IMG/VR virus record: IMGVR_UViG_3300045922_000602
Span: 1-54,283 of that record
From: a virus
Length of the DNA stretch: 54,283 nt
Reading direction: 5' to 3' (one strand)
Part shown: piece after piece, positions 1-54,283 of the stretch
How positions within the stretch are numbered: the stretch's first letter is position 1
Layout: each line of letters begins with the position of its first letter
Translations under genes and position numbers: made by a program
Notes under the pieces: model-generated
Seen by the model: only the letters and a program-made list of their open reading frames with translations
The model's database searches: none
What the model was told of the DNA's origin: nothing

Positions 1-126
1 CGCAAATTCGGCCATTCCCGTCTACGCCACAGTCCGGAGGATATGTTTATGTTGTTCCTCAATGCTCCAGCAGCAGCTAATGGTCTACTCATCTACGACA
101 AGGATCGTCATCCCTGCGGCAGTCTC
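1..126. repeat. Direct terminal repeat (circular overlap), left copy
   Basis: Positions 1-126 are identical to 54151-54276. After this the two copies diverge: here a run of 11 C follows, at the other end GCCCGGC follows. An exact overlap of about this size is what a de Bruijn assembler leaves when it closes a circular or circularly permuted molecule, so this is most likely an assembly overlap and not a biological terminal repeat. The C run is probably an artefact at the join. Confidence 0.9.
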
Positions 127-313
127 CCCCCCCCCCGTCGGCGTGTATGCCCTCCTACCAGCGAATTACCACAGTGTGTGGATTTGCCGTGAACGCCCAA
201 ATACCATCCAACTCGGCTTTCACTATGTCATGTTCTCTTGGGATTACTGTACTTTTGCGCCCGAACGACCTAGATCCCACCGCCGAAAGTCCTCTACGGA
301 GTCACAATGCTGA
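49..313 (+). pseudogene. Left-array small paralogue, frame broken at a C tract
   Basis: A ribosome site (CCGGAGG, 34-40) precedes ATG at 43 and 49. The frame from 49 reads MLFLNAPAAANGLLIYDKD up to CGSL, then hits the run of C at 126-136. The matching continuation (GVYALLP, then YHSVWICRERPN) is in another frame and ends at 313. The neighbour at 545-796 has both halves in one frame, so this gene is probably intact in the real genome and broken here by an assembly error at the contig join. Across the junction, the upstream gene from 54022 reads into this one in frame without a stop. Function unknown. Confidence 0.6.
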
Positions 314-543
314 CCATCTTAACCAGCATGTCCCATGGCGAAGTACTTGTAGTGCGTGGCCCAGACCGGCGTAGTTGGGGTGATCTATCCCCGCAGGGTC
401 TCTCGGCTTACGGTTTTGCCAACGGTCGAAGTGGTATGGTCATCTCCCGTTGTGGTGCGGTTGCCTTCTGTGTAAGTCCGCCCTATATCCAAGCACATAC
501 CGACTGTGCGATCATCGAAGTCAAGGGGAATAGGAGGAAATAA
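307..543 (+). CDS. Left-array small paralogue (78 aa)
   Basis: The ATG at 307 overlaps the end of the previous gene. The protein starts MLTILTSMSHGEVLVV and shares with the protein from 917 the pattern VLVVRxPDxxSxGxxSxxGxxAxxxxxGRSxxxISR, ending in DCAIIEV. The family pattern is a hydrophobic beta-like start, a charged turn, a Gly-containing strand and a second half with conserved Arg and Cys. No known domain is recognised. It belongs to a tandem run of about twelve diverged copies spanning the circular junction. Confidence 0.65.
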   Translation: MLTILTSMSHGEVLVVRGPDRRSWGDLSPQGLSAYGFANGRSGMVISRCGAVAFCVSPPYIQAHTDCAIIEVKGNRRK

Positions 544-544
544 C

Positions 545-796
545 ATGCTATTCCTCCACGCCCCCCAAATGGATGATGGGCTGTTTATCTGCGACAGGAA
601 TCATAATCACTGCGGCAGCTTTACCACCCTCGGTGTGGATGCCGTTCTACCAAAAGGGTATCACAGTGTGGGGTTTTGCCGCGAACGCCCAAATATTATT
701 CAATTCGGCTTCCACCACGTCGCCTTCTCTGAGTATGATTGCACCTTTGTGCCCAAACACTCCCGGTCCAACCGCCGGAAGCCACCACGGAGGTAA
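545..796 (+). CDS. Left-array small paralogue (83 aa)
   Basis: The start at 545 follows a good ribosome site (TAGGAGGAAAT, 530-540). An upstream in-frame ATG at 506 is less likely because it lies inside the previous gene. The sequence (MLFLHAPQMDDGLFICDRN, then HCGSFTTLGVDAVLPKGYHSV and CRERPNIIQFGFHHV) closely matches the split gene at 49-313, so these two are a recent pair. It has a basic C-terminus (SRSNRRKPPRR). Function unknown. Confidence 0.7.
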   Translation: MLFLHAPQMDDGLFICDRNHNHCGSFTTLGVDAVLPKGYHSVGFCRERPNIIQFGFHHVAFSEYDCTFVPKHSRSNRRKPPRR

Positions 797-797
797 A

Positions 798-923
798 ATG
801 CTAACCCTCGCAATTAGTATCTTCAACAGCGGGTCACTTGTAGTGCACGATTCGACATTTGTGGTTCACGATTCAGATCACCATGCGGCACAGTTGCCAC
901 TTGACAAGAGGTACATATGCTAA
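798..923 (+). CDS. Left-array truncated paralogue (41 aa)
   Basis: ATG at 798 follows CGGAGGTAAA. The protein begins MLTLAISIFNSGSLVVHDS, matching the start of the next gene (MLIAASIFNSETLVVRDP), then contains a short duplication (FVVHDSDHH) and ends early at 923 after reading into a copy of the intergenic segment (TGCGGCNCAG...CACTTGACAAG) that also occurs at 1151-1175. It looks like an internally deleted copy of the 917 gene. Possibly not functional. Confidence 0.5.
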   Translation: MLTLAISIFNSGSLVVHDSTFVVHDSDHHAAQLPLDKRYIC

Positions 924-1171
924 TCGCAGCTAGTATCTTCAACAGCGAGACACTCGTAGTGCGAGACCCGGATCACCATTCTGTTTGGGGTAGCTTCTCG
1001 CAGAGAGGTATCACGGCCTTCGACCATAGCATCGGTCGGAGTAGTCTGCTCATCACCCGTTTTGGCAGGGTCGAATCCTACGTAAGCTTTCGCTATGCCA
1101 AAGCATATATCGACTGTGCGCTTATCGAAATCGAGGAGGACAGGGATAAATGCGGCGCAGCTGGCACTTGA
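917..1171 (+). CDS. Left-array small paralogue (84 aa)
   Basis: The start at 917 follows AGAGGT at 907-912 and overlaps the end of the truncated copy. The protein is MLIAASIFNSETLVVRDPD, then a GSFSQRGITAF segment, GRSSLLITRFG and a Cys/acid-rich end (YIDCALIEIEEDRDKCG). It is the closest relative of the 307-543 protein. No domain recognised. It belongs to the tandem array and is presumably expressed with its neighbours. Confidence 0.65.
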   Translation: MLIAASIFNSETLVVRDPDHHSVWGSFSQRGITAFDHSIGRSSLLITRFGRVESYVSFRYAKAYIDCALIEIEEDRDKCGAAGT

Positions 1172-1196
1172 CAAGCAGACCGCAATTTGTTATAGT
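1168..1196 (+). promoter_or_regulatory. Sigma70-like promoter, leaderless start
   Basis: TTGACA (1168-1173), a 17-bp spacer, then TATAGT (1191-1196). The next six bases (GCGCAT) are followed directly by ATG at 1203, so the predicted transcript begins at the start codon. This is the same geometry as the promoters in the 40-46 kb array. Confidence 0.65.
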
Positions 1197-1202
1197 GCGC
1201 AT

Positions 1203-1427
1203 ATGCTAATCGTAAAAAACAAACCTGATGAAAGTACTTTGACACTACACAATTTGACTGGGCAAATGTGTGGGTGGATCGACACATCAAGCCTCTGTGC
1301 CCTCTCCCCCCGGAGATTAAAAAGCATATGGGTTTTTCGCTCCTTTGACTGCGTCCGACGTGAGAGGCACTCTGTAATTCATGCAGCGTGGCACTCTTGT
1401 GCCTTCACCACAGAGGACATATGCTGA
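1203..1427 (+). CDS. Left-array small paralogue (74 aa), leaderless
   Basis: The chosen ATG lies 6 bp after a TATAGT -10 box, which excludes the upstream in-frame ATG at 1095. The protein starts MLIVKNKPDESTLTLHNLTG, with a CGWIDTSSLCALSP segment matching the family Gly-strand-Ala-Pro pattern, then VFRSFDCVRRERHSV. Function unknown. It is one of the few array genes with its own recognisable promoter, so it may start a sub-operon running to 2305. Confidence 0.65.
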   Translation: MLIVKNKPDESTLTLHNLTGQMCGWIDTSSLCALSPRRLKSIWVFRSFDCVRRERHSVIHAAWHSCAFTTEDIC

Positions 1428-1633
1428 TACGAGCTGATGCCGGTCATTTCATCGTAATCTCCAGTCATAATCGCTTTTGCGGGTATATCGACTCGTTCGG
1501 CTTTCGCGCCGTCTGTCCATCACCCAAGTACCTCACTCAGGTCTTCCGCGACTCCACAGAGCCACGCCAAGTATCACGGTTCAAGGGCCATTTCGTTGGT
1601 ACATACAGCAACGTGTGCTTCGTATCATGCTGA
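1421..1633 (+). CDS. Left-array small paralogue (70 aa)
   Basis: ATG at 1421 (after GAGGACAT) overlaps the previous stop. The protein is MLIRADAGHFIVISSHNRF, then CGYIDSFGFRAVCPSP, which is the family core (two Gly-strands followed by Ala and Pro), and a divergent second half ending VCFVSC. Function unknown. Confidence 0.6.
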   Translation: MLIRADAGHFIVISSHNRFCGYIDSFGFRAVCPSPKYLTQVFRDSTEPRQVSRFKGHFVGTYSNVCFVSC

Positions 1634-1911
1634 TCGCAAAGGACATATACGGCACTTTGGCCCTTTTCGCAAGGGGTTCCAATTTGCCTGACGAAGACGG
1701 CCTCTGTGGCCACGTGTATGATGACGGTATCGTAGCCTACTTCCCCGGAAAGGGGTTTCACCGCTGTGTCCTTATACGCCGTGTAGATAGCTATGTTTCA
1801 CAACCATTCTTACCATTTGGAGTGAAGGCGTTATGTCACGAGACTCAGTGCTCACTGCCAGGTTCGAGCGCGGGGAGATCCTCTTCTACGCGCGAGCGAA
1901 GAGAGCGTTGA
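1627..1911 (+). CDS. Left-array small paralogue (94 aa)
   Basis: ATG at 1627 overlaps the previous stop. It begins MLIAKDIYGTLALFARGSN, followed by LCGHVYDDGIVAYFPGKGFH, the family core, and CVLIRRVDSYV. The C-terminal 30 residues are Ser/Arg-rich and overlap the next gene in another frame, so the last part may be extra read-through beyond the conserved domain. Function unknown. Confidence 0.55.
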   Translation: MLIAKDIYGTLALFARGSNLPDEDGLCGHVYDDGIVAYFPGKGFHRCVLIRRVDSYVSQPFLPFGVKALCHETQCSLPGSSAGRSSSTRERRER

Positions 1912-2063
1912 CTTGTTGTGGTCATCTCAATGACATGGGGTTGACCGCCCTGGTAGACAAATACGCTCTCGGGTGCACTGTCGAGCGCAGTGGGGCGTAC
2001 CAATCGCCTCGTTGCATCATGGTCGCCTCTGTGCGCCCCGACAAAGTAGCATTTCTTGAATAA
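1833..2063 (+). CDS. Left-array small paralogue (76 aa)
   Basis: ATG at 1833, after AAGGCGTT. The sequence MSRDSVLTARFERGEILFYAR, then CCGHLNDMGLTALVDKYALG and CTVERSGAY, keeps the array pattern (ILFYxR ... GxLNxxGLTAL ... VER). It overlaps the tail of the preceding gene by about 80 bp. Function unknown. Confidence 0.55.
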   Translation: MSRDSVLTARFERGEILFYARAKRALTCCGHLNDMGLTALVDKYALGCTVERSGAYQSPRCIMVASVRPDKVAFLE

Positions 2064-2071
2064 CCCCGCTT

Positions 2072-2305
2072 ATGACCGCGAGAGTAACAGATAACAGCGT
2101 TATCTTCTACGATCATACAAGCCGCTCAATCGGCTTGCTAGGCCCCTACGGCTCTAATATTTGCCTCTACGGCTGGCTGCCGCAGAAGCACCTGGTGGAG
2201 ATCGTATGCCGCGATAGCTGGTCCCCCTTTGATGCTGCTATGCGAAACTTCGTCTCAGCCTCACCCACCTCTGTGTACTATCTCAAGCCCCCCGAAACGT
2301 GTTGA
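2072..2305 (+). CDS. Left-array small paralogue (77 aa), last copy
   Basis: ATG at 2072. MTARVTDNSVIFYDHTSRS, then GLLGPYGSNICLYGWLPQKH and VEIVCRDSW keep the array pattern (VIFYDxxSRSIGLLGxxG...LP). It is the last recognisable member before the recombination and replication genes. No terminator hairpin is visible after it. Function unknown. Confidence 0.6.
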   Translation: MTARVTDNSVIFYDHTSRSIGLLGPYGSNICLYGWLPQKHLVEIVCRDSWSPFDAAMRNFVSASPTSVYYLKPPETC

Positions 2306-2375
2306 TTTTATTAGTGCTTTTTGTTTGTAACAATGCCTCATTTTTTGCCTCCCAACAGTCGAGGAACCAAAAGTC

Positions 2376-2693
2376 GTGATTCACAAGATCCTCACCGCTC
2401 TGCTTTTGTTGGTGGTTACGCCGCTGCTGACCTACTTGGCGCTGCGTGAGACCAGCCACCAAACTCTCGGTATGCCGCCAGCATCCGAAGAGTTCTATCG
2501 CCGCGTGCTGGAGGTTGAGAAGCATTGGGATATCTTCGTCCGTAGGTTGTTCGGCTGTCATCCAGCGCCTGCGGTTACGGGGCCTGACACGTGTAGCCCC
2601 CACCTCGGCGATATCGACTATACAAGTTACAGCAAGTGGACGCGGGCCGCAAAGAAGCTCATGGAGGAAAAAGATGTTCCCTGTGGAAAATGA
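2376..2693 (+). CDS. Small membrane-anchored protein
   Basis: GTG start at 2376 with GAGGAA upstream. The 105-residue protein has one N-terminal hydrophobic segment (roughly residues 7-24, ILTALLLLVVTPLLTYLAL), which could be an uncleaved anchor or a signal peptide, then a hydrophilic domain with HWDIFVRRLFGCHP and TCSP containing two cysteines. It overlaps the next gene by 20 bases. I do not recognise the family. It sits between the small-protein array and the nuclease gene. Confidence 0.55.
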   Translation: MIHKILTALLLLVVTPLLTYLALRETSHQTLGMPPASEEFYRRVLEVEKHWDIFVRRLFGCHPAPAVTGPDTCSPHLGDIDYTSYSKWTRAAKKLMEEKDVPCGK

Positions 2694-2937
2694 AGCTATC
2701 AGGTTCTTGCGCGCCGTGCGGGCCGCCCTGCCGGGCCGTAGAATGCTACACATCGACGAGTTGTATCGTCTCGCACGTACAAGGCATAACAGCTCGTTCG
2801 CGTATGAGATAGTGGCCAATGACCCGGACGACTCGGACGCAATCGAGGCCCTCCGCCGTCGTGCTTCCTCTCTACAAGACGAACCAAGGGTATTGGTAAT
2901 GGTGTGTAAAGACAACCCAGAAGGGATTGACGCGTGA
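2674..2937 (+). CDS. Hypothetical protein (87 aa)
   Basis: ATG at 2674 follows the ribosome site ATGGAGGAAA (2661-2670), so the longer reading from 2446 is rejected. The protein is MFPVENEAIRFLRAVRAAL with a middle DELYRLARTRHNSSFAYEIV and an acidic part (NDPDDSDAIEAL), likely mostly helical. The stop overlaps the GTG start of the nuclease gene (GTGA), so the two are translationally coupled. Function unknown. Confidence 0.6.
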   Translation: MFPVENEAIRFLRAVRAALPGRRMLHIDELYRLARTRHNSSFAYEIVANDPDDSDAIEALRRRASSLQDEPRVLVMVCKDNPEGIDA

Positions 2938-3671
2938 CACTATCATTCAGCCGCCTCTCAGCATTCATGATGTGCCCGTCGTATTTCGCGGCCAAATACC
3001 TATTGGGTGTGCCAGAACAAGAATCACCCGAAATGTATTACGGTAAGGTCGTACACGCACTGCTTGCCGAACAGTTCGGCGGTCCCTCCAGCGTACGCGA
3101 AGAAGATCGCACGCTGCTTGAGCAGGTTGCTCCGGAGATTTTAGCCCGTGCGAAAAACGCCGCCGAGCGTGTAAAGGCCTTTTGGCCAGCAGCGGACGTA
3201 GTCGCGGTTGAGCGGGATTTCGAGTGTCAGCTCCCAAATACCGGTTTCATCATACGAGGCCGATTTGACATGCTCGAACGCAGACCGTCCGGTGTTACGG
3301 TTGTTGATTGGAAGACAGTAGGGTCAAGCCGCTATGCCGTTGAGGCTGCTGCCGCCAGACATGCCATGTCTTTGCAGGGCACAATCTACTATCTCGCGAC
3401 TCGCCAGTTTTTTAAGGACGTCAACCCCCGTGTGCACTTCGTCTCGATCAATGACACAGAAGTCCGCGACGAGGTAGTAGAGATCCACGAAGCCCGCGTG
3501 CACCGCGACATCAACAGCATTGTGTATTATGCGGAATCCCTGCAGCAGCTACTCCAGATGCCGCCGGAGTTATGGCCACTGAATACGACCGCATGCGTGC
3601 AAGGTACACGTCTTTGTCCATATTACGATTTACATAAGGACCCTTTCAATGATGCAACCAAAGAAACTTAG
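2934..3671 (+). CDS. PD-(D/E)XK nuclease (RecB/Cas4-like)
   Basis: The 245-residue protein starts with GTG overlapping the upstream stop. Visible family features are SFSRLSAFMMCPSYF (Cys14), GKVVHALLAEQF with His41, then RGRFDMLE (Asp112) and VVDWKT (Asp125, Lys127) as the D-(D/E)xK core. Two more cysteines lie near the end (Cys221, Cys228; ACVQGTRLCPYY), suggesting an iron-sulfur cluster as in Cas4/AddB nucleases, though I see only these three well-placed cysteines. The family processes DNA ends. The overlap with the Sak4-like gene suggests a joint role in phage recombination. Confidence 0.8.
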   Translation: MTLSFSRLSAFMMCPSYFAAKYLLGVPEQESPEMYYGKVVHALLAEQFGGPSSVREEDRTLLEQVAPEILARAKNAAERVKAFWPAADVVAVERDFECQLPNTGFIIRGRFDMLERRPSGVTVVDWKTVGSSRYAVEAAAARHAMSLQGTIYYLATRQFFKDVNPRVHFVSINDTEVRDEVVEIHEARVHRDINSIVYYAESLQQLLQMPPELWPLNTTACVQGTRLCPYYDLHKDPFNDATKET

Positions 3672-4446
3672 CCAGGTGTTCCAAAATTTGAAGCTGAAAA
3701 TTCTGATTTATGGCTCACCAGGTACTGGCAAGACAACGTGGTGTGGGGGTGCACCACGTCCGCTGTTTGTTGCTTGCGAGACAGGCGTAGCTAACGGCTT
3801 GCTGCCGTTGGTCAGCCGCTCCGATGTGCGCTATGTTGAGGTCAAGTCTCTGAAGGAGTTGGATGACTGCCTCAAATTCGCGGCAACGGATCCGGACAGT
3901 GACACCGTTGTTCTCGACTCCGTGACGGCGATGGTGCAGACATTCATCCGCGCTGCTGCACTCGCCATCCCTCGCCGTTACGGTGACACTGACAAGCGTC
4001 GTGCCGGTATACCTGAGCTGGATGACTATGGTGTGATGGGCGAGTTGCTGAGGAGCCGCATACACCGTTTGTTAGAGATCGACAAGCATATCATCATCAC
4101 CGCATTGTCTAAGTTCCGTGAGCCTGATGTGGAGAAGGGTGTCCCCGCTGCTATGGGTCCCATGCTGCCGGGTCAGGCTTTCGAGGCTATACCGGGGATG
4201 ATGGACCACGTATTCTATCTAGAGTCAAAGCGAGCCGTAAAGAACAGCAAGACAGAGTACTACCGCATCATCCACACGGTCTCGCCTGGAGTGATTTTGG
4301 CCAAGACGCGCATCAGTGGTGCACTTCCGCCACAATTGGCATGGGATGGCACGGACGATAGTCCGGGTAGTTTCCAATCAATTTCGCACGCAATTCGAGA
4401 AAAAATTTCTTCATATAATGAAGAAAAAACTGCACAAGGAGGTTAA
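3649..4446 (+). CDS. Sak4-like RecA-fold ATPase
   Basis: The 265-residue P-loop protein has Walker A YGSPGTGKTT (about 22-30) and Walker B DTVVLDS (Asp90). It fits the AAA_24/Sak4 family of phage single-strand annealing or recombinase ATPases, which work with an SSB. It overlaps the nuclease gene by 23 bases and is followed at 4 bp by a small protein with a strong ribosome site, which makes sense as a recombination module. Confidence 0.75.
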   Translation: MMQPKKLSQVFQNLKLKILIYGSPGTGKTTWCGGAPRPLFVACETGVANGLLPLVSRSDVRYVEVKSLKELDDCLKFAATDPDSDTVVLDSVTAMVQTFIRAAALAIPRRYGDTDKRRAGIPELDDYGVMGELLRSRIHRLLEIDKHIIITALSKFREPDVEKGVPAAMGPMLPGQAFEAIPGMMDHVFYLESKRAVKNSKTEYYRIIHTVSPGVILAKTRISGALPPQLAWDGTDDSPGSFQSISHAIREKISSYNEEKTAQGG

Positions 4447-4449
4447 AAA

Positions 4450-4839
4450 ATGTCGTTTATTGACGCAACTTATGGGGACTTGGAACTGTCAAATCTTATC
4501 CCTGAAGGGGAATACACGCTCCAAGTTTATGAAGCTGGGATTAATGAACGTGGTGACGTCGAAATCCACGCCTCTGTGTTAGAGGTTGGCACAAATCGCC
4601 GATTCCGATTTCCAGCCCGGCAAGAATGGGCAAAGCCCGCTTTCTTCCGCTTCTTGCGCGCGTGCGGTGTTACCGGCGATCCCGGTGATACCGTTCCAGT
4701 GCTGCTCGAGCGGATAAGGGAGTTACGTCCCGAGGTGCGTGCTCGAATCGAGCACACCACGGGCAGCAATGGTCGCAGGTACGACAACATCAGTCTCTTT
4801 AGCTTCCAGCCAGTAAATCAAACAGCCGAGGCGGTGTAG
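4450..4839 (+). CDS. Small protein, possible ssDNA-binding partner of Sak4
   Basis: AAAGGAGGTTAAAAA precedes ATG at 4450. The 129-residue protein has LIPEGEYTLQVYEAG, a beta-rich middle, FFRFLRACGV and a C-terminal RIEHTTGSNGRRYDNI. The start and layout resemble DUF669-like phage proteins that sit beside Sak/Sak4 genes and are thought to bind DNA. The assignment rests mainly on pattern and neighbourhood; function is inference. Confidence 0.5.
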   Translation: MSFIDATYGDLELSNLIPEGEYTLQVYEAGINERGDVEIHASVLEVGTNRRFRFPARQEWAKPAFFRFLRACGVTGDPGDTVPVLLERIRELRPEVRARIEHTTGSNGRRYDNISLFSFQPVNQTAEAV

Positions 4840-4848
4840 GCTTAGTGC

Positions 4849-7305
4849 ATGCCCACTCCGGTCTGCAAAGTCAGTGGGTGTAATGGGTGTCCCATGCGGG
4901 ACGCCTATCCAAACAACACATTCGTTGAGCCGAAGCACGGGACCAGGCCAACGCTGTTGATCATCGGCGAGGCCCCCGGGCGCGAGGAAGCTGAGCGTGG
5001 AGAACCATTTGTTGGGGGTGCGGGCCGTTTGCTACGCGGCTCGCGCCCCGAATCTTCCATCGGCTCCGGCGGTCTCCTCGGTCTCGCGGGCATCTTGGAG
5101 AGTGACGTCACAATCCTCAACACGATCCAATGCCGCCCGCCCGATAACGTGTATCCCGCAGATCCTAAGGCTACATATCTAGACGAGCCGCGCCGCATGC
5201 AGGCTGTGCACCACTGCCTCCGCACGTATGTACAGCCTCAGATTGCGATTCGACCATGGAGGGCCATCGTCGCCCTCGGCGCATGGGCCTTTCGCGCTTT
5301 GGTCGATACGGACCTCAAGATCACTGAGGCACGTGGCTTCCGCTTCGATTGTCGGTACAAGTCCGGCACTCCGGTCTATCCAACAATCCATCCGGCGGCG
5401 CTCATGCGCCAGCAGAGTGAAATCCCATCGGTGGTCAACGACCTCGCCAAAGCCGCACGCTGCGAGCCCTATGAGGAGAATCTCAACACACGTCCTAGCG
5501 TAGGCGACGTGCTCGCACTTGCCAATTCGCCAGTCATCGCGGTAGATATCGAGACTGGCGTGGATGGCGCGATCACTCACATCGGCCTCAGCGCCAAGCC
5601 GCACGAGGGCCTCGTGGTGCCCGCGACGAAAACCTATCTGGAAGTTGTGAAGCGCGTGTTGCACAGTACACGGGCGTTGGTGGGGCACAACCTAATTCAT
5701 TTCGACTTGCCTCATTTACAGCGTGCAGGTCTCACGCGCAATTATGAGGAATATTGGGACACTATGCTGATGCATCATTTGCGTCATCCCGATTTGCCTC
5801 ATAGCCTCGAATACGCCGTCTCCACCTACCTCGACGTGCCGCCGTGGAAACAGGCGATGCAGGAAGACATTGAGCTATACTGCGCTCGTGATGTCTGCCG
5901 CACCATGGGGTTGTTCCGGAAGCTTTGGGGGGCATTACGGACCACACGGGGGAGTAGTTTCAACCGCCGTTTAGACATGCGGACACTGCTCGACTTGTAC
6001 AAAGACGCCTCACTGCCATTGGCATTTTTGTGTCAACAGATGTCCGATGTTGGGTTATACGCGGACCCCCTTGCGATGGACGTCATGCGCAAGGAACTGC
6101 TTCGTAGGCGCGACGAACTCGCAGCCCAGCTTCCACCGGAACTCGCCCCGGTGATGCATGAAATCCGCCGCCGCATGCCATCCTCGAAGCCGGGGAAGAA
6201 ATTTGAACTCGTGCCCGATACGGAGATCGTGGCGCCATACCGTTCACCGAAAAGCCTCGCTCGGTATCTCTATGACCGCCTCGGTCTGCCTGCGCAGCGC
6301 AACTTGTCGACCGGTCGCACCTCCGTGGACCGTGTCGCGCTTATGCACCTGCGCAGTCTCGTGAAAGACGCGGACCAGAAGAAGTTACTCGATGTGCTAG
6401 AGGAGATTCGCTCCATTGAGACTCAACTCAGTAACTTCCTTTCTGCAACTCGCGCAGGCCGCCAACACCCACAGTTTCTCGTTCACGGTACCGCCACCGG
6501 CCGACTAAGTAGCAGTAACCCGAATGTGCAGAACATACCCGAGGAATTGCGGAAGGTATATGTACCACGTGATGGGTATGTGTTCGTCGAAATAGACTTC
6601 TCTTCGCTAGAAAACAGACTGACTGCGTGGTACGCCAATGATACAGAGCGCCTAAAGCGCTTCGAGGACCGCTCGTTTAATGAGCATAGGTGGATGGCCT
6701 CGCAGTTATTCGGCGTGCCATATGAGAAGGTTCCGAAGGATAAGTCCCGAGAGTCAATGTACACGCGGGCGAAAATCGTCATTCACGGCAGTAATTACTT
6801 GATGGGTGCGCGCAAAATTGCATGGCAGTATGGATTGCCCGAGCGTGAGGTCAAAGACCTGCTGACGAAACTCTACACCCGCTTCCCGGCGACGAAGCGT
6901 TGGCAGGAGGCCACTGTGAAGAGAGCGCAGCGCGGCCCGTTAGCTAACGCCTACGGGCGGATGCGCTGGTTTTGGACCTCCACGCTCGCCACCGAGGCCG
7001 TAGCGTTCCTCCCACAATCCACCGGTGCGGACGTCTGCTTCGAAACCATGATCCGTCTGATGTGGAACCGCACACCGATGACGGAACAGCGCGCGCGCCA
7101 GCTATGGGGAGACGATATTGAGCCGTTGCCGGACGACGTCTATATTGTCTGCCAGGTCCATGACTCGCTGCTTTTCGAGGTGCCGCGTGAAAAGGCCGAG
7201 GCTGTGTTGGCACGGATCATACACGTTGCAGAGCAACCGCGTAAGCGCCTCCTCGGGCTGGTTTTACCTGTGGAGGGGAAAATTCTGAACAGATGGGGGG
7301 AATAA
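4849..7305 (+). CDS. polA: Uracil-DNA glycosylase-DNA polymerase I fusion
   Basis: The 818-residue protein begins with a family-4-like UDG domain: cysteines 6, 11 and 14, GEAPGREE (40-47), FVGGAG, a Cys in NTIQCRPPDN, a Cys in HHCL, and HPAALMRQ. A 3'-5' exonuclease domain follows (DIET, Asp233/Glu235), then a PolA polymerase: motif A EIDFSSLENR (Asp583), the finger helix with Lys642 and Tyr650, and motif C QVHDS (769-773). The residue matching E. coli Phe762 is His646, which is uncommon. There is no 5' nuclease domain. It replicates phage DNA; the UDG part probably senses or removes uracil ahead of synthesis. ATG at 4849 gives the Cys cluster and follows the previous gene by 9 bp. Confidence 0.93.
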   Translation: MPTPVCKVSGCNGCPMRDAYPNNTFVEPKHGTRPTLLIIGEAPGREEAERGEPFVGGAGRLLRGSRPESSIGSGGLLGLAGILESDVTILNTIQCRPPDNVYPADPKATYLDEPRRMQAVHHCLRTYVQPQIAIRPWRAIVALGAWAFRALVDTDLKITEARGFRFDCRYKSGTPVYPTIHPAALMRQQSEIPSVVNDLAKAARCEPYEENLNTRPSVGDVLALANSPVIAVDIETGVDGAITHIGLSAKPHEGLVVPATKTYLEVVKRVLHSTRALVGHNLIHFDLPHLQRAGLTRNYEEYWDTMLMHHLRHPDLPHSLEYAVSTYLDVPPWKQAMQEDIELYCARDVCRTMGLFRKLWGALRTTRGSSFNRRLDMRTLLDLYKDASLPLAFLCQQMSDVGLYADPLAMDVMRKELLRRRDELAAQLPPELAPVMHEIRRRMPSSKPGKKFELVPDTEIVAPYRSPKSLARYLYDRLGLPAQRNLSTGRTSVDRVALMHLRSLVKDADQKKLLDVLEEIRSIETQLSNFLSATRAGRQHPQFLVHGTATGRLSSSNPNVQNIPEELRKVYVPRDGYVFVEIDFSSLENRLTAWYANDTERLKRFEDRSFNEHRWMASQLFGVPYEKVPKDKSRESMYTRAKIVIHGSNYLMGARKIAWQYGLPEREVKDLLTKLYTRFPATKRWQEATVKRAQRGPLANAYGRMRWFWTSTLATEAVAFLPQSTGADVCFETMIRLMWNRTPMTEQRARQLWGDDIEPLPDDVYIVCQVHDSLLFEVPREKAEAVLARIIHVAEQPRKRLLGLVLPVEGKILNRWGE

Positions 7306-8057
7306 TGAACCAGTTTTGGGTCGTTGTTTCTGATCTTCACTACCCCGAGCATCATAAACACACGTGGAATGCCGTGATGGATTTCATACGCCGGAACAGA
7401 GAAAGCATCGGCGGCTTCGTGTTTCTCGGGGACCAGTTTCATTTTGAGGCAATTTCCCACCACAACGACAACAAGCCACTCTACCAGCCCCCGGCATCTT
7501 ATTTGCGTGATGTTCGCGCGTTCGAGAAAAACATCCTCTCCAAGTTAGACCCCGCGCTGCCGGAGAAGGCCCCCCGTGTGTGGATGCTGGGTAATCATGA
7601 GCGTTGGGAACGGGACTTCGTTGAGCGGTATCCGGCATTGGAGGGTACACTGGATCACACGCGCTTGCTGCGTTTGGTGGAGCGAGGCTGGCAGGTCATA
7701 TCATACGGCGGTGTGTACAAGATAGGCCGATTACATCTCATTCATGGTGATGGCTTCCGGGGCAAGTATCCGGCGGCTCGCTCTGTGGAAGCCCTCTGCG
7801 CGAATGTGTTGATGGGTCATCACCACTCGCCGCAGCAATTCACAAAGATGGCGTTTCGCACAGAGGACCGCTGGTGCGGGTGGGTCGCTCCGGCAGCTTG
7901 CAATCTACGTCCACGCTATGTCGGCAATTACCCCACCGGCTGGTTGAATGGCTTTGTAGTCGTGGAAATCGCCCCGCCGCGCCGGGACTTCGCGGTTCAC
8001 CAGCTCATCACTTTGAGGGGTCGTGTGCTATTTGGCGGGCAGAGGTACGGGAGTTAG
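7305..8057 (+). CDS. Calcineurin-like metallophosphoesterase
   Basis: The ATG at 7305 overlaps the polymerase stop (TAATG) and has GGGGGGAAT just upstream. The 250-residue protein shows the metallophosphoesterase motifs in order: SDLHYPE (Asp10, His12), LGDQFHF (Asp43), MLGNHERWERDF, LIHGDGF and VLMGHHH. All metal ligands seem present. The family hydrolyses phosphodiesters or phosphomonoesters; a role in nucleotide or DNA metabolism is likely from position, but the substrate is unknown. It is the last plus-strand gene before the convergent virion operon. Confidence 0.85.
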   Translation: MNQFWVVVSDLHYPEHHKHTWNAVMDFIRRNRESIGGFVFLGDQFHFEAISHHNDNKPLYQPPASYLRDVRAFEKNILSKLDPALPEKAPRVWMLGNHERWERDFVERYPALEGTLDHTRLLRLVERGWQVISYGGVYKIGRLHLIHGDGFRGKYPAARSVEALCANVLMGHHHSPQQFTKMAFRTEDRWCGWVAPAACNLRPRYVGNYPTGWLNGFVVVEIAPPRRDFAVHQLITLRGRVLFGGQRYGS

Positions 8058-8462
8058 CTATACCACCCGTTGCCCCGTTACAGCTCTTGAGACGATGGAC
8101 ACCGGCGGTTTTGGCAACATTCGACGCGCCCCATTTTTCACAATCTTCTTATACCAGTAGTGGTAAATACGTTCACCGGGGAATGGTAAGTTGAGATAGT
8201 CTTTCTTCTGCGCCCATCTCCAGGCGGAACGCAGTGGCGCTAGGGCTGTGAAATATAGCTTTGAATCATTCCACGAGGCTTCAAACCGCCCGCGTAAGAG
8301 TGCATCACCAATTTCAATTGCGGTCAGGTCTCGGACATCGACATCAGCAAGACCTGTTTGGTGCCAGAAACGGCTACTGTGATTAAGCTGGTTTCGTGAT
8401 TGTGATGACAACCCCGCCACGTGTTCGTAGTAATATTTTGTGAGCAGTTCACCAAGGGTCAT
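8058..8462 (-). CDS. Integrase-like core-binding domain without catalytic domain
   Basis: The 134-residue protein (MTLGELLTKYYYEHVAGLSS, then LADVDVRDLTAIEIGDAL, FTALAPLRSAWRWAQKKDYL) has the helical layout of the N-terminal SAM-like core-binding domain of tyrosine recombinases. The catalytic domain (R...HxxR...Y) is absent, and the frame ends at 8058, back to back with the phosphoesterase stop. It is the last gene of the virion operon and overlaps the previous gene by 4 bases. It could be a DNA-binding virion protein or a remnant of an integrase. Sequence resemblance only. Confidence 0.55.
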   Translation of the reverse strand: MTLGELLTKYYYEHVAGLSSQSRNQLNHSSRFWHQTGLADVDVRDLTAIEIGDALLRGRFEASWNDSKLYFTALAPLRSAWRWAQKKDYLNLPFPGERIYHYWYKKIVKNGARRMLPKPPVSIVSRAVTGQRVV

Positions 8463-10888
8463 GTTACGGCTCCTGCCTCTTCAGCAGAGGTGACGATTGC
8501 GCCCCCGGCCTTTTTAACTCTTTCGATGGCCCGGCTGATCTGGCCTGAGGCCGCGCCCCAAGCGGAGATACGGCCTGTGAGGAGGTGGTCAATAAGGCGG
8601 GTAGTGTACCGTTCAAAAACTTCATCAACCAGCTCTGGAGGAATCGCCGCCTCGCTGATTCGAGCCGTAGATTCAGCAGCCTTTCGTTCAATAGTCTGCC
8701 GAATGCTGCTTGGAGTTCCTCTCGTTCCGGTGATACGGGCAAGACGTTTGATGGCTTCTTGGGCATTTTTATTCTCCGCGATTGTTTGTAAAACTCCTGT
8801 GTAAGAATTGAGTACTCTTGGGTTTTCCCTCATCATAGCCGCAACATCACGTGCGACTTCTTTGCTTATTAGTTTACCACTTTCTTTAGCATGTTGTGAC
8901 ATGGTCATGGCGACTAATGAGTGTAACGCGCTAGTCGTACTCCAAATGGCAGCTTGTGCTTCCGCTGGTGCCAATTGGGCCGGGATGCCTGCACGCAGGG
9001 CTTCTTGTATCGCACCCTCCATCATGCGTGAGTACGCCGCTAAGTAAGGTACGGATGTAATCTGAGTCCCAAAGTGAGAGATCGATCCACTGGTTATCTC
9101 TCCTTTCATTAGTTCTGATACAAACATCAGGCCGTCAATGGCCCCAGGCCCTTCTTCTTTGATGAGTGAGTTGAGGAAGTCGCGGACCTTTGGACCGGAC
9201 ATGGCCTTCGGGGCGGCCTCCTTCATTAGTACGGAACGCACGAGGTTGGGCAATTGCGATGACAACACACCCCAGCGTGCAGCTGAGCGTGCGATCACTT
9301 GGTGAATCGGCAAGCCACGATTGATTCCGGACAGGATGTCTGTGGTCACATTCAGCGCCATCGGCACTGCTTGTTCCGTTCTCATCCGAGGTGAGAGGGA
9401 GCTATAGACTCGAGCGAAGAGGTCGTAAACCTTCGGTCCGAATATCCCACGTAGTTCTTGGGATTCTTTGTACCAGTGCTGAAACTCTTTGGCCCGCCCC
9501 ATGCCCACAATACGCGTCATCTCTTCACCCGTGGCCGGGATTTCACTGAGCATCTTGTCTACTGCGCGGATCTGTTGCGGGTTCAACGCTTCGATGATTG
9601 CCGGGTCAATGTGTTTGGTCCAGTCGTTGAAGTCGACATATAGGCTGATCGGATAGCCTTCGGTGGGATCAGGGTTGATGTTGCGGCCACGGGGGAAGAT
9701 TATCTTTCCAGATGCGTCTCGTGCGGCATCACCATGCACTGCGTGTCGCGGGGAGACTCGTAGTTTCTTTCCACTCGCGAGTTCAACAAATCCATCATAC
9801 CCGATATGATATGCTTGGTTTCCTTCTTGTGAGAGCGCCAAACCAACTTTTGAGGGCATTCCGGGTACGAATAATGATCTTTCTAAGTTACCTTCAGAAA
9901 ATCCAGTTGCACGCACGAAGGGATAACCCTCGTCGGCTAGTCGGTTCGCCAGCGCCTCATATCGTGACGCCTTGGTTGCGTCATCGAGTGTGTCTAGGTC
10001 GTGAGTAAGTACCTGCCATGGTCTCTCCGTCTGCAGATACTTCACCACACCTTGGCCACTTGTAAGTTCATGCGCGGTGACCGCCTTCGGATTTAGGACT
10101 TCGATGCGTCCTCCTTCGTGCATTACGGCATCGAAGTTATTCCTACGCAGCAGGTCCGCGAATGACTTCTGTGTGGGATCCTCCCCTGGCTTGACTTTCT
10201 TCGCGATTGCCGCCGCGCGTGTCTGCGCCTCTTCGATCAATCCTAACGGATCCGTCGTTGCATCATACACACGGTCGCGGGGGATGGTGCCGAAGAAGAT
10301 TCGTGCGTCCGGGTCTCGTAGGTTTGGTCTCGCGGGTTCGGGCAGCCTTCCTGCTTGATCGGGAACCCAGGCCTCCGCTGCCATGTTTCTTGGCGCTCCC
10401 TTCCCGATTGGGGCGCGGGCTTCCTCACCCTTGGCGAACGCGTAGATTGGTAGCTCCCGCTCAATCGCTGCCTGCCTCCGTGTGATCTGCTGCTCCAGGC
10501 GTTCGATCGCAGGACCATGCTTCTCCAGTTGCTGCGCGGTCCTCTTCGCACTGCTGAGGAACCGCCCAAGCCTTCCCACCGGCACTGCGCCGAGTAGGGC
10601 CGTTTCGCCCGCAGCTCGAGATAGCTCCTCCATGTCTAATGGCTTTGGTGGAAGAGCTCCTACCGCGCCAAAGAATTGCCGCAGCGCCATTGGGATGCCC
10701 ACTCCGGCGGCAGCTCCGACGGCTGAGGTGATGGGGTTGAGTCCACCGGCGAGTCCGCCTACAATAGCCCCCGTGGTCTGCGCTCCCGGCCCCGTGAGGG
10801 CTTCTAGTAACCCTGCTGCACGCGGATACTCTTCGTAGATGGGTTTTTGCGTACCTAAAAGTGTCTGCAATAGAGAAGGATTTGGCAT
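8459..10888 (-). CDS. Large internal virion/ejection protein candidate (809 aa)
   Basis: The protein begins with Gly/Ala-rich hydrophobic stretches (AIVGGLAGGLNPITSAVGAAAG, about residues 41-60, and AAGETALLGAVPVG), typical of proteins that insert into membranes during DNA ejection. The rest is mainly helical with charged segments. No enzyme motif is clear. It lies at the 3' end of the virion operon with two other large proteins and one smaller one, the usual place for internal or ejection proteins of short-tailed phages. Assignment is by position and composition. Confidence 0.5.
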   Translation of the reverse strand: MPNPSLLQTLLGTQKPIYEEYPRAAGLLEALTGPGAQTTGAIVGGLAGGLNPITSAVGAAAGVGIPMALRQFFGAVGALPPKPLDMEELSRAAGETALLGAVPVGRLGRFLSSAKRTAQQLEKHGPAIERLEQQITRRQAAIERELPIYAFAKGEEARAPIGKGAPRNMAAEAWVPDQAGRLPEPARPNLRDPDARIFFGTIPRDRVYDATTDPLGLIEEAQTRAAAIAKKVKPGEDPTQKSFADLLRRNNFDAVMHEGGRIEVLNPKAVTAHELTSGQGVVKYLQTERPWQVLTHDLDTLDDATKASRYEALANRLADEGYPFVRATGFSEGNLERSLFVPGMPSKVGLALSQEGNQAYHIGYDGFVELASGKKLRVSPRHAVHGDAARDASGKIIFPRGRNINPDPTEGYPISLYVDFNDWTKHIDPAIIEALNPQQIRAVDKMLSEIPATGEEMTRIVGMGRAKEFQHWYKESQELRGIFGPKVYDLFARVYSSLSPRMRTEQAVPMALNVTTDILSGINRGLPIHQVIARSAARWGVLSSQLPNLVRSVLMKEAAPKAMSGPKVRDFLNSLIKEEGPGAIDGLMFVSELMKGEITSGSISHFGTQITSVPYLAAYSRMMEGAIQEALRAGIPAQLAPAEAQAAIWSTTSALHSLVAMTMSQHAKESGKLISKEVARDVAAMMRENPRVLNSYTGVLQTIAENKNAQEAIKRLARITGTRGTPSSIRQTIERKAAESTARISEAAIPPELVDEVFERYTTRLIDHLLTGRISAWGAASGQISRAIERVKKAGGAIVTSAEEAGAVT

Positions 10889-10892
10889 GGCC

Positions 10893-12677
10893 TCATTGCT
10901 CAGTCATTCCCATTGCGTGTCTAACTGTTGTTGGGGACGTCGAGATAAGTGCTTTGATCAGCGGCTCGATGTTCACGGTTCTAGGCTTCAATTCCGGTGC
11001 GAGATCCCCAGCTTCGGGATAGGCTTCTGCGAGCTTCACCAGTTTCTTGACGTGCTTCCTTCCGTATCTCCCTTCCTTCAATGCGGTCTTTTCAACTTGG
11101 TTCATTATCTGGCCATATAGTTTTGTTTCGAACTTCCCGCCGAGGCGGAAGTTCTTGAATCGATCCGTTAAAGATTCGCTGAGTGGAGGAATGTGCAATT
11201 CTTTGCCCAATGGGACTGCCTGCTTCGGGCGGGTTTTCTGTACTTCTGAGAGCGCCGAATAAATCGTCCATGCCTTGGCGGCTTCAGGGTCGAATTTTGC
11301 AACCCGCTCCGTGACCACTTCGCGGAAAGCTGCTCTGAGTTGAGGGAATCTTTTATCATGGAGGTCTGCCATGATCATGCGCTGCTTCCGCAGATCATTT
11401 GGGTTTGAGATGCCCCTCAGTCGTGTCTCCATGATACGGTTCATCCATGCAGCATCGTCGATTAGGTCTTGGATTTTGACCTGTTTTGCATCACCACGAA
11501 GGCTAGTGTAGATCTGTTCTGCTTCTTCTCTTGTCAGATCTTTTACTTTGTCCATCATTGCCTGAAGGAGGCGTTCTTTGTTTACTGGTTGATGGCCTAT
11601 GAAGCCTCGTTTGATATTGCCAATCACTTCACCAGTTGTGAGCCGCGCAATATCATTCGCTAAGACAAGATCTTTCGGTTGTTGTAGTAGGGGCTGTCCT
11701 TTTCCTGCAAGTCCTATGATTGTTCCTATCTCTTCAATAGGTCGCCCCTCCATGTTGAAGTATCTGTCTCCGAACCGAACCGCTTCAATCGTTTCTCGTG
11801 TTGTCCCACCAAGTGGGGAAGGCCTCTCAATGGTCACTGGAACGCGTTCCATTTGCCTTCCAGCATCTACAGTCATTCGGATACCAATATTTTCGATTGG
11901 GGCCTTCTTCGAGCCGGGAAGGTTACTCATTCCCCCACCATAGGCGAGGTCATAGTGCTCCTTCATCTGTTTCAGGACGGATGGTACTTCCCCCGCGTGT
12001 TCTGTAAATTTCACAGCTCTGGTATCAAACATTCGCGGTTTGTACATCCGACCAGTAACTGGGACTTTAGCAGCATATTTGGGTGCAAACGGCCCTACTA
12101 TAAGGCCACCAAGGGTTTGACCAACTGCAGACGGGGTTTCTGTCATTTGCTTGAAAAAGTCCGATACGCCGGTTTTGGCCTGCTCCCAGGCCGGTCCAAG
12201 GCCTTCGGTTGCGGCAGTTGCGAGGGTGCCGTAAAGGCCCTTAAGGCCACTATAGATCAATGGCACCGCAAGCGCTCCTTGCACAACGGGGCCGCCGACT
12301 GCAGCCGCTGTGCCTATGGCCGCTCCACCTACTAGACCTTTTATCATTTCCTGGTTTGCACGCTGCATGTCCTCTTGCGTCCGAATGTCTTTTACCCATG
12401 GTGCAAAAGGTATATCAACAACTGGTTCTTGTGGTGCGTCAATACGTGCAGGTAACTGTGAACGGAATTTGAGAAACTGCAGATGGGGCTCCGCACCTGC
12501 TATTCTGGCTATATCGTGAATGACGCTTCTCTTCGCTAGGGAAAGACTCTTATCGTCTATTGCGCGAGCGACGGCTTCGTACGGTGTGCGGAACTGCACG
12601 CCAGTTTCTTCACTGTAGGTTTGATGGAACTCATTAAGTAGTTGTTGCGCCTCTTGTGGCGTTAGTGGGGTCGGCAT
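10893..12677 (-). CDS. Internal virion protein candidate (594 aa)
   Basis: The protein has N-terminal MPTPLTPQEAQQLLNEFHQT, a Gly/Ala-rich hydrophobic region around residues 110-155 (VGGAAIGTAAAVGGPVVQGAL), then long charged and probably helical sequence. It is separated from its neighbours by 3-4 bp, so it is co-translated. Size, position and hydrophobic segment suggest an ejection protein. No recognised domain. Confidence 0.5.
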   Translation of the reverse strand: MPTPLTPQEAQQLLNEFHQTYSEETGVQFRTPYEAVARAIDDKSLSLAKRSVIHDIARIAGAEPHLQFLKFRSQLPARIDAPQEPVVDIPFAPWVKDIRTQEDMQRANQEMIKGLVGGAAIGTAAAVGGPVVQGALAVPLIYSGLKGLYGTLATAATEGLGPAWEQAKTGVSDFFKQMTETPSAVGQTLGGLIVGPFAPKYAAKVPVTGRMYKPRMFDTRAVKFTEHAGEVPSVLKQMKEHYDLAYGGGMSNLPGSKKAPIENIGIRMTVDAGRQMERVPVTIERPSPLGGTTRETIEAVRFGDRYFNMEGRPIEEIGTIIGLAGKGQPLLQQPKDLVLANDIARLTTGEVIGNIKRGFIGHQPVNKERLLQAMMDKVKDLTREEAEQIYTSLRGDAKQVKIQDLIDDAAWMNRIMETRLRGISNPNDLRKQRMIMADLHDKRFPQLRAAFREVVTERVAKFDPEAAKAWTIYSALSEVQKTRPKQAVPLGKELHIPPLSESLTDRFKNFRLGGKFETKLYGQIMNQVEKTALKEGRYGRKHVKKLVKLAEAYPEAGDLAPELKPRTVNIEPLIKALISTSPTTVRHAMGMTEQ

Positions 12678-12680
12678 TGC

Positions 12681-14438
12681 TTATTCTTCCACTCCTAACT
12701 TTTTAAAGAAGCTATCGAGTTTGCTCCCTTTTTTCTTTGGCGCAGGTGCCAACGCTTTAGGTGAGGCTGCCCCAGCTGCGGGTGTTTTTGTGGTTGATTG
12801 GGGCACGAGGCTGGGGGCCTGCGGACGTACCGTAAAGGGCTTTACTGGCACCCCCGTTTGCTCGAATGCAGAAGGAATGTATTCGCCTATGTTCTCGATG
12901 TTCTCGAAAGCCCCCACCCCGATTACGGCTGTCTGGAGGCCTTCTTGCAGCTTCTGATTCATGTATGATCTATATTGCCGCAGTAGACTTGGTATGACAC
13001 TGGGAGACCCAATGGCCTTTTCAATAAGGCCCGCATATTCAGCAGCCAATGTGACCGAACCTCGCCCCTGTGTATGCACAAATGCTAATTGTGCGGCAAG
13101 TTGTGGTATGCGCGCTAAAAGCTCTGCATACCCTTTGGTGGTGATTGGCACACCCTTCTTTTGGAGGATGTGGTTGAGCAGACCTCGCACACTTCCAGCG
13201 ACGGCTTGCGACCAGGTCGTAACATCCCTCATATCTTGCGGTGGGTTTGATTTCTGCACCGCCTCCATGATTGCCGTGCGCTCTTCTGGAGTAAATGTGA
13301 TTTGTTTCTCTGGTATCTTCTTGCCGAGGAACTCCTTTTGCACGATGTCATCAATTGCATCGATGACGTGGAGGCCAGTCACAACCGCATTGTGCGTATT
13401 TAGGAGGTTCGAGACCTGCCCGGCCTGGAACAGCGTGCTCATCTTTTTCAAGTTGTAGTATTTATTGGCGAGATCGAGGCGCTGCATCGCCAAGCCGATT
13501 TCTGGGTTGTCCTTAGCGAATTTGTTGAGGGCGCTGACGACGTTATCGAGCTGTTTCATCCTCTTAATCGCCGGAAGTTGCGAGGCATACTCAACCTGAC
13601 CGGCTAAGGCGTTGAGGGCTACTTGGATGGAGGGAGACGGACTCTGCCTCGCAAGGGCTGGAATCGCGGCTCTTAGTGTGCTCTCGAACTCACCCATTGC
13701 TCCCAACATCTGTGTTTGCGTCTCCTGCGCATCAGGGACCTCCGAGACTGCCCCAGTACGTTCGTCGATCACAAGGGGCTGCCCAGTGAATGGGGAGAAG
13801 TAAAGACGGAAATTGGGGATCTTTCCGGCTTCGATCTCGAGTTCTCGCGCTTTCAGCGTGAGACCTTGCCTCGCCACTTCAAGTTGCGTGTGGATCTTTT
13901 CAGGCTCGTATTCAGCCTCAGTGGCTTCTTTTTGGATCCCATAAATATCCTTTGCACGCTCGCGTGCGAATGTATCTAATGCTATGCCGGATTGCAGTGC
14001 ACGTTCCTGCATGCCCCGCAACCCGCCCGCGATGTTTGAGATGGCGAAGCCCGGCCCGGAGACCGGAGGTGGAGGTTGCATCGACGCTACTGTACCGAGC
14101 GCCCCAACGATACCGCTCTGCAGTTGTGGCGAGAGCTTTCCGAGCAGTTTTGTCAGGGGGCCATATCCGAAATGGTGTGTGGGCAGTGCTAAAGGACTCA
14201 CCTGTGTAGGCAGTCCGAGGCCCTCGGCGACGATATTCGCCTCTTGTGGGGGGCGTGGCGCGGAGATCGTTGGAACCAATCCAACCGGAGCGGGGATTGC
14301 TGGAGGCGGCGGTTCCGGTTGCGCGGGAGGAGGGAGAAACGGCGTTTCGGCGAGCGGCGGTACATTCGGCACCACCAGTTGCGGTGCCACCAACGGCACC
14401 TGTTGCTGTAACTGCGGGAAATCTTCCGGATTTGGCAT
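12681..14438 (-). CDS. Internal virion protein candidate, Pro-rich N-terminus (585 aa)
   Basis: Residues 1 to about 75 are very rich in Pro (PPLAETPFLPPPAQPEPPPP), then helical sequence with charged and Gln-rich segments, and a Pro/Ala/Lys-rich C-terminus (APAPKKKGSKLDSFFKKL). The low-complexity ends and helical middle fit a structural or ejection protein. It lies between the 236-aa and 594-aa proteins of the same operon. No domain recognised. Confidence 0.5.
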   Translation of the reverse strand: MPNPEDFPQLQQQVPLVAPQLVVPNVPPLAETPFLPPPAQPEPPPPAIPAPVGLVPTISAPRPPQEANIVAEGLGLPTQVSPLALPTHHFGYGPLTKLLGKLSPQLQSGIVGALGTVASMQPPPPVSGPGFAISNIAGGLRGMQERALQSGIALDTFARERAKDIYGIQKEATEAEYEPEKIHTQLEVARQGLTLKARELEIEAGKIPNFRLYFSPFTGQPLVIDERTGAVSEVPDAQETQTQMLGAMGEFESTLRAAIPALARQSPSPSIQVALNALAGQVEYASQLPAIKRMKQLDNVVSALNKFAKDNPEIGLAMQRLDLANKYYNLKKMSTLFQAGQVSNLLNTHNAVVTGLHVIDAIDDIVQKEFLGKKIPEKQITFTPEERTAIMEAVQKSNPPQDMRDVTTWSQAVAGSVRGLLNHILQKKGVPITTKGYAELLARIPQLAAQLAFVHTQGRGSVTLAAEYAGLIEKAIGSPSVIPSLLRQYRSYMNQKLQEGLQTAVIGVGAFENIENIGEYIPSAFEQTGVPVKPFTVRPQAPSLVPQSTTKTPAAGAASPKALAPAPKKKGSKLDSFFKKLGVEE

Positions 14439-14456
14439 TTTATAACTCCATTGCTC

Positions 14457-15167
14457 TTATGGCCGTTGCTGTGGTTGCGCCTGTTGGCCCCAACCGAACA
14501 GTCGGGTGAGCGGGGCGTTGGGATTTACGCCACCGAAGATCTGGCCGGCGAAACTCGGGCCGCCAAAGCCGAATCCGAGTCCGAGACCGATCAGTTGCGG
14601 CAGCCACGTGCCGAGGCCTGACATCTTTTCGATGGCTTCGCGTGTTGCTTGCGCGGTTTCGTGCGCCCGTTCCGTGCTCGTTCCGGCCAATGCGCCTGCA
14701 ATGTCTCCACCAGCCGCAAGCGGTGTATAGGCCAGAGCCGCGCCCCCGGCTGCACGCTGGAAGGCTGCAGCTTCACGCAGGGCATCGATCAGGGCTTGGG
14801 CCTGCCCGCTTCTGGTATACATGTTTTGTTGCATCAGTTGCTGCATGGCGATGGGTTGGATGACATTGCTCATCATCCCCGATTGTGAGAGGTTCCTCAA
14901 GATTTGCGAGGCAGCCGTTGCCCCTTGCTGCCCGATGAACCGTTGGGCCTGAGCCGCGCCGAGCAGTGACATGGCAGCGTCGCGCGGGTCGGTCAGGTAT
15001 CGTTGTAGCAGGCCCGCACCTCCGGGCAGCAGCTGTTGATATGTACCATAGCTCAGAGGATCAAAGTATGTCCGCTGCTGCTGTGCCTGTAACTGTTGCT
15101 GTGCTGATTCCCGGAACAGATCTTTTACAGACTGCTCCGTGGTCTTGGTTTCCTTCTTCGTCGACAT
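14457..15167 (-). CDS. Gln/Gly-rich internal virion protein candidate (236 aa)
   Basis: A Gln-rich start (SAQQQLQAQQQ), a QQLMQQN helix, Ala/Gly-rich segments and a near C-terminal hydrophobic stretch (LIGLGLGFGFGGPSFAGQIFGG) suggest a membrane-active virion protein. The stop is followed by about 18 bp before the next gene. It resembles small ejection proteins of podoviruses by composition only. Confidence 0.45.
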   Translation of the reverse strand: MSTKKETKTTEQSVKDLFRESAQQQLQAQQQRTYFDPLSYGTYQQLLPGGAGLLQRYLTDPRDAAMSLLGAAQAQRFIGQQGATAASQILRNLSQSGMMSNVIQPIAMQQLMQQNMYTRSGQAQALIDALREAAAFQRAAGGAALAYTPLAAGGDIAGALAGTSTERAHETAQATREAIEKMSGLGTWLPQLIGLGLGFGFGGPSFAGQIFGGVNPNAPLTRLFGWGQQAQPQQRP

Positions 15168-15520
15168 TATAGCCTCCGCCGGTATCGGAACTCCGGCCCC
15201 TTCGATGTGTTCTCCGCGCCCATGTGCTCCAAGACCTCTTGGAATTCTTTATCTTCCACGGGTACACGGAAGTAGTACTCGGAGACTCCGGAACCCTTGA
15301 AATAATTCATGGCCGCCAGCTCTGCCATCCACATGTTGCGTGGAGACGCGCCGTTGAAATACCAGGGATCCAGTTCGACGATTTGGCGGGCTACCAATAA
15401 CACAGGCTCCCCGCCAGCGGGTGGATCCCAAGCCAATACGGCGCTGGTTGGTCCGAGGTCTGCTTGTGCGGCAATGGCCTCCCGTTCTTTCTCAGTGGCG
15501 AATCGAATTACACCCTTCAT
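15167..15520 (-). CDS. Hypothetical virion-operon protein, possibly GNAT-like (117 aa)
   Basis: MKGVIRFATEKEREAIAAQ, then SAVLAWDPPAGGEPVLLVARQI, a WMAELAAMNYF helix and EFQEVLEHMGAENTSKGPEFRYRR. The last part has the shape of the C-terminal end of small GNAT-fold proteins found beside internal virion genes, but I see no clear acetyl-CoA loop. The 1-4 bp overlaps on both sides show tight coupling with the ClpB-like gene and the 236-aa gene. Confidence 0.4.
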   Translation of the reverse strand: MKGVIRFATEKEREAIAAQADLGPTSAVLAWDPPAGGEPVLLVARQIVELDPWYFNGASPRNMWMAELAAMNYFKGSGVSEYYFRVPVEDKEFQEVLEHMGAENTSKGPEFRYRRRL

Positions 15521-16488
15521 ATGACTTTGATCTTTCCGTCTTTCACTGTTACATTCACTGTTTGGCGGTTGCGTAAACTCATCTGCGCCAGTTGAAACAT
15601 AACTGAGCGCTCCAGTTCATGCTGCATCGCCCTGGCTCCAAGTGAGTTGGCTACATGTCGTATAAGGTACTCTTCGGCATCGTCGTCCAGTCTGAGGACG
15701 ATGAGCAGGCCGGTTTGGAGTAAGCGGCCTTGCATCTTCTCCATCATTTTTGTGATAATTGCACGGAAGGTATCGTCCCCCAATGGGCGGAAGATCACAA
15801 TCTCATCCACACGGGCGAGAAACTCTGGGGAGAAGTGGCGTTTGATGGCCCGCATTGCCTTCTTCTCGATGTCCTCTGTGTGGCCGATATACCCGATGTC
15901 CTGTCCCTCCAGTGTGCGCATGATGTCCCTTGCGCCGAGGTTGGAGGTCATAAAAACGAAGCAGCGGCGGATGCTGAGCGGCGTCTGTGGGCGGTTCTTG
16001 TTGTGCCCAACCCCGGTGTCGATCAGCCCCAGCCATGCTTGAGCAACCTCAGGCGCGGCTTTCTCAATCTCATCGAACAGGATGACGCCCATGTTGTGCG
16101 GATTGCTGGCGCATATGGCCGTAATGCGTTCCTGGCACAGCATTGCTGGTTCATCGGATCGTATGTATCCCGGGGGTGATCCGAAGAGCACAGAACTTTC
16201 ATGTTTGTCACTGACCATCGATCCATCAATAGTCAGTAGGGACGCACCATCGTTTGAGCCACGGATGATTTCGGCCAACGCTTTAGCTGTTTCCGACTTA
16301 CCCACACCCGTAGGACCAGCGAGCATGTACACACCGAGGGGGCGTTCGGGGTCCTGTAGCCCGGCGAAAGCTATGGACATGTGGCGCGCCAAACGCTCCA
16401 ATGCTGCATCTTGGCCGTAAATCCGTGTTGTGAGTGCTTCATACAGGCGTTCGAAGTCCATCTTTACGGGTTTGGTTGCTGCCATCAT
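15517..16488 (-). CDS. ClpA/ClpB-type AAA+ ATPase
   Basis: The 323-residue protein is a single Clp-like AAA2 module: IYGQDAALERLA, Walker A GPTGVGKSET (58-67), Walker B VILFDEIEKA (Asp139/Glu140), sensor 1 FVFMTSN (about 178-183), an arginine in PEFLARVDEIVIF and sensor 2 GARAMQHELE (284-286 GAR). This is close to the whole second AAA ring of ClpA/B/X-type unfoldases, without the N-domain, the first ring or an obvious protease loop. It lies inside the virion operon, overlapping both neighbours by 4 bp, so a role in assembly, maturation or turnover of virion proteins is a fair inference. ATG at 16488 or 16485. Confidence 0.88.
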   Translation of the reverse strand: MMAATKPVKMDFERLYEALTTRIYGQDAALERLARHMSIAFAGLQDPERPLGVYMLAGPTGVGKSETAKALAEIIRGSNDGASLLTIDGSMVSDKHESSVLFGSPPGYIRSDEPAMLCQERITAICASNPHNMGVILFDEIEKAAPEVAQAWLGLIDTGVGHNKNRPQTPLSIRRCFVFMTSNLGARDIMRTLEGQDIGYIGHTEDIEKKAMRAIKRHFSPEFLARVDEIVIFRPLGDDTFRAIITKMMEKMQGRLLQTGLLIVLRLDDDAEEYLIRHVANSLGARAMQHELERSVMFQLAQMSLRNRQTVNVTVKDGKIKVI

Positions 16489-17642
16489 GAAGTTCTCCGC
16501 AAAGTGGTATAAGCCCTAAAGTTCGCAGGCACGGGCGGTTGGGTGACCTTGACAACGACCGATTCCATTGCTGAGATTAGGCCATTATCAAAACTGAAGA
16601 GATTAGTTCCAAGTGCCCCAAATTCTAGAGCGGATATCACCCCCGAATCGGCGGTGGATATCAGCTTGAGCAATGTTGGGTCTTCTACCGCCGAAATCGT
16701 ACCTACATCGGTAACGGTACCGTCAATTTCTCCTGTTGCAGATTCGGCTGCCGAGATTGTTGCGGAATCCGCCACCGTATCGGTAATGAACACAGTGCCG
16801 GATTCTGCGATGGAAATGGCACCGCTGTCGGACGCCGTCAGCAGGTATTCGATGGTGGCAGACTCGGCTGCGCTGATAGTGCCTGCATCAGTAGCGGGAA
16901 TTTCGAAGAGCAGCCCTGCGGATTCGTCTGCGGAGATCGTTGCCGTCTCGGAGACATCCGCTGTGACGAAGATTTCGGCCGATTCTACCGCCGAAATGGT
17001 ACCTGAGTCGGATACGGTGATGAGGACAGTGAGGTCTGCAGACTCGGCGGCGGAGATGACTCCGGAGTCGGAAACGTTGAGATTTGTGGATCCCTCGTCT
17101 CCGAAAAGGGATTGGCCAAATAGATCTTCGCCGAACAGCCCCGGCATCGGTAGGTGTTCTAAGAGCAGCTCGGCGGATTCGGCTACCGAAATTGTTGCCG
17201 TCTCGGAGACATCCGCTGTGACGAAGATTTCGGCCGATTCTACCGCGGAGATCGTTGCCGCTTCGGATACATCCACCGTAGTGAGGACTGCGGCGGATTC
17301 GTCTGTGGAGATCGTTGCTGTCTCGGAGACATCTACTGTGACGAAGATGGTGGCAGACTCGGCTGCGCTGATAGTGCCTGCATCAGTAGCGGGAATTTCG
17401 AAGAGCAGCCCTGCGGATTCGTCTGCGGAGATCGTTGCCGTCTCGGAGACATCCGCTGTGACGAAGATTTCGGCCGATTCTACCGCGGAGATGGTGCCTG
17501 AGTCGGATACGGTAATGAGACTCGTAAGGTCTGCCGACTCGGCGGTTGAGATGGTCCCAGAGTCGGAAACGTTGAGATTTGTGGATCCCCGGTCCCCGAA
17601 AAGGAATCGGCCAAATAGCTTTTTGCCGAACTGCCCCGGCAT
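16485..17642 (-). CDS. 20-residue-repeat surface/fibre protein with internal gene duplication
   Basis: The 385-residue protein is mostly tandem copies of a 20-residue unit, ISAVESAEIFVTADVSETAT and variants (D/E-x-G/A-T-I-S-A-x-E-S-A). The start MPGQFGKKLFGRFLFGDRGS recurs inside as MPGLFGEDLFGQSLFGDEGS after residue 160, so two ancestral genes are fused in frame. The regular Ser/Thr/Val pattern suggests a beta-rich fibre or adhesin-like decoration. Repeats are very similar at DNA level and could vary by recombination. The stop overlaps the ClpB-like start. Confidence 0.6.
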   Translation of the reverse strand: MPGQFGKKLFGRFLFGDRGSTNLNVSDSGTISTAESADLTSLITVSDSGTISAVESAEIFVTADVSETATISADESAGLLFEIPATDAGTISAAESATIFVTVDVSETATISTDESAAVLTTVDVSEAATISAVESAEIFVTADVSETATISVAESAELLLEHLPMPGLFGEDLFGQSLFGDEGSTNLNVSDSGVISAAESADLTVLITVSDSGTISAVESAEIFVTADVSETATISADESAGLLFEIPATDAGTISAAESATIEYLLTASDSGAISIAESGTVFITDTVADSATISAAESATGEIDGTVTDVGTISAVEDPTLLKLISTADSGVISALEFGALGTNLFSFDNGLISAMESVVVKVTQPPVPANFRAYTTLRRTS

Positions 17643-18076
17643 CAGTTACCCAACGGTTCGTCGATGTCGATGCCAAGACGGTTGCCAATGAACCGTGCAT
17701 AGGCATCAGGGTTGTTCTTGTCCTCAGCTGGGGCGTACCGCGCCATCATTTCACGGAGAGTTGCGCCTGAATCAATATACTGGGAAATCAACACACGAAG
17801 GACTCTCCAACCCTCCATCAGCCCAGCTATGTAAGCGTATTGCTCCGGGGCACCCTGCTGCTTTGCCCAAGTGACAAAATCTACGAAGCCCCCCTGTGTA
17901 GGGTAGTTCTTCCCTTCACGCCTCCAAGTCCGCACATTGCCGGGGTTCGCGTTGCGTTGCGCGCGTGTGGGCCACACAAGGCGCGCCTTCTCGGCGTCTT
18001 CTTTGGTGATGAGGAAGCCCTCATAAGCGGCGATTGCGAGGGCGATATGGTCAATTAGGCTCTTCTTGTTTGTCAT
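17642..18076 (-). CDS. P5-like lytic enzyme (candidate endolysin)
   Basis: The 144-residue protein has IALAIAAYEGFLI, RNANPGNVRTWRREG and ISQYIDSGATLREMMARYAPAEDKNNPDAY. This order (E in an AxxEG helix, NxNPGN, then a TLREMxxxYAPxxDxNNPxAY tail) is typical of small phage muramidase-like proteins often annotated as 'structural protein P5' relatives. The holin gene overlaps immediately upstream, and I see no other lysin, so this is the best candidate for cell-wall degradation. Confidence 0.65.
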   Translation of the reverse strand: MTNKKSLIDHIALAIAAYEGFLITKEDAEKARLVWPTRAQRNANPGNVRTWRREGKNYPTQGGFVDFVTWAKQQGAPEQYAYIAGLMEGWRVLRVLISQYIDSGATLREMMARYAPAEDKNNPDAYARFIGNRLGIDIDEPLGN

Positions 18077-18476
18077 CGATCTTCTCCCGCAACCAGAGAA
18101 GCCGTTTGCGCATGCCGGAGGGGAACGGCACCCCAGCCGTTCCCATATGCTCGATGATACTCAATGCTTCATGTATTAAGTAGTAACAGGCCAATAGCGC
18201 TCCGAGGCTCCACGTTGCCCCCCAGGGCGTTGCAAGGGTAATGCCTAACTGGCGACTAGCCAACTCAGCTGCGAGCACGGCGAGTAGGACCAGAACTTTC
18301 CGCCCGAGGCCACGATACATCTCTCGCGAGGACAGCGTTCCGGCGATCCATGCGGAAATCAGCCCGGCGAGGATGTCAATGGCGGAGGCATAAACGAGGA
18401 GTTGAATCGCCACGGGCAGCCCCAAGAAGAATGTGATTGCGTTTGCTAAAATGGTCCTCAGTAGTTTTGGCAGCAT
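18051..18476 (-). CDS. Holin (toxin-secretion/phage-lysis holin type)
   Basis: The 141-residue protein has several hydrophobic helices: about residues 12-35 (AITFFLGLPVAIQLLVYASA), 38-48, 65-80 (VLVLLAVLAAELAS) and 92-112 (WSLGALLACYYLIHEALSII), with a charged C-terminal tail (KRLLWLREKIDDKQEEPN). DILAGLISAWIAGTLSSREMYRGLGRK and the EALSIIEHMG ending are typical of the holin_4_1 family. It overlaps the candidate endolysin by 26 bases, giving a lysis cassette inside the virion operon. Confidence 0.8.
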   Translation of the reverse strand: MLPKLLRTILANAITFFLGLPVAIQLLVYASAIDILAGLISAWIAGTLSSREMYRGLGRKVLVLLAVLAAELASRQLGITLATPWGATWSLGALLACYYLIHEALSIIEHMGTAGVPFPSGMRKRLLWLREKIDDKQEEPN

Positions 18477-18500
18477 GTTAGTATGGTGGTAATGCTGTTC

Positions 18501-19025
18501 TTACGATGTGTGTAGTTCGGCGATTGTCATCTGATCTGCTGTCTCCTTCGGATACTTTGCGTAGCGCTCGACCAGCAGTCCGACGTTCAGACCCTCGATG
18601 TGGTAGTGCCGTCTGGGGTCGTCTACGTAGTCGATCCGGGAGAAGGGGTTTTCTGGCCGTATTTCGACGATTTCGCCATCTTTCAGTCCGAGTTTGCGCA
18701 GCCGTTCGAGCATGGCTTCGGCTTGCTCCCGTGTCGAGAGATGCGAGGGATTTACAGGCGTTCTTCGGCCTGTCATCGTGTCGATCCAGTGAGCATTAGT
18801 AGGCTTCTGCACCTTCGCCAGCCGCGCATTAAGGAATCCAGCCGGGTCCACTACGTTGCGGAGTTGGTCGGCAGTCAATTCGCCGGTCAGCATTTCCTCA
18901 GTCCACATGTCGTTGGTGATCTGCGGGCCGATTCGGGGATCGTATGGCGGGATTGTTACATAGCGCGTCTTGGTTGGCACTGGGGGCCGGAAGTATTGAG
19001 CAAATCTAGAAAACAGGGAAAACAT
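18501..19025 (-). CDS. Hypothetical virion-operon protein (174 aa)
   Basis: A soluble protein with MFSLFSRFAQYFRPP at the start and NPSHLSTREQAEAMLERLRKLGLKDGEIVEIRP and DDPRRHYHIEGLNVGLLVERYAKYPKET later. No transmembrane segment or known domain is recognised. It lies between the fibre paralogues and the holin, 12-25 bp from each, so it may be a fibre-associated or lysis-associated protein. Function unknown. Confidence 0.45.
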   Translation of the reverse strand: MFSLFSRFAQYFRPPVPTKTRYVTIPPYDPRIGPQITNDMWTEEMLTGELTADQLRNVVDPAGFLNARLAKVQKPTNAHWIDTMTGRRTPVNPSHLSTREQAEAMLERLRKLGLKDGEIVEIRPENPFSRIDYVDDPRRHYHIEGLNVGLLVERYAKYPKETADQMTIAELHTS

Positions 19026-19037
19026 TATAGTCTCCTT

Positions 19038-20246
19038 TCAGAAGTTCCTTTCGTAGTACATTCCACCTATATCAATGGTTTTATCCACGGCTGTTAGTGT
19101 CCTTAAGTAGACTACGATAAGTTGTGGTTGATCGGCTGCTGGGAGGGTTGTGGTGTTCGTGCAGACTGTGTTGCCGTCAATACGGAATTGATATGCGCTC
19201 CCAGTCCATTCTACCTCGAACAGATGGAGGTTTGTGTCTGCCGTGACTCCAGAGTCGTTTATAGTGCATGAGGATGCATTGCATGTTAGACATTTATATG
19301 TTGTATCCGAGGCGCTAGTTGAGTACCTGAACCCGGCAACGTGCATACTAGATGGTGTGTCTTGTGACATTATATTAATGTTATTCGACAAACCAATCCA
19401 ACTACGAACAGCTGTAAGCGATCCAATTCGAGCATATATTCTGGATACCTCATCACGGCGGTATCGGCCTATCAAAACTGTTCTAATGCCAGCCTGATTA
19501 TTGGTGGTAGCCCCCGTAGCAAATCGTACGGTTGAGTGAGGGTTGCCAGACAATCCTAAAAAAGTTTGTGAACCAACCACCTCTATAGACATACCCAATG
19601 TTGTTATGTTAAATGGAGGCATGCCTACAAATAAGATTGAGAACATCCGTGGTAAAAATAATGACGGCATGGCTGCCTTGGGTTCCCATTGGGAGCCACC
19701 CCATGCTAGTACATCTCCAGGGGATGGGGTGGAGGGGGAGACCGTGCGGCCACGGATTCTTTCGACTACGGTTGAGTTAAGGTTGCCTGTTACGTCGCCT
19801 GCGGCGGTATGGCCGTGATTGCTAGCCGCGACATTGCTCAGGTTGGCTCCGAGCGCAGTTTCGATCGCTTTGACTTCGGCGGCGAGTTGGTTGTGATGGT
19901 GTGCTGCATGTACACCCTGTACTTCCGCACCAGCGCTGTGAGCCGCCGCCGCCGAGTCATCGAAACCTCGTCCTCCCGTGCAGACTGTGAGCGTGTTGCC
20001 GGAGATGGAGCAGACCTTGATGTACTCGTCGTCAATGGCGACAACGAGCGGCGCAGTGAACTCCGAACCGTCCGCAACGGGGATGGACGTATCCGATGCG
20101 GAGATGCCCGCTGTTAGGGTTGAGCTGGCAAGGTTTTTGGCGACGAGTAGGTCTTGATCGTTTGCTACTGCCGAGGGAAAAACGGGTGAGTTGGGGTTTT
20201 GGGCCAGAAGGACAGCGGGAAGAAGAATGGACCAAAGCCAGCGCAT
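19038..20246 (-). CDS. Tail-fibre/receptor-binding paralogue 1 (402 aa)
   Basis: The start at 20246 (MRWLWSILLPAVLLAQNPNS) matches the starts of the two paralogues; the longer in-frame start would overlap the upstream gene. It has a Sec-like signal segment, then FPSAVANDQDLLVAKNLASS, a conserved AEVKAIETALGANLSNVAAS helix, a variable middle, and a conserved LamG/concanavalin-like C-terminus (LHLFEVEWTGSAYQFRIDGN ... GGMYYERNF). Third in transcription order of a tandem triplication. Likely receptor binding. Confidence 0.65.
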   Translation of the reverse strand: MRWLWSILLPAVLLAQNPNSPVFPSAVANDQDLLVAKNLASSTLTAGISASDTSIPVADGSEFTAPLVVAIDDEYIKVCSISGNTLTVCTGGRGFDDSAAAAHSAGAEVQGVHAAHHHNQLAAEVKAIETALGANLSNVAASNHGHTAAGDVTGNLNSTVVERIRGRTVSPSTPSPGDVLAWGGSQWEPKAAMPSLFLPRMFSILFVGMPPFNITTLGMSIEVVGSQTFLGLSGNPHSTVRFATGATTNNQAGIRTVLIGRYRRDEVSRIYARIGSLTAVRSWIGLSNNINIMSQDTPSSMHVAGFRYSTSASDTTYKCLTCNASSCTINDSGVTADTNLHLFEVEWTGSAYQFRIDGNTVCTNTTTLPAADQPQLIVVYLRTLTAVDKTIDIGGMYYERNF

Positions 20247-20253
20247 AGCGACG

Positions 20254-21462
20254 TTAGAAGTTCCTTTCGTAGTATATTCCACCTACATCAATGGTCTTGT
20301 CTACAGCTTGTAGAGTAGATATTTGGGCCGTGATACCTAGTGGTTGGTTGGCTGCTGGAAGGTTTGTGGTGTTTGTGCAGACCAAGTTGCCGTCAATGCG
20401 GAATTGATACGCGCTTCCGGTCCATTCTACCTCGAACAGGTGCAGGTTTGTGTCTGCCGTGACTCCAGAGTTTGTATTTGTGCATGAGCTCGCGTTGCAT
20501 GTTATACACCGAAATGTGGCGTCTGAAGAAGTCGTCGAATATCGGAATCCAGCAACATGCATATCAGATGGTGTGTCTGTTAATATTATACTCCCTGTGT
20601 CACTCGACAGAGCAATCCAACTACGGATGGCTGTAAGCGGTCCAATTCGAGCATATGCTCTGAATACCTCATCACGGCGGTATCGGCCTATCGAATAATT
20701 CGTTCTAACGCCAGCAATATTATTGGTGGTAGCCCCAGTGGCATATTGCACAGTTAAGTGAGGGTTGTCAGACAATCCTAAAGCAGTTTGTGTGCCATCC
20801 GATGCTAGAAACATACCCCGTGCTTGTAAGGAAGTTTCATTTGCCAGCGCGATTGAGAATATCCGTAACGAAAATAATGAAAGTGTGGCTGCTTTTGGTT
20901 CCCATTGAGAGCCGTTCCATGTTAGTGCGTCTCTGGAGGATGGGTCGGTAGAGGATACCACGCGGCCACGGATCTTTTCGACTACGGTTGAGTTCAAATT
21001 GCCTGTTACATCACCTGCAGCAGTGTGACTGTGGTTGCTAGCTGCGACATTGCCCAAGTTAGCTCCGAGCGCAGTTTCAATTGCTTTGACCTCGGCGGCG
21101 AGTTGGTTGTGATGGTGCGCCGCATGCACACCCTGTACTTCCGCACCAGCGCTGTGAGCAGCTGCTGTCGAGCCGTCGAAACCCCGTCCGCCCGTGCAGA
21201 CTGTGAGTGTGTTGCCGGAAATAGAACAGATCCTAATGTACTCGTCGTCAATGGCGACAACAAGTGGTGCAGTGAACTCCGAACCGTCTACAACGGGAAT
21301 GGACATATCTGACGCTGTGATAGCTGCCGTCAGGGTCGAGCTAGCGAGGTTCTTGGCAACGAGCAAGTCCTGGTCGTTTACCACCGCTGACGGGAAGACG
21401 GGTGAGTTGGGGTTCTGGGCTAGAAGGGCAGTTGGAAGGAGGATAAACCAAAGACGGCGCAT
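20254..21462 (-). CDS. Tail-fibre/receptor-binding paralogue 2 (402 aa)
   Basis: Same architecture as its two neighbours: signal-like MRRLWFILLPTALLAQNPNS, FPSAVVNDQDLLVAKN, the AEVKAIETALGANLGNV helix, a variable middle (residues about 190-300), and the conserved LamG-like end ending DVGGIYYERNF. The 7-bp spacing before paralogue 1 equals the spacing after paralogue 3, as expected for unequal-crossover duplication. The N- and C-terminal parts are almost identical between copies, while the middle diverges. Confidence 0.65.
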   Translation of the reverse strand: MRRLWFILLPTALLAQNPNSPVFPSAVVNDQDLLVAKNLASSTLTAAITASDMSIPVVDGSEFTAPLVVAIDDEYIRICSISGNTLTVCTGGRGFDGSTAAAHSAGAEVQGVHAAHHHNQLAAEVKAIETALGANLGNVAASNHSHTAAGDVTGNLNSTVVEKIRGRVVSSTDPSSRDALTWNGSQWEPKAATLSLFSLRIFSIALANETSLQARGMFLASDGTQTALGLSDNPHLTVQYATGATTNNIAGVRTNYSIGRYRRDEVFRAYARIGPLTAIRSWIALSSDTGSIILTDTPSDMHVAGFRYSTTSSDATFRCITCNASSCTNTNSGVTADTNLHLFEVEWTGSAYQFRIDGNLVCTNTTNLPAANQPLGITAQISTLQAVDKTIDVGGIYYERNF

Positions 21463-21469
21463 AGCGGCA

Positions 21470-22681
21470 TTAGAAGTTTCTTTCGTAGTACAGTCCGCCA
21501 ATATCAATAGTCTTATCCCCGGACGATAGTTTGAACACGCGGGTTATGATACCTAGTGGTTGGTTGGCTGCTGGAAGGTTTGTGGTGTTTGTGCAGACCA
21601 CATTACCGTCAATACGGAATTGATACGCACTCCCAGTCCATTCTACTTCAAATAGGTGTAGGTTCGTGTCTGCCGTGACCCCGGAGTTGTTTACGGTGCA
21701 TGAGGATGTATTGCATGTTACGCATCGATATGTTGTATCTGAGGCGTTAGTTGAGTATCGAAACCCAGCGACGTGCTTATCAGACGGTGTGTCTTGCTCT
21801 TGTATACTTGGGTCACTAACTAAAGCGATCCAATGACGAATGCTTGTTGTTGACCCAATCCGAATGTATGCCCGGAATACTTCATCGCGACGAAACCGAC
21901 CCAACGGATTTGTCCCAGGGCCAGCGCCAAGGGCGTGATTACTGGAAGTAGATGACCGTAGGAGCAAATGAGGATTGCTACCACTAGACAAGTCTACGGC
22001 AGACCGCGAACCAAAATCATACAGAGTCATACCTAATGTTTCTAGGTTGCTAGTTTCATTTGCCAGCGCGATTGAGTATATCCGTGGTGAAAATAATGAC
22101 GGCGTGGCTGCTTTGGGCTCCCATTGGGAGCCGCTCCATGTTGGTACGTCCCTGGGGGATGGAGCGGCAGAAGATACCACGCGGCCACGGATTCTTTCGA
22201 CTACGGTTGAGTTAAGGTTGCCTGTTACGTCGCCTGCGGCGGTGTGGCTGTGGCTGCTCGCTGCGACGTTTCCTAAGTTAGCCCCGAGGGCGGTTTCGAT
22301 TGCCTTGACTTCGGCGGCGAGTTGGTTGTGGTGGTGCGCTGCATATACGCCCCGCACTTCTGCGCCGGAGCTGTGAGCAGCTGCTGTCGAGCCGTCGAAA
22401 CCCCGTCCGCCCGTGCAGACTGTGAGCGTGTTGCCGGAGATGGAGCAGACCTTGATGTACTCGTTGCCAATGGCGACAACGAGCGGTGCAGTGAACTTCG
22501 AACCATCCGCTACTGGAATGGACGTGGCCGACGCGGAGATGTTTGCTGTCAAGGTTGAGCTGGCGCGGTTTTTGGCGACGAGCAAGTTCTGGTCGTTTGC
22601 TACTGCCGAGGGGAAGACGGGAGAGTTGGGGTTCTGCGCTAGAAGCGCAGCGGGGAGGAGAATGAACCAAAGGCGGCGCAT
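21470..22681 (-). CDS. Tail-fibre/receptor-binding paralogue 3 (403 aa)
   Basis: First of the triplet in transcription order, beginning directly at MRRLWFILLPAALLAQNPNS, only 3 bp after the 124-aa gene. It has the same N-terminal region, chaperone-like helix region and LamG-like end (GGLYYERNF), but the most divergent middle (ALANETSNLETLGMTLYDF, then GSNPHLLLRSSTSSNHALG). A Sec-type signal peptide on a virion protein is odd: it may be a lipid/membrane-binding tip, or the protein may be exported from the infected cell. Confidence 0.65.
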   Translation of the reverse strand: MRRLWFILLPAALLAQNPNSPVFPSAVANDQNLLVAKNRASSTLTANISASATSIPVADGSKFTAPLVVAIGNEYIKVCSISGNTLTVCTGGRGFDGSTAAAHSSGAEVRGVYAAHHHNQLAAEVKAIETALGANLGNVAASSHSHTAAGDVTGNLNSTVVERIRGRVVSSAAPSPRDVPTWSGSQWEPKAATPSLFSPRIYSIALANETSNLETLGMTLYDFGSRSAVDLSSGSNPHLLLRSSTSSNHALGAGPGTNPLGRFRRDEVFRAYIRIGSTTSIRHWIALVSDPSIQEQDTPSDKHVAGFRYSTNASDTTYRCVTCNTSSCTVNNSGVTADTNLHLFEVEWTGSAYQFRIDGNVVCTNTTNLPAANQPLGIITRVFKLSSGDKTIDIGGLYYERNF

Positions 22682-22684
22682 GAC

Positions 22685-23059
22685 TCACACGTTGAGGGTA
22701 ATCTGCACAGTCAGGCGGAAGGTTTGGCTGCTGGTCTTCGTCCCCAGGTTTTGCACAAATCGGTTGAGCATTGTGCCTGCGGATGCGGCGTTGAATACCC
22801 CCCATTCTTGCCACTCGAAGTTCGCCTCCGACGCTCCAAAAGTGGACTGGAACGTCAAAACGTTCCCCGAGCGTGTGGGGTATCCAGCATCCATCCCCTT
22901 GCGGAACTTGTTAGTGCCCTGCAGATCCGTTTGCGAAGCACTGAAGGCGGCGGTTCCGTCGCCGACGCCGATGCGGGCGTTGGCGTTGTTGAATACAGTT
23001 ACCGATTCGCCGATTGTGTTGGCGGCGATGTGGTCACGGTAGGCGTTGGTCAGTCCCAT
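22685..23059 (-). CDS. Tail-associated protein (124 aa)
   Basis: MGLTNAYRDHIAANTIGESV, then RIGVGDGTAAFSASQTDLQG and NFEWQEWGVFNAASAGTMLNR: a pattern often seen in small phage tail-fibre-associated or baseplate-like proteins next to receptor-binding genes. It is beta-rich with no enzyme motif. The start ATG at 23059 overlaps a plausible +1-frame continuation of the upstream gene (stop at 23050-23052). Confidence 0.55.
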   Translation of the reverse strand: MGLTNAYRDHIAANTIGESVTVFNNANARIGVGDGTAAFSASQTDLQGTNKFRKGMDAGYPTRSGNVLTFQSTFGASEANFEWQEWGVFNAASAGTMLNRFVQNLGTKTSSQTFRLTVQITLNV

Positions 23060-23107
23060 AGGTTAGGTACCTCGACGATTTCTTCTCCTTTAATTACTTC
23101 AACAGGT

Positions 23108-23464
23108 TCACCCGTTGGGTCCCCTTCGTTGAATTTCTCCAAGAGAAAACTGATCTTGGCTTTTACCGTTTTCCTCTCCTGCGAAATGCACGGTGGGGCG
23201 GTAGTATTGTCGGATGGATTCATAGATGCTATTAACCTGTTCCCGTAGTTGTTTTACTTCTTCGGGTGCATTTTCGGGATCTTGGGACAGAAGTTGCTCG
23301 ATGTTTACGGCAAGCATCTGTTCCAAGTATGCACCGATGGTTTTGAATTGCGGCTCAATGATGACGGTGCCATCAGGGAGTTGACGGGGTGGTCGTGTAG
23401 TACGCCGCAGAACCTGCTGCAGCTTGTCGGCAACCAAGTCGGGGATTTCGATAGCTATTGTCAT
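23108..23464 (-). CDS. Hypothetical tail protein, possible +1 frameshift (118 aa)
   Basis: MTIAIEIPDLVADKLQQVL, then a coiled-coil-like KQLREQVNSIYESIRQYY. The listed frame ends at 23108. A second frame (+1) reads on sensibly through KTVKAKISFLLEKFNEGDP and VIKGEEIVEVPNLWD to a stop at 23050-23052 that overlaps the next start. So the true product may be about 137 residues, through frameshifting or an indel near 23175-23190. Function unknown. Confidence 0.5.
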   Translation of the reverse strand: MTIAIEIPDLVADKLQQVLRRTTRPPRQLPDGTVIIEPQFKTIGAYLEQMLAVNIEQLLSQDPENAPEEVKQLREQVNSIYESIRQYYRPTVHFAGEENGKSQDQFSLGEIQRRGPNG

Positions 23465-23476
23465 AGTTGTGATCCT

Positions 23477-25906
23477 TTACGAGTAGGAAACCAGCACACC
23501 ACGTCTGAACGAGAGTGTGCCGGTACTTGAATCGGGCTTCAGATAGTTGATGGTGACCGTTTGTCCTTGAAAACTTCCGTCCACTCTTATTCCCATATTG
23601 TTGAGTGTGAGCCATGAGGTACTTCCTCTATCTATATCAATCTGTAATATTCTGCTCAGATCAATAATCTCAACTGAGAAATGGACATTAGCAATATTAG
23701 ATAGGGCGCGGATGATGTGATTTGAACTCCCTTCAATAATGAGGTTCGCACTATATGGCGGTGTAATGGATAGGTAAGCATATGGTGGTGTGGAAGGAGA
23801 GCCCGCATCTGCATAATATCCGGTTCCATAAGGGGGTTTATTGGCGATCCAAGCCCTAGACCCCCCTCCGGTAACCACAAACGGTCCAGTGGCGGATGTT
23901 TGATTGATGTCAACTTGGCTACCAGCGGCGGAGAATACAATCCTTAAATTCCCGCTCGCATCAACTTGGAATGGTGCACTATTATAATCCGTACCTCCGA
24001 TGCGGAGGGTTCTGAACCAACCACCTTGATTGCCAAAAACGTCTGTGCCGATGAAACCTATGAGTTGGCCGCTCGGATTGTAGACGTGGATTCGAGCGGG
24101 CATCTGTGAGCCGAATGAGCTGTTGCCGACGTCGATGCCGGTGGTGACGAGGTGGCGGCTCGCAACGGTTCCCTGCACAATGAGGTCGCCATGGACTGTA
24201 TTGATCTTAAACCTGTTGCTCAGATCCCGTCCAAATTGCGGTTGCCCGGAATAGGTCGACGTCGTATTAAGATCGACCATCGTGAGATCAAGCAGGAATT
24301 GGCCTCCATAAAACACAGATGTGGTTGCATCCGGCACCGTATTCTCGCGCCCGTTTACGTCTACACTGAACGCACCCACAGTTAAGGTGATGGAGCTGCT
24401 GGTTCGCGGGTCAGAGAGTTCGAAGCTTACCGGTGATCGATTGGTCGATACGCGCGTACGCCATGTGAAGCCACCGTCCTCGCTCGTTTTGATGTTCACG
24501 CTGCCCCAACGTGGATCTGATGGAGGGGTGAATGCGGCATCCAAAACGAGGATTCGAGTCCCGTCTGCACGGTCGCGCCGTGATGTTTGTACGAAGAAGG
24601 AACTGACACCGGTTATGTTGACTTGACCCGGCGCGGGAAGGGACACAATGCGGTTGGGGGTTCCGTTCACGCCACCAGTGGTGACGAGTGTGTTGCGGCG
24701 CATGTTCCGGTCCATTGAGACGAACCAAAACGTGACGTTTTGGCTGCTCGTTGGTGGGAAGCGTTCCGTAGCCCATGTAATCGTGTTGGATTGCGCGCCA
24801 GTAATGGCAACTTCGTAGCGCTGCCCATCGAACCAGTCAGCAACGACGACGACGCCACCATAGCGAATGTCTGACGGGTTAGTCCAGTTGAATCGCAGAT
24901 TCAACACTCGCTGACCGTCGGCGTTTGTCGTATAGCCGAGCACCTCTACTGCGTTTGGGCCGAGTGTAACGAATTCGGCATATTCACGCCCGGTGGGTCC
25001 CGTCGTTCGAGCGACAGTTACCTGGATGCTAGGGCTGTTGGCGATGGGCAGAGTGGTTTCGTCACCGAAAATACTGACGGCGTAGATGGTAACGGTTGCC
25101 GGTGTGTCGGGAATGGGGTATTCGGCGCTAGTGAAGGATGTATCGCCCTCTTTTGTCTCCCCAAGGATGATGTCGTCACCGGGGCGAAGGCCCCTGACAA
25201 CGATGCGCACGGATTTGTAGCGCGGTACGGGCGGATTGGACCACGAAACGACGAAGCGAAATACCTGATCACCGGATTCGGAAAAGTATTGCTGGATCGA
25301 CGCGCTAAGGCCCAACACAGTATCTGCACGCGGAAGTGTTTGCAGATTCACGCGGGGGCCCAACGGGACGCCGCTGGCATCCTTCACGATGACACCATCC
25401 GGGTTGGCGCTGGCGGCTATGAACGTCCACGTTTCAGGTATAGAGGGGACCGATTCGAGACCGATTTGGATGGTCTCGCGATACCAACGGCCATCCTCGC
25501 TTTCGTGAAATTGCTCCGGAGGGGCAATGCCAGTAGCCGGTACGGTTTGCGTCGGGGTCTTGATCCAGAACTGCACGCCGCCCCAATTGGTCTCTGAGGG
25601 AGGGGCAAAGACAAAGTTGTCAATCAGCATCGTGCGGCGCTGATCATCCCAATACATCGTCTGCGCCCAGTTGCCCGGTGAGTATTCTTGCCCGGCCAAG
25701 TAGAAGTTGATTAGGGGTACCGTGTTTGGGCTTTTGGCATCAGGGCGTTGTGGTATGGCGGATCTGGTCGCGCGGCGCTGTTGACCGGAGGCATCAGCCA
25801 AAGACCCAATGGCATTCGCGGTCTCTTGGATGAAGGTGTTTAGCAGTGGCAGGTCGCTTTCCGTATTCGCGATCCGTGGAGCAAGTGGAATCTTTGGGCG
25901 GCTCAT
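23477..25906 (-). CDS. Large tail protein with Fn3-like repeats (809 aa)
   Basis: Residues from about 120 to 510 contain at least three Fn3-like repeats, each with a segment like WxNPxxxRYxxVxIV (VVSWSNPPVPRYKSVRIVV, FNWTNPSDIRYGGVVVV, AFTPPSDPRWGSVNIK). The C-terminal third is beta-rich (RIHVYNPSGQLIGFIGTD, ITPPYSANLIIEGSSNHII) as in tail-tip or fibre proteins. It overlaps the 653-aa tail protein start by 4 bp. Likely a distal tail component that touches the host. Confidence 0.6.
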   Translation of the reverse strand: MSRPKIPLAPRIANTESDLPLLNTFIQETANAIGSLADASGQQRRATRSAIPQRPDAKSPNTVPLINFYLAGQEYSPGNWAQTMYWDDQRRTMLIDNFVFAPPSETNWGGVQFWIKTPTQTVPATGIAPPEQFHESEDGRWYRETIQIGLESVPSIPETWTFIAASANPDGVIVKDASGVPLGPRVNLQTLPRADTVLGLSASIQQYFSESGDQVFRFVVSWSNPPVPRYKSVRIVVRGLRPGDDIILGETKEGDTSFTSAEYPIPDTPATVTIYAVSIFGDETTLPIANSPSIQVTVARTTGPTGREYAEFVTLGPNAVEVLGYTTNADGQRVLNLRFNWTNPSDIRYGGVVVVADWFDGQRYEVAITGAQSNTITWATERFPPTSSQNVTFWFVSMDRNMRRNTLVTTGGVNGTPNRIVSLPAPGQVNITGVSSFFVQTSRRDRADGTRILVLDAAFTPPSDPRWGSVNIKTSEDGGFTWRTRVSTNRSPVSFELSDPRTSSSITLTVGAFSVDVNGRENTVPDATTSVFYGGQFLLDLTMVDLNTTSTYSGQPQFGRDLSNRFKINTVHGDLIVQGTVASRHLVTTGIDVGNSSFGSQMPARIHVYNPSGQLIGFIGTDVFGNQGGWFRTLRIGGTDYNSAPFQVDASGNLRIVFSAAGSQVDINQTSATGPFVVTGGGSRAWIANKPPYGTGYYADAGSPSTPPYAYLSITPPYSANLIIEGSSNHIIRALSNIANVHFSVEIIDLSRILQIDIDRGSTSWLTLNNMGIRVDGSFQGQTVTINYLKPDSSTGTLSFRRGVLVSYS

Positions 25907-27864
25907 ACTCGATTGATTGGGACGACTTCAAAGCGGATTGCACGCAGTACGGGGGAGCCAGTGTTGGATACGATGCGATAGCGATAAAATTGATCCCGCA
26001 TTGTGCTAGCCGCCAGGAAGACCTTATAAGTACCCAATGGTCCTAATACCGGGATCTTGTTAGTTACGATCGGGTGGATTACACTGAAGCCATCTTTGAG
26101 GGAGGCTCCCTCAAGCGTGAACTGCAATGAAGGGTCATTCGTTGTGAATTCGACTTCGTTGAAGATTTTGCGAAGTGTAGAGTCGCCGAAGTCGAGCCAT
26201 GCACTCTCCAACGTAACTTGAATGGGGGAACCTATATCCGTTGTGGAGGAGGGATCGAAGGATATTAGTGAGCTGCCATGAGCTACCAGCAACTTGGGAT
26301 CACCCCCCGTAGTGATACCATAACCAATAGCATTTACATTGACATTGGTAGGCAGTTGCCACTCCAGCCATTTGTGATTGCGTAAGTCGAAGACGAGTTG
26401 GCGGTTATTGCCGAGGTTGATGATACACACATCGTATGGACCTCGGCCAAAGTAGGACACGGTGAACTGGTTCTTATTGGCTTCAGCGAGCTTTAATTCA
26501 TTGAAAATTGGCTTTCCAATCTCGGTGTAAGTGTTGAAGTTCGACAGCAGGACGCGGAGGTCGGGAGTGATCCAAATGTATCCAATTGGTTGACCTTGAA
26601 TGAATACAGGAGCGATGGCTTCCTGACTGAGGATGCCCGCGTCCTGAAACACGAGTTGTGGAGCTGTAAAGTTGGATGGGTTGTTGCCGAGAATGGCGTA
26701 GATACGCTGCCGTGTGCCGATATACAGCACACCGTTGTAGGAGATCAGCGCGCGGATGATGTCTCCGCCCGTGCTGATATCAATTGTGTTAGCAGGGGGC
26801 CATGCTGCCTCCCATGCTGAGGTGATGTTTCCACTGCCGGTTACGACTTCGTCGATGCTCTTCGAATAATGCAGCAGTGTGTCTTTGGCACCCCAAATGC
26901 GGCCATTGTGTTGAATGATTAGATTCAGCCCCGCTGGTGGTGGGAAGTTGAACAGAATCCCGTGTGGATTTCCCACTGTGTCGAATTCAATGACAACAGG
27001 TTTGGTTAAGAGTTCCTCATCAGGAGTGTTATCGGTATATACGAGGGTACCGGACTGACCTGGGTATACATAGCCCTTTTCCGGTGTCAGTTCCGCCAGT
27101 AGGTACATCGTGGTGGGGTCGTTGCCATCGGCGGTTGCGAGGAGCCATCGGCCAATATGATCACTCTGTGTACCGGCTGTGTCGAGTGGGGGGATGGGAG
27201 GAATCGTGACGTCTACCTTTTCGTTGTCAAGTGGCCCCGTCGAAGGGGAGAGCGGCGAAATGTGGGAAACCGTATTTGTCAGCGTTTCAACCACGGCAAC
27301 GGCGTAGGTTCGGCCAATCTGCAGCTTGATGTTACCAGCTCCGGAAGCTAATGGAGTGGGAGGGCTGTCGGGTTCTGGCAGGCCCCACACTACGGGGCCG
27401 ACTGTTGAATCACCTATCCAATGGTAGCCCTTAGGTGAATTGGGGTGCCCGTCTGTAACGAGTAATCTGCCACGGGAAACGGCCCAACGCATATATTTGC
27501 CAGATGCGCCGGTAAGTGTGGCTTGAATGGAACCATTCCCATCCAGCAAGACAACAGCGTTGGTGGCCGAAACAATCCAATACTGCTTCGCTTGTACTGG
27601 GTCGAGGTACTGCGTGATCGCACGGGCGGATACGCCGATATTTGCGAAGTTCACCCAGCCCCAACGGCGCTCTAATGTCCCGGTAACCGGAGGTAGTACG
27701 TTTACAAGTTTTGTGAACGCAGTTTGGGGCTGCGCCGGGGGTTGTGTGAATGTGTCGAGACCTGCATTGAAGAAGGCACCACGATAGTAATACTGATACC
27801 AGTCCGTGACACCAGGAGCGATCATCAGTTCGTTTCGATGAACTTCAGGTTCTGGTGTGGGCAT
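25903..27864 (-). CDS. Tail nozzle/stabilisation-like protein (653 aa)
   Basis: The protein has RWGWVNFANIGVSAR, repeated beta segments (QIGRTYAVAVVETLTNTVSH, GVLYIGTRQRIYAILGNNPS, DVCIINLGNNRQLVFDLRNHKWLEW) and a beta-rich end. This is the size and composition of the beta-propeller-like nozzle or stabilisation proteins of short tails (T7 gp12 or P22 gp10 type), in the expected place downstream of the adaptors. No direct motif proof. Confidence 0.6.
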   Translation of the reverse strand: MPTPEPEVHRNELMIAPGVTDWYQYYYRGAFFNAGLDTFTQPPAQPQTAFTKLVNVLPPVTGTLERRWGWVNFANIGVSARAITQYLDPVQAKQYWIVSATNAVVLLDGNGSIQATLTGASGKYMRWAVSRGRLLVTDGHPNSPKGYHWIGDSTVGPVVWGLPEPDSPPTPLASGAGNIKLQIGRTYAVAVVETLTNTVSHISPLSPSTGPLDNEKVDVTIPPIPPLDTAGTQSDHIGRWLLATADGNDPTTMYLLAELTPEKGYVYPGQSGTLVYTDNTPDEELLTKPVVIEFDTVGNPHGILFNFPPPAGLNLIIQHNGRIWGAKDTLLHYSKSIDEVVTGSGNITSAWEAAWPPANTIDISTGGDIIRALISYNGVLYIGTRQRIYAILGNNPSNFTAPQLVFQDAGILSQEAIAPVFIQGQPIGYIWITPDLRVLLSNFNTYTEIGKPIFNELKLAEANKNQFTVSYFGRGPYDVCIINLGNNRQLVFDLRNHKWLEWQLPTNVNVNAIGYGITTGGDPKLLVAHGSSLISFDPSSTTDIGSPIQVTLESAWLDFGDSTLRKIFNEVEFTTNDPSLQFTLEGASLKDGFSVIHPIVTNKIPVLGPLGTYKVFLAASTMRDQFYRYRIVSNTGSPVLRAIRFEVVPINRV

Positions 27865-27867
27865 GGG

Positions 27868-28938
27868 TTATGCGATCAAAGTACCCGCAGGGTCTGGATG
27901 CACGAAACGTGGACCGGTTGGCATGAGATTCCAATCACGTATCAATGCCACACGACCTTCCATGTATTCGTGGTGAAACCGCTCCGCCTCGGTCTCGTAG
28001 TTCAACGAACGCGCCAGATACCACGCGGTTCCGGCTGCGATCACAGGCAGGAATGTATCAGGGAAGGGAATTACATCCGTCTTGTTGACAACATCCACCA
28101 ACGTACGGAAGTAACGGAAGCCGATCAGATAGCCGCCAAGGGGTGCAATAGTATCATTGATGGGTAGAGGTGAACCGGAAATTAGGCCAGTAGTGGGTTC
28201 AAGCCAATTGCTGCCAAATGGCACGGGGGAAGTGTTTTGCTTCGTGAGGGATTGCTCCGATAGGCCAGCATATGCGTTGAATCCGGTGTATGAGACATTT
28301 TCGTGGTTGCGCGTGATGGGAAGGACGAATGATGGATACACGCGAAGGAGTGTGTTCGCCGGTAAGACAAACTTGCGAATTGTGGATGGCAGGCTCTCAC
28401 CACCCTGACTGTCAACGTATGTGGCTGCAACGTAATAAGTGCGGTTCGGCAATGATCCACCAGATGAAGATTCGAGCGGCACGTAGCTCGGCTTCGGACG
28501 ATATGTGTTCTGGTTGTCCGGTGACGGGAAGATGCGCAGTAAACTGAGATTCTGCGGATCGAACAAGAATTGCTGCGGGCGGCCAGGGCGGTAAGTGGAA
28601 TCAGGAAGGCTGTGAGGACGGGACAACAGTGGTGCGGTCGCAGGGCCCAACTTCCGGACGTTCGAAAAGTCGTACACAGAGGTGGGGTCAATACGGTAAA
28701 TATCGGAGACAGCCAGTCCCGTGTTCACGGTGCCCGCAGGTGCCGGGCCCGATCCAATCCAGTAGTCTGTTACCCCAGGTTGTGTAAGGAAGAATTGATA
28801 GGGACTGCGCAGGAGTTTCCAGCGAGACCACTTGGCAAGATCCTGCAGCGTGCGGTTGATGTACGGAATGATGATAGCCGTTTGCGGCGTGGTCTGAATA
28901 CTGGAATAGACTTGATTGATTACGTCCTGCGCGGTCAT
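27868..28938 (-). CDS. Adaptor-like tail protein, larger paralogue (356 aa)
   Basis: The N-terminus MTAQDVINQVYSSIQTTPQT resembles the next gene upstream (MTAQDVANDVSRDMRGLIDP), including the helical YINRTLQDLAKWSRW region. The C-terminal part adds beta-rich sequence (RTYYVAATYVDSQGGESLPS). Early paralogy with the gp11-like adaptor suggests a second ring of the neck or tail tube. The stop of the upstream gene overlaps its start (ATGA). Confidence 0.5.
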   Translation of the reverse strand: MTAQDVINQVYSSIQTTPQTAIIIPYINRTLQDLAKWSRWKLLRSPYQFFLTQPGVTDYWIGSGPAPAGTVNTGLAVSDIYRIDPTSVYDFSNVRKLGPATAPLLSRPHSLPDSTYRPGRPQQFLFDPQNLSLLRIFPSPDNQNTYRPKPSYVPLESSSGGSLPNRTYYVAATYVDSQGGESLPSTIRKFVLPANTLLRVYPSFVLPITRNHENVSYTGFNAYAGLSEQSLTKQNTSPVPFGSNWLEPTTGLISGSPLPINDTIAPLGGYLIGFRYFRTLVDVVNKTDVIPFPDTFLPVIAAGTAWYLARSLNYETEAERFHHEYMEGRVALIRDWNLMPTGPRFVHPDPAGTLIA

Positions 28939-29570
28939 TTAAGCGCCGAACCCCCGATGAGTTTCTGATAGACGGATGCCCAATAAGTGGCCTCATCGTT
29001 GCGTTTGAGATACATTGAGGCCAACATGTTGACACCGGCAACGATAACGTCACGGGCGTCATCAATCAACGTCAATACGTTGGATAGGGATGTAAGGTTA
29101 GGTACGGCTTTCTCGTAGGTTACTTCAATGGTCGTAGCGCCAACTTTCGGGGCAGGATAGATGAACAACAGATTCGGCCAGACGCGTTGATAATACAAAG
29201 GCAGAGGACCCCAAGTTTGCCAAGAAACCTGCCGGGAGTCGGGGCTGGGAGGGGCACCGATGGCGGGTGAAGAGCGCTCCATCTCTGCGGCTGGGGAAAC
29301 TATACCTTCAAGAGGGATCAGAAGCTGGTCGAAGCTGCGGTGATACACAGTGCGGATTCGTCGTGTGTCACTGGCGAGGTTGTAGGAGGACTGATTCGAC
29401 GCTGTAGTGATTTGATGCACGCTAATGTTTTGCGCGCTATAAAGCGAGCTGTGGAGAATCTCCTTTTGGATGCGGTCGATCCAGCTTAACATTACGGGGC
29501 CATTGTCCACCGGGTCGATGAGTCCGCGCATGTCGCGGGAGACATCATTGGCAACATCTTGCGCCGTCAT
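28935..29570 (-). CDS. Head-tail adaptor/tail tubular protein A-like (211 aa)
   Basis: MTAQDVANDVSRDMRGLIDP, WIDRIQKEILHSSLYSAQNISV, later YQRVWPNLLFIYPAPKVG and VIVAGVNMLASMYLKRNDEATYW. The layout (N-terminal helix pair, central beta part, long C-terminal helix) and size match gp4/gp11-type adaptors that join the portal to the tail tube. It follows the capsid genes as expected. The assignment is structural inference. Confidence 0.6.
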   Translation of the reverse strand: MTAQDVANDVSRDMRGLIDPVDNGPVMLSWIDRIQKEILHSSLYSAQNISVHQITTASNQSSYNLASDTRRIRTVYHRSFDQLLIPLEGIVSPAAEMERSSPAIGAPPSPDSRQVSWQTWGPLPLYYQRVWPNLLFIYPAPKVGATTIEVTYEKAVPNLTSLSNVLTLIDDARDVIVAGVNMLASMYLKRNDEATYWASVYQKLIGGSALK

Positions 29571-29581
29571 GAGACATTACC

Positions 29582-29902
29582 TCATAACAATGCGCCAGAT
29601 GGTTCGAGCAAGCCGACCACTACCTGTGCCCCACCAGCGTTCGTTGTTCCAATTCGGAACTGTGATGGACGAATCTCATTTGGGTAGCCGAGATTCAGGA
29701 TGAATGGCTGCGTTGTAGTGGCGATACCCAATACCCCCGAAATCGGTGATAATGTCATTGCACTATTGCCGATGTAGACGAGGTTGTTTTCGGTTTGAAT
29801 GATCAAGACACTGGCGCGTAAGTCGGTGTTTGTCGTGATTTGTGTGACAGCATTTTGAGTCAGAGTGAAGCGTCCGAGCGGACGAGGGACGTTGAGTTGC
29901 AT
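29582..29902 (-). CDS. Small beta-rich virion protein (106 aa)
   Basis: MQLNVPRPLGRFTLTQNAV, then TTNTDLRASVLIIQTENNLVYIG and FRIGTTNAGGAQVVVGLLEP: strongly beta-rich without charged clusters. It sits between a hairpin (29924-29944) and the adaptor gene. A decoration or head-completion protein is possible; no family recognised. Confidence 0.45.
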   Translation of the reverse strand: MQLNVPRPLGRFTLTQNAVTQITTNTDLRASVLIIQTENNLVYIGNSAMTLSPISGVLGIATTTQPFILNLGYPNEIRPSQFRIGTTNAGGAQVVVGLLEPSGALL

Positions 29903-29923
29903 GTATCGCTCCTGAGCAAGAAG

Positions 29924-29944
29924 GGGGCCGCACAGAGCGGCCCC
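29924..29944 (-). promoter_or_regulatory. Intergenic hairpin in the virion operon
   Basis: A perfect 8-bp stem (GGGGCCGC / GCGGCCCC) with a 5-base loop lies between the stop of the 99-aa gene and the next start. After it the minus strand is only weakly U-rich (CTTCTTGC), so it may be a partial terminator, a processing site or an mRNA-stabilising 3' end. Confidence 0.55.
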
Positions 29945-29949
29945 TCGAT

Positions 29950-30249
29950 TTATTGGCCGCTATCGCTACCAATCCCGGCCCAATAGCCACGGGAGCGTTG
30001 GATGTCTGCCAATGCTTTCAAGTCGACTTTGCCGCGCAGTAAGCGCAGAGAGCCGTCCATGTGATTGGCAATGAGACGATCCAACTCCTTGGCCACTTCG
30101 GAAGAGACGGTATATGAACCGCCGGGTTCGAAAACCTGCCCATTGATCCAACAGCCGGGGAAGCGCTCGCCCAATGGGTCCTTTTCCGGGATGTTAACAA
30201 TCACGGAGTCGTGTTTTGTGTGTTTGGTCTCAGTTGCTTCCTTTGCCAT
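29950..30249 (-). CDS. Hypothetical head-region protein (99 aa)
   Basis: MAKEATETKHTKHDSVIVNI, then RFPGCWINGQVFEPGGSYTVSS and a helical EVAKELDRLIANHMDGSLRLLR. A small protein with a beta start and a helical middle, between the capsid and adaptor genes. It could be a head decoration or head-tail joining protein. It is 3 bp after the 83-aa gene. Confidence 0.45.
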   Translation of the reverse strand: MAKEATETKHTKHDSVIVNIPEKDPLGERFPGCWINGQVFEPGGSYTVSSEVAKELDRLIANHMDGSLRLLRGKVDLKALADIQRSRGYWAGIGSDSGQ

Positions 30250-30252
30250 AGA

Positions 30253-30504
30253 TCAGTCTTTCTTGCCGTACCCGGTCTGCGGGGACGGAGTGATGCCCAG
30301 CTTGCGGTCATCATCGTCGAAGGTCGCCGACAACAGCTTACTCTCAACCTCACGAAAAGTTGAGTGAATATTGCTGCCAGTGGACAGCTCCCTGCCCATC
30401 AGTGAGCGGCCTTCCATGTCGATGCGAGGATGGTGCATCCCCACACCCCCAGGCATCTCGTCCCACATGAAGATTTCAGCTCGGACGTCTTTAACTTTCT
30501 TCAT
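30253..30504 (-). CDS. Hypothetical head-region protein (83 aa)
   Basis: The start at 30504 follows AAGGAGAAAAA on the minus strand, better than the upstream in-frame ATG at 30555, which would lie within the hairpin region after the capsid gene. Sequence MKKVKDVRAEIFMWDEMPGG, then DMEGRSLMGRELSTGSNIHS and a charged end (TFDDDDRKLGITP). No domain recognised. Position next to the capsid suggests a head protein. Confidence 0.45.
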   Translation of the reverse strand: MKKVKDVRAEIFMWDEMPGGVGMHHPRIDMEGRSLMGRELSTGSNIHSTFREVESKLLSATFDDDDRKLGITPSPQTGYGKKD

Positions 30505-30527
30505 TTTTTCTCCTTCAAACTCTTGTA

Positions 30528-30553
30528 GGCGGAGCCGGTTACCCGGCCCCGCC
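30528..30553 (-). promoter_or_regulatory. Hairpin just downstream of the capsid gene
   Basis: An 11-bp stem (GGCGGAGCCGG against CCGGCCCCGCC, with one G-U pair in the minus-strand RNA) and a 4-base loop lie between the capsid stop (30566) and the ribosome site of the next gene. It has no U tail, so attenuation, processing or 3' stabilisation of the abundant capsid mRNA is more likely than full termination. Confidence 0.5.
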
Positions 30554-30565
30554 ATCAGTTAGTTG

Positions 30566-31534
30566 TTATGGGTTGTTCCGGTTGTAGTTAGCCTCGTTGG
30601 CACCCAGCGACCGTACGTTGATCAGCCACTTCGTATTGGTGATCACGGCCTTGAAGGCGAACTTCCAGCCGATCTTGTAGTTTTGATACAGCGGGTCCGC
30701 CTGGCCGCCAGGAGCGACGACATATGCACGAAGATTCTGAAGGTCAGTCACCTGGTAGGCGAACCGACCAATCGCGAATCCCCCATACACATTCTTGCCA
30801 CCGCTATTCGTACCGATCGCCGCAAACGCGGGTGCGTTCGAACGAACGATGCGGAAGCCAGCCAACTCGGCGACTTCACCCTTCCAGATGCGTTCCGGGG
30901 CCTTGAATTGTGCAGCACGGATGAAATCGGGGTCGAGCTGCAACGCGCTGTACTGTGCCGGTGCGATCACAAGGACGAAATCGCCATCCGTGAAGGGTCG
31001 AGCACCGTTGACGCTCAGAAGCGAGTCGAGATTGACAAGGTCTGCATAGGCCAACGAAGATGTAAGGCCGCTATCGCTTGTCGCCGTACCGGGGCGGTAG
31101 ACGTTCGTGGTCGTACCCAACGTATTATAGATGAGCTGATCGTACACCTCGGCAGCCTGCAGGCCAAGGATGTACACAGTACGGGCTACGAGCGGATGAC
31201 GGGCAGTCAGTACAGCGAGGTCCGACAAGCGAACCACATTGCCATACTGCTCGACCGTCGCCTCGATCTGATTTAAGGTCAGGCCCACAGCGTCGGGCGG
31301 GACGCCCTCCGTCAATTGCGTTGGGGTTGCTGGAACCTGCAGCTTCTCCTCGCGGACGAAGCGTATTGTCTTGCCAACATGAGGTGGAAGCGGGCGCTTC
31401 TCGCCGAAGTCCCGCAATACTGTATGAAGTTCTGCCACTTCGAGCAACTGCGCGGACAAGTAGGATACCAACTCTGCGGCGGTACTCCCTGCAGTTCCGG
31501 CGGTGCCCGTTGTGACGGTAATAACGTCTGGCAT
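30566..31534 (-). CDS. Major capsid protein, N4-gp56 family
   Basis: The 322-residue protein reads MPDVITVTTGTAG, LLEVAELHTVLRDFGEKRPLPP, GKTIRFVREEKL, LTEGVPPDAVGLTLNQIEAT and VEQYGNVVRLSDLAVLTARHP, and ends YKIGWKFAFKAVITNTKWLINV. This layout is characteristic of the N4-gp56-type HK97-fold capsid proteins. No cleaved prohead domain is obvious; a separate scaffold gene lies just upstream. Confidence 0.85.
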   Translation of the reverse strand: MPDVITVTTGTAGTAGSTAAELVSYLSAQLLEVAELHTVLRDFGEKRPLPPHVGKTIRFVREEKLQVPATPTQLTEGVPPDAVGLTLNQIEATVEQYGNVVRLSDLAVLTARHPLVARTVYILGLQAAEVYDQLIYNTLGTTTNVYRPGTATSDSGLTSSLAYADLVNLDSLLSVNGARPFTDGDFVLVIAPAQYSALQLDPDFIRAAQFKAPERIWKGEVAELAGFRIVRSNAPAFAAIGTNSGGKNVYGGFAIGRFAYQVTDLQNLRAYVVAPGGQADPLYQNYKIGWKFAFKAVITNTKWLINVRSLGANEANYNRNNP

Positions 31535-31554
31535 TTGTTACTAACTCTCCTGTG

Positions 31555-32505
31555 TTAGATTTTTACATCGGTCACCCCCCTGCTTTCGAGCCAACGCATG
31601 TAGGCCTTGCGCTTCTCTGGATCGGCTAGATTATCATCCAGGTTGTTCGGATCAAACGCCTCTCCGCGTGCGGTTGTGGCCTGCACGGGAGGCATCGTCC
31701 CCGGGCGCAGCGTCGGGCGAGGGGGTGGAGAGGCAGATTGGACTGGTTGTTGCTGTTGCTTCACAAGTTCGGGGAGGCGCTTTCCGCGAGCCGCGTAGTA
31801 CGCGGTCTCGTACAAATCAGGTAAGTGCTGGTATAACTCTGGAGACTGCTCGGCGGCCCGAATCAACTGCATGAGAGTGGGATTCTCTTGCAGTATGCTC
31901 GGGAGTTCACGCTGAGCAAATTCGTCAAAGTCTTTGATCCGCGTGCGTACACGCTCCATAGCAGCCGTGCGCGCTACATCTTGCAGCACGGTGACATAGG
32001 GTCGTACGACGGATTGCACGAACCGTTGATGGGCTTGGACGAAACGTTCACCGTCGCCACGTTCAATTGCTGCGTTGAGGTCTTGAACGAACTTGGTTGG
32101 ATTGGCCAAGTAGTCCTCTTCCGCTGGTGAAGGAACTTGTGGTGGTGGCGGTGGTTGCTGCACAGTGGGGCGTGGAGTGCCTACCGGCTTGCCCGTAATG
32201 GGATCGATGCCGGTCACTTGTACGTACTGCTGGCGCAATTGGTCGATGAGTTCGTCCTTTTGGTCAATGCCCTTGACGGCCTCTTCTGGTGTCTTGTAGA
32301 CAGTCTTTTTACCACGTAAGAAGAACTCCTCCTGCTGCGGCTGTTCGGGCTGTTGTGCACCCGTAGGCACGGCGTCGGAGTTGGGGCCGAAGACGTTGGA
32401 AAGCTCGACATCCCCGAGCGGAGCGTTGGCAAGCCAATCATCCGCCTGGGTTAGACTTTCGGGGACTGCTGGTTGGTTGGGATCCGGTTGTCCGGTGCTA
32501 TTCAT
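31555..32505 (-). CDS. Scaffold-like protein (316 aa)
   Basis: Acidic and Gln/Pro-rich with little predicted fold: QPEQPQQEEFFLRGKKT, EEAVKGIDQKDELIDQLRQQ, PPPPPQVPSPAEEDYLANP, and a helical, basic C-terminus. Position directly upstream of the capsid gene, composition and length all fit a capsid scaffolding protein. No protease motif is seen. Confidence 0.7.
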   Translation of the reverse strand: MNSTGQPDPNQPAVPESLTQADDWLANAPLGDVELSNVFGPNSDAVPTGAQQPEQPQQEEFFLRGKKTVYKTPEEAVKGIDQKDELIDQLRQQYVQVTGIDPITGKPVGTPRPTVQQPPPPPQVPSPAEEDYLANPTKFVQDLNAAIERGDGERFVQAHQRFVQSVVRPYVTVLQDVARTAAMERVRTRIKDFDEFAQRELPSILQENPTLMQLIRAAEQSPELYQHLPDLYETAYYAARGKRLPELVKQQQQPVQSASPPPRPTLRPGTMPPVQATTARGEAFDPNNLDDNLADPEKRKAYMRWLESRGVTDVKI

Positions 32506-32810
32506 TTACTTTCTCCTTGTGGGGTGCCAACGCGCGTTACTGAAGCCCGGAATTGTTTCAAGAACTTCTCCGGATTGTCGTAACTGCCAGCGTTGGATTG
32601 GCGTGGGGTCTCCACGCGGTGGGTAAATTCGGAGCGCAGCCAAGTACACGCTTGTAGCGCACCTTGGATGCGGAATAAACTCTCTACGTCGGAGGCTTCC
32701 TGGAACTGGCGGATCAGGTCGTCACGCAAGATGTCAAAGAGCATCTTGAGTGAGTGCCAGCCGGGGTGAGAAGCGAGCGATCTTACAGATTCGCTGTTAT
32801 ACTGCACCAC
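32502..32810 (-). CDS. Hypothetical protein between portal and scaffold (102 aa)
   Basis: MVQYNSESVRSLASHPGWHS, then a helical LKMLFDILRDDLIRQFQEAS and FRIQGALQACTWLRSEFTHRV. Small, mostly helical, overlapping both neighbours by 4-14 bp. This position commonly holds a small head-assembly protein. No family recognised. Confidence 0.5.
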   Translation of the reverse strand: MVQYNSESVRSLASHPGWHSLKMLFDILRDDLIRQFQEASDVESLFRIQGALQACTWLRSEFTHRVETPRQSNAGSYDNPEKFLKQFRASVTRVGTPQGESK

Positions 32811-34833
32811 CTTCGCCTCCTTCCTTCATGATTTTTCCGAGACCCGAGAGACCTAATGCGTTTGCACCCAGGTTTTGACCAAGTGTACGGTTGATAGTCT
32901 CTTCTGGTGAGCCGGGAATGGAACCCTCAAATTGAACTTTGGGTGGCCGACCGCCACGGTCGATTGCGTCTTTGGGTTCGCGACCGGTTTTGGCGAGAAT
33001 CTCTGCCTCGGCTTTCTCGCGGAAGATGGTCTCGATTTGGGCCATTTTGGCTTGTTGCTCGGCCTGCTGCATTTGGGCGACCTGCTCCGGTGTGTAGAGG
33101 ATACGGTCGAGGTTGCGGATCTCAAACAGACGCCCAATTTCACGCAGGGCCTCGTAGATGTTGATGTAGGGATTGCCGCCAAGGATGTTCATTAGCGCCA
33201 TAAGGTTTCGCTGGCGCACAACCTTGTTTTGCATGTAATTGGCGGCAAAAATCTTGAATTCGAAACCGCCTGCTAGCTGCTCCGGGGTTACACTTGGGTA
33301 ACGAGGGATTGCGGCCTCCTCGCCGGTGATGACAACCTCGTAGGGTGCCTTTAGGTACTGTTGATTGAGGCTTGCGCACATCTGCAGGAGAGGTTGAATG
33401 ATGTCAACCTCGAGGTTGCGGAGGAACTTCTTAAAACGTGGTGAAGCATCAACGGCGGATAAAGCCACACCGGTGGGGGTCTTTGCGGAAATCTGTGCGT
33501 CGATGTCGGTGAAGCCGGTTGCGAGCTTCACCATTTGCTGGAAGAGTGGGAGGATTGCATAATCGCCTTGAGAGGGAGTGAAAGATGGCAGTGGCAGAAT
33601 GGCTTTGTTCACGTCACCGTGTACGGCAACGCGGCCACCTGGGACGTTGGCGAAGTCGAGAGACTCCTCGTCAATCTGGGCCTCAATGTCGTAGACATAG
33701 CGGCGATTGATGCCCAAATTCCAGTTATCCACGATCATGTTCACTGTGCGGTTGATCGCCTCATACACGCTTTGGGCGGCTTCGACCAGACCGTAGCCGT
33801 AAATCTGGTTCGGCAGCTTGATGAAGCTGGTCCACACAATGGGGGCCCGCATGTGCCAGAATGGATTGGGACCGTGGAATAGAACGATGTCTTGGCCGCC
33901 GTAGATGCGGCGCTTGAAGGCTGAATAACTGGCGGCACGGAAGGAGTAGAGATAGTCCTTCCATCCCAAAGCGTCTGTGTCATCGTGCACAGTGACCAAA
34001 GTTACTGTGTTGTCGACGGTGTTCCAGACCTCGGCGATTCGCACGATGACGTCGTTGGGGTTCGGCTCTCGTTCGACGGCGTCGGCGAGTTGAACGAAGG
34101 CATCCTCAAAGTACAGATCCGGGTTCGCTTCGAACTCCTTCTTCATCGTTCCCCAATCGCGCTCGGTAAGGTGAGCGACGATCTTGCCGTCGGGGTCGAC
34201 TAGAAAGTCAAAAACGTCAATGGCGGTAAAGACGGGGCGGTTGCGGGGCACGCGGACGGGCTTTTGCTGCTGGCCGATGATCACCGGTTGGTTGGTGTTG
34301 GGATCGATGACAGGTTGGCCGGTGGTGGGGTCCACAAGTGGGATGGGCTCGGGGATGACGATGGTATCGTAGCTCCAATCCCAGTCAACTTTCATCGCGC
34401 CGTGGCCGAAGATGCAGATGTTCCGCACGAGGATTTCAAACTGGTCGAGGAAATTACTGCGGGGCAGCTGTGAGAGTAGCACAGACTGCATAGCGTCTGC
34501 GGAGGTGGAGTCACTTTGTGTACGGCCAATTGTCTCGAACCATGGCCAGAAACCGAAGAAGGCCTCCATTACCTGTGAGACGGTTTGCTCGACGACTGCG
34601 TGCGGATAGGGAACGAAGATGTTTGAGCGGGGGGTAACTTGGTCGGGGAATTTCTGCGCCGTCCGAACGCCGAGATACTGCTGATACCAGCCAGCACGCT
34701 GTTGATCATATTGGCGGCGAAAGTGGAGCATGCGCGTGAGGTGCGCGCGGATATTTGCCGAAAGTTCGGAGCGCTCCTCTTCGCTCATGCCGGATTGCTG
34801 CCGTTGTTGCTGTTCTGGTTCTTGGAGCGTCAT
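32797..34833 (-). CDS. Portal protein
   Basis: The 678-residue protein reads RRQYDQQRAGWYQQYLG, FVPYPHAVVEQTVSQVMEAF, DFLVDPDGKIVAHLTERDWG and KLPNQIYGYGLVEAAQSVYE, NRTVNMIVDNWNLGIN, with a long helical C-terminus rich in Gln/Glu. This is the typical portal sequence layout of podovirus-like phages (wing, stem, clip, crown, helical barrel). Order terminase-portal-scaffold-capsid supports it. Confidence 0.85.
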   Translation of the reverse strand: MTLQEPEQQQRQQSGMSEEERSELSANIRAHLTRMLHFRRQYDQQRAGWYQQYLGVRTAQKFPDQVTPRSNIFVPYPHAVVEQTVSQVMEAFFGFWPWFETIGRTQSDSTSADAMQSVLLSQLPRSNFLDQFEILVRNICIFGHGAMKVDWDWSYDTIVIPEPIPLVDPTTGQPVIDPNTNQPVIIGQQQKPVRVPRNRPVFTAIDVFDFLVDPDGKIVAHLTERDWGTMKKEFEANPDLYFEDAFVQLADAVEREPNPNDVIVRIAEVWNTVDNTVTLVTVHDDTDALGWKDYLYSFRAASYSAFKRRIYGGQDIVLFHGPNPFWHMRAPIVWTSFIKLPNQIYGYGLVEAAQSVYEAINRTVNMIVDNWNLGINRRYVYDIEAQIDEESLDFANVPGGRVAVHGDVNKAILPLPSFTPSQGDYAILPLFQQMVKLATGFTDIDAQISAKTPTGVALSAVDASPRFKKFLRNLEVDIIQPLLQMCASLNQQYLKAPYEVVITGEEAAIPRYPSVTPEQLAGGFEFKIFAANYMQNKVVRQRNLMALMNILGGNPYINIYEALREIGRLFEIRNLDRILYTPEQVAQMQQAEQQAKMAQIETIFREKAEAEILAKTGREPKDAIDRGGRPPKVQFEGSIPGSPEETINRTLGQNLGANALGLSGLGKIMKEGGEGGAV

Positions 34834-35141
34834 GCTTTCGCGATTTCGATCTTTGGACGCCGATATAGTTGCACGGCGTGGGGGTTCTCAATCAGCCGAT
34901 GGACGAGTTCTTCCAGGCGCTCGATAACTTCCCTCTGTTGGCTCGGGGGGAACTGCGCGAGGATGTGGGCAAAATAGACGAACCAACAATCGGGGCAGCC
35001 CTCGATGGGTGGCCGACGGATTTGTGTGATTGTATAGTTGTGCCGACCGCACACAAGGAGGACACGATTCGGGTCGAGAACATTGCGGAGCAGTTCTTCC
35101 CGCTCGCGCTCACTAAGTTTGTTGACCTGAATTTCTTGCAT
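34830..35141 (-). CDS. Hypothetical protein between terminase and portal (103 aa)
   Basis: MQEIQVNKLSEREREELLRN, then VLLVCGRHNYTITQIRRPPIEGCPDCWFVYF and a helical RLEELVHRLIENPHAV. C-x-x-C-like pairs (GCPDC) may bind metal. It overlaps the portal start by 4 bp and starts 1 base after the previous stop. Function unknown. Confidence 0.5.
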   Translation of the reverse strand: MQEIQVNKLSEREREELLRNVLDPNRVLLVCGRHNYTITQIRRPPIEGCPDCWFVYFAHILAQFPPSQQREVIERLEELVHRLIENPHAVQLYRRPKIEIAKA

Positions 35142-35470
35142 TAGTCCTCTGCGTGCAGGAGGTCTTCGCCGGTGTCAGTAATGCGACCGCCGGGGTCACG
35201 GAAATTGTACTGTAGGTTTAAGTGGGTTTCTTCGTCGTGGACGCCCTCACCATAAGTATTGACATAAGCGTCATTGAAGCGGGCGTAGCATTCCGGAAGG
35301 CTCAATGGCTCGAAGTCGTTCTTGCCTTTGCGAGATGGTAGCCCCTTTTCGGGGGTGCTCGCAAATTTGCGAAGTTCTTCTTTGTCCATGCCTTTGAAGG
35401 CATCAGTTTGGGCTTGGTTCTTAAGCACGAGGGCGGCCAATCGGCGTTGCGCTTTTGACACTGCGGGCAT
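35141..35470 (-). CDS. Hypothetical protein (109 aa)
   Basis: The start at 35470 overlaps the upstream stop (TAATG) and has GAGGAGAAAG before it, so the longer reading from 35527 is rejected. It reads MPAVSKAQRRLAALVLKNQA, GMDKEELRKFASTPEKGLPSR and LSLPECYARFNDAYVNTYGE. Basic N-terminus, acidic C-terminus. A small protein with a KEELRKFASTPEKGLP-like motif is common near phage portal genes; function unknown. Confidence 0.5.
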   Translation of the reverse strand: MPAVSKAQRRLAALVLKNQAQTDAFKGMDKEELRKFASTPEKGLPSRKGKNDFEPLSLPECYARFNDAYVNTYGEGVHDEETHLNLQYNFRDPGGRITDTGEDLLHAED

Positions 35471-35856
35471 TAGTCTTTCTCCTCTTCTTTCATCTTTTGT
35501 GTGATCGGCTCCCAAGCGTTGCAGCACATACGGGCCGATACAGTGGTATCAAGTTCATGGCACCATCCACGGGAAGAATCACCCGCGCGTGCAAAATAGA
35601 AGCAGTTAGCGCATTGCGACGGAGCGGTATTTTCCACATAGCCTGCCTCTTCGTCGGAGAGTGAGGCTACTTTATGATCCACGATTGGATCACCCCAGAT
35701 GAAGAAGCCACACACTCCTGTTTTCATAGATACACGCTCACGAGTAAGGATCGCGCAGGCATTCTCATCTTCCAGGCGGAAGATGCATAGGCCACACGCG
35801 GCGCCTTTGCTGGGCATGTTGGTGGCTTCAAATAGAAGTGCGTCGTCGCGTTTCAT
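35470..35856 (-). CDS. Cys-rich protein with two 4-Cys clusters, HiPIP-like (128 aa)
   Basis: Two similar Cys motifs occur in tandem: CGLCIFRLEDENACAI with GVCGFF in the first half, and CANCFYFARAG, WCHELD and RMCCNAW in the second. This resembles small phage proteins annotated as high-potential iron-sulfur-like (CxxCxFF...C...C). Metal or Fe-S binding is likely; role unknown. It lies directly downstream of the large terminase. Confidence 0.55.
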   Translation of the reverse strand: MKRDDALLFEATNMPSKGAACGLCIFRLEDENACAILTRERVSMKTGVCGFFIWGDPIVDHKVASLSDEEAGYVENTAPSQCANCFYFARAGDSSRGWCHELDTTVSARMCCNAWEPITQKMKEEEKD

Positions 35857-35862
35857 GCCACC

Positions 35863-37383
35863 CTACGTGTATGATCGGAAGGAGGCTTCTTTGGCAAGAC
35901 GCTCATGGGAGATGGGGGCCTTCTGCGCGCGAGGGGGGAGCGTGGCGAGCAGGTATTGTAGAGCGTTGACCAGGTCGTCATTGCCCTTGCGCGGGCGTTG
36001 TTTGCTCATACCCGCCAACGGGCCTCGTTGGAACGAGTCCCAAACGTAGTTCTCGAGCTGATCCGACAGTTTTGACAGTGTGTTAAAGAGAAACAGGCGC
36101 GGGTGGCGAGAACTGGGCTGCGTTGTGGCGAGCATGTATTCTATTGAGCGACCGAGGCCATAGTCGAGGTCGATGCGGGCGAGGCGTACAGGGATGCCAC
36201 ATTCGCGGTATAGTTGCGCGCCGGTCTTGTGTGTCTCGGCGTTGCGTTGCGCGCCCCACTTCGGATCGATGAGCCAAAAGTCGATGCTCTCACCTGCCGA
36301 TAAGGAGATGATTTCCTTGGCGTGTTCTGAGACCGTCCGGTTGCTGCCTACGTATTCGCGGTAGACGTAGACGTCCCCACTGTGTGGGTCTACAGCGGCC
36401 CAGATTGCGGCGGTGGGGCCAGTGGCGGCGGGGTCGATTGAACACCAACGCCGCCAGTGCATCGGGATGTGGTATGGTGCGATGCAGTGTGTGGCACGCG
36501 AGAACATCGGATACACGCGGCCTGTGCGCTGGATGAAGTTGCCGTAGAGGCGGGCGCTCTCTTCTGGATGTCCTGCCCAGCGCTCGCGGAGACGTGCCTT
36601 TTCGACGGCGGGGAGATAGGGGTTGTCGAAGACACTGAGCTGCACGACCCCGATGTCTGGGGCCCCACTCCTCGCCGCAACATAGAGGTCGTACAGCCAA
36701 GGGCGCTGTGCTTGGGCACCAATATCTGCCAGTGGGGTAGCAGTCACGATGATGCGGCCACCGCGGTCGATGGTTCGCTGGTAACATTCATCGTAGATGT
36801 CGCCCTCGCATTCTTCATCGATCCAAATGAGGTCGAGAGAAGCGCCCTGAAATTTTGGGCGACCGGACTCGGCTGACTTGCACGTCAGCAGTTGATTGGA
36901 GGTGCCGTGAATCTGAAATTCACGTTCGAGGATGCGAGCAACATTGGGGTTGTGAGGGGAGATGAAAGGAGGATGCGCCGCTCCGCCTACTAAATGCTCG
37001 CGCCAAATGACGTCGCGGACTGTGGGAAAGTCGAGGCCGACCGCCCAAATCGTACCCCCGTTCTCCGGAATGGGCAAATCTTGGATCAGAGACTCAACGG
37101 GGGAATCTTTGAAGTAGTTCTTGCCAAAGAACCAGCATGCGGCGAGCCAGCTACCAAGGCTTGTCTTGCCAGCGCGGTTGCCGCCGAGGATGATAACGAC
37201 TTTCTTGCCTTGAGCAAGCAGCTGGATCGCTTGGAGTTGGCTGCCATACGGCGTAAAATACCGAGCGTAGTGGGTTTCTCGGTTCTGCTTCTCAATGCGG
37301 TCTACGAGTTCTTGCGCAGTGCGATAGTCTCCTGCGCGGTCGACGAGAAACTTAGCTAGCCGATTGACATCGGTCTGCGCCAA
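35863..37383 (-). CDS. terL: Terminase large subunit
   Basis: The 506-residue protein has Walker A LGGNRAGKTS (about 66-75), Walker B LIWIDEE (184-190) with a TAT coupling motif (IVTATP, 211-216), and a C-terminal RNase H-like nuclease domain starting at WCSIDPAATGPTAAIWAA (Asp316) with later KPH-like HKTGAQLYRECG and DLVNALQYLL. It packages phage DNA into the head. The small subunit and a membrane protein gene precede it in the same operon. Confidence 0.9.
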   Translation of the reverse strand: MAQTDVNRLAKFLVDRAGDYRTAQELVDRIEKQNRETHYARYFTPYGSQLQAIQLLAQGKKVVIILGGNRAGKTSLGSWLAACWFFGKNYFKDSPVESLIQDLPIPENGGTIWAVGLDFPTVRDVIWREHLVGGAAHPPFISPHNPNVARILEREFQIHGTSNQLLTCKSAESGRPKFQGASLDLIWIDEECEGDIYDECYQRTIDRGGRIIVTATPLADIGAQAQRPWLYDLYVAARSGAPDIGVVQLSVFDNPYLPAVEKARLRERWAGHPEESARLYGNFIQRTGRVYPMFSRATHCIAPYHIPMHWRRWCSIDPAATGPTAAIWAAVDPHSGDVYVYREYVGSNRTVSEHAKEIISLSAGESIDFWLIDPKWGAQRNAETHKTGAQLYRECGIPVRLARIDLDYGLGRSIEYMLATTQPSSRHPRLFLFNTLSKLSDQLENYVWDSFQRGPLAGMSKQRPRKGNDDLVNALQYLLATLPPRAQKAPISHERLAKEASFRSYT

Positions 37384-37390
37384 GGCCAGA

Positions 37391-37597
37391 TTACTTGTCC
37401 TCCCTCACATACGGCTCCGAAACTGGAGTGCCGTCGGGATTAGCGAAATGCGCCAACACGGCGGTGGCACCCTGCACGGCGGAGAGGGCGACCAAAGCCC
37501 AGAACTTAGCACGCGGGGGCAGGACATCATAGCTAGCATTGATGCCTTGCGCGACGAGCGCGAGACTCTGAACAATCATGTTGGCGGAAAATTTCAT
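37391..37597 (-). CDS. Small membrane protein (68 aa)
   Basis: MKFSANMIVQSLALVAQGIN, then a hydrophobic helix (FWALVALSAVQGATAVLAHF, about 32-51) followed by NPDGTPVSEPYVRE. The AVLAHFANPDGTPxSEPY ending is a recurring feature of small one-helix phage proteins of unknown function. It sits between the two terminase genes. A holin-like role cannot be excluded, but a clear holin exists elsewhere. Confidence 0.5.
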   Translation of the reverse strand: MKFSANMIVQSLALVAQGINASYDVLPPRAKFWALVALSAVQGATAVLAHFANPDGTPVSEPYVREDK

Positions 37598-37645
37598 TCG
37601 AAATACCTCTGGATTAGTTCGGAAATGGACCGGATGTGGAAATTA

Positions 37646-38110
37646 TCATTGCACCATATCGGGCGGTAGGGGCTGTAGATCGCCACGAGGACCTTTGCCC
37701 ACACGGGAGGCGATGGACTTGCGGAGTTCTTCGATCTGTGCGGGTGTAAGCCCAGCGATTTGGTCCGTGGTGGATTCGATGTCATCCCCGCGTGCTACAC
37801 GGGCTAGCTTGGCGACGCCGTCGAGGGCTTTGTCGTATTGACCGGCGGAGATGAGTTGGTCGATCAGGTACTGCATTTGGCCGATTAGGCCCTCGCGGCC
37901 TCGGTACGTCGATGCGCCGAGTTGAGCATAGTACTCGAACCTCTCCCGCTGGTATATCTCAAGGAACGCGGCACGCCGCGCGTGTTTCTCTGCTTCTTCG
38001 GGCGTTAGTACTATGCCGCACTCGGCAGCAGCGGCACGAAACGGGAGGTTCTGACGTAGCATGACTCGAGCAACTTCTCGATACCAGTTCTTTGGCCTCT
38101 TCCGCTTCAT
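37646..38110 (-). CDS. terS: Terminase small subunit candidate (154 aa)
   Basis: First gene of the virion operon, in the usual place for TerS. It reads MKRKRPKNWYREVARVMLRQ, a helix-turn-helix-like FRAAAAECGIVLTPEEAEKHARRAAF, and a helical middle (REGLIGQMQYLIDQLISAGQ), ending PAQIEELRKSIASRVG. A basic start with an N-terminal helical DNA-binding-like part and an oligomerisation helix fits a small terminase. No direct match is claimed. Confidence 0.6.
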   Translation of the reverse strand: MKRKRPKNWYREVARVMLRQNLPFRAAAAECGIVLTPEEAEKHARRAAFLEIYQRERFEYYAQLGASTYRGREGLIGQMQYLIDQLISAGQYDKALDGVAKLARVARGDDIESTTDQIAGLTPAQIEELRKSIASRVGKGPRGDLQPLPPDMVQ

Positions 38111-38128
38111 CCCGGTGCGTTGTAAATC

Positions 38129-38159
38129 GGGCCTAAAATGCTAAGGCCCCTATAGTATA
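38129..38159 (-). promoter_or_regulatory. Late promoter and 5' hairpin of the virion operon
   Basis: On the minus strand TATACT (38159-38154) is followed by ATAGGGG. Just after the predicted start is a hairpin GGGCCT / AGGCCC (38149-38144 and 38134-38129) with a 9-base loop. No TTGACA is visible 16-18 bp upstream, so an activator, an extended -10 or the phage sigma factor may be needed. The first ATG is at 38110. Confidence 0.4.
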
Positions 38160-38681
38160 GGTGCGTGTAGGTGGGGTTGCGTGTGTCTGAGGTGAGACAG
38201 TGATTGATATGATTGGGGTTGGGCTGGATTTAGGGGGTGAATTTTGTATAGATAATCCAGCCATTTTTGGGTATCCCGCATATCAAAATTCTGTCTGCCG
38301 TCAATGGGGACCCCTAGGACTAGAGCGGGTGGGGGGAACTAAGCCAAAACCTATATACACCTCTGACTCCAACAGCCCCACTCTCAACCCACTGATCAAT
38401 CAGATATTTAGGACCTTCAGATCTTTAATACTAATGATCCGAAATTCCGATTCCAACTTCCGGTTTCGGAGTTTGGGATCCGAATATCTGATATATGCGG
38501 CGGCACCCGCAAACGACAAGTAAAAGCCCGCTAAGAAGCCGAAGGAATGGCGAAAGCGGTAGTTGTACTGTGTCCGATAATACCCTATTATGTCAACTTT
38601 TGCCTTACGGTAAGTTGTTGAATTTAAACGATTGGGGATTTTCGGATCTGGATGCCCGAAATTACAACGGGATTTCGGAGT

Positions 38682-38701
38682 TTCGGATCTTATTGTCTGG
38701 A
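38682..38701 (+). promoter_or_regulatory. Conserved hairpin element, copy 1
   Basis: TTCGGATCTTATTGTCTGGA, preceded by TTTCGGAG. It is the most degenerate of seven copies; the 3' arm (TCTGGA) pairs poorly with the 5' arm. It lies alone, without a terminator before it. Confidence 0.55.
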
Positions 38702-38872
38702 TTGGGGTTGAATCTATACTTTTTAGTAAAGATTAGGCCCCTAGTAGGGCGGTAGGGACCGGGTCTGGAGGCCTGCCACGGCGGGAGAGCGGGGAGGCGC
38801 GGGGCAGGTGCCGCCGCTCCAACCTATATATATATGATACATGGGGCAAAAAATTAATTTTTCATAATGTAC

Positions 38873-38899
38873 TTGCTATGCTGTGTCCATGTGTAGTAA
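38873..38899 (+). promoter_or_regulatory. Promoter-like block (weak)
   Basis: The conserved AAATTAATTTTTCATAATGT precedes TTGCTA (38873-38878) and TAGTAA (38894-38899), separated by only 15 bp. It aligns with the strong cassette promoters but has a poorer -35 and short spacer. It probably serves the 38923 gene. Confidence 0.4.
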
Positions 38900-38922
38900 G
38901 CTGGGGTCAAAGAAGGAGCAAA

Positions 38923-39144
38923 ATGCGGAACGAACTGATTCTGACTCTAGCGAAGGTGATAGCCCTGACCAGAACGGCAACCAACACGAACGAGAGCCTC
39001 CATTGGGAGGCCCGCCAGTGGGAATTGGAGCGTCGACTCGGCCCGCTCACCCGGGCCGAAGAGGCCTATATTGCCCGCGAGGTAGCGCGGGCGATGGCAT
39101 CTAGAAAGGAGTACCATGAAACCAAAACCCAGGATGATCTTTAA
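38923..39144 (+). CDS. Small helical protein (73 aa)
   Basis: GAAGGAGCAAA before ATG at 38923 is a clear ribosome site, so the longer in-frame start at 38878 is rejected. The protein is MRNELILTLAKVIALTRTAT, then WEARQWELERRLGPLTRAEEAYIAREVARAMASR, probably two charged helices. The next gene overlaps it by 29 bases. Function unknown; DNA or RNA binding is possible. Confidence 0.55.
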   Translation: MRNELILTLAKVIALTRTATNTNESLHWEARQWELERRLGPLTRAEEAYIAREVARAMASRKEYHETKTQDDL

Positions 39145-39409
39145 CAGACAATTGGAGCTGGTTTACCGATCCGACCCGGAAACCCCCCAAACAATAGGAC
39201 ACTACCGTGCACAGGCGCGGCGTATCTTCGCGAAGTACCCCCACATGGAGCGTATGGTCGTAGTCTGGCGGCCATGTACACCCCGCGTGCGGTATAAGCC
39301 GGAGCCTGGGGAGGCACTGTACGTCCCCAGTACCGGGGGACGGTATGGCAAGAGCTGTATGGTCCGCGTCGGTGGCGAGCGGGGCGTACTTGCGCGCGCC
39401 GAAGGCTGA
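39116..39409 (+). CDS. Small basic protein sharing a C-terminal tail with repeat family (97 aa)
   Basis: AAAGGAGTACC precedes ATG at 39116. The protein is MKPKPRMIFNRQLELVYRSD, RAQARRIFAKYPHMERMVVV, then PGEALYVPSTGGRYGKSCMVRV and the tail GERGVLARAEG. The last 25 coding bases (39376-39400) are identical, in the same frame, to the end of the repeat protein at 41231, suggesting recombination between cassettes. It is followed by a strong terminator. Function unknown. Confidence 0.55.
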   Translation: MKPKPRMIFNRQLELVYRSDPETPQTIGHYRAQARRIFAKYPHMERMVVVWRPCTPRVRYKPEPGEALYVPSTGGRYGKSCMVRVGGERGVLARAEG

Positions 39410-39432
39410 CTCTGTCTCGACCCCCCCCCCCC

Positions 39433-39467
39433 GCCGTACTGCCCCGTGCAGTACGGCATTTTTTTTT
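39433..39467 (+). terminator. Intrinsic terminator
   Basis: Perfect 10-bp stem GCCGTACTGC / GCAGTACGGC with loop CCCGT, followed by A and a run of T. A run of 12 C lies just before it. The same sequence design ends several cassettes. Confidence 0.92.
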
Positions 39468-39483
39468 GCCCCATTTTCGGAGT

Positions 39484-39503
39484 TTCGGATCTTATTGTCT
39501 GAT
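39484..39503 (+). promoter_or_regulatory. Conserved hairpin element, copy 2
   Basis: TTCGGATCTTATTGTCTGAT, directly after the terminator and preceded by TTTTCGGAG. The arms TCGGA/TCTGA pair with one G-U if transcribed on the plus strand. Confidence 0.65.
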
Positions 39504-39547
39504 TTTGGCCCGGGCACCGCCGCTAAAATTAATTTTCCATAATGTGG

Positions 39548-39575
39548 TTGACACACTGCATCAATATGATAGATT
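39548..39575 (+). promoter_or_regulatory. Cassette promoter with UP-like element
   Basis: TTGACA (39548-39553), a 16-bp spacer and TAGATT (39570-39575), with AAAATTAATTTTCCATAATG upstream. Predicted start at 39582 gives a short leader with AGGAG before ATG 39593. This places the promoter inside the longer reading frame from 39542 and rules out that start. Confidence 0.8.
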
Positions 39576-39592
39576 GGGATAAGGAGCTACAC

Positions 39593-40630
39593 ATGACCAC
39601 TACCCCTCTGGAAACGAAATTAGCATCCACCCCCGAAGGCCGTCGCGCTCTCTATTACTATGAGCGCGGATGGATCTTACCATCGGATGGGGCCGAGATG
39701 GAGGCATGGAATAATGCCTACATCGAGGCCATGGAAGCGGCGAGTACAAATGACGAAATCATGTTTTTACTCGCCGCCGGGCCTATGACGCAGAAAAGGC
39801 ACCATAATGCACTCGCCTATACGCCCTTGTACAGGCAAGCGTATGAGGCGCAACTGAAGGGCCTCAAGCGCCTTCCGCGTGCATACGTGCGATGCCTACG
39901 CGATGACCTACGATATGCGGCCTACCGCGCGCACACGCCGCTGCAGGAGCAGAAGGTCGAAGGGGGGCCGCCCTGGGTCCGTCTTGTACGACCAGAGTGG
40001 GATGACCACTCTAGTCTCCGCGATCAGTGGTTCCTCGAGGTGCCGCGCCGCACCATCGAAGCCATTGGCGAGCGGACTTACGAGGAAGCAGTCCGTCACC
40101 CCATATACTTGCGTGCTGGCCACCTAGTGGCCAGCAAACTGACGGTGAAAACAGCAGCATGGCCAACCGCCGAAGGGGGCCATGTACTATCGGTACTGGT
40201 CCAAACAGCACGCGGCGGCGCGTTCGCGTGCGAGGTCGTATTCCGGCACGGGCGTGAGCGTTTCTCCGCATGGCGCAAGTTGGGCGGCGGCGACATCCAT
40301 GATGCACTGCTGCCCCATATCGGGCGCGCGGTGCGACTGGGGGATGTCGTCATCCGTGCCACCGCGCGTTCGTCCGCACCGTATGGGTCCCTCCCATGCG
40401 AGCGACCGCATTACCTGGAGCGGGTGGAATTCCCGGCTGGGGAATTCCTCACAGCCCCTGATGGGGTCTTCTTCCAGTTAGAAAACCCCACCTACCCCAC
40501 CCACTCACTGAGACTGTCGCACCCCGACCACTACACCGTCGAGGTGCACTTGGACGTTGGCCAAATACTACACATCATGCAAGTGCCGGGGCGGACACAA
40601 TACCTCCCGCGCTGGGATCAGGGGGACTGA
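39593..40630 (+). CDS. Hypothetical cassette protein (345 aa)
   Basis: The start at 39593 is fixed by the upstream promoter and AGGAG site. The protein reads MTTTPLETKLASTPEGRRAL, a region rich in Trp/Tyr, LKRLPRAYVRCLRDDLRYAA, then KTAAWPTAEGGHVLSVLVQTARG and PHYLERVEFPAGEFLTAPDG. Its C-terminal half looks beta-rich. It is the largest single-gene cassette in the array, closed by its own terminator. No relation to the RWPEAE repeats and no known family. Confidence 0.6.
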   Translation: MTTTPLETKLASTPEGRRALYYYERGWILPSDGAEMEAWNNAYIEAMEAASTNDEIMFLLAAGPMTQKRHHNALAYTPLYRQAYEAQLKGLKRLPRAYVRCLRDDLRYAAYRAHTPLQEQKVEGGPPWVRLVRPEWDDHSSLRDQWFLEVPRRTIEAIGERTYEEAVRHPIYLRAGHLVASKLTVKTAAWPTAEGGHVLSVLVQTARGGAFACEVVFRHGRERFSAWRKLGGGDIHDALLPHIGRAVRLGDVVIRATARSSAPYGSLPCERPHYLERVEFPAGEFLTAPDGVFFQLENPTYPTHSLRLSHPDHYTVEVHLDVGQILHIMQVPGRTQYLPRWDQGD

Positions 40631-40653
40631 TCGACACGTAGCGTGGCCCTCCT

Positions 40654-40688
40654 GCCGTACTGCACCCCCTGCAGTACGGCATTTTTTT
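40654..40688 (+). terminator. Intrinsic terminator
   Basis: 11-bp stem GCCGTACTGCA / TGCAGTACGGC, loop CCCCC, then a T run (40682-40688). Confidence 0.92.
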
Positions 40689-40703
40689 GGCCCATTTCGT
40701 AGT

Positions 40704-40723
40704 TTCGGATCTTATTGTCCGAA
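40704..40723 (+). promoter_or_regulatory. Conserved hairpin element, copy 3
   Basis: TTCGGATCTTATTGTCCGAA has a perfect 6-bp stem. Compared with copy 2 the 3' arm changed T to C, turning a G-U into a G-C pair. Confidence 0.7.
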
Positions 40724-40828
40724 TGGAACGCCCCTCGCGAATAGGTCAGGTCAGTCGACCCTATTGCCATTTCCCCTTCGCTCATGCTATACTGGCGGTG
40801 GCTCGGGGACTGCCCCCATTTTCAGAGT

Positions 40829-40848
40829 TTCAGATCTTATTGTCTGAT
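40829..40848 (+). promoter_or_regulatory. Conserved hairpin element, copy 4
   Basis: TTCAGATCTTATTGTCTGAT; the G-to-A change in the 5' arm gives an A-U pair. This is a second copy in the same intergenic region (40631-40949), suggesting a lost cassette between copies 3 and 4. Two copies of TATGAAAAACCGCCGC follow at about 40857-40890. Confidence 0.68.
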
Positions 40849-40914
40849 TTGTGGCCTATGAAAAACCGCCGCTCTATGAAAAACCGCCGCCAAAATTAAT
40901 TTTTCATAATGCAC

Positions 40915-40943
40915 TTGACACCGCCCTGCCTATGTAATAGACT
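40915..40943 (+). promoter_or_regulatory. Cassette promoter, leaderless start
   Basis: TTGACA (40915-40920), 17 bp, TAGACT (40938-40943). ATG follows after exactly 6 bp (40950), so the predicted mRNA starts at the initiation codon. AAAATTAATTTTTCATAATG lies just upstream. Confidence 0.8.
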
Positions 40944-40949
40944 GGGGGC

Positions 40950-41234
40950 ATGATACGACACAACCTTGATGGACCTCTCACCGAGGTCCTATCCAAACTC
41001 TGCCCATACAGTGGCTGGTATGGCTTCGGGCGCGGCACGACCGAAGCCATGAGATTTCTTCGTGAACGCCTCATCCGCGAGGGATGGACGCCATGGACTT
41101 TCGGCGGCACCATCCCGCCCGGTCTGGACGTAATCCACGGCCCCACCGGCACATACCGCCGAGGCGGGCCACAGTCCAGGACGAAATTCTACGCGGGCCG
41201 CTGGGTGCGCCCGCGCCCGGAGGCGCAATCATGA
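40950..41234 (+). CDS. Small cassette protein, YGPTG-type (94 aa)
   Basis: The leaderless start is given by the promoter. It reads MIRHNLDGPLTEVLSKLCPY, SGWYGFGRGTTEAMRFLRERL, then LDVIHGPTGTYRRGG and FYAGRWVRPRP. The GWYxxGxG..., I(H/Y)GPTGxY and G(R/K)W(V/I)R pattern matches the zinc-ribbon protein at 46233. Its stop overlaps the ATG of the repeat gene at 41231 (ATGA), so they are translated together. Function unknown. Confidence 0.6.
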   Translation: MIRHNLDGPLTEVLSKLCPYSGWYGFGRGTTEAMRFLRERLIREGWTPWTFGGTIPPGLDVIHGPTGTYRRGGPQSRTKFYAGRWVRPRPEAQS

Positions 41235-41812
41235 CTCTGGACAACGTGACCGCGTCATTGCCCCTGCGGGGCGCGTTGGCCCTGGCCAAAAGGGCTGGGG
41301 CCTGCCGAGAGGCCCTGGACGCCATCGGTCAAATGGCGGACTGGGGCGAATTCTTCGCCCACCCCAAAGCCCCGTCCTGGTCGTACTGGTACGCCCGCCA
41401 TGTCATCGGCGGCCGATGGCCGGAGGCCGAACCGGTAATCGTCCGTGACCCCAAGGCGGCCTACGAGTACGCGCGCCATGTCATCGGCGGCCGATGGCCG
41501 GAGGCCGAACCGGTAATCGTCCGTGACCCGGAAACAGCCTGCATATACGCCGACTACATCCTACGAGGCCGATGGCCCGAGGCCGAGGCCGTCATCGCCT
41601 CCCATCCCAAATGGGGGTTCGAGTATGCCCTTGTGATCTTGCGGCGGCGATGGCCGGAGGCTGAGGCCGCCATCGCCCGCGACCCCGCCGAAGCGTACAA
41701 TTACGCCCTTCATGTCCTACGCGGACGGTGGCCCGAGGCCGAGGCTACCATCGCCCGCTCGGCGACCTACTGGGACCTCTACGAGCGGGGCGTACTTGCG
41801 CGCGCCGGCTGA
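41231..41812 (+). CDS. RWPEAE-repeat protein A (193 aa)
   Basis: The start at 41231 overlaps the upstream stop; the longer frame from 41084 lies in the previous gene. The N-terminal domain (KRAGACREALDAIGQMADWG, FFAHPKAPSWSYW) is shared by the family. Five copies of a 26-residue repeat follow, YARHVIGGRWPEAEPVIVRD-type, then a tail YERGVLARAG. The first two repeats are nearly identical at DNA level, a recent duplication. Each unit looks like two helices (YAxxVI and AEPxIxxxP), giving a solenoid suited to protein or nucleic-acid binding. Family function unknown. Confidence 0.75.
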   Translation: MTLDNVTASLPLRGALALAKRAGACREALDAIGQMADWGEFFAHPKAPSWSYWYARHVIGGRWPEAEPVIVRDPKAAYEYARHVIGGRWPEAEPVIVRDPETACIYADYILRGRWPEAEAVIASHPKWGFEYALVILRRRWPEAEAAIARDPAEAYNYALHVLRGRWPEAEATIARSATYWDLYERGVLARAG

Positions 41813-41827
41813 TCCTGCCGACCCCGT

Positions 41828-41860
41828 GCCGTGCTACCCTGTAGCACGGCATTTTTTTTT
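41828..41860 (+). terminator. Intrinsic terminator
   Basis: 10-bp stem GCCGTGCTAC / GTAGCACGGC with loop CCT, then a run of T (41852-41860). Confidence 0.92.
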
Positions 41861-41879
41861 GTTGCCCCAATTTCGGAGT

Positions 41880-41899
41880 TTCAGACCTTGTTGTCTGAA
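41880..41899 (+). promoter_or_regulatory. Conserved hairpin element, copy 5
   Basis: TTCAGACCTTGTTGTCTGAA with a perfect 6-bp stem (A-T at the variable position) and two loop changes. It directly abuts the next TTGACA at 41901. Confidence 0.7.
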
Positions 41900-41900
41900 T

Positions 41901-41929
41901 TTGACACGCCGCATCAAATATGATAGACT
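41901..41929 (+). promoter_or_regulatory. Cassette promoter, leaderless start
   Basis: TTGACA (41901-41906), 17 bp, TAGACT (41924-41929), then GAGGGC and ATG at 41936. The AT-rich upstream block found in the other cassettes is missing; the hairpin element touches the -35 box. Confidence 0.78.
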
Positions 41930-41935
41930 GAGGGC

Positions 41936-42091
41936 ATGACAACACTACTCACCCCCACCAAAGCATATTGGTACGCTACCCACGTAGTGGGTGGCCGCTG
42001 GCCCGAGGCCGAACCCACCATTCGCAGGTCATCATTCGACTACGACTACTTAGAGCGCGTTTTGCGCGCCGGATGGGCTGGCCGCATCTGA
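41936..42091 (+). CDS. RWPEAE-repeat protein B, single-repeat (51 aa)
   Basis: Leaderless start. It carries one repeat core, YWYATHVVGGRWPEAEPTIR, followed by RSSFDYDYLERVLRAGWAGR. It keeps the family ending (LERVLRAG resembles YERGVLARAG). It is either a minimal functional unit or an internally deleted copy of the longer proteins. Its own promoter argues it is expressed. Confidence 0.65.
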   Translation: MTTLLTPTKAYWYATHVVGGRWPEAEPTIRRSSFDYDYLERVLRAGWAGRI

Positions 42092-42108
42092 GAGGATTAA
42101 TTTCACTT

Positions 42109-42129
42109 ATGAAAGGAGATAAACTATGA
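42109..42129 (+). CDS. Mini-ORF (MKGDKL) coupled to 42126 gene
   Basis: ATG at 42109 encodes 6 residues (MKGDKL) and its TGA (42127-42129) overlaps the ATG of the next gene. The ribosome site of that gene (AAAGGAG) lies inside the mini-ORF. The same design recurs at 46019. Translation is not proven; it may simply be a chance frame over the ribosome site. Confidence 0.3.
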   Translation: MKGDKL

Positions 42130-42353
42130 AACTAACAAAAAAAGAGCGCGCCCTAGCGCGCAAGTTCGGCCTGTCGCCGGAGGTCGCCGTAGATCTCTGC
42201 GATGCGTTCGACGACGTCTCCATCGATGAGATTGAGACACTGGAGTACGAGTACGACGACGACCCAAACATCGCCGTCACAATCACATGGACATCATCAC
42301 GTACTGGCGATAGCTATACGGAGACATACTATCGCGGTATTGGATGGTGCTGA
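42126..42353 (+). CDS. Small acidic protein (75 aa)
   Basis: AAAGGAGATAAACT precedes ATG 42126. The protein has a basic start (MKLTKKERALARKFGLSPEV), a very acidic middle (EYEYDDDPNI) and TWTSSRTGDSYTETYYRGIG. Possibly a small inhibitor or DNA mimic by composition, but this is speculation. It is second gene of the cassette begun at 41936 and is followed by a terminator. Confidence 0.6.
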   Translation: MKLTKKERALARKFGLSPEVAVDLCDAFDDVSIDEIETLEYEYDDDPNIAVTITWTSSRTGDSYTETYYRGIGWC

Positions 42354-42371
42354 TATAAGGAGGTGGATGAT

Positions 42372-42405
42372 GCCGTGCTGCAGCTCCTGCGGCACGGCTT
42401 TTTTT
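42372..42405 (+). terminator. Intrinsic terminator
   Basis: Stem GCCGTGC-T-GCAG / CTGC-G-GCACGGC around loop CTC, then T run (42399-42405). Confidence 0.9.
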
Positions 42406-42425
42406 GTTGCCCCTATTTTTGGAGT

Positions 42426-42445
42426 TCCGGATCTTATTGTCTGAA
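42426..42445 (+). promoter_or_regulatory. Conserved hairpin element, copy 6
   Basis: TCCGGATCTTATTGTCTGAA; four inner pairs (one G-U) plus one mismatch. Preceded by TTTTTGGAGT, the usual direct-repeat upstream half in degenerate form. Confidence 0.6.
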
Positions 42446-42488
42446 TTGGGGCTAACACCCCTACGCCCTTGGCACTCGCTGCACAATG

Positions 42489-42502
42489 GTTCCACGTGGA
42501 AC
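42489..42502. promoter_or_regulatory. parS-like palindrome
   Basis: GTTCCACGTGGAAC, a perfect 14-bp palindrome containing the CACGTG core and the GTT...AAC ends of chromosomal parS sites. It lies between hairpin copy 6 and the promoter of repeat protein C. No ParB gene is visible, so it could recruit host ParB. Confidence 0.65.
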
Positions 42503-42554
42503 GCCACACACCTATGAAAAACCGCCGCTATGAAATTAATTTTTCATAATGTGC

Positions 42555-42582
42555 TTGACACGCTGCATCAATATGATAGATT
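42555..42582 (+). promoter_or_regulatory. Cassette promoter
   Basis: TTGACA (42555-42560), 16 bp, TAGATT (42577-42582). Start predicted at 42589 gives the leader AGGAGACACACAATACA before ATG 42606, so this is a leadered version. Upstream AAATTAATTTTTCATAATG and one MKNRR-encoding mini-repeat are present. Confidence 0.8.
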
Positions 42583-42605
42583 GAGATTAGGAGACACACA
42601 ATACA

Positions 42606-43154
42606 ATGACACTCACCGAAGCACTCGAGCAAACCAAAGCCGCCGGGGCCTGTCGAGAGGCCCTGGAAGAAATCAGCCAACTGTCAGACTGGAATGAATT
42701 CTTCGCCCACCCCAAAGCCCCGTCCTGGTCGTACTGGTACGCCCGCCATGTCATTGGTGGCCGCTGGCCCGAGGCCGAACCCGTCATCGCGCGAGACCCC
42801 GAGGCGGCCTATGAGTACGCCCGCCATGTCATTGGTGGCCGCTGGCCCGAGGCCGAACCCACCATCGCCACCCATCCGAGGGCAGCATTTCTGTACGCCC
42901 ACTGGGTGCTTGGCTGCCGCTGGCCGGAGGCCGAACCGGCCATCGCCACCTCCCCAGAATACGCGTGCTATTACGCATATTGCATCCTTGGCTGCCGCTG
43001 GCCGGAGGCCGAACCGGCCATCGCCACCTCCCCAGAATACGCGTGCTATTACGCAGTGCGCGTACTCCGTAGGCGATGGCCGGAAGCCGAACCGGTCATC
43101 CTCGGATCGCCATTCTGGTGGGAGGACTACGTACGGGCCTCCCTCGCCGACTGA
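42606..43154 (+). CDS. RWPEAE-repeat protein C (182 aa)
   Basis: Leader with AGGAG; start MTLTEALEQTKAAGACREAL, then SDWNEFFAHPKAPSWSYW and five 26-residue repeats, two of them containing WPEAEPAIATSPEYACYYA. Repeats 3 and 4 include a perfect 69-bp duplication (42909-42977 and 42987-43055). A 59-bp block (42696-42754) is identical to 41348-41406 in protein A. Cysteines in repeats 3-4 are a local feature. Function unknown; solenoid scaffold is inferred. Confidence 0.75.
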   Translation: MTLTEALEQTKAAGACREALEEISQLSDWNEFFAHPKAPSWSYWYARHVIGGRWPEAEPVIARDPEAAYEYARHVIGGRWPEAEPTIATHPRAAFLYAHWVLGCRWPEAEPAIATSPEYACYYAYCILGCRWPEAEPAIATSPEYACYYAVRVLRRRWPEAEPVILGSPFWWEDYVRASLAD

Positions 43155-43168
43155 TCCCCCCCCCTCCC

Positions 43169-43203
43169 GCCGTACTGCCCCGCGCAGTACGGCATTTTTT
43201 TTT
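43169..43203 (+). terminator. Intrinsic terminator
   Basis: 10-bp stem GCCGTACTGC / GCAGTACGGC with loop CCCGC, then a long T run. A C run (43156-43164) lies upstream, as in the terminator at 39433. Confidence 0.92.
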
Positions 43204-43220
43204 TGCCCCATTTTCGGAGT

Positions 43221-43240
43221 TTCGGATCTTATTGTCTGAT
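43221..43240 (+). promoter_or_regulatory. Conserved hairpin element, copy 7
   Basis: TTCGGATCTTATTGTCTGAT, identical to copy 2, after TTTTCGGAG and directly downstream of the terminator. Confidence 0.65.
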
Positions 43241-43257
43241 TTGTAGCGGCGCGGATT

Positions 43258-43271
43258 GTTCCACATGGAAC
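43258..43271. promoter_or_regulatory. parS-like palindrome, degenerate
   Basis: GTTCCACATGGAAC, one base from the perfect site at 42489, and in the same relative place between the hairpin element and the next promoter. Confidence 0.5.
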
Positions 43272-43404
43272 GCGCTAAGCACGACAGCTCCGCCACACCT
43301 CACACTCGCCACACGGCGTGCTACGGCAGCTCATGCTACGCGCCCCTATGAAAAACCGCCGCTATATGAAAAACCGCCATCAAAATTAATTTTTCATAAT
43401 GTGC

Positions 43405-43432
43405 TTGACATACCGCATCAATATGGTAGACT
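43405..43432 (+). promoter_or_regulatory. Cassette promoter, leaderless start
   Basis: TTGACA (43405-43410), 16 bp, TAGACT (43427-43432), GAGGAC, then ATG at 43439. The AATTAATTTTTCATAATG block and two MKNRR-type mini-repeats lie upstream. Confidence 0.8.
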
Positions 43433-43438
43433 GAGGAC

Positions 43439-44239
43439 ATGAAGGCACACCGCACACTGCTGAAGCAACACCCTGGGATAGTCCGCCGCCTGAGCGGCGA
43501 GCTGTTAGTGAGTAAGTCAATGATATATAAGGTGCTACGCTGTGAGAGTAAGTCACAGCGAGTAGCACACGCCCTCTACCTCGCCGCCCCAAAGTCCTTG
43601 GGGGTGGCGCTCATCCGGGCTAAGGCCGCTGGAGCCTGCCAAGAGGCCCTGGACGCCATTAGTCAGTTATCTGACTGGGATGAGTTCTTCGCCCACCCCC
43701 AATCTCCGTCCTGGGCGTACTGGTACGCCCGAAATGTCATTGGCGGGCGCTGGCCCGAAGGCGAACCCGCCATCGCCCGCAACCCCGAAACAGCCTGCTA
43801 CTACATATACTACTTCATACGGGGTAGGTGGCCGGAAGCCGAACCCACTATCGCCACTCATCCTGAATGGGCGTACTACTACGCCCGCTATTTCATCGAG
43901 GGCCGGTTTCCGGAAGCCGAACCGGCCATCGCCGCCAACCCAAAAGTAGCCTACCGCTATGCCCGATACATTATTCGGGGTCGATGGCCCGAAGCCGAAC
44001 CGGCCATCATCAAAAACCCCGGATTGGCCTGCGGATACGCCAACCATGTCCTTCGTGGTCGGTGGCCCGAGGCCGAAGCCACCATAGCCCAAGACCCCGA
44101 ATGGGCATTCGAGTACGCATGGTGTGTGATACGGGGCCGATGGCCCGAGGCCGAGACGACCATTGTCCGCGATCCCATATGGGCCGAGGAATACAATCGG
44201 CTCCTTACCTGTATGGTCCGCGTTGGTGAAAGTCGGTAG
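43439..44239 (+). CDS. RWPEAE-repeat protein D with HTH-like N-terminus (266 aa)
   Basis: Leaderless start. Residues 1 to about 55 form a separate domain: HPGIVRRLSGELLVSKSMIY, then KVLRCESKSQRVAHAL, resembling a helix-turn-helix of phage repressor type. The family N-domain follows (AGACQEALDAISQLSDWDEF), then six 26-residue repeats (YARNVIGGRWPEGEPAIARN and variants) and the tail CMVRVGESR. The combination suggests a DNA-binding protein with a solenoid interaction domain, perhaps acting on the repeated intergenic elements. This is inference. Confidence 0.75.
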   Translation: MKAHRTLLKQHPGIVRRLSGELLVSKSMIYKVLRCESKSQRVAHALYLAAPKSLGVALIRAKAAGACQEALDAISQLSDWDEFFAHPQSPSWAYWYARNVIGGRWPEGEPAIARNPETACYYIYYFIRGRWPEAEPTIATHPEWAYYYARYFIEGRFPEAEPAIAANPKVAYRYARYIIRGRWPEAEPAIIKNPGLACGYANHVLRGRWPEAEATIAQDPEWAFEYAWCVIRGRWPEAETTIVRDPIWAEEYNRLLTCMVRVGESR

Positions 44240-44252
44240 GACCATCTGCATA

Positions 44253-44287
44253 AAGGCCGTCGGGCGGGAGCTGCCCGGCGGCCTTTC
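44253..44287 (+). terminator. Hairpin, probable terminator
   Basis: Stem AAGGCCG-T-CGGGC / GCCCG-G-CGGCCTT with a short loop, then TTCTAC. The T tract is short, so termination may be partial. Its sequence differs from the other cassette terminators. Confidence 0.75.
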
Positions 44288-44300
44288 TACACTGCAATGG

Positions 44301-44306
44301 TAGATT
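44301..44306 (+). promoter_or_regulatory. -10 box of a degenerate cassette promoter
   Basis: TAGATT followed after 6 bp by ATG 44313 keeps the leaderless geometry, but no TTGACA is present; the upstream TTTCTACACTGCAATGG looks like a decayed copy of the standard promoter with a 5-bp deletion. Confidence 0.4.
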
Positions 44307-44312
44307 CGAGAT

Positions 44313-44651
44313 ATGATGACAACAATGACACTCACCGAAGCACTAGCCCGAGCCGAAGCCGCCGGAGCCTGCCAAGAGGCCCTGGACGCCATCGGTCAAA
44401 TGGCAGACTGGGATGAATTCTTCCGACACCCCAACGCCCCGTTCTGGGCATATTGGTTCTCCCACCACGTTATCCGGGGCCGATGGGTGGAGGCCGAAGC
44501 GGCCATTGCCACCGACGCCATGTCAGCGTACTACTACGCCCGCGACGTCCTAGAGAGCCGCTGGCCCGAGGCCGAGGCCGTCATCAGCGCGAACACCATG
44601 TGGGCGCACCGCTACGCCCGCGACGTCATGTGGGACCCCACACAGAAGTAA
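44313..44651 (+). CDS. RWPEAE-repeat protein E (112 aa)
   Basis: MMTTMTLTEALARAEAAGAC, then DAIGQMADWDEFFRHPNAPF and about two and a half repeats (HHVIRGRWVEAEAAIATD; VLESRWPEAEAVISANT). The final repeat is cut short (YARDVMWDPTQK). It is a small family member with a weak leaderless promoter. The dUTPase gene follows with no terminator, so the two may be co-transcribed. Confidence 0.7.
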   Translation: MMTTMTLTEALARAEAAGACQEALDAIGQMADWDEFFRHPNAPFWAYWFSHHVIRGRWVEAEAAIATDAMSAYYYARDVLESRWPEAEAVISANTMWAHRYARDVMWDPTQK

Positions 44652-44678
44652 CTCGCCGCACAGCGTGCTATTTGTGCG

Positions 44679-45110
44679 ATGAAACTGCGAGCCAAAAGAC
44701 TACATCTGGACGCGCGTTTGCCGCGTTACGCTCATGGGCCGGCTGAGGATGCCGGGATGGACGTGCGCGCCGTTGAAGAAGTGGTGCTTCAGCCGGGCGT
44801 GCCGTTCGCCGTACCGACCGGCCTGGCCATCGAAGTACCCAGTGGCTACGAGGTACAGGTGCGACCGCGCAGTGGTCTGGCACTGAAGCATGGCATTACC
44901 ATTCCCAACTCCCCCGGAACGATCGATCCAGGCTACCGGGGAGAACTGAGGGTCATCATGCTCAATCTAGGGACGGAACCGTTTGTCGTCCGGAAAGGCG
45001 ACCGCATCGCCCAGCTCATTGTGGCGCGCTACGAGGCCGTCGAATGGGAAGAAGCGGAGCTGAGTCAATCATTGCGAGGTGACGGCGGCTTCGGATCAAG
45101 TGGCCGATGA
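44679..45110 (+). CDS. dut: dUTPase (dUTP diphosphatase)
   Basis: The 143-residue protein has all five trimeric dUTPase motifs: EDAGMDVRA, RPRSGLALKHGI, GTIDPGYRGELRV, RIAQLIV and the C-terminal RGDGGFGSSGR. It hydrolyses dUTP to dUMP and pyrophosphate, limiting uracil in DNA. It matches the UDG domain on the phage polymerase in purpose. It lies inside the repeat-protein array, so it may have been inserted as cargo. Confidence 0.95.
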   Translation: MKLRAKRLHLDARLPRYAHGPAEDAGMDVRAVEEVVLQPGVPFAVPTGLAIEVPSGYEVQVRPRSGLALKHGITIPNSPGTIDPGYRGELRVIMLNLGTEPFVVRKGDRIAQLIVARYEAVEWEEAELSQSLRGDGGFGSSGR

Positions 45111-45125
45111 CGGGACGGAGCACCA

Positions 45126-45155
45126 TTGACACACAGGAGATCTTTGTGATACATA
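45126..45155 (+). promoter_or_regulatory. Probable promoter of repeat protein F
   Basis: TTGACA (45126-45131), 18 bp, TACATA (45150-45155). It is less regular than the other cassettes and uses a short leader with AAGGTGACT before ATG 45168. Confidence 0.45.
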
Positions 45156-45167
45156 TAAGGTGACTCT

Positions 45168-45926
45168 ATGAAAAACCGCCGCAACGGGGGGAAATCCTCA
45201 TCGGGACATCGAGCCTGGCTACGGCGAAACCGCGACCTAATCCCCCGACTATGCCAGCAACTCGGAGTCAGCCGATCGCTGCTACTGGCAGTCCTACGTG
45301 GCGCACAGCACTCATCCCCCAAATCGGAGCTAGTAGCACACGCCCTCCGTACCGCCGGGGCACCCATACCTCCAGTACCCCTATCAGCCGTCCTAACCAA
45401 AGCTCTGGCCGTAGCTAAATCTGCCACCCACCAAGAAATCCTAACAGAAATGTCGCGGGTGTCAAATTGGGATGAGTTCTGGTCCCGCCCGCAGCTAGCC
45501 GTGTGGTACGCTCGACACGTCATTCGGGGCCGGTGGCCAGAAGCCGAACCGAAAGTCGCCACCCATCCAGTAGCAGCCTACGAGTACGCCCGTCATATCA
45601 TCCGTAGCCGTTGGCCAGAGGCCGAACCCACCATTTCCGCCCATACACCGCCAGCATACTGGTATGCGTCCTACGTCATCCGAGGCCGCTGGCCAGAAGC
45701 CGAATTAGCCATCGCCGCCGATCCAAAGTGTGCCTACGGCTATGCCCTGCACATCATCCGAGGCCGATGGCCCGAGGCCGAGACGACCATTGCCAAAAAC
45801 CCCGAATGGGCCTACCACTATGCTCTGAACATCATTTGTGGTAAATGGCCCGAAGCGGAACCAATAATCATGCAGCATCCATGTTGGGCCTACTACTACA
45901 CCCGAGACGTCGAAGCTCTCCTGTAG
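45168..45926 (+). CDS. RWPEAE-repeat protein F with HTH-like N-terminus (252 aa)
   Basis: It starts MKNRRNGGKSSSGHRAWLRR; the first five codons equal the MKNRR mini-repeats placed upstream of several cassette promoters. Residues about 15-70 look like a helix-turn-helix (DLIPRLCQQLGVSRSLLLAV, then LRGAQHSSPKSELVAHALRT). The rest has five 26-residue repeats (YARHVIRGRWPEAEPKVATH and variants), ending YTRDVEALL. Like protein D it combines a possible DNA-binding domain with the repeat solenoid. Confidence 0.72.
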   Translation: MKNRRNGGKSSSGHRAWLRRNRDLIPRLCQQLGVSRSLLLAVLRGAQHSSPKSELVAHALRTAGAPIPPVPLSAVLTKALAVAKSATHQEILTEMSRVSNWDEFWSRPQLAVWYARHVIRGRWPEAEPKVATHPVAAYEYARHIIRSRWPEAEPTISAHTPPAYWYASYVIRGRWPEAELAIAADPKCAYGYALHIIRGRWPEAETTIAKNPEWAYHYALNIICGKWPEAEPIIMQHPCWAYYYTRDVEALL

Positions 45927-45983
45927 TAGCACAGAAGGCTATGAAAAACCGCCGCAGTCGAAAATTAATTTTTCGCAATGTGC

Positions 45984-46012
45984 TTGACGAAAAGATGGAT
46001 TCATGATAGAAT
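45984..46012 (+). promoter_or_regulatory. Promoter of the 46-53 kb operon
   Basis: TTGACG (45984-45989), 17 bp, TAGAAT (46007-46012), GTAATC, then ATG at 46019. AAAATTAATTTTTCGCAATG and a MKNRR mini-repeat precede it. It probably drives the long operon. Confidence 0.75.
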
Positions 46013-46018
46013 GTAATC

Positions 46019-46045
46019 ATGAAAACTAGGAGACTAAAGCCATGA
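46019..46045 (+). CDS. Leaderless mini-ORF (MKTRRLKP) coupled to 46042 gene
   Basis: The first ATG of the predicted transcript encodes 8 residues; its TGA (46043-46045) overlaps the ATG of the next gene. AGGAGA inside it serves as the ribosome site for that gene. It may be a leader peptide that couples leaderless initiation to normal initiation. Unproven. Confidence 0.4.
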   Translation: MKTRRLKP

Positions 46046-46236
46046 CAGAAATTCTATCTCTTGTAATACTCATCATATTGGCCCTTTATTTTTGGCCAAT
46101 TATTTTGGCAATTTTAGTACTTTACGGGCTGTACCGACTCGTACGTGGGGCCACCCTCCTTTTTTTACTTGGGCTTAACTATATCTTCATCATGCCCATA
46201 CAGCGGGTCTGCCGCCTGCTCGGTCTACGCCAATGA
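46042..46236 (+). CDS. Small membrane protein (64 aa)
   Basis: Nearly all hydrophobic: LSLVILIILALYFWPIILAI, then LVLYGLYRLVRGATLLFLLG and IFIMPIQRVCRLLG, so two or three membrane helices and a positive tail. It is the first gene of the operon and overlaps the next by ATGA. Possible roles are membrane modification or superinfection exclusion; no evidence beyond composition. Confidence 0.6.
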   Translation: MTEILSLVILIILALYFWPIILAILVLYGLYRLVRGATLLFLLGLNYIFIMPIQRVCRLLGLRQ

Positions 46237-46547
46237 AAAACTACTGCTCACACTGTGGTTATCCCTACACGCCTTGCGATGAATGCCACAACCTCAATGA
46301 TATCGCTCGTGTGTGGCCCCAACGCGGCGGGTGGTACATCAAAGGATACGGCTGGCTAGCCGAGATGCAGCGCACCATAGACTACCTCCGCTATGTGGGC
46401 TTCACACTATTAGGTGATCGCCCCGTACCCAAGGATGCACAGGTTATTTATGGCCCTACAGGTGAATATGCCGCCCTAAATAACCGAAGAAAAAGATATC
46501 GTATCGGAAAATGGATCCGAATTAATCACAAAATGAAAGGAGAATAA
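46233..46547 (+). CDS. Zinc-ribbon cassette protein, YGPTG-type (104 aa)
   Basis: An N-terminal zinc-ribbon (CSHCGYPYTPCDEC, four Cys) precedes a domain shared with the 40950 protein: GGWYIKGYGWLAEMQRTIDY, QVIYGPTGEY and RYRIGKWIRI. So a two-domain version of the smaller cassette protein. A DNA- or RNA-binding role is plausible. It overlaps the membrane protein by 4 bases. Confidence 0.6.
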   Translation: MKNYCSHCGYPYTPCDECHNLNDIARVWPQRGGWYIKGYGWLAEMQRTIDYLRYVGFTLLGDRPVPKDAQVIYGPTGEYAALNNRRKRYRIGKWIRINHKMKGE

Positions 46548-46548
46548 A

Positions 46549-46761
46549 ATGTGTCAATGCACCGTAACAACTGACGACCGCGTTCGTCTCCGCGACGCAG
46601 AGTATGAGTTTATAAAAGAGACGAAACATCTCGAAAAATACGCAGCGTTACTCCCCTATAAAACATGGGGGCTTTGCCCGGAACATGATGGACGGCTGCG
46701 CGGACTGGCGATTGGTTGGGTCCAAGAAAGGAGAAAACAAAATGCCGCGAAGGAGGAATGA
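46549..46761 (+). CDS. Hypothetical small protein (70 aa)
   Basis: AAAGGAGAATAAA precedes ATG 46549. It reads MCQCTVTTDDRVRLRDAEYE, then HLEKYAALLPYKTWGLCPEHDGRLRGLAIG. A C-x-C at the start and CPEH later could bind a metal. It overlaps the MoxR gene start by 20 bp. Function unknown. Confidence 0.55.
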   Translation: MCQCTVTTDDRVRLRDAEYEFIKETKHLEKYAALLPYKTWGLCPEHDGRLRGLAIGWVQERRKQNAAKEE

Positions 46762-47875
46762 ACCCAACACGTCTGAACCCAACACAAGGGTGGAAGCCCC
46801 GGCAATCCCGGTTGATGAGGTACTCGCGGGATTGCTGGAATACAAACCGAAAAGTGGCCAAAAACTATGGCCATGGCTGGTAGGACCCACGGGTTCGGGG
46901 AAAACAACCCGCGTGCACGAATATGCGCGGCGGCGTGGTCTGCCAGTGATCGCTGTACACCTGCACAGCATGCTCACCGAAGAGATACTCGGTATCCCAG
47001 AGATCCGGGACAACCGGACAATCTGGACCCTGCCTGATTGGGCTACTGATCGGCCCGCAATCATCTTCTTCGATGAGGTCGACAAAGCGCCAATGGAGCG
47101 CCTGGGCGTGGTCATGACCACACTCGCCGAACTCCGCGTGCGCAACCGCCCTCTCCACCCCGACACGCTGATGATCCTCGCATCCCAACCGGTGGATCCG
47201 GGCTGGGTGGAGGATGAGACGGGTGCGGCCATCCGAGCACGTACGGTTCCACTGGCAGTGTCGTATGACTGGCAGCGGCTGGAGCAAATGTTCCCCCCAA
47301 TCAACCTTGGCTTCTTGCCCGCCGACGTACCCCAAATACCGGCACTGCCGAAACCATCGGCACGGCAGGTAGAATACTGTCTTGGCGTACTCTACGGCCC
47401 CTTTTCCGAAGAGCACGCGAAGCTCATCACACATTCCGTATTGGGAACGACTTGGGCAGAGAGACTCCTTCAACAAATGGAGCAGGTCATCAATCCCGAA
47501 AATGTAGTAAAGGGATTGCTGCAACGACCGGAACGCACGAAGACTATGCCCACAGCCGTGTTATCAAAGATTATGGACAAAGTCCTGATTCACGGCAACG
47601 GGCAGCTTCTACACGACACATTCGTCCGTGTGATTGCTGAATCGTCGCCGGACGCCGCGCAGGAAGCGATCAAACAAATGCTGTCACGAGCGCGGGACGC
47701 CGTTCTCGCCGCCGGTGGCGAAATGCAATTCCTGCAAGGCGAACCGGATTTCGATCAGGATAAGTGGCTAAACTTAGTCAACAGCATCGCCGCCGAACTG
47801 GGTTCCCGCTGGTCGGGTCAGCCGATCCAACCACGCAAACTGAAGAGCGCCAGCACACAAGAGGGGCATCCATGA
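46742..47875 (+). CDS. MoxR-type AAA+ ATPase
   Basis: AGGAGAAAACAA precedes ATG 46742; the longer reading from 46685 overlaps the previous gene. The 377-residue protein has Walker A GPTGSGKTT (48-56), Walker B IIFFDEVDK (107-115) and sensor-like LMILASQPVD. The next gene encodes a VWA/metallopeptidase and overlaps by 4 bases. In cellular systems MoxR ATPases act with VWA partners in assembly or activation of other proteins; substrate here unknown. MoxR-VWA pairs are uncommon in phages. Confidence 0.85.
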   Translation: MPRRRNEPNTSEPNTRVEAPAIPVDEVLAGLLEYKPKSGQKLWPWLVGPTGSGKTTRVHEYARRRGLPVIAVHLHSMLTEEILGIPEIRDNRTIWTLPDWATDRPAIIFFDEVDKAPMERLGVVMTTLAELRVRNRPLHPDTLMILASQPVDPGWVEDETGAAIRARTVPLAVSYDWQRLEQMFPPINLGFLPADVPQIPALPKPSARQVEYCLGVLYGPFSEEHAKLITHSVLGTTWAERLLQQMEQVINPENVVKGLLQRPERTKTMPTAVLSKIMDKVLIHGNGQLLHDTFVRVIAESSPDAAQEAIKQMLSRARDAVLAAGGEMQFLQGEPDFDQDKWLNLVNSIAAELGSRWSGQPIQPRKLKSASTQEGHP

Positions 47876-49035
47876 CAAGACTGGAAATGGAAATGCTCCT
47901 GCTCAACACGGGCATTCAGATTGAAAAGCTCAAGTCCTGTGCACACCGTGCACGCACAGTCCTCGAAAACGGGAGATTTGTCATCCACCTTCACGAAGAT
48001 TGGTGGAACAAACTCCCGGAAGTCTACCAAGTAGAGGTATTGTGCCACGAACTCCTGCACATCCTACGCGGCGACTTCCTGCGACTCCCCCACATAAAAG
48101 ATGAGGAGGACCGAATATACTACAAATATGCTGCCGACGCTCTAATCAACCAGAACCTCCCGATCATCCGGATGTATGAGCCGGATGCTTGGGTTTACGA
48201 GCGTCTCTATCACACGCATGGCGATGACTCATGGCCCTCGCCAGAGCGCCTTCCCAGCACGCAGTGGCTGATGAAGAAACTCCGCGAATTAGAGCAAAAC
48301 CAAACCAAATGTGAGGACGGATGTTGTGATACAATGCGGCATCCTCCGCAGTCCACGCCCGGTGACATCGACGCGGCCACAGCAGAAGCTCTCGGGCGAG
48401 CGGTGGAGCAACTGCGCGAACAGTTTGCAAACGACCCGCTCGCCAAACGAATCCTGCAAGCAAGCACCAGCTTTGCTGCGGGCCGCGAATCATTACATGA
48501 GGTACTGACTGTCGAGCCATCCTGGATCGACACCGCGCTCCTCGAACGCATTCTGCAGCGTATGTTACGAAGCGCCCCACACGCACCGGGGGCGAAAGTC
48601 AAACGGCGAAGCTACCGTCGCCGCCATGGCATCTTCCCGATCAGTATACCGATGCCGACAGCGTCCTGTATTCTCGCGGTGGACGTATCGGGGTCGATGC
48701 ACAACTATTACCCACAGCTCCAGTGGTTGAAATCACGACTTGCACGTGAATTCCAGGCTGAGATCTGGCACTGGAGTGATAACGCCATACGGGTGAAGAA
48801 CCTCCACACCGCGCCCTGGTTCGGGGGCACGGACATCCGCCCATTGCTCCAGAAAATCCCTAAACGTGGCCCAGCTGCGCTCGTCGTCGCAACAGACGGC
48901 TACATCTCACCGCCCCCCAAGGCAGAATGGTTACCTACTTACCCCGTGGTATGGTATATGATTACAGACAAAAAAGTACCAATTCGACCCAATGACTTAC
49001 TCCTGAGGGTAAGACCATGCATGAAGAACAATTGA
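47872..49035 (+). CDS. VWA-domain protein with HELLH metallopeptidase motif
   Basis: The start at 47872 overlaps the MoxR stop. The 387-residue protein has CHELLHILRGDF (HExxH at 59-63), a low-similarity middle with Cys (CEDGCC) and a C-terminal VWA domain with a complete MIDAS: DVSGS (271-275), GGTD (Thr320) and ATDG (Asp342). This is the DUF2201-type layout (predicted metallopeptidase plus VWA), normally paired with a MoxR ATPase, as here. It may process or remodel host or phage proteins. Confidence 0.85.
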   Translation: MTRLEMEMLLLNTGIQIEKLKSCAHRARTVLENGRFVIHLHEDWWNKLPEVYQVEVLCHELLHILRGDFLRLPHIKDEEDRIYYKYAADALINQNLPIIRMYEPDAWVYERLYHTHGDDSWPSPERLPSTQWLMKKLRELEQNQTKCEDGCCDTMRHPPQSTPGDIDAATAEALGRAVEQLREQFANDPLAKRILQASTSFAAGRESLHEVLTVEPSWIDTALLERILQRMLRSAPHAPGAKVKRRSYRRRHGIFPISIPMPTASCILAVDVSGSMHNYYPQLQWLKSRLAREFQAEIWHWSDNAIRVKNLHTAPWFGGTDIRPLLQKIPKRGPAALVVATDGYISPPPKAEWLPTYPVVWYMITDKKVPIRPNDLLLRVRPCMKNN

Positions 49036-49508
49036 TTAATAAATGTTTAAACGGTGAGCAGGCTGCATACTATGACTTGGTGCGTTACCTACAACCCGTA
49101 GCGGCCCGTATCGTACACAGTCGACTGCCGGCAGAGGCGGACCGTCAGGACGCCATACAAGAAACCTTAGTACGTGCTTGTCTACACCTCAATTGCTTTC
49201 GGGGCAAATCCCTCAAAGCTTGGGTGGCAGCAATTGCACGTAACTATTGTTGTGAGTATTATCGACGAAGACATGACACTATCACTTACGTGGACGAATT
49301 GCCTGACCTACCTGATAACAGTATGTTGCGGGCAGCTCACGCGAACTGGGAACTGTCCGCGTTGCAGCAGCTCGCTGGCGATGACTGGGCTGTCCTCAAG
49401 GCCTACGCCGAACACGGCCCTAAAGTGGCGGAGGCACTAGGCATACCACACAAAACAATCAGGGTGAGAATATGCCGAATTCGCACACGACTCCGAAATG
49501 GGAGGTGA
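49017..49508 (+). CDS. ECF-like sigma factor
   Basis: The 163-residue protein has region 2 (AEADRQDAIQETLVRACLHL, then WVAAIARNYCCEYYRRRHDT) and region 4 (AVLKAYAEHGPKVAEALGIP, KTIRVRICRIRTRLRN) with a helix-turn-helix. No extra domains. Group IV sigma factors direct RNA polymerase to particular promoters; a phage copy could switch expression to the minus-strand operon. It overlaps the VWA gene by 19 bases. Confidence 0.85.
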   Translation: MHEEQLINKCLNGEQAAYYDLVRYLQPVAARIVHSRLPAEADRQDAIQETLVRACLHLNCFRGKSLKAWVAAIARNYCCEYYRRRHDTITYVDELPDLPDNSMLRAAHANWELSALQQLAGDDWAVLKAYAEHGPKVAEALGIPHKTIRVRICRIRTRLRNGR

Positions 49509-49509
49509 C

Positions 49510-49782
49510 ATGCTCAAGAAGATACAAAAACAAGTGTCCGAATATGGTTGGTCTGAAGAGACTCTGCGTTCCTTCGCGGCGCACTTGCACACAATCGCCT
49601 CCGGATTGTGCCAAGACACGGCACTAGCGAAGGAGGCGGTAGAGGACCTAACCAGTACACTGGCCCTATCATTGATACGGATGCACAATCCATCGGCAGT
49701 GTGCAGGGCCGCGCTGCGACGGCGTATCGCGCATTTGCGTGCACGCCGTAACAAGATAGTCAACTTGGAGGACGAGCGGTGA
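49510..49782 (+). CDS. Sigma-region-2-like protein without region 4 (90 aa)
   Basis: GGGAGGTGAC precedes ATG 49510. It reads MLKKIQKQVSEYGWSEETLR, LCQDTALAKEAVEDLTSTLA and AVCRAALRRRIAHLRARRNK. Its middle aligns by eye with region 2 of the adjacent sigma factor (DAIQETL ... WVAAIARN ... RRRH), but the promoter-binding region 4 is absent. It could modulate the sigma factor or polymerase, or be a degenerate copy. Resemblance is moderate. Confidence 0.5.
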   Translation: MLKKIQKQVSEYGWSEETLRSFAAHLHTIASGLCQDTALAKEAVEDLTSTLALSLIRMHNPSAVCRAALRRRIAHLRARRNKIVNLEDER

Positions 49783-50135
49783 ATCCGAAAGACAAAATTG
49801 GACGACAGAAACCACAACTACACTTACTACCTCCACGCGCACTAGTCGACTGTGCAAGGGCGCTTGAAGATGGCGCGCGGAAGTATGGCGAATGGAACTG
49901 GCGCAGCACACGGGTTGCCGCGACAGTCTACCTATCAGCCGCGATGCGCCACATGATGGCATATCTGGATGGCGAATTCTATGACCCCGATTCGGGCCAC
50001 CCGCACCTAGGGCATGCCATGGCCTCGATGGCCATCCTGCTCGATGCACACGCAGGGGGATGGATTATTGATGACCGCCCTCGGGTCAAAGGAACAGGCC
50101 CAAAGGCGATCCGAGAAAGGAGAAAGAAGAAATGA
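49779..50135 (+). CDS. dATP/dGTP diphosphohydrolase-like (DUF5664) protein
   Basis: The 118-residue protein has QLHLLPPRALVDCARALEDG, GARKYGEWNWR, YLSAAMRHMMAYLDGEFYDP and SGHPHLGHAMASMAILLDAH. These E-x-G-x-x-K-Y and H-x-x-x-H/A-D patterns are typical of the DUF5664/dGTP_diPhyd_N family of nucleotide pyrophosphohydrolase-like proteins. Likely adjusts dNTP pools. It overlaps both neighbours by 4 bp. Confidence 0.7.
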   Translation: MNPKDKIGRQKPQLHLLPPRALVDCARALEDGARKYGEWNWRSTRVAATVYLSAAMRHMMAYLDGEFYDPDSGHPHLGHAMASMAILLDAHAGGWIIDDRPRVKGTGPKAIRERRKKK

Positions 50136-50656
50136 AGTTACTCCCATTACTGCTATCACTTACAACACCCGCCTTGGGTGCGGATAAGATGATCGCGGCG
50201 AATTTTGCTGCGGACCTCAAGGGCGATCCAGACACGCGAGAAGGAACATGGGGGCGTGCGGCAGCCCACATTTGGCGGATGGAATTTCGCAACGTACCAC
50301 CGGGAAAGCGCGTGCGGATCAAACGTGTGTATGGTGACTTCGTTGCCTGGGCCAGGGGCAACCCTCCGCCGAATTCACACGCGGGGGTCCTGTTCGGCCT
50401 GCAGCGGACGGACGTTGGAGGGTCACCGGACGTATGGCCCGCCGCTGAAGGTTGCGTGCTGTACCTACAGCACGCTGTTGTAGGGAGCCAAGTCGCGCGC
50501 CTCGACTTCGACTATCGTGACCTCAGCTTCGTCCTCGCTGATGACCACATCCTCGAAGTTAAGGTGGCCGTGTGGCTCAATGACACAGAAGAGGAAATCC
50601 ATATGGAACCCACCTTCGTGCTATACTATGACTATATCGACGCGGGGGACAAATGA
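50132..50656 (+). CDS. Secreted protein of unknown function (174 aa)
   Basis: A clear Sec signal peptide (MKLLPLLLSLTTPALGA, cleavage near residue 17) precedes a soluble, beta-rich domain with AHIWRMEFRNVPPGKRVRIK, VYGDFVAWARGNPPPN, VWPAAEGCVLYLQHAVVG and EPTFVLYYDYIDAG. Such a protein would act in the periplasm or outside the cell. Superinfection exclusion or receptor masking are possible. No family recognised. Confidence 0.6.
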   Translation: MKLLPLLLSLTTPALGADKMIAANFAADLKGDPDTREGTWGRAAAHIWRMEFRNVPPGKRVRIKRVYGDFVAWARGNPPPNSHAGVLFGLQRTDVGGSPDVWPAAEGCVLYLQHAVVGSQVARLDFDYRDLSFVLADDHILEVKVAVWLNDTEEEIHMEPTFVLYYDYIDAGDK

Positions 50657-51090
50657 AAGCCCATGAGAGATTCTACCGCCTCCTCGTCCAATTTCTCAAG
50701 CCGATCATAGCGCCAGAATACGACATCGATATTGCAGAAGCGACCGCAGAAGACGGACTCGATGAGAGTCTTGATGCGGTCGTTTCTGTTAATACCACCT
50801 ATCTTTTCGCCAATATCAGAATGCACCCGAATCTACAAAAACAATTTCGCGCGGGAATGTATCGCTACATCGGTGAGGTCGTGGTGCACGAAATGGCGCA
50901 CATCCTAACATGGGAACTCCTCGAAACAAGCGAGCAACTCGCACGCGATGACCAAGCACAGCAGCACACGCAAAACATATATGAGCGGACAACACAGCGT
51001 ATCACCAACTCATTGATGCGGCTCTTGGGCGATGGGTGGGCGGACAAAATCGCCGCCGAAGCAAAAACACGAAGGAGGTTGAAAGTATGA
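50653..51090 (+). CDS. HExxH zinc-dependent peptidase-like protein (145 aa)
   Basis: The central helix VVVHEMAHILTWEL carries HExxH, the zincin signature, near the middle. It reads MKAHERFYRLLVQFLKPIIA, then a helical C-terminus (TQRITNSLMRLLGDGWADKI). It resembles small phage metalloprotease-like proteins, but the third zinc ligand is not identified. It overlaps both neighbours by 4 bases. Target unknown. Confidence 0.65.
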   Translation: MKAHERFYRLLVQFLKPIIAPEYDIDIAEATAEDGLDESLDAVVSVNTTYLFANIRMHPNLQKQFRAGMYRYIGEVVVHEMAHILTWELLETSEQLARDDQAQQHTQNIYERTTQRITNSLMRLLGDGWADKIAAEAKTRRRLKV

Positions 51091-53192
51091 TGGTAAATGA
51101 AAAGAATATTCCAGAGCGCTTGAAGCAGGAAAAGCGCTGGGTGCTGTGGAAACCAGAGGTTCGTAGCGAGAAGCCGACCAAGGTACCCGTCGCGCCGAAC
51201 GGCTGCTACATCAACGCTACAGATTCGACTAATTGGCTTACGTTTGACGATGCCGTACGATATGCACGCGAACGTGGATGGGGCGTCGGTTTCGCCCTCG
51301 GTGACGGCTACGTTGGCATCGACATCGATAGGTGCTACGTCGATGATGAACGCGGTCACAAGGTGTTGACGCCACTAGCGGATCATGTCGCGCGCAGCCT
51401 GCAGAGCTACACGGAGAGGTCTCCGAGCGGCGAGGGTATCCACATAATCGTATGGGCCGGGCGTGATATTGCCATCAACCGTGTGGGGCCCGTTGAGGTC
51501 TACACGCGGGGGAGGTTCTTCACTATCACGGGTGATGCGGCGACCGGATCTGGAGTCAATGATGCCACGCAGGGACTCGCGTGGCTCGAACATCAACTGA
51601 CACAATGGAGGATGATTCTGCAACACGTCCGGCGGAAGCGTAGGGAGTTCATTGATGCGGCGGATCCATACTCGCGGTACAGCAGCCCAAGCGAAGCTGA
51701 TATGGCGCTCGCCGGTGAGGTAGTCCGCAAGCTAGCCGATCTGGGCGCTCCTCATCAAACGATAGAGGCCGAAGCAATGATGGCAATGTGGTTATTCCCA
51801 AAGATGTGTCGGGGGAAGTGGTTGCGTACGGACTACCTGCGCGACACGATCAAAAAGGCCATCGAGGGCCTCGAAGAACAGAAGAAGGAACACAACACAG
51901 AGAAGAAGAAGAAGCTGATTGGGGCCGACATACTGGAACTGCTGCGCTCCGACGACTTCCCTGTCGACGTCCGGACCAACATCTTGGGGCGAATCGGCGA
52001 GTGTTATCTGGACGGGTCCTGGATGCAAGACGCATGGGAGAGGGCTTCTGTTGAAATAGAGAACCAGTTGCGGAAACGCGGCTTTCAGTCCACATACCAG
52101 GCTATTGAGAAAGCGATCGGTGCCCGCGTTGAGGAGAACGTGTACAACCCGATGAAGGAATGGCTCGAGGGCTTGAGCTGGGACGGAACGCCGCGTATGG
52201 AGAGGTGGCTGATTGATTTCTTCGGCGTGGAGGACACGCTGCTGGCACGGGAGGCCGCCAAACGGTTCTTGATCGGGGCTGTTGCACGCGCATTGGAGCC
52301 TGGCTGCCAAATGGATTGGATGTTAGTGCTGTATGGGCCCCAAGGCATTGGGAAGTCCTCCGGAATCAGAACGCTATTCGGCAAAGAATGGACGACCAGT
52401 TGGTCTTTCGACAGTGGAGCAAGTAAGAGGGATAATTTGCTGGCCCTTTACACCGGCTGGTGCGCCGAAGTCGCGGAGTTGGCCGGTATGGATAAGAGAG
52501 ACAGCAAAGAGATGAGGGACCTCATTTCCGCGCTAGAAGACCCGCTCCGAAGACCATACGGGCGCGGAAGCAGCAAGTATCCCCGCCACACCGTATTAAT
52601 TGGTACGACCAATGACAGTGAGATCCTCCGCGACGAGACCGGCAACCGCCGATTCATAATTATGGCATGTGGTGCACCCCAAGTAGACCTCAGCAAGATG
52701 CAAGCTGCACGCGAACAGCTTTGGGCCGAGGCCCTGCACGCATACCGGCGCGAGTGGAAATGGTGGTGGGATCTAGACGATCTCACGGACCTGCGCAGAC
52801 AGATTGCGGAGATGCACCGCCGGTTCGAAAGGCCGCTACACAAGGAGGAGGCAATTAGGTCGTTCTGCATGAACCCTGCTGCATACGCACTATACGCGGC
52901 GGGGACCCGGATTGAGGAAACGGCGAAGAGGTGCGTTCCGGGGTTCGTGAACACAGGAGTAATCGCCGACATCGAGCGTATGTCGCGGTACGAGGTCGCG
53001 AGGGTATTGCGGAAAATGGGCTACGAGCAAACACGTATCAACAATGAGCGCTTCTGGTACGATCCCGCTGTGTACCTCCACCTGAAGGACAGCTATTCGA
53101 GCTGGGACCAACTTTTGGAGGATCGCGCCAAATCAGTCAATAAACTACAGTTAACACCGCCGGATGAACTACAGTCGGAGGAACTAAAGTGA
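51087..53192 (+). CDS. PrimPol-VirE primase-helicase
   Basis: AGGAGGTTGAAAGT precedes ATG 51087 (51090 also possible). The 701-residue protein has an AEP/PrimPol-type N-terminal domain (GIDIDRC, Asp79/Asp81; SGEGIHI, His119) and a C-terminal VirE/SF3-like helicase domain (GPQGIGKS, Walker A 417-424; IGTTNDSEILRDETGNRRF with a later Arg). It primes and unwinds DNA for the phage polymerase. A stretch of charged Lys/Glu (KKEHNTEKKKK, about 270-282) links the two. Confidence 0.85.
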   Translation: MMVNEKNIPERLKQEKRWVLWKPEVRSEKPTKVPVAPNGCYINATDSTNWLTFDDAVRYARERGWGVGFALGDGYVGIDIDRCYVDDERGHKVLTPLADHVARSLQSYTERSPSGEGIHIIVWAGRDIAINRVGPVEVYTRGRFFTITGDAATGSGVNDATQGLAWLEHQLTQWRMILQHVRRKRREFIDAADPYSRYSSPSEADMALAGEVVRKLADLGAPHQTIEAEAMMAMWLFPKMCRGKWLRTDYLRDTIKKAIEGLEEQKKEHNTEKKKKLIGADILELLRSDDFPVDVRTNILGRIGECYLDGSWMQDAWERASVEIENQLRKRGFQSTYQAIEKAIGARVEENVYNPMKEWLEGLSWDGTPRMERWLIDFFGVEDTLLAREAAKRFLIGAVARALEPGCQMDWMLVLYGPQGIGKSSGIRTLFGKEWTTSWSFDSGASKRDNLLALYTGWCAEVAELAGMDKRDSKEMRDLISALEDPLRRPYGRGSSKYPRHTVLIGTTNDSEILRDETGNRRFIIMACGAPQVDLSKMQAAREQLWAEALHAYRREWKWWWDLDDLTDLRRQIAEMHRRFERPLHKEEAIRSFCMNPAAYALYAAGTRIEETAKRCVPGFVNTGVIADIERMSRYEVARVLRKMGYEQTRINNERFWYDPAVYLHLKDSYSSWDQLLEDRAKSVNKLQLTPPDELQSEELK

Positions 53193-53472
53193 AATTCTGC
53201 CATCTCAGCCAAGCGCATTTCAAAAAGTTCGGCAGAGCTAAGTATCTTATTTCTTATATCTATATACTACTCTGCCATACTTTCCATACATTTACATATA
53301 TAAAATAGAAGGAATAGGAGAATATAGGAAGGATGGTATATATATATGTATAGGTAGGGGAAATATATATATATATAGCGCGTATAGTGAATTCGTTGGC
53401 GGAGCCTGGCAGAGCGGAAGGCCGCGAGGTTTCCCCTTGCGTGCAACCCCAACCGCAGAAAGGAGGCCAAAC
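53193..53472. other. AT-rich island after the primase gene
   Basis: Roughly 200 bp (about 53225-53390) is much richer in A/T than the genome around it, with alternating TA runs (53337-53350 and 53366-53380). Then GC-rich sequence and a ribosome site (AGGAGG, 53461). A 39-codon frame from GTG at 53189 exists but looks random. It could be an origin or promoter region. No iterons found by eye. Confidence 0.4.
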
Positions 53473-53778
53473 GTGCTATTTTTAAAGGCAGACCCCGTCC
53501 GTCCAGACATACTCTTTACCGTCCACAAGATACTGTGCCACCGTAACGGAGGTGGGCGCACATATACCAGAACAAAATACATCGGCCAAATAGACGAATG
53601 GGGCCTATATGCCAACATCCCCTTCAGTGTCAGTGTGTTACGCATCCCCCGCAGCGAACCAGGGGCCATCTACCGCCAGAAAAGTACGGGATTTGTAACG
53701 GCCCATTTTGATCGTTGCTTCTTCCTTGGTGAACGCGACCGCCCCCGCGTGCAACCCCCGACTGCAGAAAGGAACTGA
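53473..53778 (+). CDS. Left-array small paralogue (101 aa)
   Basis: GTG at 53473 follows AGGAGG with 6-base spacing and gives VLFLKADPVRP, matching the start of the next gene (MLFLKIAPDWR); the upstream ATG at 53437 is rejected. It continues YIGQIDEWGLYANIPFSVSV and RSEPGAIYRQKSTGFVTAHFD. A 22-residue tail after the homologous region runs through a repeated leader. First recognisable array member. Confidence 0.65.
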   Translation: MLFLKADPVRPDILFTVHKILCHRNGGGRTYTRTKYIGQIDEWGLYANIPFSVSVLRIPRSEPGAIYRQKSTGFVTAHFDRCFFLGERDRPRVQPPTAERN

Positions 53779-53780
53779 AC

Positions 53781-54038
53781 ATGCTCTTTCTAAAAATAGC
53801 TCCTGACTGGCGAGAAGTACTCTTTACCGCCAACAAAACACAATACATCGGCCAAGTAGATGAGCGAGGCCTGTACGCCTTCATCCCCCACCCTCTCAGC
53901 CCCTATGTGTTATCGATCCTCCGCAGCGAACCCGAAGGCATCAGCCACCAGAAAAGTATGGGGTTGGTAATGGCCCGTCCTGATCGCTGCTACATTCTCA
54001 ACATTCGTGGAGAGCCTCCTGATGGTACTGCCAGCTAA
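53781..54038 (+). CDS. Left-array small paralogue (85 aa)
   Basis: AAAGGAACTGAAC precedes ATG 53781. It reads MLFLKIAPDWREVLFTANKT, YIGQVDERGLYAFIPHPL, LSILRSEPEGISHQKSMGLV and ARPDRCYIL. It is very similar in order to the preceding gene, a tandem duplication. The short leader (GCGTGCAACCCC...GCAGAAAGGA) is also shared. Function unknown. Confidence 0.7.
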   Translation: MLFLKIAPDWREVLFTANKTQYIGQVDERGLYAFIPHPLSPYVLSILRSEPEGISHQKSMGLVMARPDRCYILNIRGEPPDGTAS

Positions 54039-54283
54039 AAAGTACCAAATGGTCACTACGGGCCCAAATTTGCCCTATAACGCGTTTTCAGCAGTGGGTC
54101 GCTACCAGGTATTACCCACCACCCTCCGACGCGTCCTAGGGCAAATATGGCGCAAATTCGGCCATTCCCGTCTACGCCACAGTCCGGAGGATATGTTTAT
54201 GTTGTTCCTCAATGCTCCAGCAGCAGCTAATGGTCTACTCATCTACGACAAGGATCGTCATCCCTGCGGCAGTCTCGCCCGGC
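54022..54283 (+). CDS. Left-array paralogue, runs across the circular junction (partial)
   Basis: ATG at 54022 overlaps the previous gene by 17 bases. MVLPAKKYQMVTTGPNLPYN, then SAVGRYQVLPTTLRRVLG and IWRKFGHSRLRHSPEDMF resembles the array pattern, and the frame runs without a stop into the next member (MLFLNAPAAANG) at the terminal repeat. So either two paralogues are fused or a stop is missing through an error. It is cut at the contig end. Confidence 0.5.
   Translation, partial: MVLPAKKYQMVTTGPNLPYNAFSAVGRYQVLPTTLRRVLGQIWRKFGHSRLRHSPEDMFMLFLNAPAAANGLLIYDKDRHPCGSLAR
54151..54276. repeat. Direct terminal repeat (circular overlap), right copy
   Basis: Identical to positions 1-126. The last seven bases (GCCCGGC, 54277-54283) differ from the C run in the left copy, so the join sequence is uncertain. 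Confidence 0.9.

Follow-up and report, generated by a model that had tools for sequence, protein, structure and literature searches.

A row of small, strongly diverged protein-coding genes was found in the genome of an uncultured tailed phage (an IMG/VR virus record; the whole stretch analysed, 54,283 nucleotides, is called the window), and its proteins change about tenfold faster than those of ordinary genes do at a comparable dS, where paralogs are compared with orthologs. We consider the chances about even that this is a birth-and-death array whose products bind host factors early in infection, for takeover or counter-defence. The array runs on the plus strand from 53473 through the junction of the record to 2305. 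Positions 54151-54276 are identical to positions 1-126, and this 126-nt overlap of the two ends means that the contig forms a circle although it is classed as linear, so the array continues across the junction, as the initial annotation had it.

The minus strand carries the terminase gene and, assigned by position and relatives, the portal, capsid and tail genes, all at 8-38 kb; the plus strand encodes primase, exonuclease, an AAA protein, PolA and a phosphoesterase. The array sits within this plus-strand replication region, between the primase and the exonuclease. The PolA-type DNA polymerase (4849-7305) has an N-terminal uracil-DNA-glycosylase-like domain fused to the exonuclease and polymerase domains. 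A small sigma-70 region 2 protein and, close to it, a dATP/dGTP diphosphohydrolase-like protein (PF18909) are encoded at 49017-49508 and 49779-50135, and the virion-gene strand holds a tandem of three paralogs, each of about 400 aa, at 19038-22681. To find a host, 84,980 genomes were scanned with the capsid and the terminase, and none matched.

About twelve frames of 41-101 aa had been described for this region, and all are present as described: 11 near-complete genes, one of them broken by a C run, and one truncated copy. They are listed below with the flanking genes and one promoter. Members are named in the text by their first position, and E is the value from leave-one-out profiles, for which each member was dropped, plus its closest partner where the set has one.

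51084..53192, plus strand: flanking gene, primase/helicase with VapE-like domain
53473..53778, plus strand: member 1, GTG start, SD AAGGAGG, 101 aa; E 0.033
53781..54038, plus strand: member 2, 85 aa, recent duplicate of member 1; E 3e-5
49..313, plus strand: member 3, frame broken by an 11-C run at 126-136
307..543, plus strand: member 4, 78 aa, ATGCTGA overlap with preceding stop
545..796, plus strand: member 5, 83 aa, recent duplicate of member 3; E 1e-5
798..923, plus strand: truncated copy, 41 aa, like the start of member 917
917..1171, plus strand: member 7, 84 aa, recent duplicate of 307, ATGCTAA overlap with preceding stop
1168..1196, plus strand: sigma-70-type promoter TTGACA-17-TATAGT (11/12), 6 nt before the ATG of 1203
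1203..1427, plus strand: member 8, 74 aa, presumed leaderless; E 0.0015
1421..1633, plus strand: member 9, 70 aa, ATGCTGA overlap; E 0.0027
1627..1911, plus strand: member 10, 94 aa, ATGCTGA overlap, resembles 917 (z 8.3)
1833..2063, plus strand: member 11, 76 aa; E 6e-5
2072..2305, plus strand: member 12, 77 aa, weakest member, z 3.9 to 1833; E 0.42
2934..3671, plus strand: flanking gene, PD-(D/E)XK exonuclease

All frames are open except the truncated 798 and the C-run-broken 49, whose 3' part (134-313) shares 57% identity with member 545. The C run sits where the two ends of the record cease to agree, and the record of a related phage, G002, likewise terminates in a C run, so the break in 49 was read as probably an artefact of the assembly end and not a mutation. 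No member can be recognised in the 160 nt that separate 53781 from 49; a remnant gene was considered there on the strength of a few bases in common and rejected, DNA alignment giving z of at most 2.7.

To establish homology among the members, we compared them pairwise by Smith-Waterman alignment, and z exceeded 3 in 18 of 55 member pairs, compared with 0 of 91 pairs of random ORFs and 1 of 78 pairs of other small phage proteins. The recent pairs that the initial annotation had picked out stand clearly, with z=37 for 53473/53781, z=38 for 49/545 and z=33 for 307/917. Leave-one-out profiles recovered 53781, 545, 1833, 1203 and 1421 (E 1e-5 to 3e-3), with 53473 marginal (E 0.03), and missed 307/917 (E about 1), 1627 (0.35) and 2072 (0.42). 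The missed members have pairwise links (917-1627, z=8.3; 307-545, z=3.9; 2072-1833, z=3.9). Members 307, 798, 917 and 1627 make up a linked subgroup, and 2072 is weakly attached. A ten-member profile matched every member and no other part of the window, a test that is partly circular. Judged by these comparisons, homology is established non-circularly for about seven members, and because some are linked only pairwise, one shared ancestor for the full set of twelve, though likely, is unproven. The gene order 49, 307, 545, 798, 917, in which 49 pairs with 545 and 307 with 917, shows that a two-gene unit was duplicated, 49-307 having given rise to 545-798/917. The members also share a sequence pattern, as had been proposed: 10 of 12 start with ML, and little or no variation is seen at G24, G30, A33, R46 and C66, numbered as in 545.

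The shared ML(I/T) start is a feature of the stop/start joints between genes as well as of the protein, because in ATGCTRA joints the stop of the preceding gene lies within the Met-Leu start plus the next base. ATGCTRA occurs at 6 of 12 starts, and at four junctions (307, 917, 1421, 1627) the overlap is exactly 7 nt, ATGCTGA or ATGCTAA. An SD match of at least 4 nt precedes 9 of the 12 starts, whereas of 43 further ATGs in this part of the genome 11 have one (p=0.005). Pooled dN/dS over the three recent pairs was 0.47 (CI 0.32-0.68), with single values of 0.35-0.61 and an interval for 307/917 reaching up to 1.16, and it was lowest in the frame that is read (0.47 vs 0.73 and 0.91). Codon usage gave a weak coding signal that fails for 1203, so codon-usage scoring was dropped as the sole coding test. 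Taken together, SD motifs, stop/start overlaps and dN/dS show that the array is protein-coding. As a yardstick, ten orthologous structural and packaging genes were compared with those of the relative G001 (dS 0.5-1.7), and their dN/dS was 0.03-0.10. This yardstick sets paralogs against orthologs, so relaxed constraint after duplication remains compatible with the fast divergence. The initial annotation had claimed strong diversification in tandem and had named a lack of coding pressure as the finding that would count against it; with a dN/dS interval below 1 and a pace some tenfold above ordinary genes, the diversification is that of real proteins under coding pressure.

The mean hydropathy of the members is near zero, so they are probably soluble, and net charge ranges from -2.2 to +6.8, with 7 of 10 basic, which does not match the strongly acidic DNA-mimic type of anti-restriction protein (Ocr, ArdA). 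The structure model of member 545 is all-beta at low confidence (pLDDT 67, pTM 0.46), and a model of one member of an array in G002 is a confident six-strand beta meander (pLDDT 85). Foldseek found nothing with E<0.2 for the window model against the PDB, nor for the G002 model against the PDB and a viral library. The best match, for the G002 model only, was the polo-box PB3 domain of PLK4, also a beta-meander sheet (probability 0.95), at a non-significant E of 0.5 and 7% identity; the window member remained unmatched. We take this likeness as a fold resemblance at most. An all-beta fold may be common to all members of the window array.

Searches for relatives of the family found none outside the window. 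No meaningful family match was obtained in Pfam, PHROGs, NCBIfam, PADLOC or the PDB, tblastn of the members against 50,697 phage records gave no homologs, and no member resembles a known counter-defence protein. Building a profile from the copies and searching phages with it had been proposed as a check, and the profile matched the window only, with relatives in none of 19 related phage records. An alignment of the full member set is too divergent to scan IMG/VR with; scans with the pairs 49/545 and 53473/53781 found none, such two-sequence patterns reaching close relatives only. Syntenic loci in IMG/VR, with primase and polymerase as anchors, were likewise not found, and with the gene at 50132 as anchor G002 was the sole match. 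Searches of one literature library returned no report of such phage arrays.

The closest phage, G001 (L069, 93% terminase identity), is a 17.5-kb fragment that does not include the array region. G002 (IMGVR_UViG_3300031812_000014), which has 84% capsid identity to the window phage, carries fifteen small genes on the minus strand (L070, 355-4436) around an ortholog of 50132 (59-62% identity). Like the window array, it lies in the same early region, beside the 50132 ortholog, and has tight overlaps (4 nt and longer), tandem divergence and beta-rich products; neighbours in it are most alike (0 of 5000 permutations). Its members range from acidic to basic and form their own family without detectable sequence similarity to the window array: 14 were collected by profile, all in G002, and an IMG/VR scan with two of them found G002 itself only. 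A sequence link seen by eye, an A-x-x-x-P stretch, was rejected (HHalign probability 0.1, profiles no better than shuffles). An AT-rich TATA-repeat stretch adjoins the array in both phages (53230-53390 in the window, L070 130-235 in G002) and is possibly an origin or promoter region. More distant relatives, in records of 54-68 kb, have no such array. Tandem small paralogs of another kind occur in the related phages G015 (L065 9357-10403), G011, G010 and G008.

The promoter at 1168-1196 matches the sigma-70 consensus at 11 of 12 bases, as no other site in the genome does. A TANNNT -10 box lying some 12 bp ahead of the start codon is a mark of leaderless bacterial genes (PMC3160421; PMC12340547), and 1203 fits this definition with TATAGT, 6 nt and ATG, so the promoter would drive its leaderless transcription. 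A good -35 box, TANNNT and exactly 6 nt to the start codon were found together at five plus-strand sites, compared with 0.15 expected: 1203 here, and 40950, 41936, 43439 and 46019 in the other array of the phage. Since such sites on this strand are confined to the two arrays, both seem to use host-type promoters that give leaderless mRNAs. That first array (38.2-46.5 kb) includes several genes that contain RWPEAEPxI repeats; its leaderless-type promoters are separate (40915, 41901, 43405 and 45984), and its terminators resemble one another (39433, 40653, 41826, 42372 and 43169). The place of this first array is taken in G001 by two tandem repeat proteins of another type (WRxxGFDPxEA, 13086-13720).

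We infer the role to which we give about even chances from where the array lies, how fast it changes, the type of its promoter and the comparable array in G002; early expression is likewise presumed. Recombination would duplicate one- or two-gene units of small, translationally coupled genes of the early/replication region, the copies would diverge quickly under weak purifying selection, and their products, small and probably all-beta, would bind host factors early in infection, each copy drifting toward a different target or target variant. The initial annotation had suggested immune evasion or toxin inhibition, and this stays plausible given the early-region position, the host-type promoter and the turnover, but no match by sequence or fold points to a particular target. 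A more far-reaching form of the same idea is quite unlikely, namely a dedicated diversification locus in which each phage fills the same early-region site with its own array, copies of one beta-meander scaffold being multiplied via the conserved stop/start junctions into a repertoire of binders of variable host defences, and in which the two families are the same scaffold diverged until their sequences are no longer recognisably related.

The location between primase and exonuclease would also suit replication accessory proteins that work with the primase, exonuclease and polymerase, for example by binding nucleic acid or partners, the copies being dosage or subfunction variants. The basic charge of most members (up to +6.8) agrees with this, but their divergence far exceeds that of the phage's other genes, distant relatives with the same polymerase do without such an array, and the members in G002 are acidic to basic, so that we hold it to be unlikely. 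A mostly non-adaptive origin, with tandem duplicates arising in a recombination-prone spot and decaying under relaxed constraint until few or only one are functional, seems to us improbable to a similar degree. It would account for the truncated copy at 798-923, the 160 nt without a recognisable gene ahead of 49 and the raised dN/dS, including the wide 307/917 interval. Moreover, the searches brought up no other phage with an orthologous array that would make target-driven selection visible, and the divergence could be relaxed constraint after duplication. However, apart from the truncated and C-run-broken ones, the frames have stayed open and bear SD motifs and stop/start overlaps; pooled dN/dS lies under 1, and the second phage retains 15 open frames. 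Superinfection exclusion, immunity or antitoxin-like proteins that guard the infected cell from other phages or host toxins would draw on the same turnover and position as host-factor binding and would fit small, probably soluble products, but no paired toxin was recognised and no family match obtained, which makes this very unlikely.

Inhibitors of bacterial defence are often found among rapidly diverging early phage genes. The lineage keeps a whole row of fast-diverging genes of one family at a definable place, with a tenfold excess of protein change, and the region may be a site where these phages build small host-directed binding proteins. The two arrays yield about 27 family-less candidates, and further ones can be sought as rows of small coupled genes at the same position instead of by sequence similarity. 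Phage anti-CRISPR and counter-defence clusters also encode small family-less proteins side by side, but they usually consist of unrelated genes, often with an aca regulator, whereas the genes here are mutual paralogs that match no known family. Viral arms races are also known for tandem 'gene accordion' expansions. The window copies, which belong to an uncultured phage, differ from these in their age, high divergence and fixation and in lacking near-identical copies from a recent amplification, but what they appear to have in common with them is local tandem copies that diverge in conflict with the host.
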